DNA of 64,000 nt from Camellia lanceoleosa (lineage: Eukaryota; Streptophyta; Magnoliopsida; Ericales; Theaceae): positions 139,688,223-139,752,222 of the forward strand of contig CM045761.1 of NCBI GenBank assembly GCA_025200525.1, read 5' to 3'. Below the pieces are notes generated by a model, which saw only the letters and a program-made list of their open reading frames with translations, had not been told where the DNA came from and searched no databases. Numbering within the stretch: position 1 is the stretch's first letter; the number at the start of each line of letters is the position of its first letter. The translations under genes were made by a program, and so were the position numbers. Positions 1-64,000 of the stretch are shown here, piece by piece.

Positions 1-393
1 GTTTGGGTAACAAATTGACATATGCTAATTTGATATGGAAGCTCTCTACCCGATATGTTAAATCTATTATTATATATATATATTTTTTTTTAAAAAAAAT
101 GCCCCAAGACATCCCCAGGCCGACCATCTTATGCCATTAGATCTTTAATTAAACACACACACACACACACAAGAAGAAGAAGAAGCATTACGGGGTCTTC
201 ATGTCAAAATTGGCATGAATGGGTGATGTCAAAAGCCACATCAACTTTTGGCATGAAGGGGTGATGCATAGACCATGACAAACAAATAAAACCTCCAAAA
301 AAAAAAAATTTGTGATTATTGGACTCTAAATTTTTTTTTTTCCCCCTTCCTTTAACTTGGCATGCATGCATAGTGGATTCATTTTGTTAGAAT
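1..393. other. Intergenic, with microsatellites
   Basis: No gene is recognisable. An (AC)n run near 153-171 is followed directly by (AAG)n, and two related GGCATGAA..GGGTGATG phrases occur around 210-265. The stretch ends at the 8-bp target duplication of the adjoining hAT element. Confidence 0.6.
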
Positions 394-2658
394 CAAGGTT
401 CAAAAGCGCTATGTCCAGAATGTAGGGGTGACGCGATTATGGTTCTTGAGTGTAAAGGCCGCAAGAAGATAACGATTCTTGATTATCGAACTATGAATTT
501 TTTTATTTTTCGCACAATTTGTAAAAAACTTACCGATACGCATATTTTTCTTTTAGAATCATATTTATTGAGTTTTAAAATAAATTTTGATAAATTTTTC
601 ATAATTTTTAAGTATGATCAAATATATTTCATATTTTTAAATCACTAGAAAATGAATTTTTTAACATTTTATTTCAATAATTAACGACTTTATATGTCAT
701 AAATTCATATTACACTTGTGGCAAATTTTTTTTTTTTATTGGATTTAGATGTATAAAATTATTTTTAATTATTATACTTGTGGAAGCATATGTACATTTT
801 AACTCAAATAATTTTAAAAAAGTATACATCCTTAATTGAAGAACTTGACAAAGTACATAACATTATAGCATAAATCACAAATAACAGAGAGTAAATTTTA
901 CATAATGTTATTACTAAAATTAGAACAAGAATGCACTTGTTCCGCTTGATGTGCTAAATATTGTTTGAAACGTGTAATTCCACCTTTAATGTGATGTCCA
1001 CAAAATTTGCAAATAATACGATGCCTAGTGCCTTCAACTTGAGTTCCAAATTTCCAACCAATATCATCACTTGGGAGTTTATCATTGACACCCTTTTGTC
1101 GTGGCATTTTTCAATTTGAATTCTGCATCATTGATACATTTTTTTTTAATTTATTTTAAATGTTTACAAAATTATTTTTCAGCAAAACTTGAACTAACTA
1201 AATAAACAATATTTACATTTATTAAATGAAATGATTGTAAAAAAAATGCAATAATATTTAAAATTATTTATAAAAATTTATAAAATGCAATAATAGTTTT
1301 AAATGAAATGATTGTAAAAAAATATTTAAAATTAAATACTAAATAAAATAATTATAAAAAAATGCAACCACTATTTATACATTTGGAGTTTACATGAAAT
1401 TGTTGTCACAACAAATTTTGTCATTAAAAAAAAAAATTGTTATCGCAACACATTTCAATAACAAAATAAAAAAATATTTATAATTAAATGTTAAATGAAA
1501 TGATTATAAAAAAAATTCAACCATTATTTATACATTTGGATTTTACATGCTAATGTAATTAGGAATAAAGACATTTTTTATGGCATTGTTTGAGCTATTG
1601 TTTTTATTTTTATTTTTTTATTTTATAGAAAGACATTTTTTTTAAAAATAAAATAATTTTGTGCCATCAAAATTGTTGTCACAACACATTACAATAACAA
1701 AAAAATTTAAAAAAAATATTTCAAATTAAATACTAAATAAAATAGTTATAAAAAAATGCAACCACTATTTATACATTTCGATTTTACATGCTAATATAAT
1801 CATGTAAAAATTAAAAAATGAATTATAAAGAATTTTTTTTGAGGTATTGATTTTTTTTAAAAAAAGATATTAAAAAATCAATAACTAATTATTATATATA
1901 AAATACTAAAAATAAATACATAGCTCCATATATATATATATATATATAAATTAAAATTACTAAATATATTACATAAATTTTGTAAATTTTACAAAATTTA
2001 AAACCCAAAAATCATTGTTAAAAACAATAAAATAAAATAAAATAAAAATGGTCAGTTGGAACCCACGGTTGCCCACACAAAAAAAAACAAATGTTATATT
2101 AAGGTCAACAGATGTGCATCTTCCCCAGGAAGGAAGCTGAACAAACAAAAAAACAGAAAAGAAAAAGAAAACAGATCAGAGGCACTTCGTCTTCAACACA
2201 ATAGGAGACCGGACTCTCAACACGTAACGTATGCGGCTTGAAGATCCAACACAGGTTCATCTCCTCCCTTTTCCCTCTTCTCTCCTCCTCCCTCTTCCCT
2301 CTTCTCTCTTCTCTCTCTATTTCTCACTCATCCGTATTTCCAGATCTGAAAATTTGTGATGGAATCTCACCTCGAAGTTGTTCATGTGTTGTAAAGACAA
2401 AAGAGAAAAGCTCAACAAAGGTGTGTACCACATCTTCAGAACCTTACTACCACATCTTCAGCCTTTTTTTTTTGTTTTTTTTTTGAAAATAATCAAGAAA
2501 AAAGTCTCAGAGAACGGGCATTCTGCCCGTTATTTATCACATTACGTCATGGTAGAACGACCGATACACCTGTGAATTTCAATCACACCGCAAAATCGGG
2601 GGTAACGCGTGGTGCCTACGGCCGAAACCGTTACGTAACACCGCATTTTTAAACCTTG
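394..2658 (-). mobile_element. hAT-superfamily DNA transposon, internally decayed
   Basis: The element is flanked by a perfect 8-bp direct repeat GTTAGAAT at 386-393 and 2659-2666, the target-site duplication length of hAT transposons. Its ends are inverted: CAAGGTTCAAAA on the left and the reverse complement CAAGGTTTAAAA on the right. GC-rich subterminal sequence next to both ends contrasts with the AT-rich interior. A BED-type zinc-finger remnant reads on the minus strand at 898-1107, and a pyrimidine-rich leader-like segment lies at 2240-2350. The transposase catalytic and dimerisation regions are not seen, so the copy is a non-autonomous deletion derivative. Confidence 0.85.
898..1107 (-). 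pseudogene. BED zinc-finger exon of a hAT transposase (remnant)
   Basis: This 69-codon frame starts MPRQKG and contains a conserved W followed by CKFC, then GGITRFKQYLAH and a terminal H/C pair. This is the C-x2-C...H-x-[HC] layout of the BED finger at the N-terminus of plant hAT transposases, where it binds element ends. It lies inside the element with an 8-bp target duplication at 394-2658 and on the strand expected if transcription starts from the right end. Nothing downstream to the left resembles the RNase-H-like core or hAT dimerisation domain. It is therefore an isolated first exon, not a working transposase. Confidence 0.7.
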
Positions 2659-2666
2659 GTTAGAAT

Positions 2667-4465
2667 TATTGGAGGTATTCCATCCAAAACCAATTTGCAA
2701 TATTGCTCTTCTCTCTACCTCTCTCTCACTTCTACACGCGATTGGGTCACACATATAGAAGTGTTGGAGACTTACCTTTTATCATTTCTTTAAGTCATCC
2801 AAGTTCAATTCATATAATCTAGAAACTCCTCTATCTATTTTCAATTGATTTTGGGTTGGTGACTAATAATCTAAAACTTTTTGACAAATAACAAATTTTT
2901 TCAAAATATTATGTTTCTTAAATGAAAACTCATTCATACAAAAAAAATATCATAAGAATGTTGTGGCAATAACAATTTTGCAAATAAAATTCATCATCGT
3001 GTTGACATGATAATAGGAGACTTGAAAAAAAAATGAAGACATGGGCAAGCACAGGTTGTTTTGAACGAAATTTGTTGATGAAAAATCAATGGAATAGAAA
3101 TTGGTAAAAATTTCATGGGGTGCAAGTGTAGTCTATGTGGGGTACAAGCGTTAGAACACCAAATAATTTGGTATTATCCACTTCGTAAGTATGCCAGTGT
3201 AGTCTATGTGGGGTGCAAGCGTTAGGACACCAAATAATTTGGTATTATCCACTTCGTAAGTATGCATACACCCATAACAATAAATTTACATAGATTACAT
3301 ATTGACCCAATTCCAACAAAGTATATTGTCATAGGCATTTCATCAAACACTTAAAGGGCACAATACAATTACTAACAAGTTCATATACAAGGATCCCACA
3401 ATAACAATTAATTATCTTCTATGCATTTTAACGAACACTTAGCATGCAAGGATTCATACTTAAATCAATTTGTGTCATTTCTTCCAATTACAAATATGTA
3501 AATGTTCAATCAGACAAACTCAAGGTTGCTTTGAATGAAATGATATGAATGAAAGTCAATGGGATAGAGATTGGTACAAAATTCATGGGATGCATGTATA
3601 GTCTGTGTAGGGTGCAAGTGTAGGGTGTGTGGGGTACAAGTGTAGTCTGTATGAGATGCAATTGTTAGAATACCAAAAAAATTGACAATGTCTACTTCCG
3701 GGTATGCATACACCATGGAATTCATAACAGAACAATAAATTTACACAGATTACATGGCCCAATTCCAACAAAGTACATTGTATAGGGATTTCATCAAACA
3801 CTAAAAGGGCACAACACAATTAACTAATAAGTTCATATACAAGAATCCTACGACAACAATTAATTCTCTTGTGTGCATTTTAACAAACACTTAGCATGCA
3901 AGGATTATAGACCCATAATGTTCAATCAGACAAACTCAAGAAGTAGCCCAAAATTTGTTGTAGATCAAACTTTTCAAGAAGTACATTCTAAAAATTGTGA
4001 CAAATCATTTACAGCATTATAGGAAGAAAAAAAATTCATACAACATCATTATTTGAAGAAAAAAATGTATACATATATGGAGAAGAAAAAATAAGAGAGA
4101 GATTAGGGTTTGTGATGAGAGATACCTCTGTATCTCTGCCTTTAGGAAGTGAGATAAGAGTAAGGGACGAAAGGACAGCGCCGGAGTGCGAGGGAAAGAC
4201 TGAAGGTGGTGGGTCTAACGCAGAGAGAGAGAGAGAGAGAGAGAGAACCTGGCAATCGTGAAAAAGAGTAATAATGGAGAGAATGATGTCGTTTTTTCTG
4301 GAAGGGTAAATAGGCCATTTCCCTTCAAAATCCCATGAGTTGGTAATATAAATCTCACTCTCTACTGCTGTCGTAATTTGCAGAATTTGCCCACTGATTT
4401 GTAAGAGTAAGATTGTTTTATTGTCCTCGGGCAGTAATTCCCCCATTTTTTTTTATCTTTAAAAA
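2667..4465. other. Intergenic region with nested tandem duplications
   Basis: No recognisable gene. A 71-bp unit is duplicated at 3125-3195 and 3196-3266. A diverged copy of the larger block around 3050-3480 follows at about 3520-3930 (shared phrases: caaactcaaggttgctttgaatg, catatacaaggat, cattttaacgaacacttagcatgcaaggatt; each quoted piece is short and imperfectly repeated). A 136-codon minus-strand frame at 4036-4446 contains an SLSLSLSL run coded by the GA microsatellite at 4221-4246. It resembles no family I know and I do not call it a gene. Confidence 0.5.
3125..3266. repeat. 71-bp tandem duplication
   Basis: Two adjacent copies begin AGTGTAGTCTATGTGGGGT and differ at only a few bases. 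A third, more diverged relative lies at about 3595-3710, inside the larger direct repeat. Confidence 0.8.
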
Positions 4466-4479
4466 AAAAGTTTTAAAAA

Positions 4480-5585
4480 ATTTTTTGAGGCATGCACCAA
4501 TAAATCCCAAAATTATATCTTGTAACCCATTTGGTCCTATGAATTTTCTTATGAACCGTTAGGTCCTCTTTCAATGTTAATGACCATATTAATCGCGTCA
4601 CATCGCGTGTGGGGAGTTATAGTCAGGACAAATCCTGATTTCACATCGTAATTCACGCTTGTACCCAAAGCTTGAAATGGAAAAACCAGGGATTACAGAT
4701 CAACATCAGGCCATGATCAATATCATCAACATTATACATGTATTTCCATGATCAACATTGTACATGTATTTCCAAGATCAACATCAGGCCATGATGAACA
4801 TCATCAACATTATTTTCATGATCAACATCAGCAACATTATTTCCATGATCAACATCACTGAATCAACGCCATGATCAACATCATCAACATTGGTTTCATC
4901 ATCAACATCAGCGATATGAACGCTATGCTCAACATCGTCAACATCAACGCAGATCCACACCGATCCATCAACAACATCAGTGGTAGACATCATCAACATG
5001 GCGGATGGGTGATCTCGATGGCGGATGAGTCTTCTCCGACGTCTTCATCAACATCATCAGTGGTAGACATCTTCATCAACATTAATGGTAGATATCATCA
5101 ACAATGGCGGATGGGTCTTCTCCGACGTCTTCTTCGGCGCCTCTGTTTATATCAGATCAGTGCCGCATCTATCTCAGATCTGTCGGATCTTCGATGATCT
5201 CGATCGGGTTTTCAAAAAACATGGATGCAACCGGCGTTGATGTCAAAATCCGGCGAACTCTTTGAGTTTCGGCTGTCGGGATCTGACTTTGAAAATGGAA
5301 ACTGCATCGTCGGCGAGGAGAGAACATGAGGAGGAGGAGAGAACCTGAAGAAGGAGAAGACACAATGAAATAATGTTAATCAATAATAATAAAATAATGT
5401 TAACCAATGAAATAATGTTAAACAATCATGAAAAGGGTATTGGTGTAAAAACAGATGTAATCAAATCACATCCCAAAAATCAGGTAATAAATTAGGACTA
5501 AATGGTGTACAAGAAAATTCAAAGGGCTAAATGATTTAACTTTTATCAGGATAGGATTTATGGGTAATTTTTTCAAAAACTTTTA
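4480..5585. mobile_element. Inverted-repeat element with internal CATCAACAT minisatellite (Mutator-like, tentative)
   Basis: The left edge contains CAATAAATCCC and then CCATTTGGTCCTATG and GAATTTTCTT. The right edge, reverse-complemented, contains CATAAATCCTATCC and CATTTAGCCCTTTGAATTTTCTT, so the ends form an imperfect inverted repeat of about 100 bp. The interior (about 4690-5110) is a degenerate minisatellite of ATGATCAACATCATCAACATT-type units. A more GC-rich part with coding-like composition follows (about 5000-5340). I could not fix the target duplication because the flanks are A/T homopolymers. The layout matches the better-defined elements at 32505-35777 and 48978-50313. Confidence 0.5.
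4690..5110. repeat. Degenerate CAACATCAT minisatellite
   Basis: The stretch is dominated by variants of CATGATCAACATCATCAACATT with short interruptions. It opens low-complexity frames on both strands (M/L/I/D-rich on minus, N/I-rich on plus), which are repeat artefacts and not proteins. Confidence 0.7.
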
Positions 5586-5639
5586 CTGAAGAATATAAGA
5601 AAAATTACAATCCAATTGATACATTTTTTAAATAATTGT

Positions 5640-5818
5640 TGATAAAGGAAAATGAGTGAGACCCTTTTTTTAGAGGACCCCCACAACCCTCATAGTGATC
5701 TACACCACTCATGATGTATGGGTCGTACTCATGTATGTGTAGGTCCTACATCATGAGTGGTGTAAATCACTCTGGGGGTTATGGGGGTCTTTCAAAAAGG
5801 GGATTTCTATCATTGTTG
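5640..5818. mobile_element. Foldback MITE / long hairpin
   Basis: Two arms of about 65-75 bp are imperfectly inverted. The left arm has GACCCCCACAACCC...GTGATCTACACCACTCATGATGTA. The right arm, reverse-complemented, has GACCCCCATAACCC...AGTGATTTACACCACTCATGATGTA. The loop is only about 27 bp (around 5729-5755). A transcript would fold into a long hairpin. No target duplication is identified. Confidence 0.65.
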
Positions 5819-7496
5819 AATTATAAATTAGTAAGTGACCCGTGCGATATATAAGAATTTATTTTTAAAATGAAAAATTAATCTTGAGTCTTAATATTTT
5901 ATCTGTAGAAATTTTAACAACTAAAAGCTAAATATAAACAAATTTATTAATGGTTGATGAAAATTATTTTCACTGTGTGTGATCCTATATAAAATAGATT
6001 TATAAAAACAATTTCTTTCAAAGTTTTTTAAAAAAAAATGTGTTCTAAATCTGAAATCAAATAATCATTTGTGTAAATCAAATTTACCAAAAATCATGAA
6101 TTCTCCTTGTATCAAAATATTTTTTTCTGAAAAAAATAACAATATCGAAAAATTCTATAATATACAAATTATAACTTGGTTATAACTCATGTTGTATTAT
6201 TTTGGTGTTATTAATAGAGAAGGTTTTTTTCTAATCTCTTATGTTTTTAGTTATATCTAAAGTGGTGCATCTTGTCTTTAATTATGCTTCAAGTAGTGTA
6301 AACTATGATCTATTATAATATTTTTATATGAGAATATTTAAGTATTTTATTACATAAAAAAGTGTTTAAGGTAGGTTGATTCAAAAGTAAGATTTATGCT
6401 TATATCAGTAAGATCGTAAGAGTTATTCATATTGATACATAAAAATTATAAATTCAAATTATAAACAGTATCATCAAAGGGAATCTATAACCTTAATAAT
6501 TTTAGTTTTAAAGAGGTTCTGATTAATTATGTAACACATCACAATAATCGCAAAATTTTTATTTCAACCAAATTATTTTTGCATATCTTTTCTAGCAAAG
6601 CTCGTGAATGTGCACTATCAATAATACAATAAATTCAAAATTTTTATTTAAAAATTATTCAAAAAACATCAATAGGTGCCTTAAATATATAAAATCATTT
6701 TCGATGAATCATTATTTTTTAATAATACTTCACACTATTTATCATTTGACATTTGTTAATTTATCTTCTAAAAACTTAACAAAAAAAGTTATTGAGTTCT
6801 ATTATTTTAATCAATCCATATCTAATTGGACGCTACACATGTATGTAAATAACTTATAGAAGAGTTAACTTTAATTAATGTAATGATATTTTATACTATG
6901 ATATGTGTTACAAAAAAATAATATTACTATTAATTTGAATAATCTTAACCTTATCGTTCTATAAAAGTATTAGCTAAATACTTATATACATAAATTTAGT
7001 TAAATTATTTGTTTATTTTGTTCTATTGTGCCGTAGAAGTGTAATAAATTTTGTTCTATTGCGCTATATGTAATTATTTATTTTGAATACTTATATATAA
7101 TAAATGTTGTTCTATTGTGCTATGGAAGTGTAATTATCATATAATGATTTTATATGATATATATTAAATTATAAAATTATAAAATAAATACTCATTTTGA
7201 TATTAAAAATAATAGTTAAATTAAAAACAGAATTAGTAATATAAAACTAAAAGTGATTCTAATTATTTAATTTTTATATTTATATTTTTTAGAAAATAAA
7301 AATATGTTGTAATAGAATTATACAAAATTTATTTAAAAGATTAAATATAAATATGTTGTGATTGGATTAAGAAGAAAATACATAAATTAAATATGTTTGG
7401 TTTCATAACTCAGGATTCAATTTTCAAAAAATTTAAAATTTAAATTTTTTAATTTTTGTGTTTTGTTTTTTTTTTTATTGAATTATTTTAATATTT
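5819..7496. other. AT-rich intergenic DNA / old repeat
   Basis: Very AT-rich and without a recognisable coding region. The part from about 7250 to 7400 is a copy of a repeat found uninterrupted at about 12636-13050; its continuation is at about 9870-10110, on the far side of the solo LTR. A GACCCGTGCGATATATAAGA motif at 5838 and the CCCGTGC motif near 13025 recall edges of plant Helitrons, but this is only suggestive. Confidence 0.4.
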
Positions 7497-7501
7497 CAAG
7501 C

Positions 7502-9560
7502 TATAGTGATTCCGATCTTGACCCGACCTTTGTTGTACTCCTAGCTCAGGTTTCATGGTTTAGTGTTGTTGTCCATCTCTTATTCCCCTTATTTTCCCTT
7601 AAGTTTTTCTTTTGGATGGTTGTGGTTGTGTTTGGGACAAGTTGGTTATTTGTTTTCCAAACTCTTGTTGCCCAGATTTTTATTCCTCCACTCGAGCGGC
7701 ATTTCTTGCGCTCAAGTGAGCTTTGTAAACTCTTAGTACTTTTGCAGGTCTGCAAAACTACTAAACGAGTGTATTCTACGCTCAAACGGTTCTTTCTGTG
7801 TATTCTGCACTTCAGCGCCATTTCTTGCGCTCGAGCGGTGATAGTCATTGTGCCTTGGCGCTCGAGCGTCACTTCTTGCTCTCGAGCGGAATAACTTATT
7901 GTGTCTGACGCTCGAGCGTCACTTCTTGTGCTCAAGCGGACTGTGCGTTTGTCAGTTCGTAAAAATGATTTTTTACATTACTTTTTCATATCTTTTCTTC
8001 CTAAACCCTAAAGTTAAGACTCTCTCTCTCTCTAAAACACACTCTCTCTCTACATTTTCATCTAGTTCTAGTGATATCTCCACATATTTGCCTTTGTTAA
8101 AAAGAGTGAGCATCTCAAGATCTCCATTTTGATATGAATAGAGTTAGGTTTGAGCATCTTTGAAGTTTCATATTTGCTTTGCTCGTCTTCTCTTCTTGAG
8201 ATAGGGATTTTTCACACTTTCATATGGTTTTTAACTTAGTTATTGGTTGTTATGTAACAATGGTGGGAGTTTAGAGTACTTTGGACAAACCTACAGTTTG
8301 GGATTGAAAATTGAAAGAGAGGTTTCTAGTGAATGTGATATAAATGGTTATGGGATTTGAAAATGAGGTTATATTGTGACAAAATAGTTGATTTTGACAT
8401 TTGAGTTGATATTTGGGAAAGAGGGAAATTTGCCCTAAAATGTTTCAAATATTTATTTTGTATAAATAATGAAGTTGGCATTGTAAATGTGAAATTGGAT
8501 AGATGTTAACATAAATGGTGGAGTTAGATATGTATTACCTCACACCTATGGGAATTTAAATGAATTATCTGTCTAAAGAATTGAATATCTGTTTAGAAAT
8601 ATCTGCATTGGGTTATCGGTAGAGGATAACTATAATTGTTGTAGAAATTGCATAAGGATTAGGAAAATTGACACTAATCTTTGGTTGGTTGTCATTGCAT
8701 ATGACTATGTTTTAATACATTGTTTATGTATGATGTTTGGGAGGAGAGATGGGATGTACTCTATATTTGGGAGTGGATAGTGGATGGACTCCATTGAATT
8801 AAGTTGGCCTATGTGTCTAGGGTAAAAGTCCCGAAATCGCGCGTATACATGAGTGCCGATCCCTCGGACGAATTTTCGTAAAATGGCAAATTGAAGTGTT
8901 TGTGTGATAGTTGTGTTGATTTGAGAACCACTGAGTTGTAATTTCAGTTGGGTTGTCTGGAAGATAATAAAATCGACTCATGAATTGAGATGAAATAAAT
9001 TAACATGAAATGAATTGAAGGAAAATGGATTGAGTTATGAAATTCGGCACTCTATGATCATGTAGAATATGAATGTTTTGTCACAAATATTGTATATGCA
9101 CATTGTACTAATGTCTTGGTTAAGATTCATATATTGTGTTAAATTATTCATACTAGGCTTTGGTTCACCATATTTGGAAAAAACCATTTTCAGGTATTAG
9201 TGATATGCCTCCACCAAGGCAATAGTTTTGAGGGACTTTGGAATAAGAACTTCCTTTTGTGTATTCTCTTTTATATAGCCAAGGGCTTCATTTGTATTGA
9301 GCTAGTCTCATTTTCGTTGTAACCAAGCAATGACTTGGAAATATGTAAGCCTTTATGGCATATAAATGTCTGTTTAACTTTCATTCATCTTTACTACTTG
9401 TAACACATGTTGTAGATTTAGGATAAACTATTCATGAATGTATATCGCATATGTCACTTTTGTATAACAATTCTGATTAATGAAAGCTTATTATTTCAAT
9501 TATGTCGTCTTGTGTTAATTGTGTTGGGTCGAATTATTGTAACTATTTTGGGGTGTTACA
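7502..9560. mobile_element. Solo LTR, TA...CA-ended family (copy 1)
   Basis: The 2059-bp element begins TATAGTGATTCCGATCTTGA and ends TTGGGGTGTTACA. It is flanked by a perfect 5-bp duplication CAAGC (7497-7501 and 9561-9565), typical of LTR retrotransposon integration. It has no protein-coding domains or internal region, and three relatives at 18673, 46291 and 53411 share its order of motifs. In this orientation the ends are TA..CA; read on the other strand they are TG..TA. A cluster of CTCGAGCG motifs lies at about 7685-7940, followed by a CT-rich stretch and an AACCCTAAA-like leader. Confidence 0.8.
7685..7940. repeat. CTCGAGCG palindrome cluster in solo LTR
   Basis: At least five copies of CTCGAGCG, or the full palindrome CGCTCGAGCG, occur here with several one-base variants such as GCTCAAGCGG. 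Spacing is irregular, about 20-50 bp. The same motif is clustered at the equivalent place in other solo LTRs in the window. Confidence 0.75.
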
Positions 9561-9565
9561 CAAGC

Positions 9566-10372
9566 AATTCTTTTAATTTTTAGATACACCTAAGATAAAT
9601 ACCTATAAAAAGTATAATATTAGTAAATTTTTTTTAAAAAAAATCACTAAATATAAAAGATATTAAAAAATATGAAAATTTAGCATATTTTTCGTCTTGT
9701 GTATTTATTGATTTTTTAAAATATTTTTGTTTAGATATTTTTTTTGGATACATCTAAGTAAGGTGCATCTAAAAAGTAAAAAAAATACTTAAAATTTTAA
9801 AAATATTCACTAAAAATAAAAAAAAATTATGAAAAAAACTCAATTTTTAGAAAATTGAAACCAAATACAATGATTTTTTTCTTTAATATTCTTTTTCAAT
9901 TATCCATATATATTGTATATAGGTATATAAAAGTTAAGTTAAATATAAATATTTTGTAATAAATAATTTCATGTTAAATAAATTTTTTTATATAAATTAA
10001 TATTAAGACATCAATAAGATAGATAAAAAATAAAAAAATATAAAAGAGAATTAATTTAATTCTTGCGATACAAATAATTAAGCACATTTTATTTTATTTA
10101 TTTATTTGTATATTGAAATAATTATTTCTTTAAATATCATAATAATTAAGTTAAAATATTAACTACATTAAAAAAATTGATAATAAAAAAATTAAATATA
10201 TAATAAAAAATATAAGAAAAAAATATATAAAATTAATTATTATAATAAAAAATATAAGAAAAAATTAATTATTATAATTAAAATTAAGATTGTATAGAAT
10301 TTTAATTATTATAATTAAAATTAAGATTGTATAGAATTTTATAAAGGTACATGTCATTTTCCCAACCCTAAT
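9566..10372. other. AT-rich repeat DNA with 37-bp tandem repeat
   Basis: About 9870-10110 is homologous to 12780-13020. A 37-bp unit containing AAGATTGTATAGAATTTT is tandemly repeated at about 10266-10342, immediately before the coding-like fragment at 10373. No gene seen. Confidence 0.5.
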
Positions 10373-11655
10373 TTGCAAAATCTTCGGCTTCGACGAGTCG
10401 CCACTCACCGGCCTCCCCAGTCCCCAACCGGCTGGGTCGACACGGTCGATTCCGAGCTCGCTTCTAGGGTTTTCAACCTCCTCTCTGCGAATGGTGTCTT
10501 GATGTCTTCGATTTCGGCTGCCGATCGTCTTTCGTTGATGAAGTACGTGTTTCCGATTGAGCGATTGCCTGAGTGGGTTAGGCTTTTGCCTCAGAACGAG
10601 CGAGATTGCCGAGTTTTGGCCGATTTGTGTCCCTTGTTTAAGGTTAGGATCAAGGAAGATTCAATTAAGGGTTCGTTTCAAGTTCAATTGAATGTGTTTG
10701 AGTATTGCATTTTCTGGTTTGCTTATTACCCAGTATGAAGAGGAAACAGTGAGAATTCTGATACTGTGAGGGTTCGGAGGAGTCGAAAGTTTCGATTGGA
10801 GAATTTGGCTTCTTCATTTCCAGGATTATCGAGCAATAAGCGTGGTGGGTCAGAGCAGAAAGTTGAGTGTGGTTTGTATTTACGCCTTCTTTATTCATAT
10901 CTTCGTGCATTTGTGCCAATTTTCGTTAATACACACCAACCTTCTCGTAGCTCGCTTCTGCATTACAATTCGAGTTATGATAATTCTGTTGTTGATCAAG
11001 CCGAGTTCATTGTTAATACCCTGAAACACTTTTGGTTGATTGATAACGATTTCTCACCCGTACCTGTAAATTTATGCAAATCGTTCGGAGGGTCGTTTCC
11101 TTTTCGTTCAGTGTTTGTCAATTTGGTTGTGAAGTATCTGAATTTCAGTTCAGTTGCGTTTACTGAAGTGTCTGATCAAGTTGAATATAGTGAGAGTCCT
11201 AGGTGGAGGGTATCAGGCTCTTCGGATGGTTTTAAGTCAAGGAATGCTATGTCAGTAACTTCTGGTGTGGATTCTATTGGTTGTTGGAACTCATGGATTC
11301 AGAGGCCATTGTACCGGTTCGTATTGAGGACGTTTTTGTTTTTGCCCTGTGGAGACTTCTATCAAGAATGCATCTCAGGTGTCCTTTGTTTGGATTAGTT
11401 ATATGGAACCTTGGACAATCAGCTTGGAAGATTTTAAGGAGCTAGAGGCAGATGTTGGTACATCGGCCAAAAAATACAACAAAGGTGAACCCCCAATCTT
11501 CAGCATGTGGATATTCATCTTCATGGCAGGCCTTTGTATTGTCCAATTATCTGTTCTACAATTCCTTGGTTATGCATTTTTTTTTTTTGGATTCGCACAC
11601 AAGTTCCTTCACACAGATCCAGAAGTAATCGTGCAAATGGTATCAAAGGTTTGTC
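10373..11655 (+). pseudogene. SMPD4 / neutral sphingomyelinase-3-like gene fragment
   Basis: A GC-richer coding block reads through three frames. It contains TGWVDTVDSELASRVFNLL, LPEWVRLLPQNERDC, GSFQVQLNVFEYCIFWFAYY, LRAFVPIF, SLLHYNSSYD, PRWRVSGSSD, WNSWIQRPLYRFVLRTFL, YMEPWTISLEDF and FAHKFLHTDPEVIVQM. From memory these match the plant homologue of SMPD4, an ER/nuclear-envelope-associated membrane protein; I could not test this by search. The reading is broken by TGA at about 10736-10738 (after FWFAYYPV), by one extra T in a T run at about 11338-11343, by a shift near 11480-11510, and by a T12-like run at about 11577-11589 where the frame changes back. After VSK at about 11649 the sequence looks like an intron (AAG|GTTTGT), so this is a genomic fragment and not a fully processed copy. 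The 5' part of the protein is missing. Confidence 0.65.
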
Positions 11656-12581
11656 TCTCACTAGCAATTCTTTTAATTACATGTTGTTATGATTTGAATC
11701 ATTATGCATATATTAATGTTGCTTTACGAATGGAATAAGAGAATATATGCTTAAATTTTTTTTAGGGGGCTTTATCTTGGACTTTTGAACTGAGAATTTT
11801 GGCTCAAAACTTAAGAAAATTGTGGGCAATGAATTTGGACTGGTAGTCTCATGTATGATATATTGTAACTGTTAAAAAATCCGAAGACTGTTGCCCTCTT
11901 TATGTCTTGCTGAATAAGCTCTTGGGTGGTAAATTCCCAATTCATTGTAATCATGTTTTCCATTATGGAAGGTATCATGAGGGTAAGGGCAGTTCATTGA
12001 TATCCTTGTTGTGGAATAACACAATAGTTCAAGAGGTTGGAACACAGAAGTTGGTATGTGTAATTAATTGAACTTGTAGTAACATGTTTGCATAGTCTTG
12101 TCATAATAAACCGACTGCCTAAAGCCAATAGTGGTGATAAGTAGTTGGTGTCTAGAATGCAACTTGTGATTATTTGATAATAGAGTTGAAAAAATTTGTG
12201 CAAGTAGTTGGTTTGAAGAATGGGTAGGAGGAACGACTAGAAGCTTAAATGTATAGGACTAGTTGATGTGCCTGGTTTTCTATCAGAGGGATTAGATTTA
12301 TACATAGGTCATGCTTGTATTATTAGTCATAAAAAATATTACCTTTAACTGGACTGCTGAGGTTTGGGAAATTCTTCCCCATTGTTTATAAATGGAAATA
12401 GCTATAAATGGCATGATGGATGGTGGAAGCAAAATATGGCTGGACATATTATCAGGAAAGCTGAATCTGAAACCCTATAATTGCTTGGATTGAAACCAAT
12501 CTGCCAATTATGGACTTGAATTCCCTGGAAAATTGAGTCTATTTGTGCAACCTTGGGTTGTGAATTTGTTAGTTTCTAAGG
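11656..12581. other. Intron-like or 3' flank of the SMPD4-like fragment
   Basis: Follows a splice-donor-like AAG|GTTTGT. It has moderate GC and no recognisable exon. I cannot say whether it is original intron or unrelated DNA. Confidence 0.35.
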
Positions 12582-12582
12582 C

Positions 12583-13052
12583 TGTATTTGGTTGGAGGAT
12601 TTGGGGAGGGATTTTGAAAGTGAAAGGGAAAATGTATTTAATTTAATTTTTATTTTTATATTTATTTGGAAAATAAAAATATGTTGAAATAGAATTACAA
12701 AAAATTTATTTAAAAGATTAAATATAAATATGTTGTGATTGGATTAAGAAGAAAATATATAAATTAAATATGTAGAGTATTGCTTTTTTTCTTTAATATT
12801 CTTTTTGAATTGTTCATACACATTGTATATAGTATATAAAATTTAAATTAAATATAAATGTTTTGCAATAAATAATTTCATGTTAAATAGAAAATTGTAT
12901 ATAAATTAATATTAAGACATCAATAAGATAGACAAAAAATAAAAAAATATAAAAGAAATTTAATTTGATCTGTGCGATACATATAATTAAACAAATTCTA
13001 TTTTATTTATTTACTAGTGTATGCCCGTGCCTAAAGATTTTATTTACTAGTG
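12583..13052. repeat. Tourist-like MITE end followed by AT-rich dispersed repeat
   Basis: GGCTGTATTTGGTTGGAGGATTT at about 12583 matches the terminal repeat of the MITE in WAK pseudogene 3 (60443), but no second end is seen. From about 12636 the sequence is a continuous copy of the repeat split between 7250-7400 and 9870-10110. TTATTTACTAGTGTATG and TTATTTACTAGTGTGTG recur at about 13008 and 13039. Confidence 0.5.
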
Positions 13053-13350
13053 TGTGGTGGATATAACTTTGGGATTAATCTTCTGCAGTCCAATCACTTA
13101 TGTAGTATATGAAAAATTTATTCACAAAATAATTTTGGAGAAAAATTGTTTCTTTCTTATAGCTTCACCATTGTTCTTACCTAGGTTATCAGTCCTCCTT
13201 ATTCTAATTGAGGAGGTTGGTCTCATTCGAATTTCGGTTGAAATTCAAAAAGAATATAATCTTAGTGATTGCAATATTAACCAACCATCTCTCATGTCAA
13301 CTATTGATAGGTAATGTTTAAAAGGAAAAGGCATGGAAAGAAAAATTGTG
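13053..13350. other. Unassigned sequence
   Basis: An 86-codon plus-strand frame (13054-13314) is the only sizeable one and matches no family I recognise. I see nothing else definite. Confidence 0.3.
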
Positions 13351-13356
13351 CACTGC

Positions 13357-13577
13357 TGTAGGAAATTAATGTATTGATATTATTGATTGATATCAATATA
13401 CACATTTATGAAGACCATATTACACTCCTTATATAGGAGAGAACAAGAGCTACTATTTGTGCCACTAAGAGCCACTATCACCACTAAGAGCCACTATCTA
13501 TATCCTTACATATTATATACATCCACTACATCCACTATCTAGATCACTAACAATACATTACATATAATATACTAACA
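13357..13577 (-). mobile_element. Small solo LTR (221 bp)
   Basis: Begins TGTAGGAAATTAATG and ends ATATACTAACA, so it has TG..CA ends. It is flanked by a perfect 5-bp duplication ACTGC (13352-13356 and 13578-13582). Read on the minus strand it runs TGTTAG...CCTACA and has a TATAAGGAG promoter-like motif followed by a run of ATATCAAT, which suggests minus orientation. No internal domain remains. Confidence 0.75.
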
Positions 13578-13582
13578 ACTGC

Positions 13583-14223
13583 CACTCGCTCCCATTGTGC
13601 AAAATTAAAAAGTGTATCAAAGCCCGAAGTCTAGCAAGAAAAATGTATCAATTAGTTAAATAAATCGTATGATTAGCAAACTCATGAACATATTACTCTT
13701 AAGTGATTGCAATATTAGTTAGTTACAACACTCATTTCACTTTTCGAAGCATAAGTCACAGACTCTTCATATTACACTTCTCTCTTGCCAAAGCTTAGTT
13801 AATAAACCAATTACAGAGAAAGAGAAAAATAGAAAGTAAAAGAAATAGAAACTAAACCTTAATCAACAAAACCACCTCTCTTTGGGCAATCAACTAACCC
13901 TCCAATCAAGCATGTATGTCTATGGATTACATTGATCTCAAAACATCAAGCACTATTTATAATAATTGCAAAAATCATCAAGCACTAATTGAAAGTTCTA
14001 AACACATTATTAGATTTTAGCTCGTAAACACATCATCATGCACTAATGTTTATAAATGCCTCACTCCATCATCAAGCACTAATGATTTTGCAAATATATT
14101 TAATTTCTAACATTGAGCATGTCAGTCTTTTAGAGACATGGAATTCAGCACTTAGATAACTTTTCAAGAAGCAATTTGTCTCACTCCATTTTATTCATTT
14201 ATCTGCACTTTTTGCATCCCTCG
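13583..14223. other. Intergenic DNA
   Basis: AT-rich. Several short phrases recur (CATCAAGCACTAAT at about 13975, 14036 and 14071). No gene seen. Confidence 0.4.
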
Positions 14224-14363
14224 ATCTCTACTCCCCCTCATCCCACACCCACACGCGCTCTTTGTTTTTTAATCTATGTAGCAAATTCACCCTATCTCTA
14301 CTCCTCCTCATCCCACACCCACACACCCTTTATGTTTTTTAATCTGCGTAGCAAATGTTTTAT
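14224..14363. repeat. 70-bp tandem duplication
   Basis: Units starting ATCTCTACTCC, containing CTCATCCCACACCCACAC and ending in GTAGCAAAT, are repeated with a period of 70 bp. The 3' end of the second unit is also the start of the 238-bp duplication that follows. Confidence 0.75.
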
Positions 14364-14822
14364 GCTCCCAGACACATGTGGCCTCCACTTGGGAAACTAT
14401 TATATATGAAAAAAATGTTTAACAGAGACACATCCATATAGAGGGAAAAAGAGAAATTTACTAACCAAGAAAAAGGCTCTTCTTTGATAACCTTCATGGA
14501 TATCTTTGGTACCACAATGCAAATGTAAGGAGCGTCCATTTCAAAAATCTTCAAACCACAATCTCAAAAGAAAGATTTCATTAACGTAGCAAATGTTTTA
14601 TGCTCCCAGACACGTGGCCTCCACTTGGGAAACTACTATATATGAAAAAAATGTTTAACAGAGACACATCCATATAGAGGGAAAAAGAGAAATTTACTGA
14701 CCAAGAAAAAGGCTCTTCTTTGATAACCTTCATGGATATCTTTGGTACCACAATGCAAATGCAAGGAGCGTCCATTTCAAAAATCTTCAAACCACAATCT
14801 CAAAAGAAAGATTTCATTAATT
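14347..14822. repeat. 238-bp near-identical tandem duplication
   Basis: Copies begin CGTAGCAAATGTTTTATGCT at 14347 and 14585. They differ mainly by two bases (GACACATGTGGCC versus GACACGTGGCC) and a few substitutions. Each copy carries the same ~60-codon minus-strand frame (MKIFEMDAP...), which matches nothing I know. The similarity implies a recent duplication. Confidence 0.85.
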
Positions 14823-15539
14823 CACAACTAAGATCCAATTGAGAGCATTCAAACTATTTAGAAGTAATGCAAACAAAAAACAAAAAACAGCTAATTTTTT
14901 TGGTCTTTCCCAAAAACAATAAATAATAATAAAAATAATTAGCAAAAAGAACATCGTCCAAAAAATAGATAAATTCATAAACTCAACCCTGTCAAGCAAA
15001 GGGGAACTTTCTGCTCACCCCAGTCAAAAGTTTGGCAAAGGGGAACTTTTTCCTCAATCAAAAGTTTGATCATTCGATTAATCTCCTTTTACCTTCCATT
15101 CCTTGTGAATTAATAAACACATCAAACAAATCAAATAGAGGAACAATTTATCAAGCATTTGGTGAACATATGAAAATGGTTTTTCGATCAAACAATTTAT
15201 TAAGCATTTGGTGAACATTGTAGTAGCAGAAATTTTGTAGTGGTAAAACTAATTATTTTGAACTTCAATTATTGCAAAATTATATCCAAATCCTTAGAAT
15301 GGAATGAATAACAATAAATTTAATTAAAATAACAGGAAATAGGTTGTAATTTATTCGAAATGACATGAAGAAGTTGGTCTTTGAACTATGGAAATCGAGT
15401 AAAAGATTAATTCATCAACTTACAACATGAATGTACAAAAAAATAAAAAATAGAAGGAAAAAGAAAGGGATGGAATCTGGATTACCTCTATTGATGGAGC
15501 CTTTAGAACTATTCTTCTCACCAAATTCCGATGCCTCCG
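14823..15539. other. Intergenic DNA
   Basis: AT-rich and without recognisable genes. A short direct repeat (GGCAAAGGGGAACTTT / AGCAAAGGGGAACTTT) occurs at about 14995 and 15034. Confidence 0.4.
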
Positions 15540-18069
15540 TCACATTTACAAAGCATTACAATAAAAACATCAGCCATACATGAATTGATAATTTCTCTAC
15601 AACACTCCAACTCAACAAAAAATTGTGCATTGATTTTAGGAGAAAAGATCTTTTACTCGATTTCGAAAGGAAGAAAACCATAACAATAAAAGGCGGGTGT
15701 GTCCAACACAGATAAAGGAGGTGAAGGGTTTGAAGGGTTTGCAGAATTCGAAAGGAAGATTAATCTTAATTTTATGTAGATTTCAACAAAATAAATAAAT
15801 AAATAAATCCTTAAATAAAACTAACAAGACTCTACTGACTTATGGATATAATGTTAAGGGCAACACAGAGATATCACAAGGAGAAAACAGTGATATCAAA
15901 AGGAGAAACCAGGAATTGAAGTCATACATACAAAGAAAAATAACAAAAGGATTAGTTGAAAGCTACATATAAAAATCTTAGAAACACAAACCCGGAAACA
16001 AAACAAAACAGAACACAAGCCAGAAACACAAAAAAAATGAAAAACTCAAAAACACAAAAAAAATGAAAATCCCAGAAACAGAAACAGACAAAAAAAATAA
16101 AAAATAAAAAATGACAAATGACAAAAACCCACGAACACAAATCAATTTAAGGTTAGAAACAAAACACAAACCAAAAATCTTAGAAACACATCAATTTAAG
16201 GTTTAGAAAAACAAATCTTAGAAACACTAACACAAATACAAATCCAAACCCATCAATTTCATGAACACAAACCCAAACACATACCTGAATAAAAAAATCA
16301 AAATGAGGTAAAATGATGCAACCTTTTGATACTTGATGATCGGAGTGAACCGAGCTGCCGAACAATGGCAACCGAGCTGCCCAAGATATACTTGACCTAT
16401 TTTAGTGAGATAGATTTTAACCATTTTTGGTACCCAAAATAATTTTAAAGATCTCATGCTCAACACTAATTTAGCAAAAAGATTTACTCATCTTCCTTCT
16501 AGTAAGTAAAAAGGGCAGCACATTCAAATCCCTCTCCAAATGCTCTTCACAGTCATGCCTCACTCTACATTTGCCTCTGTTGCATATTTGCCTCTGTTTT
16601 CACAGTTTTGTCTCCTTTCTTTCTTCCATTTCTAAATAAAAAAAGAACAACAACAACAAAAAAAAAAGAAAAAAAGAAAAAGGTCTATGTCATCATTGTT
16701 GTGTAATTGACTCACATATATCAATTTCAAATGCAATGGTGTAGCAAAACTCAACCTTCCAACTTATACCAATGAGTACCTCATTACACCCCAATCTCAC
16801 ATATGATGTGCCGCAATTCATCCTGGAGAGAACAAACCACCAAACAATAATTAGAGCTATAAAGAAGCATTATTGACCCCAAAAAAGTTCAAATTCAATC
16901 AACTCTGAAACAGAGATCCGAAGGTTGTTTCTTTGCCAATCTACCCATCTCTAGTATGTGCTGCTATTGCCACCACCATAAAAAAGCCACCATTTGTCGT
17001 CGACTGCCTTTTTGGTTCATCAATGATCTCATGGGCTTTGTCGCCGATGTCAGCCATCTCTCCGACAACGTACTGTTTGTAAAACTTTCCATTATAACAA
17101 CAAAATAATTGTTATAATATAATTGACTACTAAAAAAAGAACAACTATATTTCACTTTTGGAATTTTCAGATTGTATAACACATACAGAGTTTTGATAAT
17201 ATATCCAAATCAAAAATTGAAATTTTGTACATGAAAAAGATTTAAAAACTTTTAAACTCAAGTTCTGAAAATTCCAAAAGTGGAGAAGCGAGGAGGTTGT
17301 TGGTAGAGATGTTAGGGTTTTGAAATTAAAGAGAAGAGACAGATAGAGATAAAGTAGAACTAAACTAACCTTCTTCAAAATCTAACTTCAAGAGTGAGAA
17401 CGAAGCCCTTATGGCGATTGGAGATGGGTGGTGTGCCTAGAATTAGCTGGAGGAGAAAATTACAGCAATCGGGAATGGGTGGTGCGGTGCGGTGGTGAAA
17501 TGGGAGAGGGGGCTTGCAGAGGCCGGAGTCGGGAAGGATGTAGGTGAGCTGCGGTGGGAGAGAGGTTAACAGGGAGAAAAAGTAGATCTAAGATGAAGGA
17601 AGAAACTAAAGAGAGGACGTCTCGTGCTAGAGGTGAGAGAGATTAGAAGTGGGATAGTGAGAGGAGCAGTGGGCGGGAATTTGTCTAGGTGAAACAAATC
17701 CGAATCATTGAATCTTCCACCATGTTTCTCAGCCATTGATAGCAAATGACACGTAGGACAAATTTGCCACATTAGACAAAATTCAAAAACCCTCCTACCT
17801 TATTTTATTGATATTTTATTATTATATATATTCCTGGTGAAGGTGGTTGCATCTTAATTTCATTGTAAATTCCTTATTCTTGCCTCTCACTCGTGGGTAC
17901 TATTGCTCTTGCTTGCAGGCACAGTACCTAGTGTACGTGAGAGATACAATTTTCACTTGCATTATATGAATTTATAGTTACTTTTCCCATTTGCCATTTA
18001 TATATGAAATTCTTGTTATATATTATCTCAATAATTGTTTTTCAAAAACACAAACTTATCACACACATG
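15540..18069 (-). repeat. Segmental duplication, copy A
   Basis: About 2.5 kb shared with copy B (about 18070-22500 after removing the inserted solo LTR). Shared landmarks are GGTGTGTCCAACA, TTGAAGGGTTTGCAGAATTCG, the runs of AGAAACACAAA, CCGAGCTGCCCAAGATATA, and the exon-like blocks on the minus strand. Those blocks are a proline/serine-rich leader at about 17400-17720 ending at a possible donor (GAAG|GTTAGTTTAG) and a second block at about 16930-17070 encoding ADIGDKAHEIIDEPKRQST. Both copies look like pieces of one unidentified gene. A third, partial copy is at about 55088-55400. Confidence 0.7.
16925..17070 (-). pseudogene. Unidentified exon-like block, copy A
   Basis: On the minus strand one frame reads MADIGDKAHEIIDEPKRQST, then TNGGFFMVVAIAAHTRDG and a stop (TAG at the position where copy B has a TCG serine codon). 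The block is preceded by a pyrimidine-rich stretch and an AG acceptor-like site. I do not recognise the family. Conservation of the frame between copies, with the stop in only one, suggests it was once coding. Confidence 0.4.
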
Positions 18070-18672
18070 ACATGTACAAAGCATTAACAATAAAAATATT
18101 AGCCATACATGAATTGATAATTTCTCTACAATTTCTCTACAACACTCCAACTCAACAAAAAATTGGGTATTGATTTTAGGAGAAAATATCTTCCATACTT
18201 AAAACTAATTCCCTAGATAACATCAAAAATAAAAATAAATATATAGAAAACTATAACAATTAAAGGCAGGTGTGTCCAACATAGATGGAGCTGAAGGGCT
18301 TGAAGGGTTTGCAGAATTCGAAAGGAAGATTAATCTTGATTTTATATAGATTTCAACAACGAAAGAAAAAAAAAAATCTATAAATAAAACTAACAAAACT
18401 CTACTAACTTATGGATATAATGTTAAGGGCAATAAAGAGATATGAACAACTAACAAAACTCTACAAACAGTGATATCACAAGGAGAAAACTAGGAATTGA
18501 AGTCATACAAACAGAAAAAAATAACAGAAGGATTAGTTGAAAGCTACATATAAAAATTTTAGAAATACAAACCCAACAAAACAAAACAGAACACAAACCC
18601 AGAAAAAATAAATAAATAAATAAAAAAAAAAATGAAAAACCCAGAAACACAAATCAATTTAAGGTTAGAAAT

Positions 18673-20907
18673 TATAACGGCTTGGGTTAGACCTGACCTT
18701 TTTCAAGTTCTTGGATCCGGGATCCAATACTCATTATCGTTGTCTATATTCCTTCTTATCTTGTTATTTGGGTTTGGTTGTTTGGAATTGTTGGTTGTGT
18801 TGTGAATAGGTTGGGAGTTCGTTTTTCGAAGGAGTTTATGTTTGTTTTTCTTCAAATTTGCTCGAGCGGTATGTGCGTATATCAGATTGGGGAAAGGTCA
18901 CTTTGTCACTTTTTAATCTCTTTCTCTATCTAAAACACCCCCAAACCTAATTTCTTCACTCTCTCTCTCTCTCTCTATCGCTAGTTCTTGTCTAAACACC
19001 TCAAATACGCTCAAATCCGTTGATCTCGCCGCCCTAGTGCTTTGGAGTAAAGTGTAGAGCTCGTAAATGTTAATGTTTTAATCAATGAAACTTCCATTTT
19101 GGACTCCATCTAGATTTGGGTCTTGCTTTATTCTTCTTCTACCCTTGAGGTAGGACTTCTTCAACCTCCTTGTATGATTCTTAGCTTCGTTATGTGCTCC
19201 TTGTAAAGTATTGTGATTTTGGAGTTGGGGGTTTGATTTAGGGTTTGGTTTTTGAAATGTAAAAGAGGGGTTTTCAAATGGGTTCTTGAGAAGGGAATAA
19301 GTATATTGTTGAGTTGTGTTGAAATATTAGAAAACTCTCCTTTAAATGTGTTTTTGAAAGAAAAGATGTTTTATTGGAAATCATTAGTTTTTGACCTATG
19401 AATGAAAGGGGAAGATGTTGAGTTTTGAAAAGATAAAATGAATATATTTATTGATGATGAGAGTGGAGTTGGATATATATTATCACTTCCATTTTGAAAT
19501 TTATGAAATTATAATTGTTGATGGAAAATTAGCTTTTGTATAGAGATATCTGTTTTGAGTTATCGGTAGAGGATGATTTTGATTGTTATAGAAATTGCGC
19601 GATTAGATGCTGATCCTTCCGGTTAGTACCGGTAAAATAGCTTTAGTAGTGCTTATATAGCCGACTGGCATACATGTACCTAGAGATTCCTAGTGTTTTG
19701 TATCCACTGTCATGTTTTCTGATTTAAAAATGTATTGTTTTATGAGTTGATATATAACTATGGCATTGCATTGTTTTGAAAGAGAGTGAAATGTTTTGGT
19801 GATGACATGCATATGCATTTACCATTTAACTTTGTTAAGTTTTATACATTGTGTTCAAGTATCACTATTGGGCTTTAGCTCATCCTATGTGAAAGACAAC
19901 TTTCAAGTGCTGATGATATGCCTCTACTAAGAAAGTAGCTTGGGAGGACCTCAAAGCCGAGAGCTTCTTTTTGTTATTTTGCGTAAATATTTGTTGTACA
20001 AGCCTTGGGCTTTATCAAAGTTTTTAAAAGCGAATGCGTACCTCGAGGCGTTTTACCCTCATGAGGCAAGACGTAAGCCTCAGAGCGTTGAGGCGTAAGC
20101 ATTTCAAATTTCAAATTTTAATATTTAGTGAATAAATTAAATATTTTAAAATAATAAAAAATAAAAACAAAATTAAATATAAAACTATAAATACTTTTCG
20201 CTTTAATGCGTTGAACATTTTACTACATAGAAGAAAGTTTTTCTTCACTGAAAATGAAATTGATATTCTTAATTTCAGTGATTGAGCTTCTCACTTGACC
20301 ATTAACTGTATTTTTTCTTGATTGATCATTTACTTAATTTTTCTTATAAAATATAGTTGCAAAAAGGGATTCGTTTTATTTTTTTTATGTTTAAACAATC
20401 CAATAGACTAAGTTTAACAAAAGCCCAAGGTAACCTTTGCATGTGCATACTCCTCACATGTTTATACGCAAAAAGTGTACAAAGCACACCTAAGGCGCAT
20501 GTCTCAAACTATGATGCGCAAGCCTTTGGGGAGTAATGGTTAAAAATCAAAGCCTTGATACGTTTTACCTTAGCCTCAAGGCGAGGCGAGCATCGAGGCG
20601 AGCCTCAGGAAAGCCTTTTAAAACTCCGGGCTTTATATGTATATAGTTTAACTCATTTTGTTGTTCCTAAGTATCGACTTGGAAAGATGTAGCTGTTAAG
20701 ACATTAACTTATTTGTACTTTCTTTTGTTTCATGTGATTACTACATGTCATATGTTATAAATTCAGAATCTAGAATATATGAATATAGATATGCATATGT
20801 CATCTTTTGTACGGTAAAAGAGAATCAATAAAAGGTTAATATTATGTAAATTTTTATTTTTCCATTGAATATCATGAGGTAGGTAGTTATTATTTTGGGG
20901 CATTACA
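18673..20907. mobile_element. Solo LTR, TA...CA-ended family (copy 2) with nested hAT
   Basis: Begins TATAACGGCTTGGGTTAGAC and ends TTTTGGGGCATTACA. A perfect 5-bp duplication GAAAT flanks it (18668-18672 and 20908-20912). It splits segmental duplication copy B, so it inserted after that duplication. Motif order matches the solo LTRs at 7502 and 46291: CT-rich run, GAGGTAGGRMTT, GGTAGAGGAT, and GGCTT followed by the distal TTGTAACCAAG-like region. CTCGAGCG is nearly absent here, with one copy at about 18860. A 613-bp hAT-like element lies inside at 20016-20628. Confidence 0.8.
20016..20628. mobile_element. hAT-like non-autonomous element with GCGAGGCG subterminal repeats (613 bp)
   Basis: Flanked by a perfect 8-bp duplication GGCTTTAT (20008-20015 and 20629-20636) inside the solo LTR. 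The ends are inverted: CAAAGTTTTTAAAAGCG on the left, and CGGAGTTTTAAAAGGC as the reverse complement of the right end. GC-rich segments with GAGGCG/CGCCTC motifs adjoin both ends and the middle is AT-rich. No coding potential. The same subterminal motif dominates the larger element at 22755-24060. Confidence 0.8.
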
Positions 20908-21649
20908 GAAATAGAACACAAACAAAAAGTCTTAGAAACACATCTCAATTTAAGGTTTAGAAAGACAAATCTTACAAACACAGATGCAAATCCAAACCCA
21001 TCAGTTTCTTGAATACAAACCCAAACACATACCTAAATAAAAAATCAAAATGAGGTAAAATGATGAAACCTTTTGATACTTGATGATCAGAGTGAATTGA
21101 GCTGCCAGAGTGAACAATGGCAACCGAGCTGCCCAAGATATATTTGACTTATTTCAGTGAGATAGATTTTAACCATTTTTGGTACCCAAAATAATTTGAA
21201 AGATCTCATGCTCAGCACTAATTTAGCAAAAAGATTTACTCATCTTCCTTCTAGAAAGTAAAAAGGGCAGCACATTCAAATTCCTCTCCAAATGCTCTTC
21301 ACAGTCATGCCTCACTCTACATTTGCCTCTGTTGCATATTTGCCTCTGTTTTCACAGTCTTGTCTCCTTTCTTTCTTCCATTTCTAAATAAATAAATAAT
21401 AAAAAAAAAAAGGTCTATGCCATCATTGTTGTGTAATTGAATAACATATATCAATTTCAAATGCAATGGTGTAGCAAAACTCAACCTTCCAACTTATACC
21501 AATGAGTACCTCATTACACCCCAATCTCACATATGATGTGCGCAATTCATCCTGGAGAGAACAAACCACCAAACAATAATTAGAGCTATAAAGAAGCATT
21601 ATTGACCCCAAAAAAGTTCAAATTCAATCAACTCTAAAACAGAGATCCA

Positions 21650-21800
21650 AAGGTAGTTTCTTTGCCAATCGACCCATCTCTAGTATGTGCTGCTATTGCC
21701 ACCACCATAAAAAAGCCACCGTTTGTCGTCGACTGCCTCTTTGGTTCATCAATGATCTCATGGGCTTTGTCGCCGATGTCAGCTATCTCTCCGACAACAT
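21650..21800 (-). pseudogene. Unidentified exon-like block, copy B
   Basis: The minus-strand frame reads VVGEIADIGDKAHEIIDEPK, continuing through TTNGGFFMVVAIAAHTRDGS without a stop until after KETTFGSLF. It corresponds to copy A at 16925-17070 with two or three amino-acid changes. The family is unknown to me. Confidence 0.4.
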
Positions 21801-22500
21801 ACTGTTTGTAAAACTTTCCATTATAACAACAAAATGATTGTTATAATATAATTGACTACTAAAAAAAGAACAATTATATTTCACTTTTGGAATTTTCAGA
21901 TTGTATAACACATACAGAGTTTTGATAATATATCCAAATCAAAAATTGAAATTTTGTGCATGAAAAGATTCAAAAACTTTAGGACTCAAATTCTGAAAAT
22001 TCCAAAAGTGGAGAAGAGAGCGGTTGTTGGTAGAGATGTTAGGGTTTTGAAATTAAAGAGAAGAGACAGATAGAGATAAAGTAGAACTAAACTAACCTTC
22101 TTCAAAATCTAACTTCAAGAGTGAGAACGAAGCCCTTATGGCAATCGGAGATGGGTGGTGTGCCTAGAATCAGCCGGAGGAGAAAATTACGGCGATCGGA
22201 GATGGGTGGTGTGGTGGTGAAATGGGAGAGAGGGCTTGCAGCAGTCGGGGTTGGGAAGGACGTAGGTGAGTTGCGGTGGGAGAGAGGTGAAGAGGGAGGA
22301 AAAGTAGATCTGAGAGGAAGGAAGAAACTAAAGAGAGGAGGCATGGTGCCAAAGGTGAGAGAGATTAGGAGTGGGATGGTGAGAGGAGGAGCAGTGGGAG
22401 ATACAATTTTCGCTTGCATTATATGAATTTATAATTACTTATATGAAGTTCTCCTTATATATTATGAAGTATCTCAATAATTGTTTTTTAGAAACACAAA

Positions 22501-22746
22501 CTGATCACACAACATGACATTGAATGAATATGGATGGACAATAATTTCATAAGTGAATCCCACTAACAAATTCTGTTAAAAAAAATATATATATTTCTTG
22601 TATTTTGATAAGTCTAGAAATACAAAACTCAAAACATGACACAAAATGATATGAACAGACAAGATTAATGAAAAGTGAGGGAGTCACTAACAAACTTTTA
22701 CATAAGTATGTTCAAGAAATTTAAAAGAATTAATCACCTGTATGCA
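22501..22746. other. 3' flank of WAK pseudogene 1
   Basis: Closely similar to 55890-56130, the equivalent flank of WAK pseudogene 3 (shared CATGACATTGAAT, TATGGATGGACAA, AAGATTAATGAA and GAGTCACTAACAAA). It shows that the duplication unit extended past the 3' end of the gene. Confidence 0.6.
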
Positions 22747-22754
22747 AGTGTAAC

Positions 22755-24060
22755 CAGTGTTTTTTAAGGCGAAAAGCGAACCGAGGCGACAAGGTCACCT
22801 AACGCCTAAGCGCGAGGCGACGAGGCGAGGCGAGGGCTTCATCGAAGCGAGGCGACCAGAAATGATATTTTTTTAAAATTAATGGCATAGACAAAAATAT
22901 AAAGGAAGAGAAATAATTAATTTTTATTTTTAGCAAGGGTTAACCCCCTGAAACTGTCCCATTGTCATTACTAAAATGCTAAGAACTAAATAGACTCATT
23001 TCATATAGGAATTAAACAAAATGTAAAAAATTCTATACGAAAATAAACAAATTAATTAAATTAATTGAATTAAACAAATTAATTGAATTAAAATAAAAAA
23101 ATTAATTGAATTAATTGAATTAAACAAATTAATTGAATTAAAACTGTCCCATTGTCATTACTAAAATGCTAAGAACTAAATAAACTCATTTCATATAGGA
23201 ATTAAACAAAATGTAAAAAATTCTATATGAAAATAAACAAATTAATTAAATTAATTGAATTAAACAAATTAATTGAATTAAAATAAAAAAATTAATTGAA
23301 TTAATTGAATTAAACAAATTAATTGAATTAAAATAATTAATTGAATAACCAAGAATTAAAATAAACAGAAAATTAATTGAATTAATTGAACACAAAAAAA
23401 AAATAATTGAATTAATTGAAAACAAATTAATTTTAAAATAATTGAATTAATTTTAAAAATTAAATTTTGTGAATTTAAAATTAATTTTTCAGAATTAAAA
23501 ATTAATTTAAAAAAAAGAAGAAGTTGACTTTCGATGGTCAGTGTTCTTCTTCAGGTCGAACGAAGTCGAACAGAGAAGAGCAACAGGTGATGAAGTCGAA
23601 GAAGACGAACAGGTGATGAAGTCGAACACAGAAAGGAAGAACCAGATGAAGAAGCAACTCACCTCGATCGACTCGACTTTGGCAGACGCAGACGCAGCCT
23701 TGGCGAACCGATGATGAAGAAGAAAGGAAGAAGACCGGAAGAAGATCGACTTCGGCAAGAGAGCGCATTTATCGACTTCGATCTAGGGTTTGGCTTCGCA
23801 TCTATTTACTAATTAACTTAGTCGATCGAGGGCCCAGATCATTCGAACGAAGTCGAATCAAGGGCCCAGATGGCTCGAAATTAAATCAGGCAAAATACGA
23901 TGAAGCGTCGCTTGACGCCTCACGCTTCATCGCCTAAGCCTCGATTCAGCGCCGACCGCCTTGCCATTTCGCCTCGCCTCAGGGAGCTTGAGGCGCTGAA
24001 GCCTCGCCTCGCCTCGCTTAGCGCTTAGGCGAGCGCTTAGGCTCGCCTCTGATAACACTG
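22755..24060. mobile_element. hAT-like non-autonomous element (1306 bp)
   Basis: A perfect 8-bp duplication AGTGTAAC lies at 22747-22754 and 24061-24068. The ends are CAGTGTTTTTTAAGGCG and the inverse of TGATAACACTG, giving inverted CAGTGTT termini. Both ends carry dense GCGAGGCG / CGCCTCGC repeats, about 100 bp on the left and 180 bp on the right. The middle holds a 190-bp tandem duplication, an AATTAATTG-rich region, and a GC-richer segment at about 23500-23800 with many GAAGTCGAA motifs that may be captured DNA. No transposase. It sits in the 3' flank of WAK pseudogene 1; the empty site is seen at about 56130-56150 next to WAK pseudogene 3. Confidence 0.85.
22951..23330. repeat. 190-bp tandem duplication inside hAT element
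   Basis: Two near-identical units begin AAACTGTCCCATTGTCATTA at 22951 and 23141. Each ends with a run of AATTAATTGAATTAAA-type repeats, which continues degenerately to about 23470. Confidence 0.85.
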
Positions 24061-24068
24061 AGTGTAAC

Positions 24069-27000
24069 AATCATCAATGAAGTTGTTATCATCATGGACA
24101 AACACAAAACAATCAAATCACCTCCCACCATGCAATAGCATCTCTTCCACCATCCTATCAACCCCAGCTGTTGTTGTGTTTTGCTTCTATAACCTCCAAC
24201 TACATATCCAGTTGATGCCTTACCAAGCATGTTCTCAGTCTCTGCATAATTCAAACCATTTTTAGATATCTTTTTCCTGATCAACCCCTCCAGTTCCATC
24301 GGTACTTCCTTCATAGAAGGCCTTTCCTCCCCTTTTACTCTCAAGCATCTCTTTGCAAAATTATCAACTTCTTTGAGCTCCTCAATGTTTCCTTCAATTA
24401 CCATGTGTTCATCAATAATTTGGTTCAAGCAATCATTGTTCATACAAGTAATAAAATACATAGCCAGATTTCTCTCCTCTTCTGGCCTGTTGAATGACAA
24501 TGCCTTCTTTCCAGTGACTAACTCTACAAGGACTACTTCGAAGCTATAAACATCACTTTTCTCAGTCAACTAGCTTGTGAGCATGTATTCATGGTCTAAG
24601 TATCCAAGAGTTCCTTGCACCATTGTGGCTAATTGATTTTGGTCCAGTAGAACAAACCTTGATACTCCAAAGTCCGACACTTTTGCAGTGCAATAATTGT
24701 CAAAGAGTATATTTGTAGACTTAACATCTCTATGGATGATAGGAATCAACGCTGCAGAGTGCAAATATAACAGTAGTCTAGCAGTTTTTGCAGCTATTCG
24801 CAAACAATTTTCCCATGATATATTAGATGCCTTGCTTTGGTTATGTATATGCTCAAAGAGAGTGCCATTGGTGATGAATTCATAGACAAGTAAAGGGACT
24901 TGAGTTTCCAAACAACAATCTAAGAGTTTGACCACATTCCTGTGATTGATCTGTGAAAGCACGACCACCTCGTTGATGAATTGCTCTATTTGACTTTCAT
25001 CCACCATTTGGGATTTCTTGATAGCCACTATCTTGTTTTCTGGTAGAATTTCCAAAACCTCCTCGGCTAGCAATTCTACTTTCATCATAGTTGTTGGTAG
25101 CCCACTTGAGCTCTTCTGAAGTGAAGATTTTGATCAATTCTCGTATCGGTTTGTCTTGTCTAGAGAGTTGTTGCAACATCAATCCACCATTCTGCCTAAA
25201 GAATTGTTCTCTAAGTTTGATAAGCTTTCTTTTCCTAAAAATCCAGTACAACCAAGAGACTCACCAAAACAACTATTCCACTAACGGCGAAACCTACATT
25301 TCAAATTAGTCATTTTTTTTTTTTAACAAAGATTGCATCTGGCAAATATTTTGGTTTAAAAGAATCAAAATGAAGGATTGCAAGAATTTTATACTAGAAG
25401 AACGCAACAGTTAATCATTGAATGATCCCAATTATATGACAAATCAACGTACCTATATGATTGGGTGAAAATTGAATACAAAGGTGATACCATGCGTTAT
25501 CAGGGACATGTGATATAACCAACCAATAAAAAAATTATATGAGGGATGAACCATTTTTTAGGATGCCACATATACCTAGCAGGAAAAATAGCAATTATTG
25601 ATTGGATAATGATACCATGTCATTGGTATCACGGTTATGTTCAATTTTTTTTTTTTTCACTATATGATCTCAGTTTTAACTTAGTGAACTGACTTTTAAC
25701 TTAGTGAACTGACTTGTAAACCAATGTAGAATCATGTATTGACTCGAATGAATAATGTGTACACAAGAAATTAAATGCACACAACAAATAGACAACACCC
25801 AAAGACTATAGGGGAAGCAAGTATGGGATGCTGCTATGTTAAAAAATATGCATTATGCATTTATGATTTCAACTGACAATGACATTATTAGTTCGAACAA
25901 GAAAGCCACACTACACATGATCCAAGTATTTCACACACACACACACATATATATACACACACTTACCAACCACAAGCTAAATCACCAGAAATCGACCAGC
26001 AGTGCAACCATTTCCATCTATTCTGCCATCGCCGTGGTATCCCTTGGGGCAAGAACACGTATAATTTCCTGGCGTTTTAACACATTTATTTTTATGTTCA
26101 CACATATTGACATTTGGATATTCACAAATATGTCTGCAAAACAATCAAAAGTGGCTCCTATTAGGGTAGCACCAAAAGTAATAGGTAAATGATATTAGTC
26201 ACTTGAGTTTCACTATTTTATTTCATCTCTTATATGTATTCATATAGTAATAAAATTTGTGTGTACATATAGAATGCATAATATATGGGGAAAAAAAAAA
26301 TAATGGAACCTACCAATACCATGACATGGAAAATCACAAAAGAAGTGCAAATATTTTAAAAAATATTCAGATGGCATATAATCAAAAGTAAATGAATCCA
26401 AACATGATGAACCTATTAATTAGCTTGGCAACCATCTAAGAGGTACAAGTTTCCTTGGTAACCTGGCAAGCACTTGCAAATATAACCACTAGTGCTAGGA
26501 CCATGGTCTGGCTTATAACAATCACTATTTTGCCCCACATGCATAACTCATTTGATTTCTTTTACCCTCTTCGCACGTAAAAATATTACTCCTTATTGTC
26601 CAATCAAGCACCATAGGCATATTTTCTTCACTAAAATTACCGAGGTAACTGCTGGAAAAATTAAATGCACCATCTTCAACAACAAATGCATAACTACAGG
26701 GATTAAAGACGAATACCTTCCTATGAGCGGTGAAGCTACCCATGGAAATGTCTGCATGTGCCCCTTCGTTTGGGAGGGAGGTTTGGCAACGCCCAATTCC
26801 AGAGCAATTTCCATCGGGAACGTAGCCACGTGTGCTACATGCCGACACACACCCAGTTGTAATGAAATAATTGTGTGCTACTCCAGAAACTTGGATATTT
26901 GCACTTGTGTCACAACCAATAGCAATGAACTTGTTTTTGGTATTAGATATGGTGAATTTGGGCAGCTCGAGCGATGATTTGAGGTTGCTTTGTAATGGTG

Positions 27001-27367
27001 TACCTAACTGGTCATAACAATCATGAGATATTGACTGCATGATACGTAACTCACCCTCCTCGAGTAATATATCTGAAATAGTGATATTGGTCTTCCCAAT
27101 GTATGGCTTGGACTGATTACAGGTAATGAGGAAACCTTCTTCCAAATAACAGTTCTCTTTCAAGCCGAATGGGTATGGGATGCTTACATTTCCGCAAAGG
27201 TCCGTGCAGCCAAGATTTTTCAGATCTGCAATTGTTGGTGGTGCTGCAACTGCTGATGACAAAATCATTACCAGAACTACTACTATCACGATGAGTTTCA
27301 CTAGCATTGCTTGTGAGGCCATGGCTGGCTTGTTTCCAGCTTTCACTAGCATTGCTTGTGAGGCCAT
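24069..27367 (-). pseudogene. Wall-associated kinase-like pseudogene 1
   Basis: It has the same three-exon plan as the intact gene at 39407-42288. Exon 1 (27367 to about 26424) encodes a signal peptide, an extracellular GUB_WAK domain (CTDLCGNVSIPYPFGLKENC) and the start of an EGF repeat. Exon 2 (26133-25967) is an EGF-Ca exon. Exon 3 (from about 25300) holds the membrane segment and kinase. I see these lesions: a 1-bp gain at about 26530 giving YACGAK-stop; the exon 1 donor changed from GT to CT at 26422-26423; a net loss of 4 bp in the start of exon 2 and a TAG at 25977-25979; a 2-bp loss at about 25260; a 14-bp loss at about 25050 that removes part of the glycine-rich loop; and TAG for a conserved Gln at 24570-24572. 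The HRDVKSTN catalytic loop and DFG are still readable. Its C-terminus is frameshifted and a hAT lies just downstream. Clearly nonfunctional. Confidence 0.92.
25967..26133 (-). pseudogene. EGF-Ca exon of WAK pseudogene 1
   Basis: The acceptor TTTTGCAG and the donor G|GTAAGTG are both preserved. Between them, [17 protein letters not shown] and [14 protein letters not shown] are readable. A shortened start shifts the frame and a TAG interrupts the end. Confidence 0.8.
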
Positions 27368-27392
27368 GGCTGGCTTGTTTCCAGCTTCTTGG
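27303..27392 (-). repeat. 45-bp in-frame duplication at the WAK pseudogene 1 start
   Basis: Two perfect or near-perfect 45-bp copies at 27303-27347 and 27348-27392 duplicate MASQAMLVKAGNKPA, which puts two in-frame start codons before the signal-peptide core (LIVIVVVLVMIL). Confidence 0.8.
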
Positions 27393-27555
27393 CAACCGCT
27401 TTGCTGTGTTCAAGACCATAGAAATTCATTGGAACAATATGTAAACAAATTCATTAGGGCTATGTACTTGCATGGTCCAAAAATAAAATAAGAATAAGAT
27501 GAAAAATCACAAAATGCTATTGATTGGGCACACAGACGTGTGGTATTCTAGAAAA

Positions 27556-28110
27556 CTAGAATTTCTGCCTCATAACAGAACATAGTTTTTTGTTTTTTGA
27601 CCGGCAAGTTGTGAGTAGTAAAGTCCTACAAACTCCATCTCGACACACCAAATTTACTAAATTCTGATTCACCTCTGCCCATTTGGTCTCCTGTAATAAT
27701 GCAAAATCAGCTTCCCTTGCTGCAAGTAACCTAATTTCTCTCCTTGTCTCTAGTTTTCCCAATTCCATGAAAATAACTTCATTGAAACAAATAGGCAAAC
27801 ACCCTTGGTGCAATAGTGCACTCAGAACTACTCATCAGCCCCTTCCTTTTCAAATAACCTCATCTCATTTTTCTACATTTGACCAATCCTACCCAAAGCT
27901 TCCCTTCTACCATCACTAAAATCCAAATCCAACATCTTTTACCAATTTCTAACACTGATTCTGCATCTTCCCTAATCAGCCTAATCCCTTTATGAATGTT
28001 CTGTGAAGAAACTGATACATTCACGTTACCCTCCTTTCTCTTTGTCTTGCCTTTCTTCCTCGTCTTACTATACTTTCCACCATTACTAGAATCTAGAGAA
28101 GTCACTGAAA
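27556..28110 (-). mobile_element. LINE (L1-type) ORF2 5' fragment
   Basis: On the minus strand MKLFSWNW is followed, after a one-base shift, by LETRREIRLLAAREADFALLQETKW. This is the start of an apurinic/apyrimidinic-type endonuclease of plant L1-like retrotransposons, with SWN and the QETK metal-binding motif. Upstream at 27860-28105, a lysine-rich GKYSKTRKKGKTKRK stretch resembles the preceding linker. No reverse transcriptase is present. The fragment abuts the promoter side of WAK pseudogene 1. Confidence 0.65.
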
Positions 28111-28309
28111 ATAAGATAATCAGTTACCCAAAAATTATCAACAAATCATTTTAGGTGAATTTCACTTTTTATCTTCTAAACTATCACCATTTTTTTATTT
28201 TTTATTATTTGATCTCTATACTATCAATTTAATCCATTTAGTCCCTAAATTTTTGGATTTATCTTCATGTCATCTAATTGGAGATGATTGTACAAATTAG
28301 TAACTTTTG
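28111..28309. other. Intergenic DNA
   Basis: AT-rich. Contains phrases such as GAATTTCACTTTTTATCTT and CCATTTAGTCCCTAAATTTTT that resemble terminal sequence of Mutator-type MITEs, but no complete element is visible. Confidence 0.35.
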
Positions 28310-28744
28310 ATTTCCTACCTCAAAAGAGAGTATTAGAACCTTGTTAGGAAACTTTTTTGAGCGAGGCAATCTCGCGAGGGAAGTTGTGAACCAAAAGGAA
28401 ACTTGTAGGCGAGAAAAGATGTGGAAAGAAAAGGGAAAGTTGCAATAGGAGAGAAGACGTGGGAAATTAGGGATGCTCGCGGTTCGGTTGCGGTCGGAGA
28501 ACTTTCAATTTGTCATTCATCGCCTGGATTGACGGATTGAAAAAAATCAATTCACATATGTCTGCCGGATTGGCGGATGTGAATTAAGCGGATTGATAGA
28601 TTAGCGGATAAATGCGAATTGGTTTAGCGGTTTAAACTTTTATAAATTTTGTAAATAATATAACAACTTGTCAACATTTTATTTATTTATTTATAACAAT
28701 CCAACTCAAGAGAACCAAAAGATTATCAAGTAAATTGTTAACAA

Positions 28745-28880
28745 AAATGTTAGACTCCAAAAATTTTACTAAAAATTCTACCAATTGTCTCACATGGTTG
28801 TGGGACCCACATGGGACCCACATTGTGTGGGTCCCATACCCATGTGAGACATTTGGTAGAATTTTTGGGGTCTGTAGCAT
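28745..28880. mobile_element. Foldback hairpin / MITE remnant
   Basis: AAAAATTCTACCAATTGTCT followed by CACATGGTTGTGGGACCCACATGG is mirrored by the reverse complement of GTGTGGGTCCCATACCCATG and AGACATTTGGTAGAATTTTT. The arms are about 55 bp with almost no loop. It is absent from the corresponding place in copies 2 and 3, so it inserted after the triplication. Confidence 0.65.
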
Positions 28881-31745
28881 TACTGAATTGTTAAATACTA
28901 ATAATAAATACACATAAGAAAATCATTGATTATCAAAACTATTTCATTATGTTTTTTATTCAAAAATTATTTAATTTGATTTTTTTTAAAAAATGACAAA
29001 ATTAAGGCTTATATTTTCTACGCAAAAATATCAAATATCAACAGTTTTGAAAACACAACAAAATATTTAAATTCTTTTTTAATTGAAAACACAAACGTAA
29101 TATTTAAACAAATCAAAAATATAAAATTTTATAAATTATTAGAGCTGCTTACGGTTTAGTAATTTGATTGTGGATAAAGAAATCTCAAATTCACTATCTA
29201 TTTAAAATTAAGTGAATTAAAAAAAATCAATCTATAATCATGTGTTCGTTATTATACATTCGTTTAAAATATGATGAATCAACTCCGTTCGATTGATTTA
29301 GACGGGTCAAAATATCACCTAATGACCCTATGGAAAATTTGTGAATGATTTTACTGGACGGACTTTTCTTCTTACTTATGGAGAGAGAAGACCCCAAGTC
29401 AGCGTTGCATTAAAGAAAGACCCTTTACAATCAAAATTTAAAAAAATGAAATAATTGAAAGGTTCTGTAAAAAATTTAAAATAAATAATAATAAATAAAT
29501 AAAAGAGGTGAGAGATTCTGTGAAGTTTCTAGTCATTATGATTGACTTCCATCTGATGATGAGGCCAAAAAACTTGAGTCAATTGTTGATTGCGTAGTGT
29601 CTGACACAACCCTCATGAGGAGGGTCCAGGATATGTGGATTGCTGCCTTTTGGGACCCTCCAAATTTATTATTCACCAACCATGTACATAATAATCCTCT
29701 CCATTCTAACCCACTTTTAATGCAAAAATAAATTATATGAAAAAATAAAGTACAAATTACATTAAAAAAAAAAAAAAAAGTTTCAAAGTTTCACATGTTT
29801 TGCAAATTAAACCTCAAAATTTTAATTTTAACAATTTAAATATTATATTTTAAATCATATAATCAAATACCTATTAAATTGGTTGTGGGGTATAATTTGT
29901 TCAAATTAAATATAAAAAAAAAATAAATATTTTTGATATGGCAAGTTGTTCAAATTCTAAAATAACAATTTTTTTTCCCCCATCAAAATAGGGTTCACAA
30001 TTATTGATTTGTATAGTCATTGAATCACATTAACAGAAATTTAAACTTTATGAACTAAATATACCAAAAACCATAATCTAAGGATAATATAGGAAAAATA
30101 GCAATTGTAGATGCTTCAAAATCGCTCAAACATTAAAAAAAATAAAAATAAATAAAATCAAAACAGAAAAACAAAAAAATCAAAAATCAAAAATCAAAAA
30201 ACTAATAAGGCAATCCAATAACCATAATCACATCAATGAAACAGTATAGATGCCTGCCTCAAAAGAGAGTATTAGAACCGTGTTAGGAAACTTTTTTGAG
30301 TGAGGCAACCTCAGGAGGAGGGAAGTTGTGAACCAAAAGAAAAGTTGTATGGGGAAAAGGTGTGGGAAAGAAAAGGAAAGTTGCAATAAGAGAAAAGATG
30401 TGGGAAATTAGGGGTGTTTTGCAGTTCGAATGTGGGCGGAGAACTTCTAATCTATCATCCATTTGCCGGATTGACATATTAAAAAAAATCAATCTGCATC
30501 CATCTGTTAGATTGGCAGCTAGGAATTGAGCAAATTGATGAATTGATGGATGGATGCGAATAGGTTTGACGGTTTAGAATTTTACAAATTTTGAACATAA
30601 TATAACAACTTGTCAACATTTTTTTTTTGGATAACAATCCAACTCAACATAACCAAAAGATTATTAAGTAAATTGTCAAATACCAATAATAAATAAATAT
30701 AAGAAAATCATACATTATCAAAACTATTTCATTACTTTTTTTTTTTTAATTCAAAAACTATTTAATTTGATTTTTTTTTTTAAATCACAAAATTAAACCT
30801 TATATTTTTTACACAAAAATACCAAATATCAACACTTTCCATTTGATAAAAAGATTTTTAAATTAAAAACACAACAGAATATCTAAACTCTTTTTTAATT
30901 GAAAATACAAACAGAATATTTAAAAAATTAAAAATACAAAATCTTACAAATTATTAGGGGTACTTGCGATTTGGTAATTTTATTGTGACAAAGAATCTCA
31001 AAATGATCATCCGTCTAAAACTAAACAAATTAAAAAAAATCAATTTGTAATTGTCCGTTCATCGTCTCAAGGGGGGGGGGTGGTTTGGTTTGGTTTGTTT
31101 GTTTACTTTTCTGGTTACTTATGGAGAGAGAAGACCCCAAGTCAGCGTTGCATTAAAGAAAGACCCTTCACAATCCAAATTGGAAAAAAAATGAATTGAA
31201 AGGTTCTGTAAAAATAAAATAGAATAAAATAAAAAAGAAAAAAAACAGATGAGAGATTTTGTGAAGTTTCTAGTCATTATGAGTGACGTCCATATGAGGG
31301 CAAAATACTTGTCAATTGCTGATTTTTGTGTAGTGAACACAATCCCCAATAGGAGGGTCCAGGATATGTGTGGATTTAGAGATGCAATCGGAAACTGACC
31401 TGACGGGGACCCAATCTCTCGATCCTGAATTCAGCAGTTATTTTTTGAAAAATATCCCCGACGGGTTGGGAATGATATTAAAAATTGAATCCCCGATGAC
31501 ATTTGGGCCGAGGACAGGGATATCTGTTTCAGCCCCGGACCCGTCCCAGCCCCAACCGCGGGCCCGATCCCCGCCCTGCTTGCCCCCCGACGTGAAATGA
31601 CTATTTTGCCCCTGGCTATATATAACATGTGTGTGTGTGTTTTAGGGCTTTGGCTGAACAGAACACACACACAACACAAACACAAACCCAAAGCCGTCCT
31701 TCCCTCTCTCTCTGCTCTGTCTCTCTATCTCTAGGGTTTTGTCTT

Positions 31746-31747
<2 letters not shown>

Positions 31748-31787
<40 letters not shown>

Positions 31788-31822
31788 CCTCTCTCTCATA
31801 CACACACACACACACACACACA
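31748..31822. repeat. (CT)n and (CA)n microsatellites
   Basis: A CTCTCT run with a few T insertions to about 31796, then CA repeats to about 31822. On the minus strand this lies directly downstream of the captured ENT coding sequence. Confidence 0.9.
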
Positions 31823-32064
31823 ACGACGGCGTCGATGAGGGAGATGACGCCGACGACCATGTAGGCGACGGAGAAGATGCGATTGACGGAGGCGTCAGGG
31901 TAGAGGTAGGAGAAGTAATCGACGGCGGTGATGAAAGCGTTCTAGGGGAGGAGGTAGCCGGTGCCGAGGGTGAAGTAGATGCGGTAGGCTAAGTGGAATG
32001 AGTCTTTTGGGATTTTCTGGGCTTGGATGAGAGAGATTGACTCTGAATCGCCGATTTGAAGATC
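31819..32064 (-). pseudogene. Captured N-terminal piece of an equilibrative nucleoside transporter (ENT) gene
   Basis: Reading on the minus strand from 32064, one frame gives DLQIGDSESISLIQAQKIPK, then DSFHLAYRIYFTLGTGYLLP, a TAG stop at 31942-31944, NAFITAVDYFSYLYPDASVN, and RIFSVAYMVVGVISLIDAVV. This matches the first membrane helix and following loop of plant ENT proteins, which move nucleosides across membranes. The family has LLPWNAF, so the stop is TGG to TAG at the conserved Trp. Only about 80 codons are present, ending at the microsatellite. The fragment sits inside a hAT-like element, so it looks like transposon gene capture and not a local gene. Confidence 0.75.
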
Positions 32065-32504
32065 TGTTGGTGTTGTGTTGGTGTTGGTGTTGTGATCTGT
32101 TGATGTTGTGATCTTTTTTATTTTATTTTTTATTTTTCTAGAGCTAATTTCTTTTGAAGATTTGTTGGTAATGTTGTATTTGAGCTCAAGTGGGTTGTTG
32201 ATGGTAGGGATTTTTTCAAATTAAACGATCCCCCGAGAAGTATGGTGGTTTTCGTCGGGGATCGGTAGGGGACGAGGGAAGTTCTGCGATCGGAGATCGG
32301 GGACGGGGATGGTGATCCCCGGGCCCGCCCCGTCCGTTGCCATTCAAAAATATAAAATCTTACAAATTATTAGGGGTACTCGCGGTTTGGTAATTTTATT
32401 GTGACTAAAAGAATCTCAAATCCATCATCCGTCTAAAACTAAACGAATTAAAAAAAATCAATTCGCAATCGTCCTTTCATCATCTCAACACCTTTATAAA
32501 AAAA

Positions 32505-35500
32505 GGGAGCTTTTTTGATAAATCCATTTTCTAAGAGCTTTATTCCATCCAACCCATATTCTTTTTGACTATTCCATTAGGTCCAATTTGAGATAAGAAG
32601 ACCAAAATACCCTTTTCATCTACTTATGTTCCATTTAGTTTACATTATTTTCTCATATTTCAATAAGTCCTATTGGTGATATAATTACCAAAATACCCCT
32701 AATGTGAATGTTCACACCGTCAATGTGAATGTTCATATCGTCAATGTGTAGGGGCCCGGCCCATGTTGATCCTCGTGGGTGCCCGGAAAAATTCGAGTCG
32801 GGCCGGGCCGGCCCACAGGCCAAAAAAATAGGCCCGGCCCGGCCTGTTGATAATGTGAATATTCACATTGACAAGTTAACATTCACATTGATAAGAGTGT
32901 AAAATTGGCCTCGGGCGTGACCATCGCCTTCGCCCGTCCGCTCATAATGTGAATATTCACATTGACATATCAACATTAACATTGATAAGAGTGTAAAATT
33001 AGCCTGACCCGAATTGACGGCCGACCGGCAGTCAGGCCGGCAGTTGACAATGTGAATATTCACATTGACATATTAACATTCACATTAATAGGAGAGTAAA
33101 ATTAACCCGCTGACCGTGGTGCGACGAAACCCGCCCACAGTGGGTTTCATGGCGGGCGGCAGTGATAATGAATATTCACATTGACATGTTAACATTCACA
33201 TTGATAAGAATATAAAATTAGTCCGCGCCCGTGGTTCAAAACCACCCGCCCGTGGGTGGGCAAAGGCGCGGCGTCTGTTGTCAATGTGAATATTCACATT
33301 GTCATGTTACCATTCACTTTGATAAGAGTGTAAAATTGACTCGCGTCCGTGGGGCGGCCGGCCGTTGACAATGTAAATATTCACATTGACATATTAACAT
33401 TCATTGATAGGAGTGTAAAATTGGCGTGGCTGGCGCGGGCGGCTTGACTTCCGAGGCGGGCTCGGGTTCGTCGACAATGTGAATATTCACATTGACATAT
33501 TAACATTAACATTAATAACAGTTTAAAATTGGCCTGTGACCCGTGGGCTGAAGCTGGCCCCAGTCGGTAGGTTAGGCGGCTGCCGTTGACGCGTGAATAT
33601 TCACATTGACGTGTTAACATTTACATTGATAAGAGTGTAACATTAACCCGTGCCCCGTGGCTGCCCGACACCCGCTCACGGACCGTGGGCGGCCCGAGTC
33701 AGGCCCGGCCCGGCCTGTTGACAATGTGAATATTCACATTGACATGTTAACATTTACATTGATAAGAGTGTAAAATTGACTCGCGTCCCATGGGCGGCGA
33801 GTTTGCGGCCGGGTTTGAGCTCTGGGCGAACTTCTGACAATGGACAAATTTTACTTCTATCACTGTTAGTGTTATCATGACAATGTGAATATTCACATTG
33901 TCACGGTCGCCAAGCCCGCCGAGTGATGCGGCGGCCGCCACCAGCCGGGCCAATTTACACTCCTATCAATGTGATTGTTAACATGTCAATGTGAATATTC
34001 ACATTAACGGGTCCGCCCGGTCGGCTTCCGGGCCATCCACGGTCATGGGTCAATTTTACACTCTTATCAATGTGAATGTTAACATGTCAATGTGAATATT
34101 CACATTGTCAACAAAGCCGCCAGCCCTCCCATGCCGCCCCGTGCCGCGGGCGGGCTAATTTTACACTCCTATCAATGTGAATATTCACATTGTCACGGGT
34201 CAGGCCAAGCCCGTCTCGGGCTTCGGTCGGGCTTCGGTCCGCCCATGGGCTGCAAGCCAATTTTACACTCTTATCAATGTGAATGTTAACATGTCAATGT
34301 GAATATTCATATTGTTAACGGGCCGGGCCAGCCCCGGGCCGCGGGCGGGCTTTTGGCTGCCCATGAGCTGCAGGCTAATTTTATACTCTTATCAATGTGA
34401 ATGTTAACATGTCAATGTGAATATTCACATTGTCAACGGCCGACCGCCGCCCATGCATGGCGAAGTTCGCGCCACCACGGGACGGGGGCCAATTTTACAC
34501 TCGTATTAATGTGAATGTTAATATGTCAATGTGAATATTCACATTGTCAACAGGTCGGGCCGGGCCGGGTCGGGCCCGCCCTGGACTGCTTGCTAATTTT
34601 ATACTCTTATCAATGTGAATGTTAACATGTCAATGTGAATATTCACATTGTTAACCCACGGCTCGATCAGCACCGCCCGTGGCGGGTTTCGGGTAGCCAC
34701 GAGACGCGTGCTAATTTTATACTTCTATCAATGTGAATGTTAACATGACAATGTGAATATTTACATTGTCAACGGCCGGTAAGACATTGGCGAACTTTTG
34801 GTCGCCATGGGTCACGGACTAATTTTATACTTTTATCAATGTGAATGTTAACATATCAATGTAAATATTCACATTATCAACTAATCGGACCGGGGCGCCC
34901 CTGTGCCATATGGCGGCGAGTGTTTCGTACACCACGGGACGGGGGCCAATTTTACACTCGTATTAATGTGAATGTTAACATGTCAATGTGAATATTCACA
35001 TTGTCAACGGGCCGGCCCGGGCCGGGTCGGGCCCGCCCTAGGCTGCTGGCTAATTTTATACTCTTATCAATGTGAATGTTAACATGTCAATGTGAATATT
35101 CACATTGTTAACAGGCCGGGTCGGGACCGCCCCGGGGCGCCCAGGGGCCATGGGCGGGTTTCGGGTAGCCACGAGATGCGTGTTAATTTTACACTCCTAT
35201 CAATGTGAATGTTAACATGTCAATGTGAATATTCACATTGTCAACGGGCCGGGCTGGGCCCACCCGGGGCCGCTGGCGGGCTTTTGGCCGCCCATGGGTC
35301 GCGGACTAATTTTATACTCTTATCAATGTGAATGTTAACATGTCAATGTGAATATTCACATTGTCAACAACCGGACGGGGCATACTGGCCGCCATGGGCG
35401 GGATTTCGCCCCGCACCGGGCGGGCCAATTTTACACCTATTAATGTGAATGTTAACATGTCAATGTGAATATTCACATTGTCAACAGGCAGTTTTCGCCG

Positions 35501-35777
35501 GCAAGTTTCAAGTACATCGGCCAATTTTATATTTCTACCAATTTGAATTTTAAAATATAAATTTTCACATCATTAAATTGCTAATCCTTCAAAAAATATT
35601 TATAAGGGTATCAAAATTGAATATAAGGGCATAAGTGTCCAAGAAAATAGTGTAAATCAAGAAAATGGACTTTATGGAATAAAACTATACATACATGGGA
35701 TTAAATGGGTTAAAAAATTTCTTCATAGACTTCTTGAGTTAAAACACTTATAAATTGAATTTATCAATAAAAATCCC
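32505..35777. mobile_element. Mutator-like (MULE) element filled by an inverted palindromic array
   Basis: The 3273-bp element is flanked by a perfect 9-bp duplication ATAAAAAAA (32496-32504 and 35778-35786), the Mutator length; the A-rich sequence weakens the call slightly. Its terminal inverted repeats begin GGGAGCTTTTTTGATAAATC on the left and GGGATTTTTATTGATAAATT on the right complement, and continue imperfectly for about 150 bp (TTTATTCCAT, TCCATTTTCTTGA, ATTTTCTTGGACA). The empty site is visible in copies 1 and 2 of the surrounding triplication. There is no transposase. Almost all of the interior is the repeat array described separately. Confidence 0.8.
32852..35530. repeat. Array of palindromic modules alternating with GC-rich variable segments
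   Basis: About 24 modules occur every ~110 bp. The ~63-bp consensus contains AATTTTACACTCTTATCAAT, then GTGAATGTTAACATGT, then the perfect 20-bp palindrome CAATGTGAATATTCACATTG and TCAAC. Between modules lie 45-60 bp GC-rich segments full of CCCGGCC, GGGCGG and CpG, with different sequences. The modules at about 32852, 32945, 33049, 33163, 33281, 33369, 33475, 33590 and 33723 run in one direction. Those from about 33880 to 35463 run in the other, with a damaged junction at about 33785-33880. One module (about 34155) lacks the GTTAACATG half. No open frame persists across units. It is not CRISPR: the host is a plant, the repeat is too long and variable, and the spacers recur. Confidence 0.85.
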
Positions 35778-36630
35778 ATAAAAAAAATTTATGAATGATG
35801 TTACTGTTTTTTTTTTGGGGGGGGGGGGGAGGGGTGGTTAGTTTGTTTGTTTGTTTACTTTTCTGGTTATTTTTCTGGTTACTTATGGAGAGAGAAGACC
35901 CCAAGTCAGCGTTGCATTAAAGAAAGACCCTTTACAATTCAATTGGAAAAAAAATGAATTGAAAGGTTCTGTAAAAATAAAATAAAATAAAATAAAAAAG
36001 AAAAAAAAAAGGCGAGAGATTCTGTGAAGTTTCTAGTCATTATGATTGACGTCCATATGAGGGCCAAAGACTTGTCAATTGCTGATTTTTGTGTAGTGAA
36101 CACAACCCCCAAGTGGAGGGTCGAGGATATGTGTGGATTGTTCCCTTTTGGGACCCTCCAAATTTATTATTCACCGCCCATGTCCACAATAACCGTCTCC
36201 ATTCTAACAAAATTTTAATGCAAAAATAAATTATATGAAAAAATAAAGAGCAAATCACATTTTTTTTTTTTCTTTTAAAAGTTTCACGTTTTTTGGTAAA
36301 TTAAATCTTAAAGTTTCAATTTTAACAATTTAAATTCTATATTTTAAATCATATAATCAAACACCTATTAAATTGGTTGTAGGGTATAATTTGTTCAAAT
36401 TAAAAAGAAAAATGAATATTTTATGATATGATAAGTTGTTCAAATTCTAAAATAACAATTTTTTTTCCCATCAAATTAGGCTTTGCAATTATTGATTTGT
36501 ATAGTCATTGAATCACATTAATAGAAATTAAAACTTTTAAGAACTAAATATACCAAAACCAAAATCTAAGGATGAAATAGGAAAAATAGCAATTGTTAAG
36601 GGATAAAAATGCTTCAAAATCACTAACATT

Positions 36631-36640
<10 letters not shown>

Positions 36641-36666
<26 letters not shown>

Positions 36667-37460
36667 AAAAAGAAAAGACTTATTTATAAGTCTTTTTCGA
36701 ACACTTATGCTAGATTAAGTCCTGTATAATTTCTTATAGAGTCTCAAGTCCTATTTAGATAAGAATGTATTCTACAAGATCCTATGAATTGACCATATAT
36801 AGGAAATTGAATGTTACTATAGAAAATAACATTTTCACATTCAATTAAAAAAAACGAAAACCTAGTAAGTTTGTGAAACGTAACGTGACACGTTACGTTA
36901 CGTTTATGTAGGTGTCACGTCACGTTATGTTTATGTAGGTGTCACGTTACGTTTCGTAAACTTAATCTATGGTAACATTCAATTTGCTATATAGGAAATT
37001 GAATGTTACCATAGAAAGTAACATTTTCACATTCAACTAAAAAAATCAAAAACCTATTAAGTTTGCAAAACATGGTAACATTCAATTTCCTATATAGCAA
37101 ATTGAATGTTACCATAGAAAGTAACATTTTCATATTCAATTAAAAAAATCAAAAACCAAGCAAGTTTGCGAAACGTAACGTATATAGCAAATTGAATGTT
37201 ACCATAGAAAGTAACATTTTCACATTCAATTAAAAAAATCAAAAACCAAGCAAGTTTGCGAAACGTAACGTAATACGTTACGTTACGTTTATGTAGGTAT
37301 CATGTCACGTTACGTTTATGTAGGTGTCACATCACGTTACGTTTATGTAGGTCTCAAATGTGTCAACAAACTTCACATAGGACTTATGGAAACATAAGTT
37401 TTTTTGTAGGACTATATATAGCAAAAGTCTCCCTAATAGGACTAATAAATAATTTTCTCA
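36641..37460. mobile_element. Inverted-repeat element with palindromic tandem array (Mutator-like, tentative)
   Basis: Between A-rich tracts, the left end (GACTTATTTATAAGTC, ATTAAGTCCTGTATAATTTC) and the right complement (TTATTTATTAGTCCTATTAG, GTCCTACAAAAAAACTTATG) are loosely inverted. The interior (36790-37370) is a ~100-bp tandem repeat described separately. Target duplication cannot be read in the A homopolymers. Confidence 0.5.
36790..37370. repeat. Palindrome-rich ~100-bp tandem repeat
   Basis: Each unit has three parts. The first is a ~40-bp near-palindrome with arms GGTAACATTCAATTT and AAATTGAATGTTACC around TATATA (36970-37010 and 37075-37115, with half copies at about 36790 and 37180). 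The second is AAAGTAACATTTTCACATTC followed by AAAAATCAAAAACC. The third is an ACGT-rich segment with CGTAACGT..ACGTTACG palindromes (about 36878, 37260). TTTATGTAGGTGTCAC recurs every ~30 bp at 36903-36950 and 37288-37350. Confidence 0.75.
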
Positions 37461-38418
37461 AAAAAAAAAAAGTTCAAAACTATAAAAAAATCAAAAATAA
37501 AAAAAAAATCAAAAACTAATAAGGCAATCCAATAATCATAATCACATCAATCGAAGAGTATAGATGCCTACCTCAAAAAATCCATTAAAACATTTTTCTT
37601 GGCTTGCCGTGTTAAGAACTATCTTGAGTGATGCACAGAGGTAAAAAAGGCACACCAAGTGTATGATAATATGATCGAGAGAGTGTAAGAATGGTTGATT
37701 GGCTTGGTTTTGTCACGAATTTGCAAGACTCTTTTCCTCTCTTTTCTGTGTCTCCTTCCTCAAAAACTGTTTCCTAATCCTTTGTTGTTCAAAATGTATT
37801 TTCCAGAGGTTATTTGAGACTATACAATTGTTATGAATTTATTATTGTTTTTCTTAGATTTCCAGGTTAGAAAAAGATTAAACTACTTTCTAGGTTACCT
37901 TTCAACAATCTTCAAATTTGGAACGTCAGTGTTTACCGTAGAAACAAATTGTATAATTTCATATTTTTTGAGTTATAATTAAAATAAAAAGAAAAAAAAA
38001 TCATAATTAAACAACACATAAGATACAATTAAAAATTTTATGAGTCATAATTAAAGAAGAAAATTAATTACAACTAAAGAAGAAAATAATATAATTTAGG
38101 AGTGCATACGATAGGAGTGTGTATAATAAAATTCTCCCTTCAAATTATTATTACTTAAAAAAAAAAAAAATTATTTGTATTTCTCAGATTACACATGACA
38201 AAAAGATTGATCAAGTAGCTTGCCGGACTTGACTTCTTTCCGATTTGCTTTATATATATATATATTATAGTTACGCCCTTCACCAGATAGTCCAGTTTTC
38301 TTTGAGTGCGATGCATTTCTTACTCATCTACTAGACACTTACCTAGAAGATCCTTTCCTCTTCTCTCTTTTTTTTTTTTTCTTTTCAATTATTTTTTTAT
38401 TTTTATAATTATTATTAT
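37461..38418. other. Intergenic; remnant resembling DNA upstream of the WAKL gene
   Basis: AATCACATCAATCGAAGAGT followed by ATAGATGCCTACCTC at about 37540 is similar to 43207-43250 (upstream of the intact WAKL gene) and to 30213-30260. CTTGGCTTG and TTTGCAAGACT recur downstream in the same order as at 43300-43375. This suggests leftover 5' flanks of lost WAK copies. No exon is seen. Confidence 0.45.
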
Positions 38419-38830
38419 TTGAGATAAATTACACAATTGGTTCCTATAATTTTATATAAATTTCACTTTAGTTTTTGTAATTATAATTTTATCAATTTTG
38501 TCCATATACTTTTCATTTTGATTCCAACGTACTCCATCTATCATTATTTGTTGCTGGTCCAAAAAAAAAAAAAAAACTGTCATTATCTGTTAATATTCAA
38601 ATGGAAAAAAAGAAAAAGAAATGACAATTTTTATTTTATGAGAGGGAATTGTTAACATGCATCTGTCAATGAAAATGTTAGTTTTCTATGCAAAACAACA
38701 ATGACAAATGACAGTGGGATCGTATTAAAATGGATATGAAAATATGATATTTAAATTGTTGAGATTAAAATTATGAAAATTAAAGTGAAATTTTGTTCAA
38801 ACTATAGAGATCAATTATGTAATTTACCAT
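38419..38830. mobile_element. MITE with long terminal inverted repeats (~410 bp)
   Basis: The left end has GATAAATTACACAATTGGTTC, CTATAATTTTATATAAATTTC and ACTTTAGTTTTTGTAATTAT. The right end on the complement has GGTAAATTACATAATTGATC, TCTATAGTTTGAACAAAATTTC and ACTTTAATTTTCATAATTTT. The arms match over about 70 bp. No coding sequence. Target duplication not resolved. Confidence 0.65.
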
Positions 38831-39406
38831 TCTCCCTAATCCTCTATTTAGTTTGGGCCGTAGGTCAACCACGGAGCCTCATTTTAATGATTTGATCTAT
38901 TAATTTTATTGGTGTATAAATCATTCATAAAAAAAGTCAGATTGATAATCAAACAATTTGTTTCAAAATTATACTTGTCATCTATTTCAGTGAAGACAGA
39001 TATGATAATTTCATATTACTATAATTATCTAATCAATTTAATTTTTCATGAATAGTCCACATACTGAGATTAAAAGATCAACAGATCAAATCACGAAAAT
39101 AGGACTCAGACCAAACTAGCCCAATCCACCTAGCGTACAAGAGACAAACCCAACCACCAAATCAACTCTTAGTTGCACTCCATCAATTTATAATTACTGT
39201 CATCACTTGTTATTTATTTATGAAATTATTCCTATATATATTGATGTATTTGAATAATAGATTACAATAATAAAAAATTACATATGAAAATGTAAATTAA
39301 ACCGAAACGATCTAATGTACGCACATAATTTTACAAAACAGAAAAGACAGTAATAACAAACCATCACCTAATTTGTTATCATTGTGGACTCAACAGTACA
39401 AAAAAA
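38831..39406. other. 3' flank of the WAKL gene
   Basis: AT-rich with no recognisable gene. It lies downstream of the minus-strand stop at 39407-39409 and probably includes the 3' UTR. I could not fix a poly(A) site. Confidence 0.4.
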
Positions 39407-42288
39407 TCACCTCCCACCATCCATTGGCAACATCATATGTTCCCTCACACTATCGTACCCAATTGTTGTTGTGTTACTACTACTAGTAGTACAATCTAAC
39501 TCAAACCCACTTAGCTTCCCACCAAGCAAATGCTCACTCTCTTCACCATTCAAATCAATTTTAACCCATGGATGCTTCTTCATCTTTTTGTTGATCAACC
39601 CCTCCAATTCCATTGCTACTTCCTTCATAGTAGGCCTTTCCTCTCCTTTTACTATTAAGCACCTCTTTGCAATATTAGCTACTTCTGTGAGCTCCTCAAC
39701 AATTCCTTCAATTTCTATTTGTTCATCAATAACTTGGAACAATCGATCATTTTTCATACAGGAAAGAAAATACCTAGCTAGACTCCTCTCCTTCTCTGGC
39801 TTGTCAAATGACAACACCTTCTTTCCGGTGATTAGCTCCACAAGCACTACTCCGAAGCTATAAACATCACTTTTTTCTGTTAATTGGTTTGTGAGCATGT
39901 ATTCAGGGTCTAAGTATCCAAGAGTTCCTTGCACCACTGTTGCTAATTGATCTTGGTCTAGTGGAACCAACCTTGATGCTCCAAAGTCAGACACTTTTGC
40001 AGTGTAGTTATCGTCTAAGAGTATATTCGTAGACTTAACATCTCTATGAATAATAGGAACTGATGCTGCAGAGTGCAAATATGACAATACTCCAGCTGTT
40101 TCAGCAGCTATTCGCAACCGATTTTCCCATGACATATTAGATGCCTTGATGTGGTTATGTATATGCTCAAAGAGAGTGCCATTGGTGATGAATTCATAGA
40201 CGAGTAAAGGGACTTGAGTTTCCAAACAACAACCTAAGAGTTTGACCACATTCCTATGATTGATCTGTGATAGCACGACCACCTCATTGATGAATTGCTC
40301 TATTTGACTTTGATTCATAATTTGTGATTTTTTGATGGCCACTGTTGTGTTATCTACTAGAATTCCCTTATAAACTGTTCCAAAACCTCCTCTACCAACA
40401 ATTCTATTGTCATCATAGTTGTTGGTAGCCTGCTTGAGCTCTTCTAAAGTAAAGATTTTGATCGCTTCCCGAGTCGGTCTCTCTAGTCTAGAGAGTTGTT
40501 GTTTCAACATTAATCCACCATTCTGCTTGAAGAACTTTTCTTTAAGCTTCATGTGCTTTCGTTTGTTGAAAATCCAATACAACCAGGAGCTACTCACCAA
40601 AACAGTCAAAGCACCCATGGCAATACCTGTATTTCAAATAAGTCATTTTTAAGTAACAAAGACTATAAACATCTTGCCAATAGATTGATTCGAAACTAAG
40701 CATAGTAAGAAAATTATATGACTCGAGATATTAATATAAAAAAATGTCATGTAAACTTACAAATTTTACAAAAAAATTTTATTACTACTAATGTAACATG
40801 CAATAATAAAACTCTAAAATCTGGAACATACCCATTGAAATAATATGTTATGTATCATATGAGTGAGTAAGATAAATTTGTAAAATTTATTAATTTATAT
40901 GGCATTACCCTATTAATAATTTTAAATATTCTTTCAAGCTACTGGAGTATAAAGGATGTGGATCCAATTGGGGATGTAGGTTGCAAGTAAATTCTTCCAA
41001 ATTCATTAATTATGTGAATTAGGTGTTGTACTTTATTTATTTTACTTTTGACATATATGGCATTACCAATCACAATCTGAAGCACAAGAACTCGACCAGC
41101 AGTGCAACGTGTTCCATCTGTTCTGCCATCACCGTGATATCTCTTGGGGCAAGAGCACGTATAATTCCCAGGCGTGTTTAAGCAGTCGCTTTCCTCTACA
41201 CACTGGTTGAGAGTTGAATTTGCACATTCATCTATGTCTGCAAAACAATCAAAACAGAGGAGGGAGGGCTCAATAATGAAATTAAAGCATCACAAAAGCA
41301 ATATATATAGAATCAAAAGCAATTGAATCCGAACATGATGAATATGAAGCTAGCTAAATGGATACTACTAACCTTTGCAACCATCTGAGAGGTACGCGTT
41401 CCCTTGGTAACCCTCAGAACACTTGCACATATACCCATTATCATTTACTGCTTCAGAACAATCACTATGATTTCCGCATGCATAGCTTGTCAAATTTCTC
41501 TTAGCTTCATCGCATGTCTCATTATCCCCTATTCCCCAATCAAGCACCACCGGCACCATGTCTTCTCCAAAATCATGAAGGTAAGTTGGGGAGAAATTAA
41601 ACGCTCCTTCTTCAACAACAAAGGCATAGCTGCAGGGGTTGAATTCCGATACATTTGTATGATTGAAGAAGCTATACGCAGCAATGTCGATGTTGCTGAC
41701 TTGTTTTGGAATGGAGGTCTGGCAGCAGCCAATTCCAGAGCAAGTTCTGCTAGGAACATCGCCGATGCTGGTACATCGTGAGACACACCCAGTTGCAACC
41801 GAATCACCGTTCATAAGAATGTCTAGATACCCATATGAGTCACAACCAATAACAGTGAATTTGTTCTTGGTAGTAGATATGGAGAACTCGGAAAGGCTGA
41901 GCGATGCTGAAGAAAAATTGCTATGTAATTGTGTACCATTCCCATCATAACACTTGCGAGATACGTAATTCATGATGCCTAACTCACTCTCCTCGAGCGA
42001 TATATTTGTAACATGGAGATTGCCATGCCGTAAATATGGCTGGGAATGGCTACAATTAATGAAGAAATCTTTGCTGAGATAACAATTCTCTTTCACGCCA
42101 AATGGGTATGGGATGTTTAAATTCCCGCAACTGTTCATGCAGCCATGATTCTTCAAATCTGCTTCTGTTGGTGGTGCTGCTTTTGTTGCTGCTGATAATG
42201 AAAATATCACCACCACTACTACTTGTACTAGTACTAGAATCATGATGATGGGTTGTAGTTGCAATTGCATTCCTTGTGAGAAAGCCAT
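39407..42288 (-). CDS. Wall-associated receptor kinase-like protein (WAKL), apparently intact
   Basis: Three exons: 42288-41373, 41237-41067 and 40626-39407. All introns are GT..AG and phase 1 (exon 1 ...TTGCAAAG|GTTAGT, acceptor TTTTGCAG; exon 2 ...ATTG|GTAATG, acceptor AAATACAG), giving 2307 nt and 768 residues. The start lies in a favourable CCATGGC context. Residues 1-36 are a signal peptide. [16 protein letters not shown] (50-65) opens the galacturonan-binding GUB_WAK domain. EGF-like cysteines lie at about 270-304, followed by a calcium-binding EGF (DIDECAN, 306-362). A membrane helix spans about 355-381. The kinase has GRGGFG at 440-445, Lys461 (VAIKK), HRDVKSTN at 556-563 (an RD kinase), DFG at 576-578 and DPEYML; all key residues are present. 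The family sits in the plasma membrane, binds pectin and signals wall state or damage. Neighbouring paralogues on the same strand are broken. Confidence 0.93.
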
Positions 42289-42330
42289 GGCTAGCTTGCC
42301 TCTTGGAAAAAAGCTTTTCTGTATTCAAAA

Positions 42331-42340
42331 TTCATATATA
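42331..42340 (-). promoter_or_regulatory. Possible TATA box of the WAKL gene
   Basis: TATATATGAA on the minus strand, about 43 bp upstream of the start codon. This would imply a very short 5' leader. AT-rich sequence makes chance matches likely, so this is only a candidate. Confidence 0.3.
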
Positions 42341-42344
42341 ATTG

Positions 42345-45300
42345 TCATTTGTGAAACATTTCTAGGCAATCAGAAAGAAAAAGTATTCCGATTAAAGTAA
42401 ATCAGTGCAAAATAGACAACATAACTTATTGGAGTGATTTACAACTAGTCTAACAACTGTATGGATGGTATTCGCCGTAATAAAAAATTAAAAAAATCAA
42501 ATTAACTTTGCCGGTTATATCAATTTAGTCTTGTACTTCCTATTGTATTAATTTTTTCCTATAATATGTTATATTGTGTTGATTTAGTTTAATTGATAAA
42601 CATTCGCTGGTAAATTAGAAAAAAAAAAATCCATTTAAATTAGACATCAATTTCCCAATGACTTTTAAAAGAGTTTATATATGTCGATTAATTTCAATTA
42701 AATTTCTAAAGAGATCTTATTAATTGGATTAAATTGACGCAATATAAAATATTTAAAGGTAAAATTGATACTCACAGTCTCTGTTTAGTTGATTTTTCAT
42801 AATCCATTTGTGAAATTTTTTTCAAAAAAATTACATACTAGTTTTCACAAAAATAAACACAAAACAATTATTTTTAAATTTTTAAAAATTATTTTCGTCC
42901 CAAAAAAGAGAAAATTATATGAAAATAATGAGTTATATATATTTTTTTTCTTTTACCAATCTAGCCTCTTTTTTTTTTTTTTTGTAAAAAAATAAAAATA
43001 AAATAAAATTCTCAAAACTTAATCAAAAAGAGCTTGTTCATGATACCAAACGCTAATCAAAGCATACAACTTCAAAAGGTAAATCATGCTCTTACGATAG
43101 AGCAAAAAGTTGTCAAAAACCAAAAAATGATAGTACTAGAGAGATCATGCAATACAACCAAAACCAAATCAAACCCACGAAGATGTCACGCAAATGGGAT
43201 GCAAACACCATAATTGGATCAATTGAAGAGTACATATGCCTACCTCAGAGAAGGAAATAATGAAAAAAAAAAAAAAAGCCTTTAAAATAGTTTTCTTGGC
43301 TTGGTTGTAGAGAGCTTGCTTTTGAAACAGTTATATATATATATATAGATTTGCTGCTTCGTTTTGCAAGACTACTCTGTTTGTTTAGTGCCCTCTCTTG
43401 TATTATATATATATATATATATATGGATTTGCTGTTTCGTTTTGCAAGACTATTATGTTTGTTTAGTACCCTCTCTTGTATTTGTCCTTAGGACTGTTTT
43501 GGTAACTTACAATAATAGCAAAAAAATAAAAGTTAAATAACTATACAAAAAAAAAACAAAAATTCTTTTTTTTTCTATATTTTTTGGTACATTTTTTTTT
43601 TTTTTTGTAAAAAATCAAAAAATCATTCCAAATATTTTTCACAAACAACGTAATTCTATTTACACATTACAAAAAGTTTTAGTATATACTATTTCTGTTG
43701 TTTTAATATATAAATAAAAATAAATTGCTCATTTATACATTATGTTCAAAAGTTTATATTTGAACAACTACTTTTTGTTTAGAAATTTATATCTGAAAAT
43801 TTGACTGTTGTTATGAATTTTATATCTGAGCTGTATGAATAATATATATTGGGATTTAGTATATGCTAATAGAATTCTCTTGTGTCTTTTTTTTATTTCC
43901 TTCACAAGATAGACTGACTTTTATTTATGCGGCTATTCTAACTTAAAAATTAAACTCATTTTTCAAAATTAATGATATAGCAGTTTATTAAAGACAACTC
44001 CTTTTTTTATATATTATTTAATTATCAGCCAATTATCTTTTTTACACGTCACTAAATTTGGAAAATTGGTCTAAAAAATAAAATTTTTGTAAAAAACATC
44101 CCATTAGCGTTGATCCTCTCATTGATGTTACAATAGCTGACTCAATTATTTGGAGGAACAGTATTATTGATGTGTGCGGAGTTATTCTAATTGAATTTGG
44201 AATCCGGTGGTGCATGCATGAATGTTTATTAGTCCAACTTGAAGACTCGTGATAGCGATAGTCGATTGCCAATTCTCAGCGAGACTAATTCTAACTCATG
44301 AATTGTCTGAATTTTGTAAGTCAATGGTCCAATTTCATTTATTCTATTTGTGTAAAAACCACTGCATTCACACAATTTTTTCCCTCAAATTTCTTCCAAT
44401 GAGATTCATATCGGTAAGTGTCGGAAAAAAATATGTGAATGAATCATTATTCTAAAACATATTTATTCATATTTATTATGTAATTCAAAAATAAAGAATG
44501 ACACAATTACTAGAGAATTTTATTATATACACCTCCATACCATATATACCCGTAGTTACGCAATTTTGTTCCTTAATTATTAGTTGCGTTATTTTATTCT
44601 TTAGTTATGATTAAATTTCTTCTGTAATTATGACATTATTTTGAGATTTTAGCTATGATTTTTTTTTTGTTTGATTATGAATTTTTTTATTTTTCTAGTT
44701 ATGACTCGGAAATTTTAAAATTATACATTTTTCTTCTTTAATTATAAAATATATATGATACATACTTTTGTACCATAATCTTTCCCCACAATTACTATGC
44801 ATTGCAATTTCACTTATTTTTTTAATTTTATTTTTTATCAAACAATAGGAAAGTAATTACAAATATGAGAATATTTACAATATCAAATAAACTATTAATC
44901 CATAGTAATTAGAAAGTCCATAAAACCTAACACAACCAATATACCAGCCTACCAAGCTCAAGCCCAACGACCAAATAAATCATCACAACAATAACCCCAT
45001 AATGGAAGAGATAATGGGAGAGAAATAAATAACCACCACAAGGAATAAGAGTTGAACCTAAAATCTCATACTACAAAAGGTGTGGCCAAATGCCGGGTTG
45101 CATTGTACTTTGTCATTTACTAACAATATTACATAAATAAAATTACATGATCCTAATGAATTCATATTCTCTATGGAGAAATTCTGTCTCCATCCAGATG
45201 TGTAGAACTTTCCACGAAAATGGCCATTTTCATTGGAAAGGAATTGAATGGATGAGATCAAGCCACGATAGCCAAAGGATTTGAAACAACAACAATGTTG

Positions 45301-45732
45301 TCTATTCAGAAGCCAATCTATTTTTATCTTAATGACGTGATTTTTGTTACTTGTCTCTCCATTTCCCGTTCTTACTGCGAGTAAGGAAAAATGGTCTCCA
45401 ATCGATTGTGAAGCTCAGCTCACATGTAATAAATAAAATAAAAATGGGAACAATGATTTTTTTAAAAATATGAAATTATGATTTAAGAAAAGAAATGAAG
45501 GGCATTTTTGTAAAATATAAGTTATAGTGCGTACCTTAAAAAAATTTCACACCATACATACCCTAATGTAACCCTAACATTCTATAACAAACATTCTATA
45601 AAAAAAAAAAAAATTCACACCATACAGGAGAAATTATAGTGTGCAATTTTAAAAGAGTATATGTTAAAAAAGTTAATATAATCTTTTGTAATAAAAGTTA
45701 TGAATGTTTGTGGAGTTGCAAGTATGTAAATT
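42345..45732. other. WAKL upstream and intergenic region
   Basis: AT-rich. About 43170-43300 is similar to 30190-30260 and 37520-37600, probably conserved promoter-proximal DNA of the WAK repeats. A 78-bp unit with GATTTGCTGCTTCGTTTTGC and an AT microsatellite is duplicated at about 43332-43487. No gene is recognised; 44042-44455 and 45058-45261 have only short, unassigned frames. Confidence 0.45.
43332..43487. repeat. 78-bp tandem duplication with TA microsatellites
   Basis: TATATATA runs followed by GATTTGCTG(C/T)TTCGTTTTGC and GTTTAGT(G/A)CCCTCTCTTG occur twice in a row. Confidence 0.75.
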
Positions 45733-46056
45733 TTAACCAATTACAAATTGTCACACATTATAAAAACTTACAAAATATTAAAAAAATATTTTAATAATAC
45801 TTTTTTGAATCGTTATACCATTTTTTTAAAATCATTGTTCTATTTTTTTTTATTACATGTGAGCTGGGCCCCGCTGTAGATTTGGAAAAATGAGTTATAT
45901 TGGTTTGTTTTGGGAAGTTAGTTAAAAATTAATTATTTATTTTTTTTTTTAAAAATGAGGTGATGTGATTCAAAATAGATTAAGTATGTGAATTTTAACC
46001 AATTACAAATCGTCACATATTATAAAAACTTACAAAATTTTAAAAAAATATTTTAA
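45733..46056. repeat. ~250-bp tandem duplication hit by a transposon
   Basis: TTTTAACCAATTACAAAT followed by TTATAAAAACTTACAAAAT occurs at 45733 and again at 45990. The continuation with TGTGAGCTGGGCCCCRCKGT is found at about 45858 and again at 48684, beyond the insertion at 46066-48621. The duplication therefore predates that insertion. Confidence 0.65.
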
Positions 46057-46108
46057 TAATACTTTGGAAAATGATTTTCCTCCCGAATTTCGTCCTCCCG
46101 AATCCCTG

Positions 46109-46138
46109 ACTGCCCAAAACGACGTCGTTTTGGGCAGT
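46109..46138. promoter_or_regulatory. Perfect 30-bp palindrome centred on GACGTC
   Basis: The sequence from ACTGCCCAAAACGAC to its exact reverse complement is uninterrupted. The core AACGACGTCGTT contains an ACGT element of the type bound by bZIP factors. Whether it acts as a binding site here is unknown; it lies near the left end of the Mutator-like insertion. Confidence 0.6.
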
Positions 46139-46290
46139 TTCTTTTTTTTTTTTCTTTATGCAGTCTGAAAATAGAGGGGAAGAGGGAGAGAAGAGAAAAG
46201 AAGAGAGGAGAAGAGAAAGATGAGGGGAAGAGGGAATGGGGGGAAGAGGGAATGGAGAGAGAAAAGGCCTCTCGGATCGCAGATCGCCCC

Positions 46291-48438
46291 TATAGTGATC
46301 CCGGGTTTTACCCCTTGTTGTACAGTGGTCCGGACTTGAGTCCGTGGACATTAGCAGTTGTTATTCTCTTGTTTACATCCTTCCACACTTTGTTTTGAGT
46401 TATAGGATGTGTTGGGCAGGTTTGTTACAGGTTGGTTGTGTTTGGGAGCCAAGTATTGCTGCCCAGAATTCTGGACCTTCGCTCGAGCCAGGGTTTGGTC
46501 GCTCGAGCGAGAGGTGTGTTTTGTGTCTAGTGGGTCGAGCTAGAGTGACTTCGCTCGAGCGAGCAATTGCGTCTGATTCTGGACCTGAGAGTTGCATTTC
46601 TTGGCTCGAGCGAGATTTTCTTCGCTCGAGCGATTTGGTTTTTATTCGCTCGAGCGAGCGTTCCGTTGCTCGAGCGTGCGTCTGGTTGCAGACCTGTGGG
46701 ATCGAGTTGTTGGCTCGAGCGAGACTTTCTTGGCTCGAGCGAGGTTTTCTGTGTCTGGTCGCTCGAGCGACCAAGTCTTCGCTCGAGCGAACCTGTTTTA
46801 TATTAGCAGACAGCAGCGATTTTAAACATAACATTTTCATTACTTTTCATTTTAAAACTCTAGATCTGAGACTCTCTCTCTAGACTTACCTTCTCTCTAA
46901 ATTTACATCTCCTTCTAGTGTGAATCGACCATAAGTTCTTTGTTAAAAAGGTAGAGGGTGTTGAGAGCTTTGATTTAATCTGAAAATTTGGCGATTTGGA
47001 GCATTTTGGTTTTTGGTCTTCATCTTGGAACTCAAACTTTGAGGTAGGGATATCTTACTCCTCTTTATGGACTTTGTGTTTCAATTTTAACTTTTTGATA
47101 TGTTGGGTGTTGTTGTGTAATTTTACAAAAGTTTGGGTTGTTTGCGTAATTTTACAAAAGATGGGGTTTTGTTTATAATAACCTATATGCAAGATTGGCA
47201 TAGAAAAGTGAGATAGATGATGGATTATGGATGAAAATAAAACCTTAGGGTTGTTTTGTTAATTATGGGAATTTGCCCTAATTGGTTTAATAAATTAATT
47301 TGAATAATTAATTTGAGAAATGAGGAATTGAATTGGAAATGTTGGGATTTGGAATGTATGGAATTAAAGTGTGTAGTTGGATTAGTTATCACTCACCAAA
47401 TTGAAATGTTGATTTTATGTCCATTTAATGCATTTATTTTCCATTTAGAAATAACTGCTTTGAGCTATCGGTGGAGGATAGTCTTGATTATTGTAGACAA
47501 TGCATGATGATTAGGCAAACGGAAACTAATTACCGGAATGTGTCATTAAGTATGACGATTGAAAGGATACATTAACTTTATGTACTGATTGGTAATGTGT
47601 ATAATAATTGTTTATATGCATTGTGTTGTGTTGGAGAAGATAAGGGATGTACTCCACGGTTTAGGGGAAGATAGGGGATGGACCTCTAAATCGGATGTTA
47701 TTTGGGAGAAGATAGGGGATGGACTCCATAGATACAACTCATATGCTTATCTACTATTATGATGATACAGCTCTCATGCTTATCCCCGGAAGTGTGATAT
47801 AGCTCTTATGCTTATCTGTTGATGTGTTGGTATAGCTAATATGCTTATCTATTGTGAAATGGGAAAATGTCTAATATGAGTTACTGTCTCATATGTGTTA
47901 ATTGGCCAGGTTCTGAGTCATGGTTAAGAATTGGGAAACGAATAAGAAATGGAAAATGAAAAGTAATATGGACTTGCATGTCATAAAACTTTAACGCAGA
48001 TGTCGATGGGTATCGATTGTTGGCTATCTATCAACTGCTAATCTTTTAATCATTGTTCATAGCTGGTTTAGTGTATTTCTACTGGGCTGTGGCTCACCCT
48101 ATATGGGAACAACATTTTCAGGTACAGGTAGCATGCCACCTCCAAGGACATAGCTTGGGAGGCTAGAGGCTGTCAGACTTTTTAGACGTCATTTTCTTTT
48201 TGAAGTATTACATGTAAATTTAAGCCTAGGGCTTAATGTGTATATGAGTTAGTACTCATTTCTTGTAACCAAGTGTTAGCTTGGAAAGTTGTAAGCCCAT
48301 GGGGCGTTTACTTTTGTTGTCAACATGTAATATTTTTTTGTAAGGAAATACTCTAATGAATAGAAGGATGTTGATCCTTTTTATATCAATGCATGTCTAT
48401 ATTGTTGAGTTTAATATTATTATTTTGGGGGCGTTACA
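46291..48438. mobile_element. Solo LTR, TA...CA-ended family (copy 3)
   Basis: The 2148-bp element begins TATAGTGATCCCGGGTTTTA and ends TTTGGGGGCGTTACA, with a perfect 5-bp duplication GCCCC (46286-46290 and 48439-48443). It shares motif order with the copies at 7502 and 18673 (CT-rich run with TAGATCTGAGACTC, GAGGTAGGGAT, CTATCGGTGGAGGATAGT, GGGATGTACTCCA, AGGGCTTAATGTG, CTTGTAACCAAG). It has no coding domains. Short frames at 46344-46883 arise from the CTCGAGCG array. Confidence 0.8.
46481..46795. repeat. Dense CGCTCGAGCG palindrome array in solo LTR
   Basis: About eleven copies of CTCGAGCG lie within ~310 bp, often as the 10-bp palindrome CGCTCGAGCG or as GCTCGAGCGAG. They are separated by 8-45 bp of unrelated sequence. 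Spacing is irregular, so this is a motif cluster and not a simple tandem repeat. Confidence 0.85.
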
Positions 48439-48630
48439 GCCCCGCCGATCATCGCAGCTCGTCGATCGTCGCAGCTCGTTGGCCGATCGTCTCCGCCCCC
48501 TGCCCAACCCGGTTGATGTTGGCCCCTCCAATCCTTCTTCTTCCTTCTCTTCTTCCTTCTTCTTTTCAAATTCGGGCGATTCCGGGGGAGGGGGGGCTTT
48601 TCGAGCTACATATCACTTCTCTAATACTTT

Positions 48631-48968
48631 TTTGAATTGTTATACCATTTTTTAAAAATCATTGTTCTATTTTTTTTTATTACATGTGAGCTGGGCCCCA
48701 CGGTAGATTTGGAAAAGTGAGTTATATTGGTTTGTTTTGGAAAGTTAGTTGAAAATTAATTTTTTTATTTTTTAAAAAAAATATATAAAAAAATGAGGTG
48801 ATGTGATTCAAAATAGATTAAAAGTCAAAAATTAACTTTTAACCAAATTTTTAAATTAAGCCATTATTAAGATTTAAAAGTAGTAACAAGAAATAAAACT
48901 GCTTTAAGACGAAAAGGTATTGTTAGGATAAAAATAGACAACCTCTTGAAACCACAACGTTCAATTTA
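48631..48968. other. Intergenic; right part of interrupted tandem duplication
   Basis: Continues the repeat interrupted at 46057, with no gene. It ends at the 9-bp duplication of the next Mutator-like element. Confidence 0.5.
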
Positions 48969-48977
48969 TTGTTTCAA

Positions 48978-50313
48978 GGGGAACTTACTGATAAGTCCCG
49001 TGTACCAAGTTCAAAACCCAGCTAATCCTTAAACAAAACACTTGCACAAATTAGTCCAATACATTTTTAATTGTTACCAAAAAATCCTTTTTTTAAAAAA
49101 AAAAAAAATTTACAGACACTGTTCACATCTTACTACCGTCGGACTTCCGTCAAACGGTCGCTGGAGACTCGTCGGAATGTTCAACATCGCCGGGAAGTCG
49201 CCAGAATATCACTGGGAAGTCGCCGGAGTTTCGCCAGAAGTTCACCGGAGTGTTAAGAACGTTAATGGAAGTCGCCGGAATGTTCAGAACGTTCACTGGA
49301 CGTTAAGAATATCACTGGAGACTCACCGGAATGTCTAGAATATTGCCGGGAAAAAAAAAAAGAATAAATGGATAAATTATAGCAAAAAAACATAGCAAAA
49401 TGTGCTAAATATTGATAAACTAAAAGGAAAAAAAATGAAACGACAAAAAACAGCAACAATGGGAAAAGCATATGTTATTTTTCAATTTTTATAAGGTTCA
49501 AGCAAATAATCTCTAAATAGTGATCAAACTGAAAAGTAAGTTTTGAAACTGTAAAATGTTACAGTTTCAAAACAAAAATCTATTAAGCATTTATCCTTAT
49601 TAATCAAACTGAAAAACATGTTATGAAACTGTAAAATTTTACAGTTTTATACCATGATTCATTCCAGCACCAAAAAAATTTGAAACCAGTTTTAAACCAT
49701 GATTCATTCCAGCACCAAAAAAAAATTTGAAACTGCAAAATTTTACAGTTTTCACCGCCTGTAACTAAAACTCGAAAACTACTTGTTCAGAATTTGAAAA
49801 TTTTCTCCATTAGAACAGAAAAACAGAAGTGTATAGCAGAGAAAAAAAAAAAAAAAAAAGAGATCCAAAGAGAAAGGCAGATGTAGAGAGAGGATTGTAC
49901 TCCGACAATTATTTTTTTTTTTAGATCTAGCCAAATTTGATGTAAATCTACTCAGATTTGATGTAGATCTAAGTAGATCTACATCAGATCTAAGTAGATC
50001 CACTCATCTTCTTCGTCGGAAATATATCATCTTCGTCGTCGGTGAGAGTGAAGTCACGAGTTGATTTCGATGGTTGGTGGTTATCGGTGAACCCCGATCA
50101 ATGGAGAAAGATATGATCACCGGTCGTCGTCCATGACAAAGACGATGAGAGAAAAATGCAGAAAAAAAGAGAGATAGGAAAACGTAAAGAGGGAGGCAAA
50201 AAGCAGAGAGAGGGAGAGAGAGAGAGGAAAGAAGGACTTTTAGGTCTACTCAAAAAGTTACAGGATTAAATAGTATCCACATGTTCCACATGGGACCTGT
50301 GGGTAATTTTCCC
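48978..50313. mobile_element. Mutator-like non-autonomous element with internal minisatellite (1336 bp)
   Basis: A perfect 9-bp duplication TTGTTTCAA flanks it (48969-48977 and 50314-50322). Terminal inverted repeats are GGGGAACTTACTGATAAGTC on the left and GGGAAAATTACCCACAGGTC on the right complement, continuing with GTCCC(G/A)TGT and TAATCCTGTAAC-type matches. Inside, 49135-49345 is a degenerate ~20-bp minisatellite around TCGCCGGAATGTTCAGAACG. AAACTGTAAAATTTTACAGTTT inverted motifs occur around 49545-49755, and AGATCTAC repeats at 49920-50000. No transposase. Confidence 0.85.
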
Positions 50314-50322
50314 TTGTTTCAA

Positions 50323-52076
50323 ATCCTTCGACTATCCTTTTCAATGAAGTGGCATGTTTTGGTGGAAAGTTCCACATGATTTGGAGATAAATTTAAAACG
50401 GAATCACGTCTTAGTGAAACAGAATTTTTTATTTTATTTTATATAAATATGAAGAGGTATAAGTTACACTTGCACCCTATATGTTTTTGTAATTTTTTTT
50501 TATCTGTTCACTGTATTGAAATTCTCTCAAATTTAAATCCAAAAAGTTTTTTAGTTCACCACATGATACGACCGGACCAGCTTGCCAGAATACTACATAT
50601 GTCTTCCCATTTTAGTGGAGAGAAAATTGAGAGTCACTCATGTCAGTGACATGTGATAATACTACCTAATAATAAATTTGTATAAAAATGATGAATTAAC
50701 TACTATATCACATATATATAATAAAAATAATGATAAATAATTATTGGGTGGTGATAACATAACTATATGAGAAAAAAAAAATTCCCAAAGACTAGGTCGC
50801 TCTCACCATGAAAATTAAAAGCATCATATAATTTTCACAAGTTGCTTCCTAATTCCTTCCTTCACAATATATGGCTACTCTCTTTGATCCTCAACGTATT
50901 TTCCTTCTTATCTAGATGACATTACCCTTGAAATTTCTTAATTTTTCCTTTTTATTAGGGTAAATTGCATATATCTTTTTTGAGATTTGAAAAAAATATA
51001 TAATAAATTTTATAAATTTAACTTAATTATACTAAACTCCCTTACACTATGTTTGGTTTATAAATTTAGATAGAGATGTGAAAAATAAAAAAAAATAAAA
51101 AAATGAAATATGAATTTTTATACTTTCATACTATTTATATTAATTTTATTCTATTTAACTTTATTAAAAAAATAGTATAATTTCTTAAAATTATATAATT
51201 ACATAACATTTGTCCTTGTCCATAGTATTGGGAAAAATGGATTCCATAGCTTTTGTTCTTATCCTCCACTAGTCATTGTTGTCATAATAGTTGACTGTCA
51301 TTATTTATTAGTATTTTATCTAAAAAGCATTATGGGTGTAAATACTGAAGAAACAATTACACTGCAATGAAGTAAGAAAAAATAAATTACATATTAATTA
51401 AAAATTTATAATTTTAATTATTAATATATATATATATATATAAATTTTCATGGATTTGAAATTTGTTTTTGGAAACTACATTGATATGCAGTTTCCCCAT
51501 TACTTGATGGAGCCCACTGATGGAATAGGACTCTTTGGTAACATTTGCCATGGAAGACTTCATTTCGGGGCTTTGACCTCACTACATCGCTTTTTATTTA
51601 AAATATCCAAACTAGAGGATTAGGTTTAAAGTGTAACGATCTATCCCAATTTTCACGGCATGTCTTGTATGTGTGGCTATCAAAATAATATTTAGGTTAG
51701 GTTTGACATTTCTTAAAAAAGTCAAAAAGTAACTATCTTATTTAAGTTACATCACTTGTCTAACACATCATTTCAAACTCAGCTCATATTTCATAAAAAG
51801 TCAAAAAGTGTACTTATTTAGAACATCTCAAATAACCCCTTAGAACCCTTGCTCACTTCTTCTTCTTTTTTTTTTTTTCTTTTTTTTGTGAAATGAATTT
51901 GTTTATTCAAAATTTTTTAAAACTCATAAAAAAAAAAAATTCAATTGTGATAATATATTTAATATCATTTCTTACTTTATTTTTTTATTTTATTTTTTGA
52001 CATAAAACATTAGAATTCACATATAAATACACATAAAACTTACTCACTTATATTTAGAAAATGTAAAAAATACAAT
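50323..52076. other. Intergenic DNA
   Basis: AT-rich with no recognisable gene. One 66-codon frame at 50449-50649 is unassigned. An (AT)n run occurs at about 51424-51442. Confidence 0.45.
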
Positions 52077-52085
52077 TAAAAAAAA

Positions 52086-53066
52086 AGACGAATTACATTA
52101 ACAGTCCCTATAGTTTGGGGCTTGTGGCACTTTAATTCTTGACTTTTCAATTATGATACATTTGACCCTAAATTTTGAATCTTGTTCCAAATAAAGATAA
52201 TCAAAGATATTTTATTTGTAAATAGTCTATTTCAAGAGCAAAGTCATCATATAACCTATTTTATGTTGGTTAACTTATATATTGTTTGAAATGTAATAAT
52301 CTTTTTATTTAATGAATAATGCTGAATTGTTTTTGATTATAAAGTTCTGTTTGATTGATTTGAAGAATCTATTTTTAGAAAAAAAATTTCTAAGAAATTA
52401 AAAATTATATTTGTTGAAAAAAATTAAAAACACATCATTTTTATATAATTTTATCTTTTGGGAGGGTAAAAATAATTTTTTAAAATAAATTTTTTTTATA
52501 TTTATTTTCCTTAAATTAGTTTTAATTTTTTCAAAAGTCAAACATAACGACAATTTTGATATCATTATTAAAACAATCAATTAAATCAAAAAAAATCTAA
52601 AACTAAAAATATTTCATATATTAAACATATCGATTACATAATAACCATAAAAAGAATCTGTTAACAACAAATATAGTCATCTATTACATTATAATCATCC
52701 AAAAATATCAACAAAAACAACCACCCATTACATCATAATCATCCAGATACATACTAAAAATTAATTTGATAAAAAAAATAAAAATGATAAAAATGTAAAA
52801 GAATTATTTTTTTGTATAATTTTATCTTTTGTGTGTAGAAATAATTTTTAAAAATTTAAAAATATTTTTTTTAACATTTATTTTTGTCAAATTAATTTAT
52901 ATTTTATCAAATTGACGACTTGTTTTTTAAATGGAGTAACAGTGTTTTTAATTGTCCTTATTTAGAACGAGATTCAAAATTCATGGTCAAATATATCATA
53001 ATTAAAAGGTCAGGAATCAAAATGACACAAGTTTCAAATTACAGGAACCGTTAACGTAATTCGCCC
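52086..53066. mobile_element. Mutator-type MITE with ~115-bp terminal inverted repeats (981 bp)
   Basis: The left end has AGACGAATTACATTAACAG then TCCCTATAGTTTGGGGCTTG. The right complement has GGGCGAATTACGTTAACGG then TTCCTGTAATTTGAAACTTG. Matching continues through TTTTCAATTATGATACATTTG and TTTTGAATCTTGTTCCAAATA-type sequence. The flanks are TAAAAAAAA on both sides (52077-52085 and 53067-53075), compatible with a 9-bp duplication. The interior is AT-rich and noncoding. Confidence 0.75.
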
Positions 53067-53075
53067 TAAAAAAAA

Positions 53076-53410
53076 TGGGATTCTAGGCCATTAATGTTTT
53101 TGATTAAAAATTATTATTGAATTAGCTGAGGTTAATTCATTGAGTTAATAAACCTTATAATTTTATTTTTAAAATCATGACACATGTCATTTATGTGTGT
53201 ATTTTTTTTATTAAAAAATACTAACAGTTGTATTCAATTGACTGAATTGAGACAAAATCATAAATTCAAGGTCAAAATCGAATCAATTGAAATTACAGGG
53301 ATCAAAATAACACAATAATCAAAATACAGGGAATACTAATCAGTGTGTTTGGTTTCAGTTTTTTGAATTCAGTTTTCTGGAAATTTTTGAGTTTTTTTAT
53401 TTTTTGTGTT
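53076..53410. other. Intergenic DNA
   Basis: AT-rich. It includes MITE-like phrases (AAATTACAGGGATCAAAATAAC) without a matching second end. The last ~70 bp resemble the flank left of the solo LTR at 7502 (TTTGGTTTC...CAATTTTC-like). Confidence 0.35.
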
Positions 53411-55087
53411 TATAACAATTATGATTTTGACCCGATCTTTTGTTGTATTCCGGACTCGGGTTTCATGATTTAAATGTCGTTGTTCATCTCTTTCTTCCCT
53501 TGTTGTCCCTTGGTTTTGTCTTTTGGGTTGTTGTGGTTGTATTTAGGACATGTTGGTTGCTTAGTTTCCAAACATTTGTCACCCATATTTTTGTTCCTCC
53601 GCTCAAGCGGCACTTCTTGCGCTTAAGCGGGTTTTGCAAACTCTTAGTACTTTTGCAAGTTTGCAAAACTATTGGGAGAGTGTATTCTACGCTCAAGCGT
53701 CGTTTCCTACGCTCGAGCGGGTGTGCACTGGAGCAATGTTCTTCTATCTACAAAACTACTGGATGTGTGTATTCTGAGCTTGAGCGGCCATTTCTTACGC
53801 TCGAGCGGAACAACTTATTGTGTCTGATGCTCGAGTGTCAACTCTTGCACTCGAGCGGACTGTACGTATACCAGTTTGCAGCAGCCTCCTTTTTGTTCAC
53901 TTTTTCATTTCTTTCTCTCTCAAAACCCTAAATCTACTCTCTCTCTCTCTCTCTCCAAAGCTCACTCTCTCTACATTTTAACCTAGATCCATTGGGTTTT
54001 CTACTCTAGTGTCTTTGAGAAAAGGTAGGGCATTCCAAGAGTTTCGTTTTGATCCAATCGAAACTTGGCTTTGGCATTGTTGAAGGTTCCACCTTGCTTT
54101 GTTTGTCTCCTAACTTTGAGGTAGGGATTTTCTACACTTTCATATGACTTTTAATTTAGTTATGAGTTGTTGTGTATAAATGGTGGAATTTGGGTGTACT
54201 TTGAACAAACTTAGGGTTTGGGTATTAAATTAAAAGAGGGTTTCAAAGTGGATGAGTTATAAATGGTTATGGGGTTGAATATGAGGTTATATTATGACAA
54301 AATAGTTGATTTTGGCATTTGGGTTGATATTTGAAAAAGATGGAGTTTGCCCTAAAATGTTTTAAATATTTATTTTGTATAAATAAATTGAATTGGGATT
54401 GAAAATGTGAAATTGAATGGATGTTGACATAAATGGTGGAGAAGAATATGTATTATCAGTCACCTATGAAATTTTGAATAAATTATCTGTCATGAGATTG
54501 AATATCTGTTTAGAAATATCTGTATTGGGCTATCGATGGAGGAAAGTTATGATTGTTGTAGAAATTGCATGAGGGTTAGGTGAATTAAAACTAATCGCTT
54601 GTTGGTTGTGATTGAATATGACTGTTTTAAATACATTGTATATGTATGATGTTTGGGAGGAAAAAAGAGATATACTCCATATGTGGAAAGAGAAAGGGGA
54701 TAGAGTCCATTGAATTAAGTTAGCCTGTATGTCCAGGGTGAAAGTCCCGAAATTGCACGTATACATAAGTGCCGATTCCTATGGACGAAATTTCCGTAAA
54801 ATGACAAATTGAAATGTTTGTGTGATTAATGTCTTGATTTGAGAACTACTGAATTGTAGTTTCAGTTGGATTGTTTAGAAAATAATGAAATTGGCTCAAG
54901 AGTTGAGATGCAGTGAATTGACGTGGATGAAATTGAGATAACAAGGATTGGAATATAAAATTTGGGATATTATGATTTTGTAAACCATTAATGATTTTAC
55001 TACGGACATTGTATATACCCATTTTACTCATATCTTTGTTAAGACTCATATATTGTGTTAGATTGTTTCTACTAGGGTTTGGCTCAC
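53411..55087. mobile_element. Truncated LTR, TA...CA-ended family (copy 4)
   Basis: Begins TATAACAATTATGATTTTGAC and follows the 7502-9560 copy closely for about 1.68 kb, up to CTACTAGGGTTTGGCTCAC. There it stops abruptly and joins segmental-duplication copy C. The expected last ~400 bp, including the GTTACA end, are missing. CTCGAGCG-type motifs cluster at about 53595-53865. Confidence 0.75.
53595..53865. repeat. CTCGAGCG cluster in truncated LTR
   Basis: Several CGCTCGAGCG or one-base variants (GCTCAAGCGG, GCTTGAGCGG, GCTCGAGTGT), equivalent in position to the cluster at 7685-7940. More copies have decayed here than at 46481-46795. Confidence 0.7.
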
Positions 55088-56155
55088 ATATCTTTTAAAT
55101 TATGGCGATCAGGGATGGGTGATGAGGTGGTGAAATAGGAGAGAGGGCTTGCAGCTGCCATAGTTGGGAAGGACGTAGGTGAGCTGTGGTGGAAGAGAGG
55201 TTAGGAGGGAGGAAAAGTAGATCTGAGAGGAAGGAAGAAACTAAAGAGAGGTCTGGTGCCAAAGGTGAGAGAGATTAGGAGTGAGATAGTGAGAGAAGGA
55301 GCAGTGGGAGGGAATTTGTCTAGGTGAAGCAAATCCGAACCGTTGATGGTAAATGACACGTAGGACAAATTTGCCACATTAGACAAAATTCAAAAACCCT
55401 CCTACCTTATTATATAGATATATTTTTTCCTTGTAGAAGTGGCTGCATCTTAATTTTATTGTAAACTCCTTATTCTTGCCTTATATAGACTACCTTACTA
55501 TAAATAAATATATATATATATATATATATATTAAACCAAGTTGGAGCATATATGGGCACCAACCAATCATTTCCTACCACCATCTATAAATTGCCTAAAA
55601 ATATTACACATTAAATCTTATAAACTTACACTTTCATGAAAGATTTAGATCCTCTCTATACATGATTACAATGGAGATTCTCATTACGATGCATATGATT
55701 ACAACATGTCATTAAAATTTAATATCAATGGTCTATAGTTTTATGTTATTTCAAATCCTAAATTTTCTTTGGGAGGTGCAATTTTCACTTGCGTTATATG
55801 AATTTATAATTACTTTTCCTATTTGCCATTTATATATGAAATTCTCCTTATATATCATGAATTATCTGAATAATTGATTTTTTAGAAATACAAAAACTGA
55901 TGTCACAACATGACATTGAATTCATATGGATGGACAAGAATTTCATAACTGAGTCCCACTAACAAATTCTGTAAATTTTATTTGTTTATATGTAGTTTGA
56001 TAAGTCTAGAAATAAAAACATGATACAAAATGATATGAACAGACAAGATTAATGAAGAGTGAGCGAGTCACTAACAAATTTTTACATAAGAAAGTACAAG
56101 AAATTTAAAAGAAGTAATCACCTGTATACAGGTGTGACAATCCATCAATGAAGTT
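55088..56155 (-). repeat. Segmental duplication copy C and 3' flank of WAK pseudogene 3
   Basis: About 55105-55400 matches the leader parts of copies A (17470-17800) and B (22190-22400), with the frame PLFSFFLPLRSTFPPS. An unrelated or expanded segment, including a TA microsatellite at about 55508-55531, follows. About 55780-56150 matches the 3' flank of WAK pseudogene 1. Copy C is joined directly to a truncated LTR, so its left part is lost. Confidence 0.6.
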
Positions 56156-57379
56156 TTTACCATCACGGACAAGCACAAAACAATCAAGTCACCTCCCACC
56201 ATGCAATAGCATATCTTCCACTATGCTATCAACCCCAACTATTGTTGTGTTGCTTCTATAACCTCCAACTACATATCTAGTTGATGCCTTACCAATCAAG
56301 TACTCAATCTCTACAGAATTCAAATCATTTTGATGTCTTTTTCCTGATCAACCCCTCCAGTTCCATCGCTACTTCATTCATATAAGGCCTTTCCTCCCCT
56401 TTTACTCTCAAGCATCACTTTGCAAGATTAGCAACTTCTTTGAGCTCCTCGGTGTTTCCTTCGATTACAATGTGTTCATCAATGATTTGGTTCAAGCAAT
56501 CATTGTTCATACAAGAAGTAAAATACGTAGCCAGGCATCTCTCCTCTTCTTACCTGTCAAATGACAACGCCTTCTTTCCGGTTATTAACTCTACAAGGAC
56601 TACTCCGAAGCTATAAACATCACTTTTCACAGTCAATTGGCTTGTGAGCATGTATTCAAGGTCTAAGTATCCAAGAGTTCCTTGTACCACTATGGCTAAT
56701 TGATTTTGGTCTAGTGGAACAAATGTTGATGCTCCAAAGTCCAACACTTTTGTAGTGTAATTATCATCTAAGAGTATATTTGTAGACTTAACATCTCTAT
56801 GGATGATAGGAATCGATGCTGCATAGTGCAAATATGACAATACTCCAGTAGTTTTAGCAACTATTTGCAAATGATTTTTCCATGACATATTAGATGCCTT
56901 ACTTTGGTTATTTATATGCTCAAAGAGAGTGTCATTGGTGATGAATTCATAAACAAGTAAAGGGACTTGAGTTTCCAAACAACAACCTAAGAGTTTGACC
57001 ATATTCCTATGATTGATTTGTGAAAGCACGACCACCTCATTGATGAATTGCTCTATTTGACTTTCATCCACCATTTGGGATTTCTTAATAGCCACTATCT
57101 TGTTCTCGGGTAGAATTCCCTTGTAAACTGTTCCAAAACCTCCTCGGCCAACAATTCTACTATCATCATAGTTATTGGTAGCTCGCTTAAGCTCTTCTGA
57201 ATTAAATATTTTGATCAATTCCTGAGTTGATCTCTCTAGTCTAGAGAGTTGTTGTTTCAACATTAATCCACCATTCTGCCTGAAGAACTTTTCTTTAAGC
57301 ATGATGAGCTTTCTTTTCTTGAAAAACCAGTACAACCAGGTGCTACTCACCAAAACAGCCAAAGCACCAATGGCAAAAC

Positions 57380-58345
57380 CTGCATTTCAAATAAGTCATA
57401 AGTAACAACTAATATAAACATCTTGCCAACATATTGATTCAAAATTAAGCATGTAAAGAATTTTATACTCAAGGAAAGCAACAATTAGTTATAGAAACAT
57501 CTCAATTGTATGATGAATTGGAATGCATCTATATGTTAAACATCAAAGTTTTAGCTCAATAGGACATTCAATTTGATAATTTTATCTTGAGAACTGACTT
57601 GTGAATCAGTGTAGAAATACATATCAACTTGAATGAACCTTTTTTTTTCCACATATTTCTTGCGCTAACTTCCAAGCCCCTTTATTTATTTATTTTATTA
57701 TTATTATTATTTTGGTGTGTTTTTGGTATTGATAATCAACAAATTGCACCCATGACAGTAGAAGAATAAAGTATGGGATGCTACATTGTTCACAAAATAT
57801 GCATATATAATCCAAACTGACAATGACATTATTTGTTTAAACATTAAAGCTACGCACAATCCAAATATTTCATAAATTTCCAACTATAATTATGTGTACA
57901 CTAGAAATCGTTACTTTCTATCAACCCTATTTTAGATTTTGAATTTGAATTTGTGAAGGAAAAAAAAAAGTGCTGGCAGAGTAATGAAGTACAATAATTT
58001 AAAAAAAAAAAAAAAAATTCTCCACTAATTCTTTTAGAAATATAAGATTTTGACAAAGTCTAAATTAATTGATCAAGAATATTGTATTAACTAAATAAAA
58101 AGATTTTGAACAAAGATGCTACTTTTTCATAGCTTTTATTCAAGGAAAATGATATACAAGCTTACTTTTCTAAACCCAAGAGTATGCAAATGAGATAATT
58201 AATTGATAATTAGAGAAGAGAGAGAGAGAGAGGGAGTTGCTTAGATATTCTAATATACTGTCACACTATTGTGTTTGAAAATAGATCTAATTTTTAGAGT
58301 AGAGTAACACTACTCTTTATTCAATACACAGGTACAATTTATTAT
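57380..58345. other. Intron of WAK pseudogene 3, proximal part
   Basis: AT-rich intronic DNA with no recognisable gene, containing a GA microsatellite at about 58217-58232. Confidence 0.5.
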
Positions 58346-59367
58346 TGTTAGGTTTTTATTCTTGGCAACCCCGTTTGACAAAACTCCTTTAAGTTGTATT
58401 TGTTTTCGCACTTTTTATTTTAGTGAGGTTATGAGTTTTTATATGCGAATCCAACCCAAATTGTGCCTTGCAGAGAAGTTTTGTGATTTTAATTCTTTCA
58501 AGATTGTCACTTTGCTGATTATAACAAGGATCGAGCTACCCGGTCAACTCGCGAGGGTCCAGGGGGCAGCGCCCAGGCGAGGTTGAGGGGCAGCGCCCCT
58601 GAAGCAAAATGCAAAAGTGCATTCAAAGTTGCTTGTCCGCTCGAGCGGACATTCCCCCACTCGAGCGGAGAATGCTGGGTTTCAGAAGTTTGTTCGCCTG
58701 CAAAAATACTGGATGTTGTTTTTTTCCCGCTCGAGCGGAACTTTCTGCGCTCGAGCATAGGTCCGCTCGAGCAGCCAATCTGACGCTTGAGCGGAGATCG
58801 CGGGACAGTTTTCTATAAATACGTGTTTCAGTCTAAATCTAAGGTAACTTCTCCAGATCTTCTTGTTGGGTTCTAGGGTTTATATCTGGGGATATTTTGC
58901 TAGTTTTCTTTGATGTTTTGATTGAGTATTCAACTCATGGTTTAAAGAGTATACATCAAATGATTATTTGTTTGTTCTACACAAAATAGAGAGTTGTTCT
59001 TTAGTGGATTCTGAAAAATTTGAGCCTGAAACTTTGGTGGATTTTGGAGTGCCTCATCGTCAAGACAATTCCGAGGTGAAGACGGGGTTGGAAGAGGCAC
59101 ATAGGGGTTGGTTCAATTTAGACGTGAATTCGCTAGGTAATTGAGAGTATACCTGTGTAATTCCTTTATATCTTTTTAGTGGATTATTTTGTGGCTGTTG
59201 CCCGTGATTTTTTTTTTTTATCACAATTGGAGGTGTTCCAATTGTGGTTTTTCCACGTTAAAATCGTTGTGTTGATTTATCTTGATTGTTTGATTGAGAT
59301 TGTTATATACTGCTTAAAATTGATACATAATCACAAATCAACATCTAGGGGATTTCTAGATTTTTCA
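58346..59367 (+). mobile_element. Solo LTR of Copia-type family, in WAK intron (1022 bp)
   Basis: Begins TGTTAGGTTTTTATTCTTGG and ends TTTCTAGATTTTTCA, with a perfect 5-bp duplication ATTAT (58341-58345 and 59368-59372). Its last ~520 bp are homologous to the LTRs at 60536 and 62687 (ATATCTGGGGATATTTT, TATTCAACTCATGGTTTAAAG, TCACAATTGGAGGTG). Its first ~490 bp are different and carry CTCGAGCG motifs. A TATAAATA box lies at about 58815. It is a related but distinct subfamily, left by recombination between LTRs. Confidence 0.85.
58636..58795. repeat. CTCGAGCG cluster in the Copia-type solo LTR
   Basis: Five or six copies (CGCTCGAGCGG at about 58639 and 58729, CTCGAGCGG at 58660, CGCTCGAGCA at 58748 and 58762, GCTTGAGCGG at 58786). 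They lie just upstream of a TATAAATA box, which places them in the U3 promoter region. Confidence 0.8.
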
Positions 59368-59372
59368 ATTAT

Positions 59373-59997
59373 GAAAATAAAAATAAAATTATACAGTATC
59401 AATTCACAATTATTAGTACAAAAAATGTTATATAAAAAAAAAAAATTTATAATTTTTTTTTAACGATGTGACATGTAATAATGAAACTTATAAATAACAT
59501 GACTCATTTAAATAATATGAAGATGTTTGTACGATTTATTAGTTTGTATAACATTATTCAATTAGTAATTTTAAATATTTTTCTTTAAAGAATATAGAAA
59601 ATTACTACATATAATCATATTTGTTACATCATTTTCTCACGCCAGACACAAGTGAATGGGCCTTATATGCATTTATTAATGTGGACCCTATTACCATGTC
59701 TTGGAATAAAAAAAAATGATATAAGAAATGATATTATGTATAACGCAACTCAAGAATAAAATGTATTGTACTTATATATTTACTTAAATTTGTCATAAGG
59801 AAAACATAAATGCCATCACCACTCAAGTTACAAACAAATGTGGTATGTGCACAAAAGGTTTTAAACACAGAATGCACAAATGTGTCACATTCTATGCATT
59901 TTGTGTTTGAAACCTTCTCTTCACCTAAGCTTTTTCCTCAAGTTAAGTTGAAAAATTCGTGAAGAGGATATTTTGGCACGGACGCAAATACACTTAC
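59373..59997. other. Intron of WAK pseudogene 3, distal part
   Basis: AT-rich with no gene. AGGTTTTAAACACAGAATGC / GCATTTTGTGTTTGAAACCTT at about 59855-59913 form a short imperfect inverted repeat. Confidence 0.45.
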
Positions 59998-60172
59998 CAA
60001 CCGCAATCTGAATCGCTAGAAATTGATTAGCAATGCAACCTGTTCCATCTATTCTGCCATCACCGTGGTATCCCTCAGGGCAAGAACAAGTATAATTCCC
60101 AGGTGGCACGTCAACACATTTATTTTTATGTTCACACATGTTGAGCTTTTGGATCTTCACACTCCTTTATGT
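59998..60172 (-). pseudogene. EGF-Ca exon of WAK pseudogene 3
   Basis: Acceptor TTTTCCAG and donor TTG|GTAAGTG are kept. DIKECEDPK is followed by a 1-bp gain, after which [19 protein letters not shown] and [17 protein letters not shown] are readable in the shifted frame. Confidence 0.85.
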
Positions 60173-60535
60173 CTGGAAAACAATTATAAAAATATATATA
60201 GAAAAAAAAAATAGAGAAGAAGACTATTTGAAAATTAAGCATCATATCATAAGCAATATATAATAACAAAAGAAAATGAATCCAATATGATGAAACTAAT
60301 TGGATACGAACCTTGGCAACCATCTGAGAGGTACGGGTTCCCTTTGTAACCAATCGTGCACTTGCAGACATACCCAGGTCCATTTCTTGATTCATAACAA
60401 TCACTATTTTCTCCACATTCATAACTTTTCAGATTTATTTTACGCTGTATTTGGTTGGGGGATTTAGGGACGGATTTGGAAAGGGAAAGGGAAAGAGAAA
60501 AAGTGTGTGAAACTAAGTGAAATATAGGTATGTTT

Positions 60536-61275
60536 TGTTAGGACCTTTTGTTGTCAAATTCCATGGATCAAAACCAAAGTTGTAACAAGAGTTCTTTAAG
60601 AAGTTGGTTTCCTTCAAAAACAGATTTACTTTGGAGTTCTGCAAGAAGTTGGTTTTCTACAAGAAGTTGGTTTTCTTTCCCAACTAGGATTGCTTTGGTT
60701 TTCTATAAATAGTTGGGTTTCTCCCAAATCTAGGCTATTCATTGATTCATTCATTGAATCTCTCCAGATCTTCTTTTTGGTTCTTAAGGGTTATATCTGG
60801 AGATATTTTTTTAAGTTTTCTTTAATGTTTTTATTGAGTATTCAACTCATGGTTTAAAGAGAGTACATCAAAGGTTTGTTTGTTATACACAAAAGAGAGA
60901 GTTGTTCTTCAGTTGTGGATTCTGAAGAATTCGAGCCTGAAGCTTTGGTGGAATCCGGAGTGGCTCATCAGAAAGACAATTCCGTGGTGAAGATGGGGTT
61001 CGAAGAGGCACATAGAGGTTGGTTCAATTAAGCGTTGTGGATTCGCTAGATAATTGAGAGTGATACCTGTGTAATTCTTTTAAATCTTCTTAGTGGATTG
61101 TCTTGTGGCAGTTGCCCGTGATTTTTTGATCACAATTGGAAGGTGTCCAATTGTGGTTTTTCCACGTAAAATCTTTGTGTCTCTTTCTCTTGATTGTTTG
61201 ATTGGGATTGTTATATTTTGCTTAAAATTGATACATAATCACAAATCAACATCTAGGAGGTTTCTAGTTTTTTCA
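60536..61275 (+). repeat. Left LTR of the Copia-type element
   Basis: 740 bp with TG..CA ends. It contains TATAAATAG (about 60704) as a probable promoter TATA box. Confidence 0.9.
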
Positions 61276-61277
61276 AT

Positions 61278-61289
61278 TGGTATCAGAGC
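61278..61289 (+). other. tRNA-Met primer-binding site
   Basis: TGGTATCAGAGC two bases after the left LTR, complementary to the 3' end of plant initiator tRNA-Met. It sets the element's orientation as plus. Confidence 0.92.
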
Positions 61290-62686
61290 GGGTTGTTCTA
61301 TTTTTTTTAGAACAAGATCTTGTTTGATTTGTGTGCATGTTCGTTTTTTGTCTTGTTTTGTTTAAAAAAAATAAAAACCCAAAAAGATTTTCTTAGTACG
61401 GTTTTGTAAGCTTGAAATTGTGAGATGTCCTTGGTGCATATTGGAATTGATGAGAATAACCATTACATGTTAATATATGTGTGCTTTCTATGGTCATTAC
61501 TCATTTTGGAGTGTGTGTTTTTTGATTAGTATGTCTCATTCTGTACACACTCTTGGATTAGCAAATATGGGAGTCTTCAGCCTTAGTGATTATTTTTTAT
61601 GGACTCCTGACATTGTATCTTTTGCCTTTCTAGAGGAATTGACCTATACTAGCATATCATGGGTGATGTTGAGTCTCTTAACCACCTTCCATCTTTTTGC
61701 ATCTCCATGGCTTTCCCCTCTATTCTTTGTAGTCCAGGCATGAGGAAAAGGCTACCTCAGAGTCACCAACCAGGCCATCTTTATTATATCCATGCTTCTC
61801 TGGTTCGGTTTCCATACTCTTGAGCGTGTCAGCCGCTGATGAGTGTGCAAAAGAAAAGAAAAAAGAAGAAAAACTATGCAAAAGAAAGAAAAGAATGTGC
61901 AAAAGAAAGAAAAGAAAAAATGTGCAAAAGACAAAAAAGAAAAAAAATGTGAAAAAGAAAAGAAAAAAAAGGGATTCATTGATTGAGGGGGAGCCTCCGC
62001 CTTTACTCACCAAATACCCCTTGATTCCTAGTGGTTTGACTTTCCTTTGTTGTGCTTAGATTCTCTTGTCGGAGGTTCAACTTCAGATCACTACCAGGAT
62101 TAAATCTAGTGTTTGTCGAACTCCAAGAGTCACACACACACTTTTCTCATGGGATCTATGCTTTTCACATGATGCATCACTTTCTTTTATGAGGAATCTT
62201 CTACAGGCTATGCATATTGTGTTTTCAAGTAATTGTGCTTCTTGGATAATCTTGTGTGTTTTAAGGTACAACTCTGAAATTCCTTGCTTGCTCCACCATA
62301 TTATTTTTGTTATTTTCTTCTTGTTCACTGTTTTCAGTGTTTGTGGTTGTTTTTTAATGAGGGAGAGTTTGGTTCATCATTACCAGTGTTTGATGTATAT
62401 TGATGGTACAGTAGTTTGGTTGATGGTACAGTGTTTTTACTTTTGCTTATATCCTTCTTTGGTACAGTTGGATTGTTAGTATTTTGTTTATGGATTGATT
62501 TATATTTTGTTATTTAATCTAGTTCCACATATTTTGGTTAGCTTGTGTGTGGTTATTTTATTTCAGGATAATTGTTCAAGAGCATGGATTTGAGTATTGG
62601 TTCATAGTTGGTGGTGCTGCTTGAGAGATTTTGTTAGGAAATTTGTTTTAGATTGGTTTTATCCAGGATTTGACAAAGGGGGAGAT

Positions 62687-63425
62687 TGTTAGGACCTTTT
62701 GTTGTCAAATTCCATGGATCAAAACCAAAGTTGTAACAAGAGTTCTTTAAGAAGTTGGTTTCCTTAAAAAACAGATTTACTTTGAAGTTCTGCAAGAAGT
62801 TGGTTTTCTACAAGAAGTTGGTTTTCTTTCCCAACTAGGATTGCTTTGGTTTTCTATAAATAGTTGGGTTTCTCCCAAATCTAGGCTATTCATTGATTCA
62901 TTCATTAAATCTCTCCAGATCTTCTTTTTGGTTCTTAAGGGTTATATCTGGAGATATTTTTTAAGTTTTCTTTGATGTTTTTATTGAGTATTCAACTCAT
63001 GGTTTAAAGAGAGTACATCAAAGGTTTATTTGTTATACACAAAAGAGAGAGTTGTTCTTCAGTTGTGGATTCTGAAGAATTCGAGCCTGAAGCTTTGGTG
63101 GAATCCGGAGTGGCTCATCAGAAAGACAATTCCGTGGTGAAGATGGGGTTCGAAGAGGCACATAGAGGTTGGTTCAATTAGGCGTTGTGGATTCGCTAGA
63201 TAATTGAGAGTGATACCTGTGTAATTCTTTTAAATCTTCTTAGTGGATTGTCTTGTGGCAGTTGCCCGTGGTTTTTTGATCACAATTGGAAGACGTCCAA
63301 TTGTGGTTTTTCCACGTAAAATCTTTGTGTCTCTTTCTCTTGATTGTTTGATTGGGATTGTTATATTTTGCTTAAAATTGATACATAATCACAAATCAAC
63401 ATCTATGAGGTTTCTAGATTTTTCA
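62687..63425 (+). repeat. Right LTR of the Copia-type element
   Basis: 739 bp, about 98% identical to the left LTR by eye, preceded by the polypurine tract. Confidence 0.9.
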
Positions 63426-64000
63426 TGTTTTATTCACATTTCACATAATTTTTTCATTTCCTTTTCCAAATCCTTCCTCAAATTCCTCAACCAAACACAG
63501 TATTAGAGTCTCTGCATGTCTTGTTAGTCCCTACCGCCCAATCAAGCACTATCGGAATCATTTCTTATGCAAAATTTCTCAGGTAGCTTTTGGAGAAATT
63601 AAAAGCACCTTCTTCAACAACAAAAGCATAGCTGCAAAGATTGAATTTTGATACGTTTTCATGATTAATGTAGCTCTGCAGAAGAATGTTCATATAGCCG
63701 ACTCCTTTAGGGATGGAGGTCTGGCAGCAGCCAATTCCAGAGCAAGGTCCATCGGGGAATGTAATTGATTGTGCTACATTGGGACTCACGCCCGGTTGCA
63801 ACAAAATAATTCTCTCCAGATACTTGGATAGTAGCACGGGTGTCACAACCAGTAGCAGTGAACTTGTTTTGGGTATTAGATATGGAGATTGCAAGTAACC
63901 CGAGCTCTGGTGGCTGATAACATTTTGACACAGACCTGCCATAACAAGCACAAGTTACAGGATGCATAATGTCTAACTCTCCCTCCTCAAGCAAAATATT

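What the first reader, a model, noticed from the sequence alone, without database searches (positions are those of the whole stretch)
32852..35530. Repeat-spacer-like array of palindromic modules inside a Mutator-like element
About 24 modules alternate a conserved ~63-bp AT-rich segment holding the perfect palindrome CAATGTGAATATTCACATTG with 45-60 bp variable segments that are extremely GC- and CpG-rich. This looks like a repeat-spacer layout but sits in a plant transposon with 9-bp target duplication and terminal inverted repeats. I know of no described plant element built this way. The palindromes could extrude cruciforms, bind a dimeric protein, or set nucleosome-scale spacing (~110 bp).
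Basis: partly seen in the sequence, partly recalled or inferred. Interest (0 to 1): 0.9.

Follow-up and report, generated by a model that had tools for sequence, protein, structure and literature searches.

The report
Foldback plant transposon with two-tone array
This looks like a small plant jumping gene whose inside has become two mirror-image rows of one repeated unit, each unit half AT-rich with a palindrome and half very GC-rich; it belongs to a known class of fold-back transposons, but its build is unusual and bears on how CRISPR-looking repeats can arise in plants.

Summary
A 3,273-bp element (32505-35777) with a 38-bp imperfect terminal inverted repeat (30/38) and 9-bp target duplications holds 24 modules. 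Two points were missed. (1) Nine modules run on +, then, from a breakpoint at 33842/33843, fifteen run on -: inverted arms, so a foldback-type, non-autonomous Mutator-like element. (2) The GC-rich 'spacers' are related to one another: they are the fast-changing half of one ~110-bp two-part unit. One protein-database hit (P0001, E 3.4e-10) shows the same layout in a separate 535-bp contig of unknown organism; one of its two linkers matches linker types of this window, the other is undecided. Between block copies, linkers carry two to three times the substitutions of modules and nearly all gap columns. That fits a half-AT, half-GC minisatellite route which the authors of Arabidopsis 'SIRC' cassettes name but call very improbable. 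The palindrome core GAATATTC is a published site of dimeric GARP factors (NIGT1; a form of the PHR1 site): 21 in the element, none elsewhere in the window. Binding is untested. No genome-wide survey could be run. New variant of a known kind.

The parts
32496..32504 (.). left target-site duplication ATAAAAAAA
   Evidence: identical to 35778-35786
32505..35777 (.). whole element, 3,273 bp, foldback-type Mutator-like, no long ORF
   Evidence: ends; longest stop-to-stop ORF 85 aa
32505..32542 (+). left terminal inverted repeat, 38 bp
   Evidence: 30 of 38 identical to the right end; 1 of 5,000 random pairs score as high
32701..32748 (+). short direct repeat, 21-bp period, 2.3 copies, related to the palindrome
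32846..33781 (+). left arm: 9 modules with GC-rich linkers
33782..33842 (.). central linker; strand switch at 33842/33843, first bases of a + module (TGACAATG) joined to the 3' end of a - module
   Evidence: sequence
33843..35485 (-). right arm: 15 modules with GC-rich linkers; M13 (34153-34197) has one palindrome box only
35519..35570 (-). decayed module at the outer edge of the right arm
   Evidence: score 23 against 34-63 for the other - modules
35740..35777 (-). right terminal inverted repeat, 38 bp
35778..35786 (.). right target-site duplication ATAAAAAAA
30930..31376 (+). paralogous segment without the element: left-flank homology ends at 31070, right-flank homology starts at 31071
   Evidence: 90% over 143 and 318 columns; about 54 bp around the insertion site are missing in this copy
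29113..29662 (+). second, more diverged paralogous segment without the element
   Evidence: about 60 bp extra sequence near the site

Best explanation
A non-autonomous, foldback-type Mutator-like transposon of a plant whose interior is an inverted array of one two-part repeat unit. Shown: end repeats, 9-bp duplication, element-free paralogous segments, two opposed arms, related linkers, copying of neighbouring units, and one separate sequence with the same unit. Inferred: the interior began as a 20-21 bp palindromic subterminal repeat like the one still at 32701-32748; two such boxes and a tail became joined to a GC-rich stretch; the unit multiplied by unequal exchange, in part in blocks of about four; part of the array was inverted at a module, giving the arms; the ends are moved by the transposase of an autonomous relative. 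The AT-rich half stays uniform through constraint or through conversion among near-identical copies, while the GC-rich half drifts by substitution and above all by insertion and deletion. That gives a CRISPR-like look without capture of foreign DNA.
For: TIR and TSD. Element-free paralogs. Self-complementary arms: up to 70% over 2,082 columns on the opposite strand; predicted single-strand fold -1587 against -1007 +- 13 kcal/mol for 8 segment-wise shuffles, 788 of 1,123 pairs across the arms. Linkers related. Unit pairs at offset four: M16/M20 and M17/M21 differ at 1 of 65 sites each. Modules 12 of 259 against linkers 28 of 181 substitutions, gap columns 1 against 50 (p 1.5e-4); only the two secure pairs: 2 of 130 against 11 of 89, p 0.002; confident local alignments only: 46 of 648 against 27 of 204 (p 0.009). 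P0001 has module-linker-module-linker-module and a linker matching S08 and S21.
Against: No transposase and no second copy with these ends was found; the host genome was not searchable. The duplication is A-rich and low in complexity. The terminal repeat is short and imperfect. Neither paralog keeps the exact pre-insertion site. Two of the four offset-four linker pairs (S15/S19 score 28, S18/S22 score 33) do not exceed the best shuffled score of 36. P0001's second linker gives no significant match (22 of 300 shuffled sets score as high). The antisense linker comparison is also a little above shuffles (14.2 against 13.45), so part of the linker likeness is palindromic or compositional. The local rate pairs are not independent (S08, S17 and S21 recur).
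Confidence: 0.8

Rival explanations
1. Docking platform: the GAATATTC palindromes bind dimers of a host GARP factor (PHR1- or NIGT1-like), so that transcription or movement of the element, or nearby genes, answers to phosphate and nitrate status. This can be true together with the best explanation.
For: GAATATTC is a published NIGT1-dimer site and a form of the PHR1 site GNATATNC (passages). Present in 21 of 24 modules; 21 in the element and 0 in the rest of the window. The 20-bp palindrome is the best kept part of the module (0.967 against 0.925; p 0.046).
Against: Copying of one unit explains the number of sites. The conservation excess is slight. The wider PHR1 pattern GNATATNC also occurs 10 times outside the element. 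No binding or expression data.
Confidence: 0.12
2. Repeat-spacer system with separately acquired spacers, CRISPR-like in logic; the MULE would take up GC-rich fragments between palindromes.
For: Alternating layout and linkers of 22-68 bp that mostly look unlike each other (mean global identity 52% against 88% for modules).
Against: Linkers are homologous in module orientation, copied together with their modules, and one linker type is shared with a separate array.
Confidence: 0.03
3. Ordinary satellite or minisatellite that happens to lie between chance end repeats.
For: Block copying and unequal exchange are satellite behaviour; the duplication ATAAAAAAA is low in complexity.
Against: Ends and duplication in register, paralogous segments that lack the whole insert, and opposed arms with one strand switch.
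Confidence: 0.08
4. Transposase-binding array: the palindromic boxes are subterminal sites of the element's own transposase and were multiplied because more sites favour movement.
For: Subterminal tandem repeats are reported for foldback MULEs Muta1 and Tm1 (passages); a simpler 21-bp form stands near the left end.
Against: No transposase known for this family; units reach the centre of the element; whether repeats of this kind are bound was not seen in what I read.
Confidence: 0.2

Closest known systems
Foldback MULEs of plants: MuTAnT of Medicago (PMC4486113, passages read) and FARE of Arabidopsis (Windsor and Waddell 2000, not held; known from citing passages)
   Same: Inverted arms built of modules, MULE-type, short non-autonomous members
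   Different: MuTAnT elements are mostly 200-300 bp and target TA repeats; no two-tone AT/GC unit is mentioned in the passages read
Tm1 of root-knot nematodes (PMC3169594, passages and first of two parts of the discussion read)
   Same: Mutator/foldback, 9-bp duplications, composite inverted repeats with varying numbers of an internal repeat, non-autonomous members
   Different: Internal motif about 14 bp; a transposase-bearing member is known; animal host
Muta1 of Aedes aegypti (PMC5225508, passages read)
   Same: Similar size (3,198 bp), 8-9 bp duplications, subterminal tandem repeats with linkers, called a type 2 foldback element
   Different: Encodes a transposase; repeats of 12 bp with 3-4 bp linkers, 145-bp end repeats
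SIRC, short interrupted repeat cassettes of Arabidopsis (PMC10342631; abstract, part 1 of 6 of the text, discussion and detection method read)
   Same: CRISPR-like look, link to non-autonomous transposons, palindromes in part of the repeats; the authors mention a half AT-rich, half GC-rich minisatellite as a possible but very improbable origin
   Different: SIRCs have 2-8 direct repeats of 10-29 bp, diverse spacers and no detectable tandem repeats; here 24 modules of about 65 bp, related linkers, opposed arms
Foldback4 of Drosophila (PMC2955051, passages read)
   Same: Non-autonomous, modular, palindromic extremities, varying numbers of central modules
   Different: Animal family; no AT/GC alternation mentioned in the passages read

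Membership tests
Mutator-like element (MULE) | 8-10 bp target-site duplication | tested here: met
   9 bp, ATAAAAAAA; size range as stated in PMC5225508
Mutator-like element (MULE) | terminal inverted repeats (typically over 100 bp) | tested here: inconclusive
   Ends match over 38 bp, 30/38, significant but shorter than the typical length given; shorter ones are reported there too (2 of 14 mosquito families under 60 bp)
Mutator-like element (MULE) | mudrA-like transposase in an autonomous relative | not testable with these tools
   None in this element (longest ORF 85 aa; element ORFs were not scanned against Pfam); host genome not searchable
Mutator-like element (MULE) | dispersed copies with the same ends | not testable with these tools
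   The genome search unreachable; no plant collection at hand
Foldback element | long inverted arms composed of tandem modules | tested here: met
   9 + and 15 - modules; opposite-strand matches up to 2,082 columns
SIRC | 2-8 short direct repeats (10-29 bp) | tested here: not met
   24 modules of 45-65 bp in two orientations
SIRC | diverse, unrelated spacers and no detectable tandem repeat | tested here: not met
   Linkers related; tandem arrays reported by TRF
CRISPR-like repeat-spacer array | spacers of separate origin | tested here: not met
   Linker homology and co-copying, shared linker type
GARP (PHR1/NIGT1) binding array | GAATATTC / GNATATNC motif | tested here: met
   21 of 24 modules; motif from passages
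GARP (PHR1/NIGT1) binding array | bound by the factor | not testable with these tools
   Needs gel shift, DAP-seq or ChIP

The most novel reading that the evidence does not exclude
The element is a mobile homotypic cluster of 21 GARP-dimer sites (GAATATTC) held apart by CpG-dense GC-rich linkers, and moves as a ready-made nutrient-responsive regulatory array or decoy for PHR1/NIGT1-type factors; the palindrome, not the linker, is what selection keeps.
Probability: 0.12. Interest if true: 0.8.

Novelty: new variant of a known kind. Interest (0 to 1): 0.5.

Why it matters
It shows, in one piece of DNA, how a CRISPR-looking repeat-spacer pattern can form in a plant transposon without capture of spacers: a two-tone tandem unit whose GC half changes faster than its AT half. 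The SIRC authors named this route and called it very improbable; block copies inside this element let it be measured. It also gives a testable lead: a transposon with 21 sites for phosphate- and nitrate-signalling factors near receptor-kinase genes. If both leads fail it is still a variant of foldback MULEs.

Tried and rejected
Separately acquired spacers: rejected by linker homology, co-copying and the linker type shared with P0001. Nucleosome or helical phasing: no support (periods 87-133 bp; R 0.17, p 0.53). Stable hairpins in the linkers: weak, mean z -0.63, standard error 0.25, 25 linkers. Linker change mainly by CpG transition: not supported, 5 of 27 substitutions. Arms as two separate lineages: not supported, nearest neighbour in the same arm for 13 of 22 units, 11.3 expected, p 0.33. 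Known RNA families over 28000-40000: none at gathering score. The exact palindrome in viral contigs: none; in bacterial and archaeal genomes: one site in each of two MAG contigs, not followed up, taken as chance. P0001 in viral contigs: 19 stretches matched a pattern, none confirmed. Two more protein searches with array ORFs: no hit. The string GTGAATATTCAC in papers: 4 papers, none on transposons by title. Transposons tied to PHR1 sites: listing only, no foldback MULE seen among the 12 of 45 shown.

Rows left out of counts: linker homology used 24 of 25 linkers (S00 out); the module conservation profile used 23 of 24 modules (M13 out); nearest neighbours used 22 of 24 units (M09 and M10 out); local rate totals used 5 of 6 listed pairs (S13/S14 out) and dropped comparisons with M13. 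Pfam was run on 8 of the 20 ORFs.

Full report
What is there. The window looks like plant DNA: of 8 ORFs scanned, two carry the wall-associated-kinase domain PF13947 and three others a protein kinase domain. Between the kinase ORFs at 24018-27409 and 39407-42324 lies an element of 3,273 bp, 32505-35777. Its ends match as an imperfect 38-bp inverted repeat (30 of 38), a score that 1 of 5,000 random pairs of window segments reaches. It is flanked by 9-bp duplications ATAAAAAAA. An identical 9-mer pair is found in 1 of 84,681 pairs of the 300-bp flanks. The duplication is nearly all A, so alone it would be weak.

Insertion. The flanks belong to a local duplication. In the segment 30930-31376 the left-flank homology (143 columns, 90%) ends at 31070 and the right-flank homology (318 columns, 90%) begins at 31071, with no element between them. 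A more diverged copy lies at 29113-29662. This supports an insertion. The exact pre-insertion site is kept in neither copy: the first lacks about 54 bp around it, including the duplicated 9-mer; the second has about 60 bp extra, though a stretch of about 23 bp of the right flank is recognisable in it.

The array. There are 24 modules, 9 on the + strand (32846-33781) and 15 on the - strand (33843-35485), plus a decayed one at 35519-35570. The module is GTTGA, the 20-bp palindrome, a second 20-bp box similar to the first, and a tail ATAAGAGTGTAAAATT, followed by GC-rich sequence. The boxes resemble a 21-bp direct repeat at 32701-32748 near the left end. One module, M13, has one box only. At 33842/33843 the first bases of a + module (TGACAATG) stand next to the end of a - module. 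One strand of 32701-35570 is predicted to fold at -1587 kcal/mol against -1007 +- 13 for 8 controls in which each module and linker was shuffled separately; 788 of 1,123 predicted pairs join the arms. This is foldback anatomy.

The 'spacers'. Linkers were oriented with their modules and compared pairwise (24 of 25). Mean local score 16.5; 40 sets of dinucleotide shuffles give 13.45 +- 0.17; best pair 62 against at most 36. The same comparison against reverse complements gives 14.2, best 26, so part of the likeness is compositional or palindromic, but most is not. The best pairs are S14/S22, S08/S21, S16/S20 and S17/S21. Two of these have an offset of four units, and their modules M16/M20 and M17/M21 differ at one site each, which points to copying in blocks; the other two offset-four pairs, S15/S19 and S18/S22, score 28 and 33, below the best shuffled score. 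S08 lies in the left arm and S21 in the right; units do not sort by arm (13 of 22, expected 11.3).

Two speeds. Over the four offset-four pairs, modules differ at 12 of 259 aligned sites with 1 gap column, linkers at 28 of 181 with 50 gap columns (p 1.5e-4). Those linker alignments are forced end to end. With the two secure pairs alone it is 2 of 130 against 11 of 89 (p 0.002). With confident local alignments of five pairs, which favour conserved parts and are not independent, it is 46 of 648 against 27 of 204 (p 0.009). So the GC half changes faster, and takes nearly all gap columns. CpG transitions are 5 of 27 linker substitutions. Whether the AT half is slowed by selection or by conversion among modules is open.

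Beyond the locus. A translated stretch of the array found one relative among 5.77 billion proteins: P0001, 87 aa, from a 535-bp ENA contig, E 3.4e-10. It reads module, linker, module, linker, module, and its best match in the window is 65% over 85 residues, so it is not this locus. Leaving out module-coded residues, linker 1 (18 residues) scores 78 with S08 and 70 with S21; the best of 300 shuffled linker sets is 50. Linker 2 (17 residues) scores at most 33, which 22 of 300 shuffled sets reach. Organism and molecule type are unknown; it could be another copy in the same genome. Two more protein searches found nothing, and the own-genome search could not be reached.

Possible function. The palindrome core GAATATTC is a published site of the NIGT1 dimer and a form of the PHR1 site GNATATNC (passages of PMC7660924 and PMC11082045). 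It is intact in 21 of 24 modules and absent from the rest of the window; the wider pattern GNATATNC occurs 21 times in the element and 10 times outside. The palindrome is slightly more conserved than the rest of the module (0.967 against 0.925; p 0.046). Copying of one unit could explain the number of sites, so this is a lead only.

What it is like. Foldback MULEs are known: MuTAnT (passages), Tm1 (passages and half of the discussion), Muta1 (passages), FARE (not held; from citing passages). This element fits by duplication length and inverted modular arms; its end repeat is short, and it has no ORF over 85 aa. The CRISPR-like look recalls SIRCs of Arabidopsis (abstract, part 1 of 6, discussion and detection method read). 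[quoted passage not shown] They add that this would not explain small inverted repeats inside the repeats; here the palindrome may be older than the unit, since a simpler palindromic repeat stands near the element's edge (inference). Searches for a described element with this combination showed none in the listings and passages seen; the library holds open-licence papers only.

Verdict. Real, and a new variant of a known kind. The transposon reading holds; the repeat-spacer reading does not.

Noticed in passing
36790-37360: A second, smaller array about 1 kb to the right: AT-rich units with inverted words (TTGAATGTTACCATAGAAAGTAACATTTTCACATTCAA) between 27-bp repeats with ACGTTACGTTTATGTAGG. 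Possibly another modular transposon.
   Followed up: no
60535-61275 and 62686-63425: Direct repeat of 741 columns at 98% identity, the most similar pair in the filtered self-comparison of the window.
   Followed up: no
24018-27409, 39407-42324, 56550-57386: Cluster of wall-associated-kinase-like ORFs, similar to each other at 81-85% over more than 1.2 kb; the copy at 24018-25133 is split into two ORFs.
   Followed up: partly
32217-32343: GC-rich stretch (GGGGATCGG.. CCCCGGGCCCGCCCC) that ends just before the left-flank homology to the paralogs starts at about 32344; perhaps a fragment of another repeat.
   Followed up: no
7475-9173 and 53384-55091: Direct repeat of about 1.7 kb at 77% identity, far apart in the window.
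   Followed up: no
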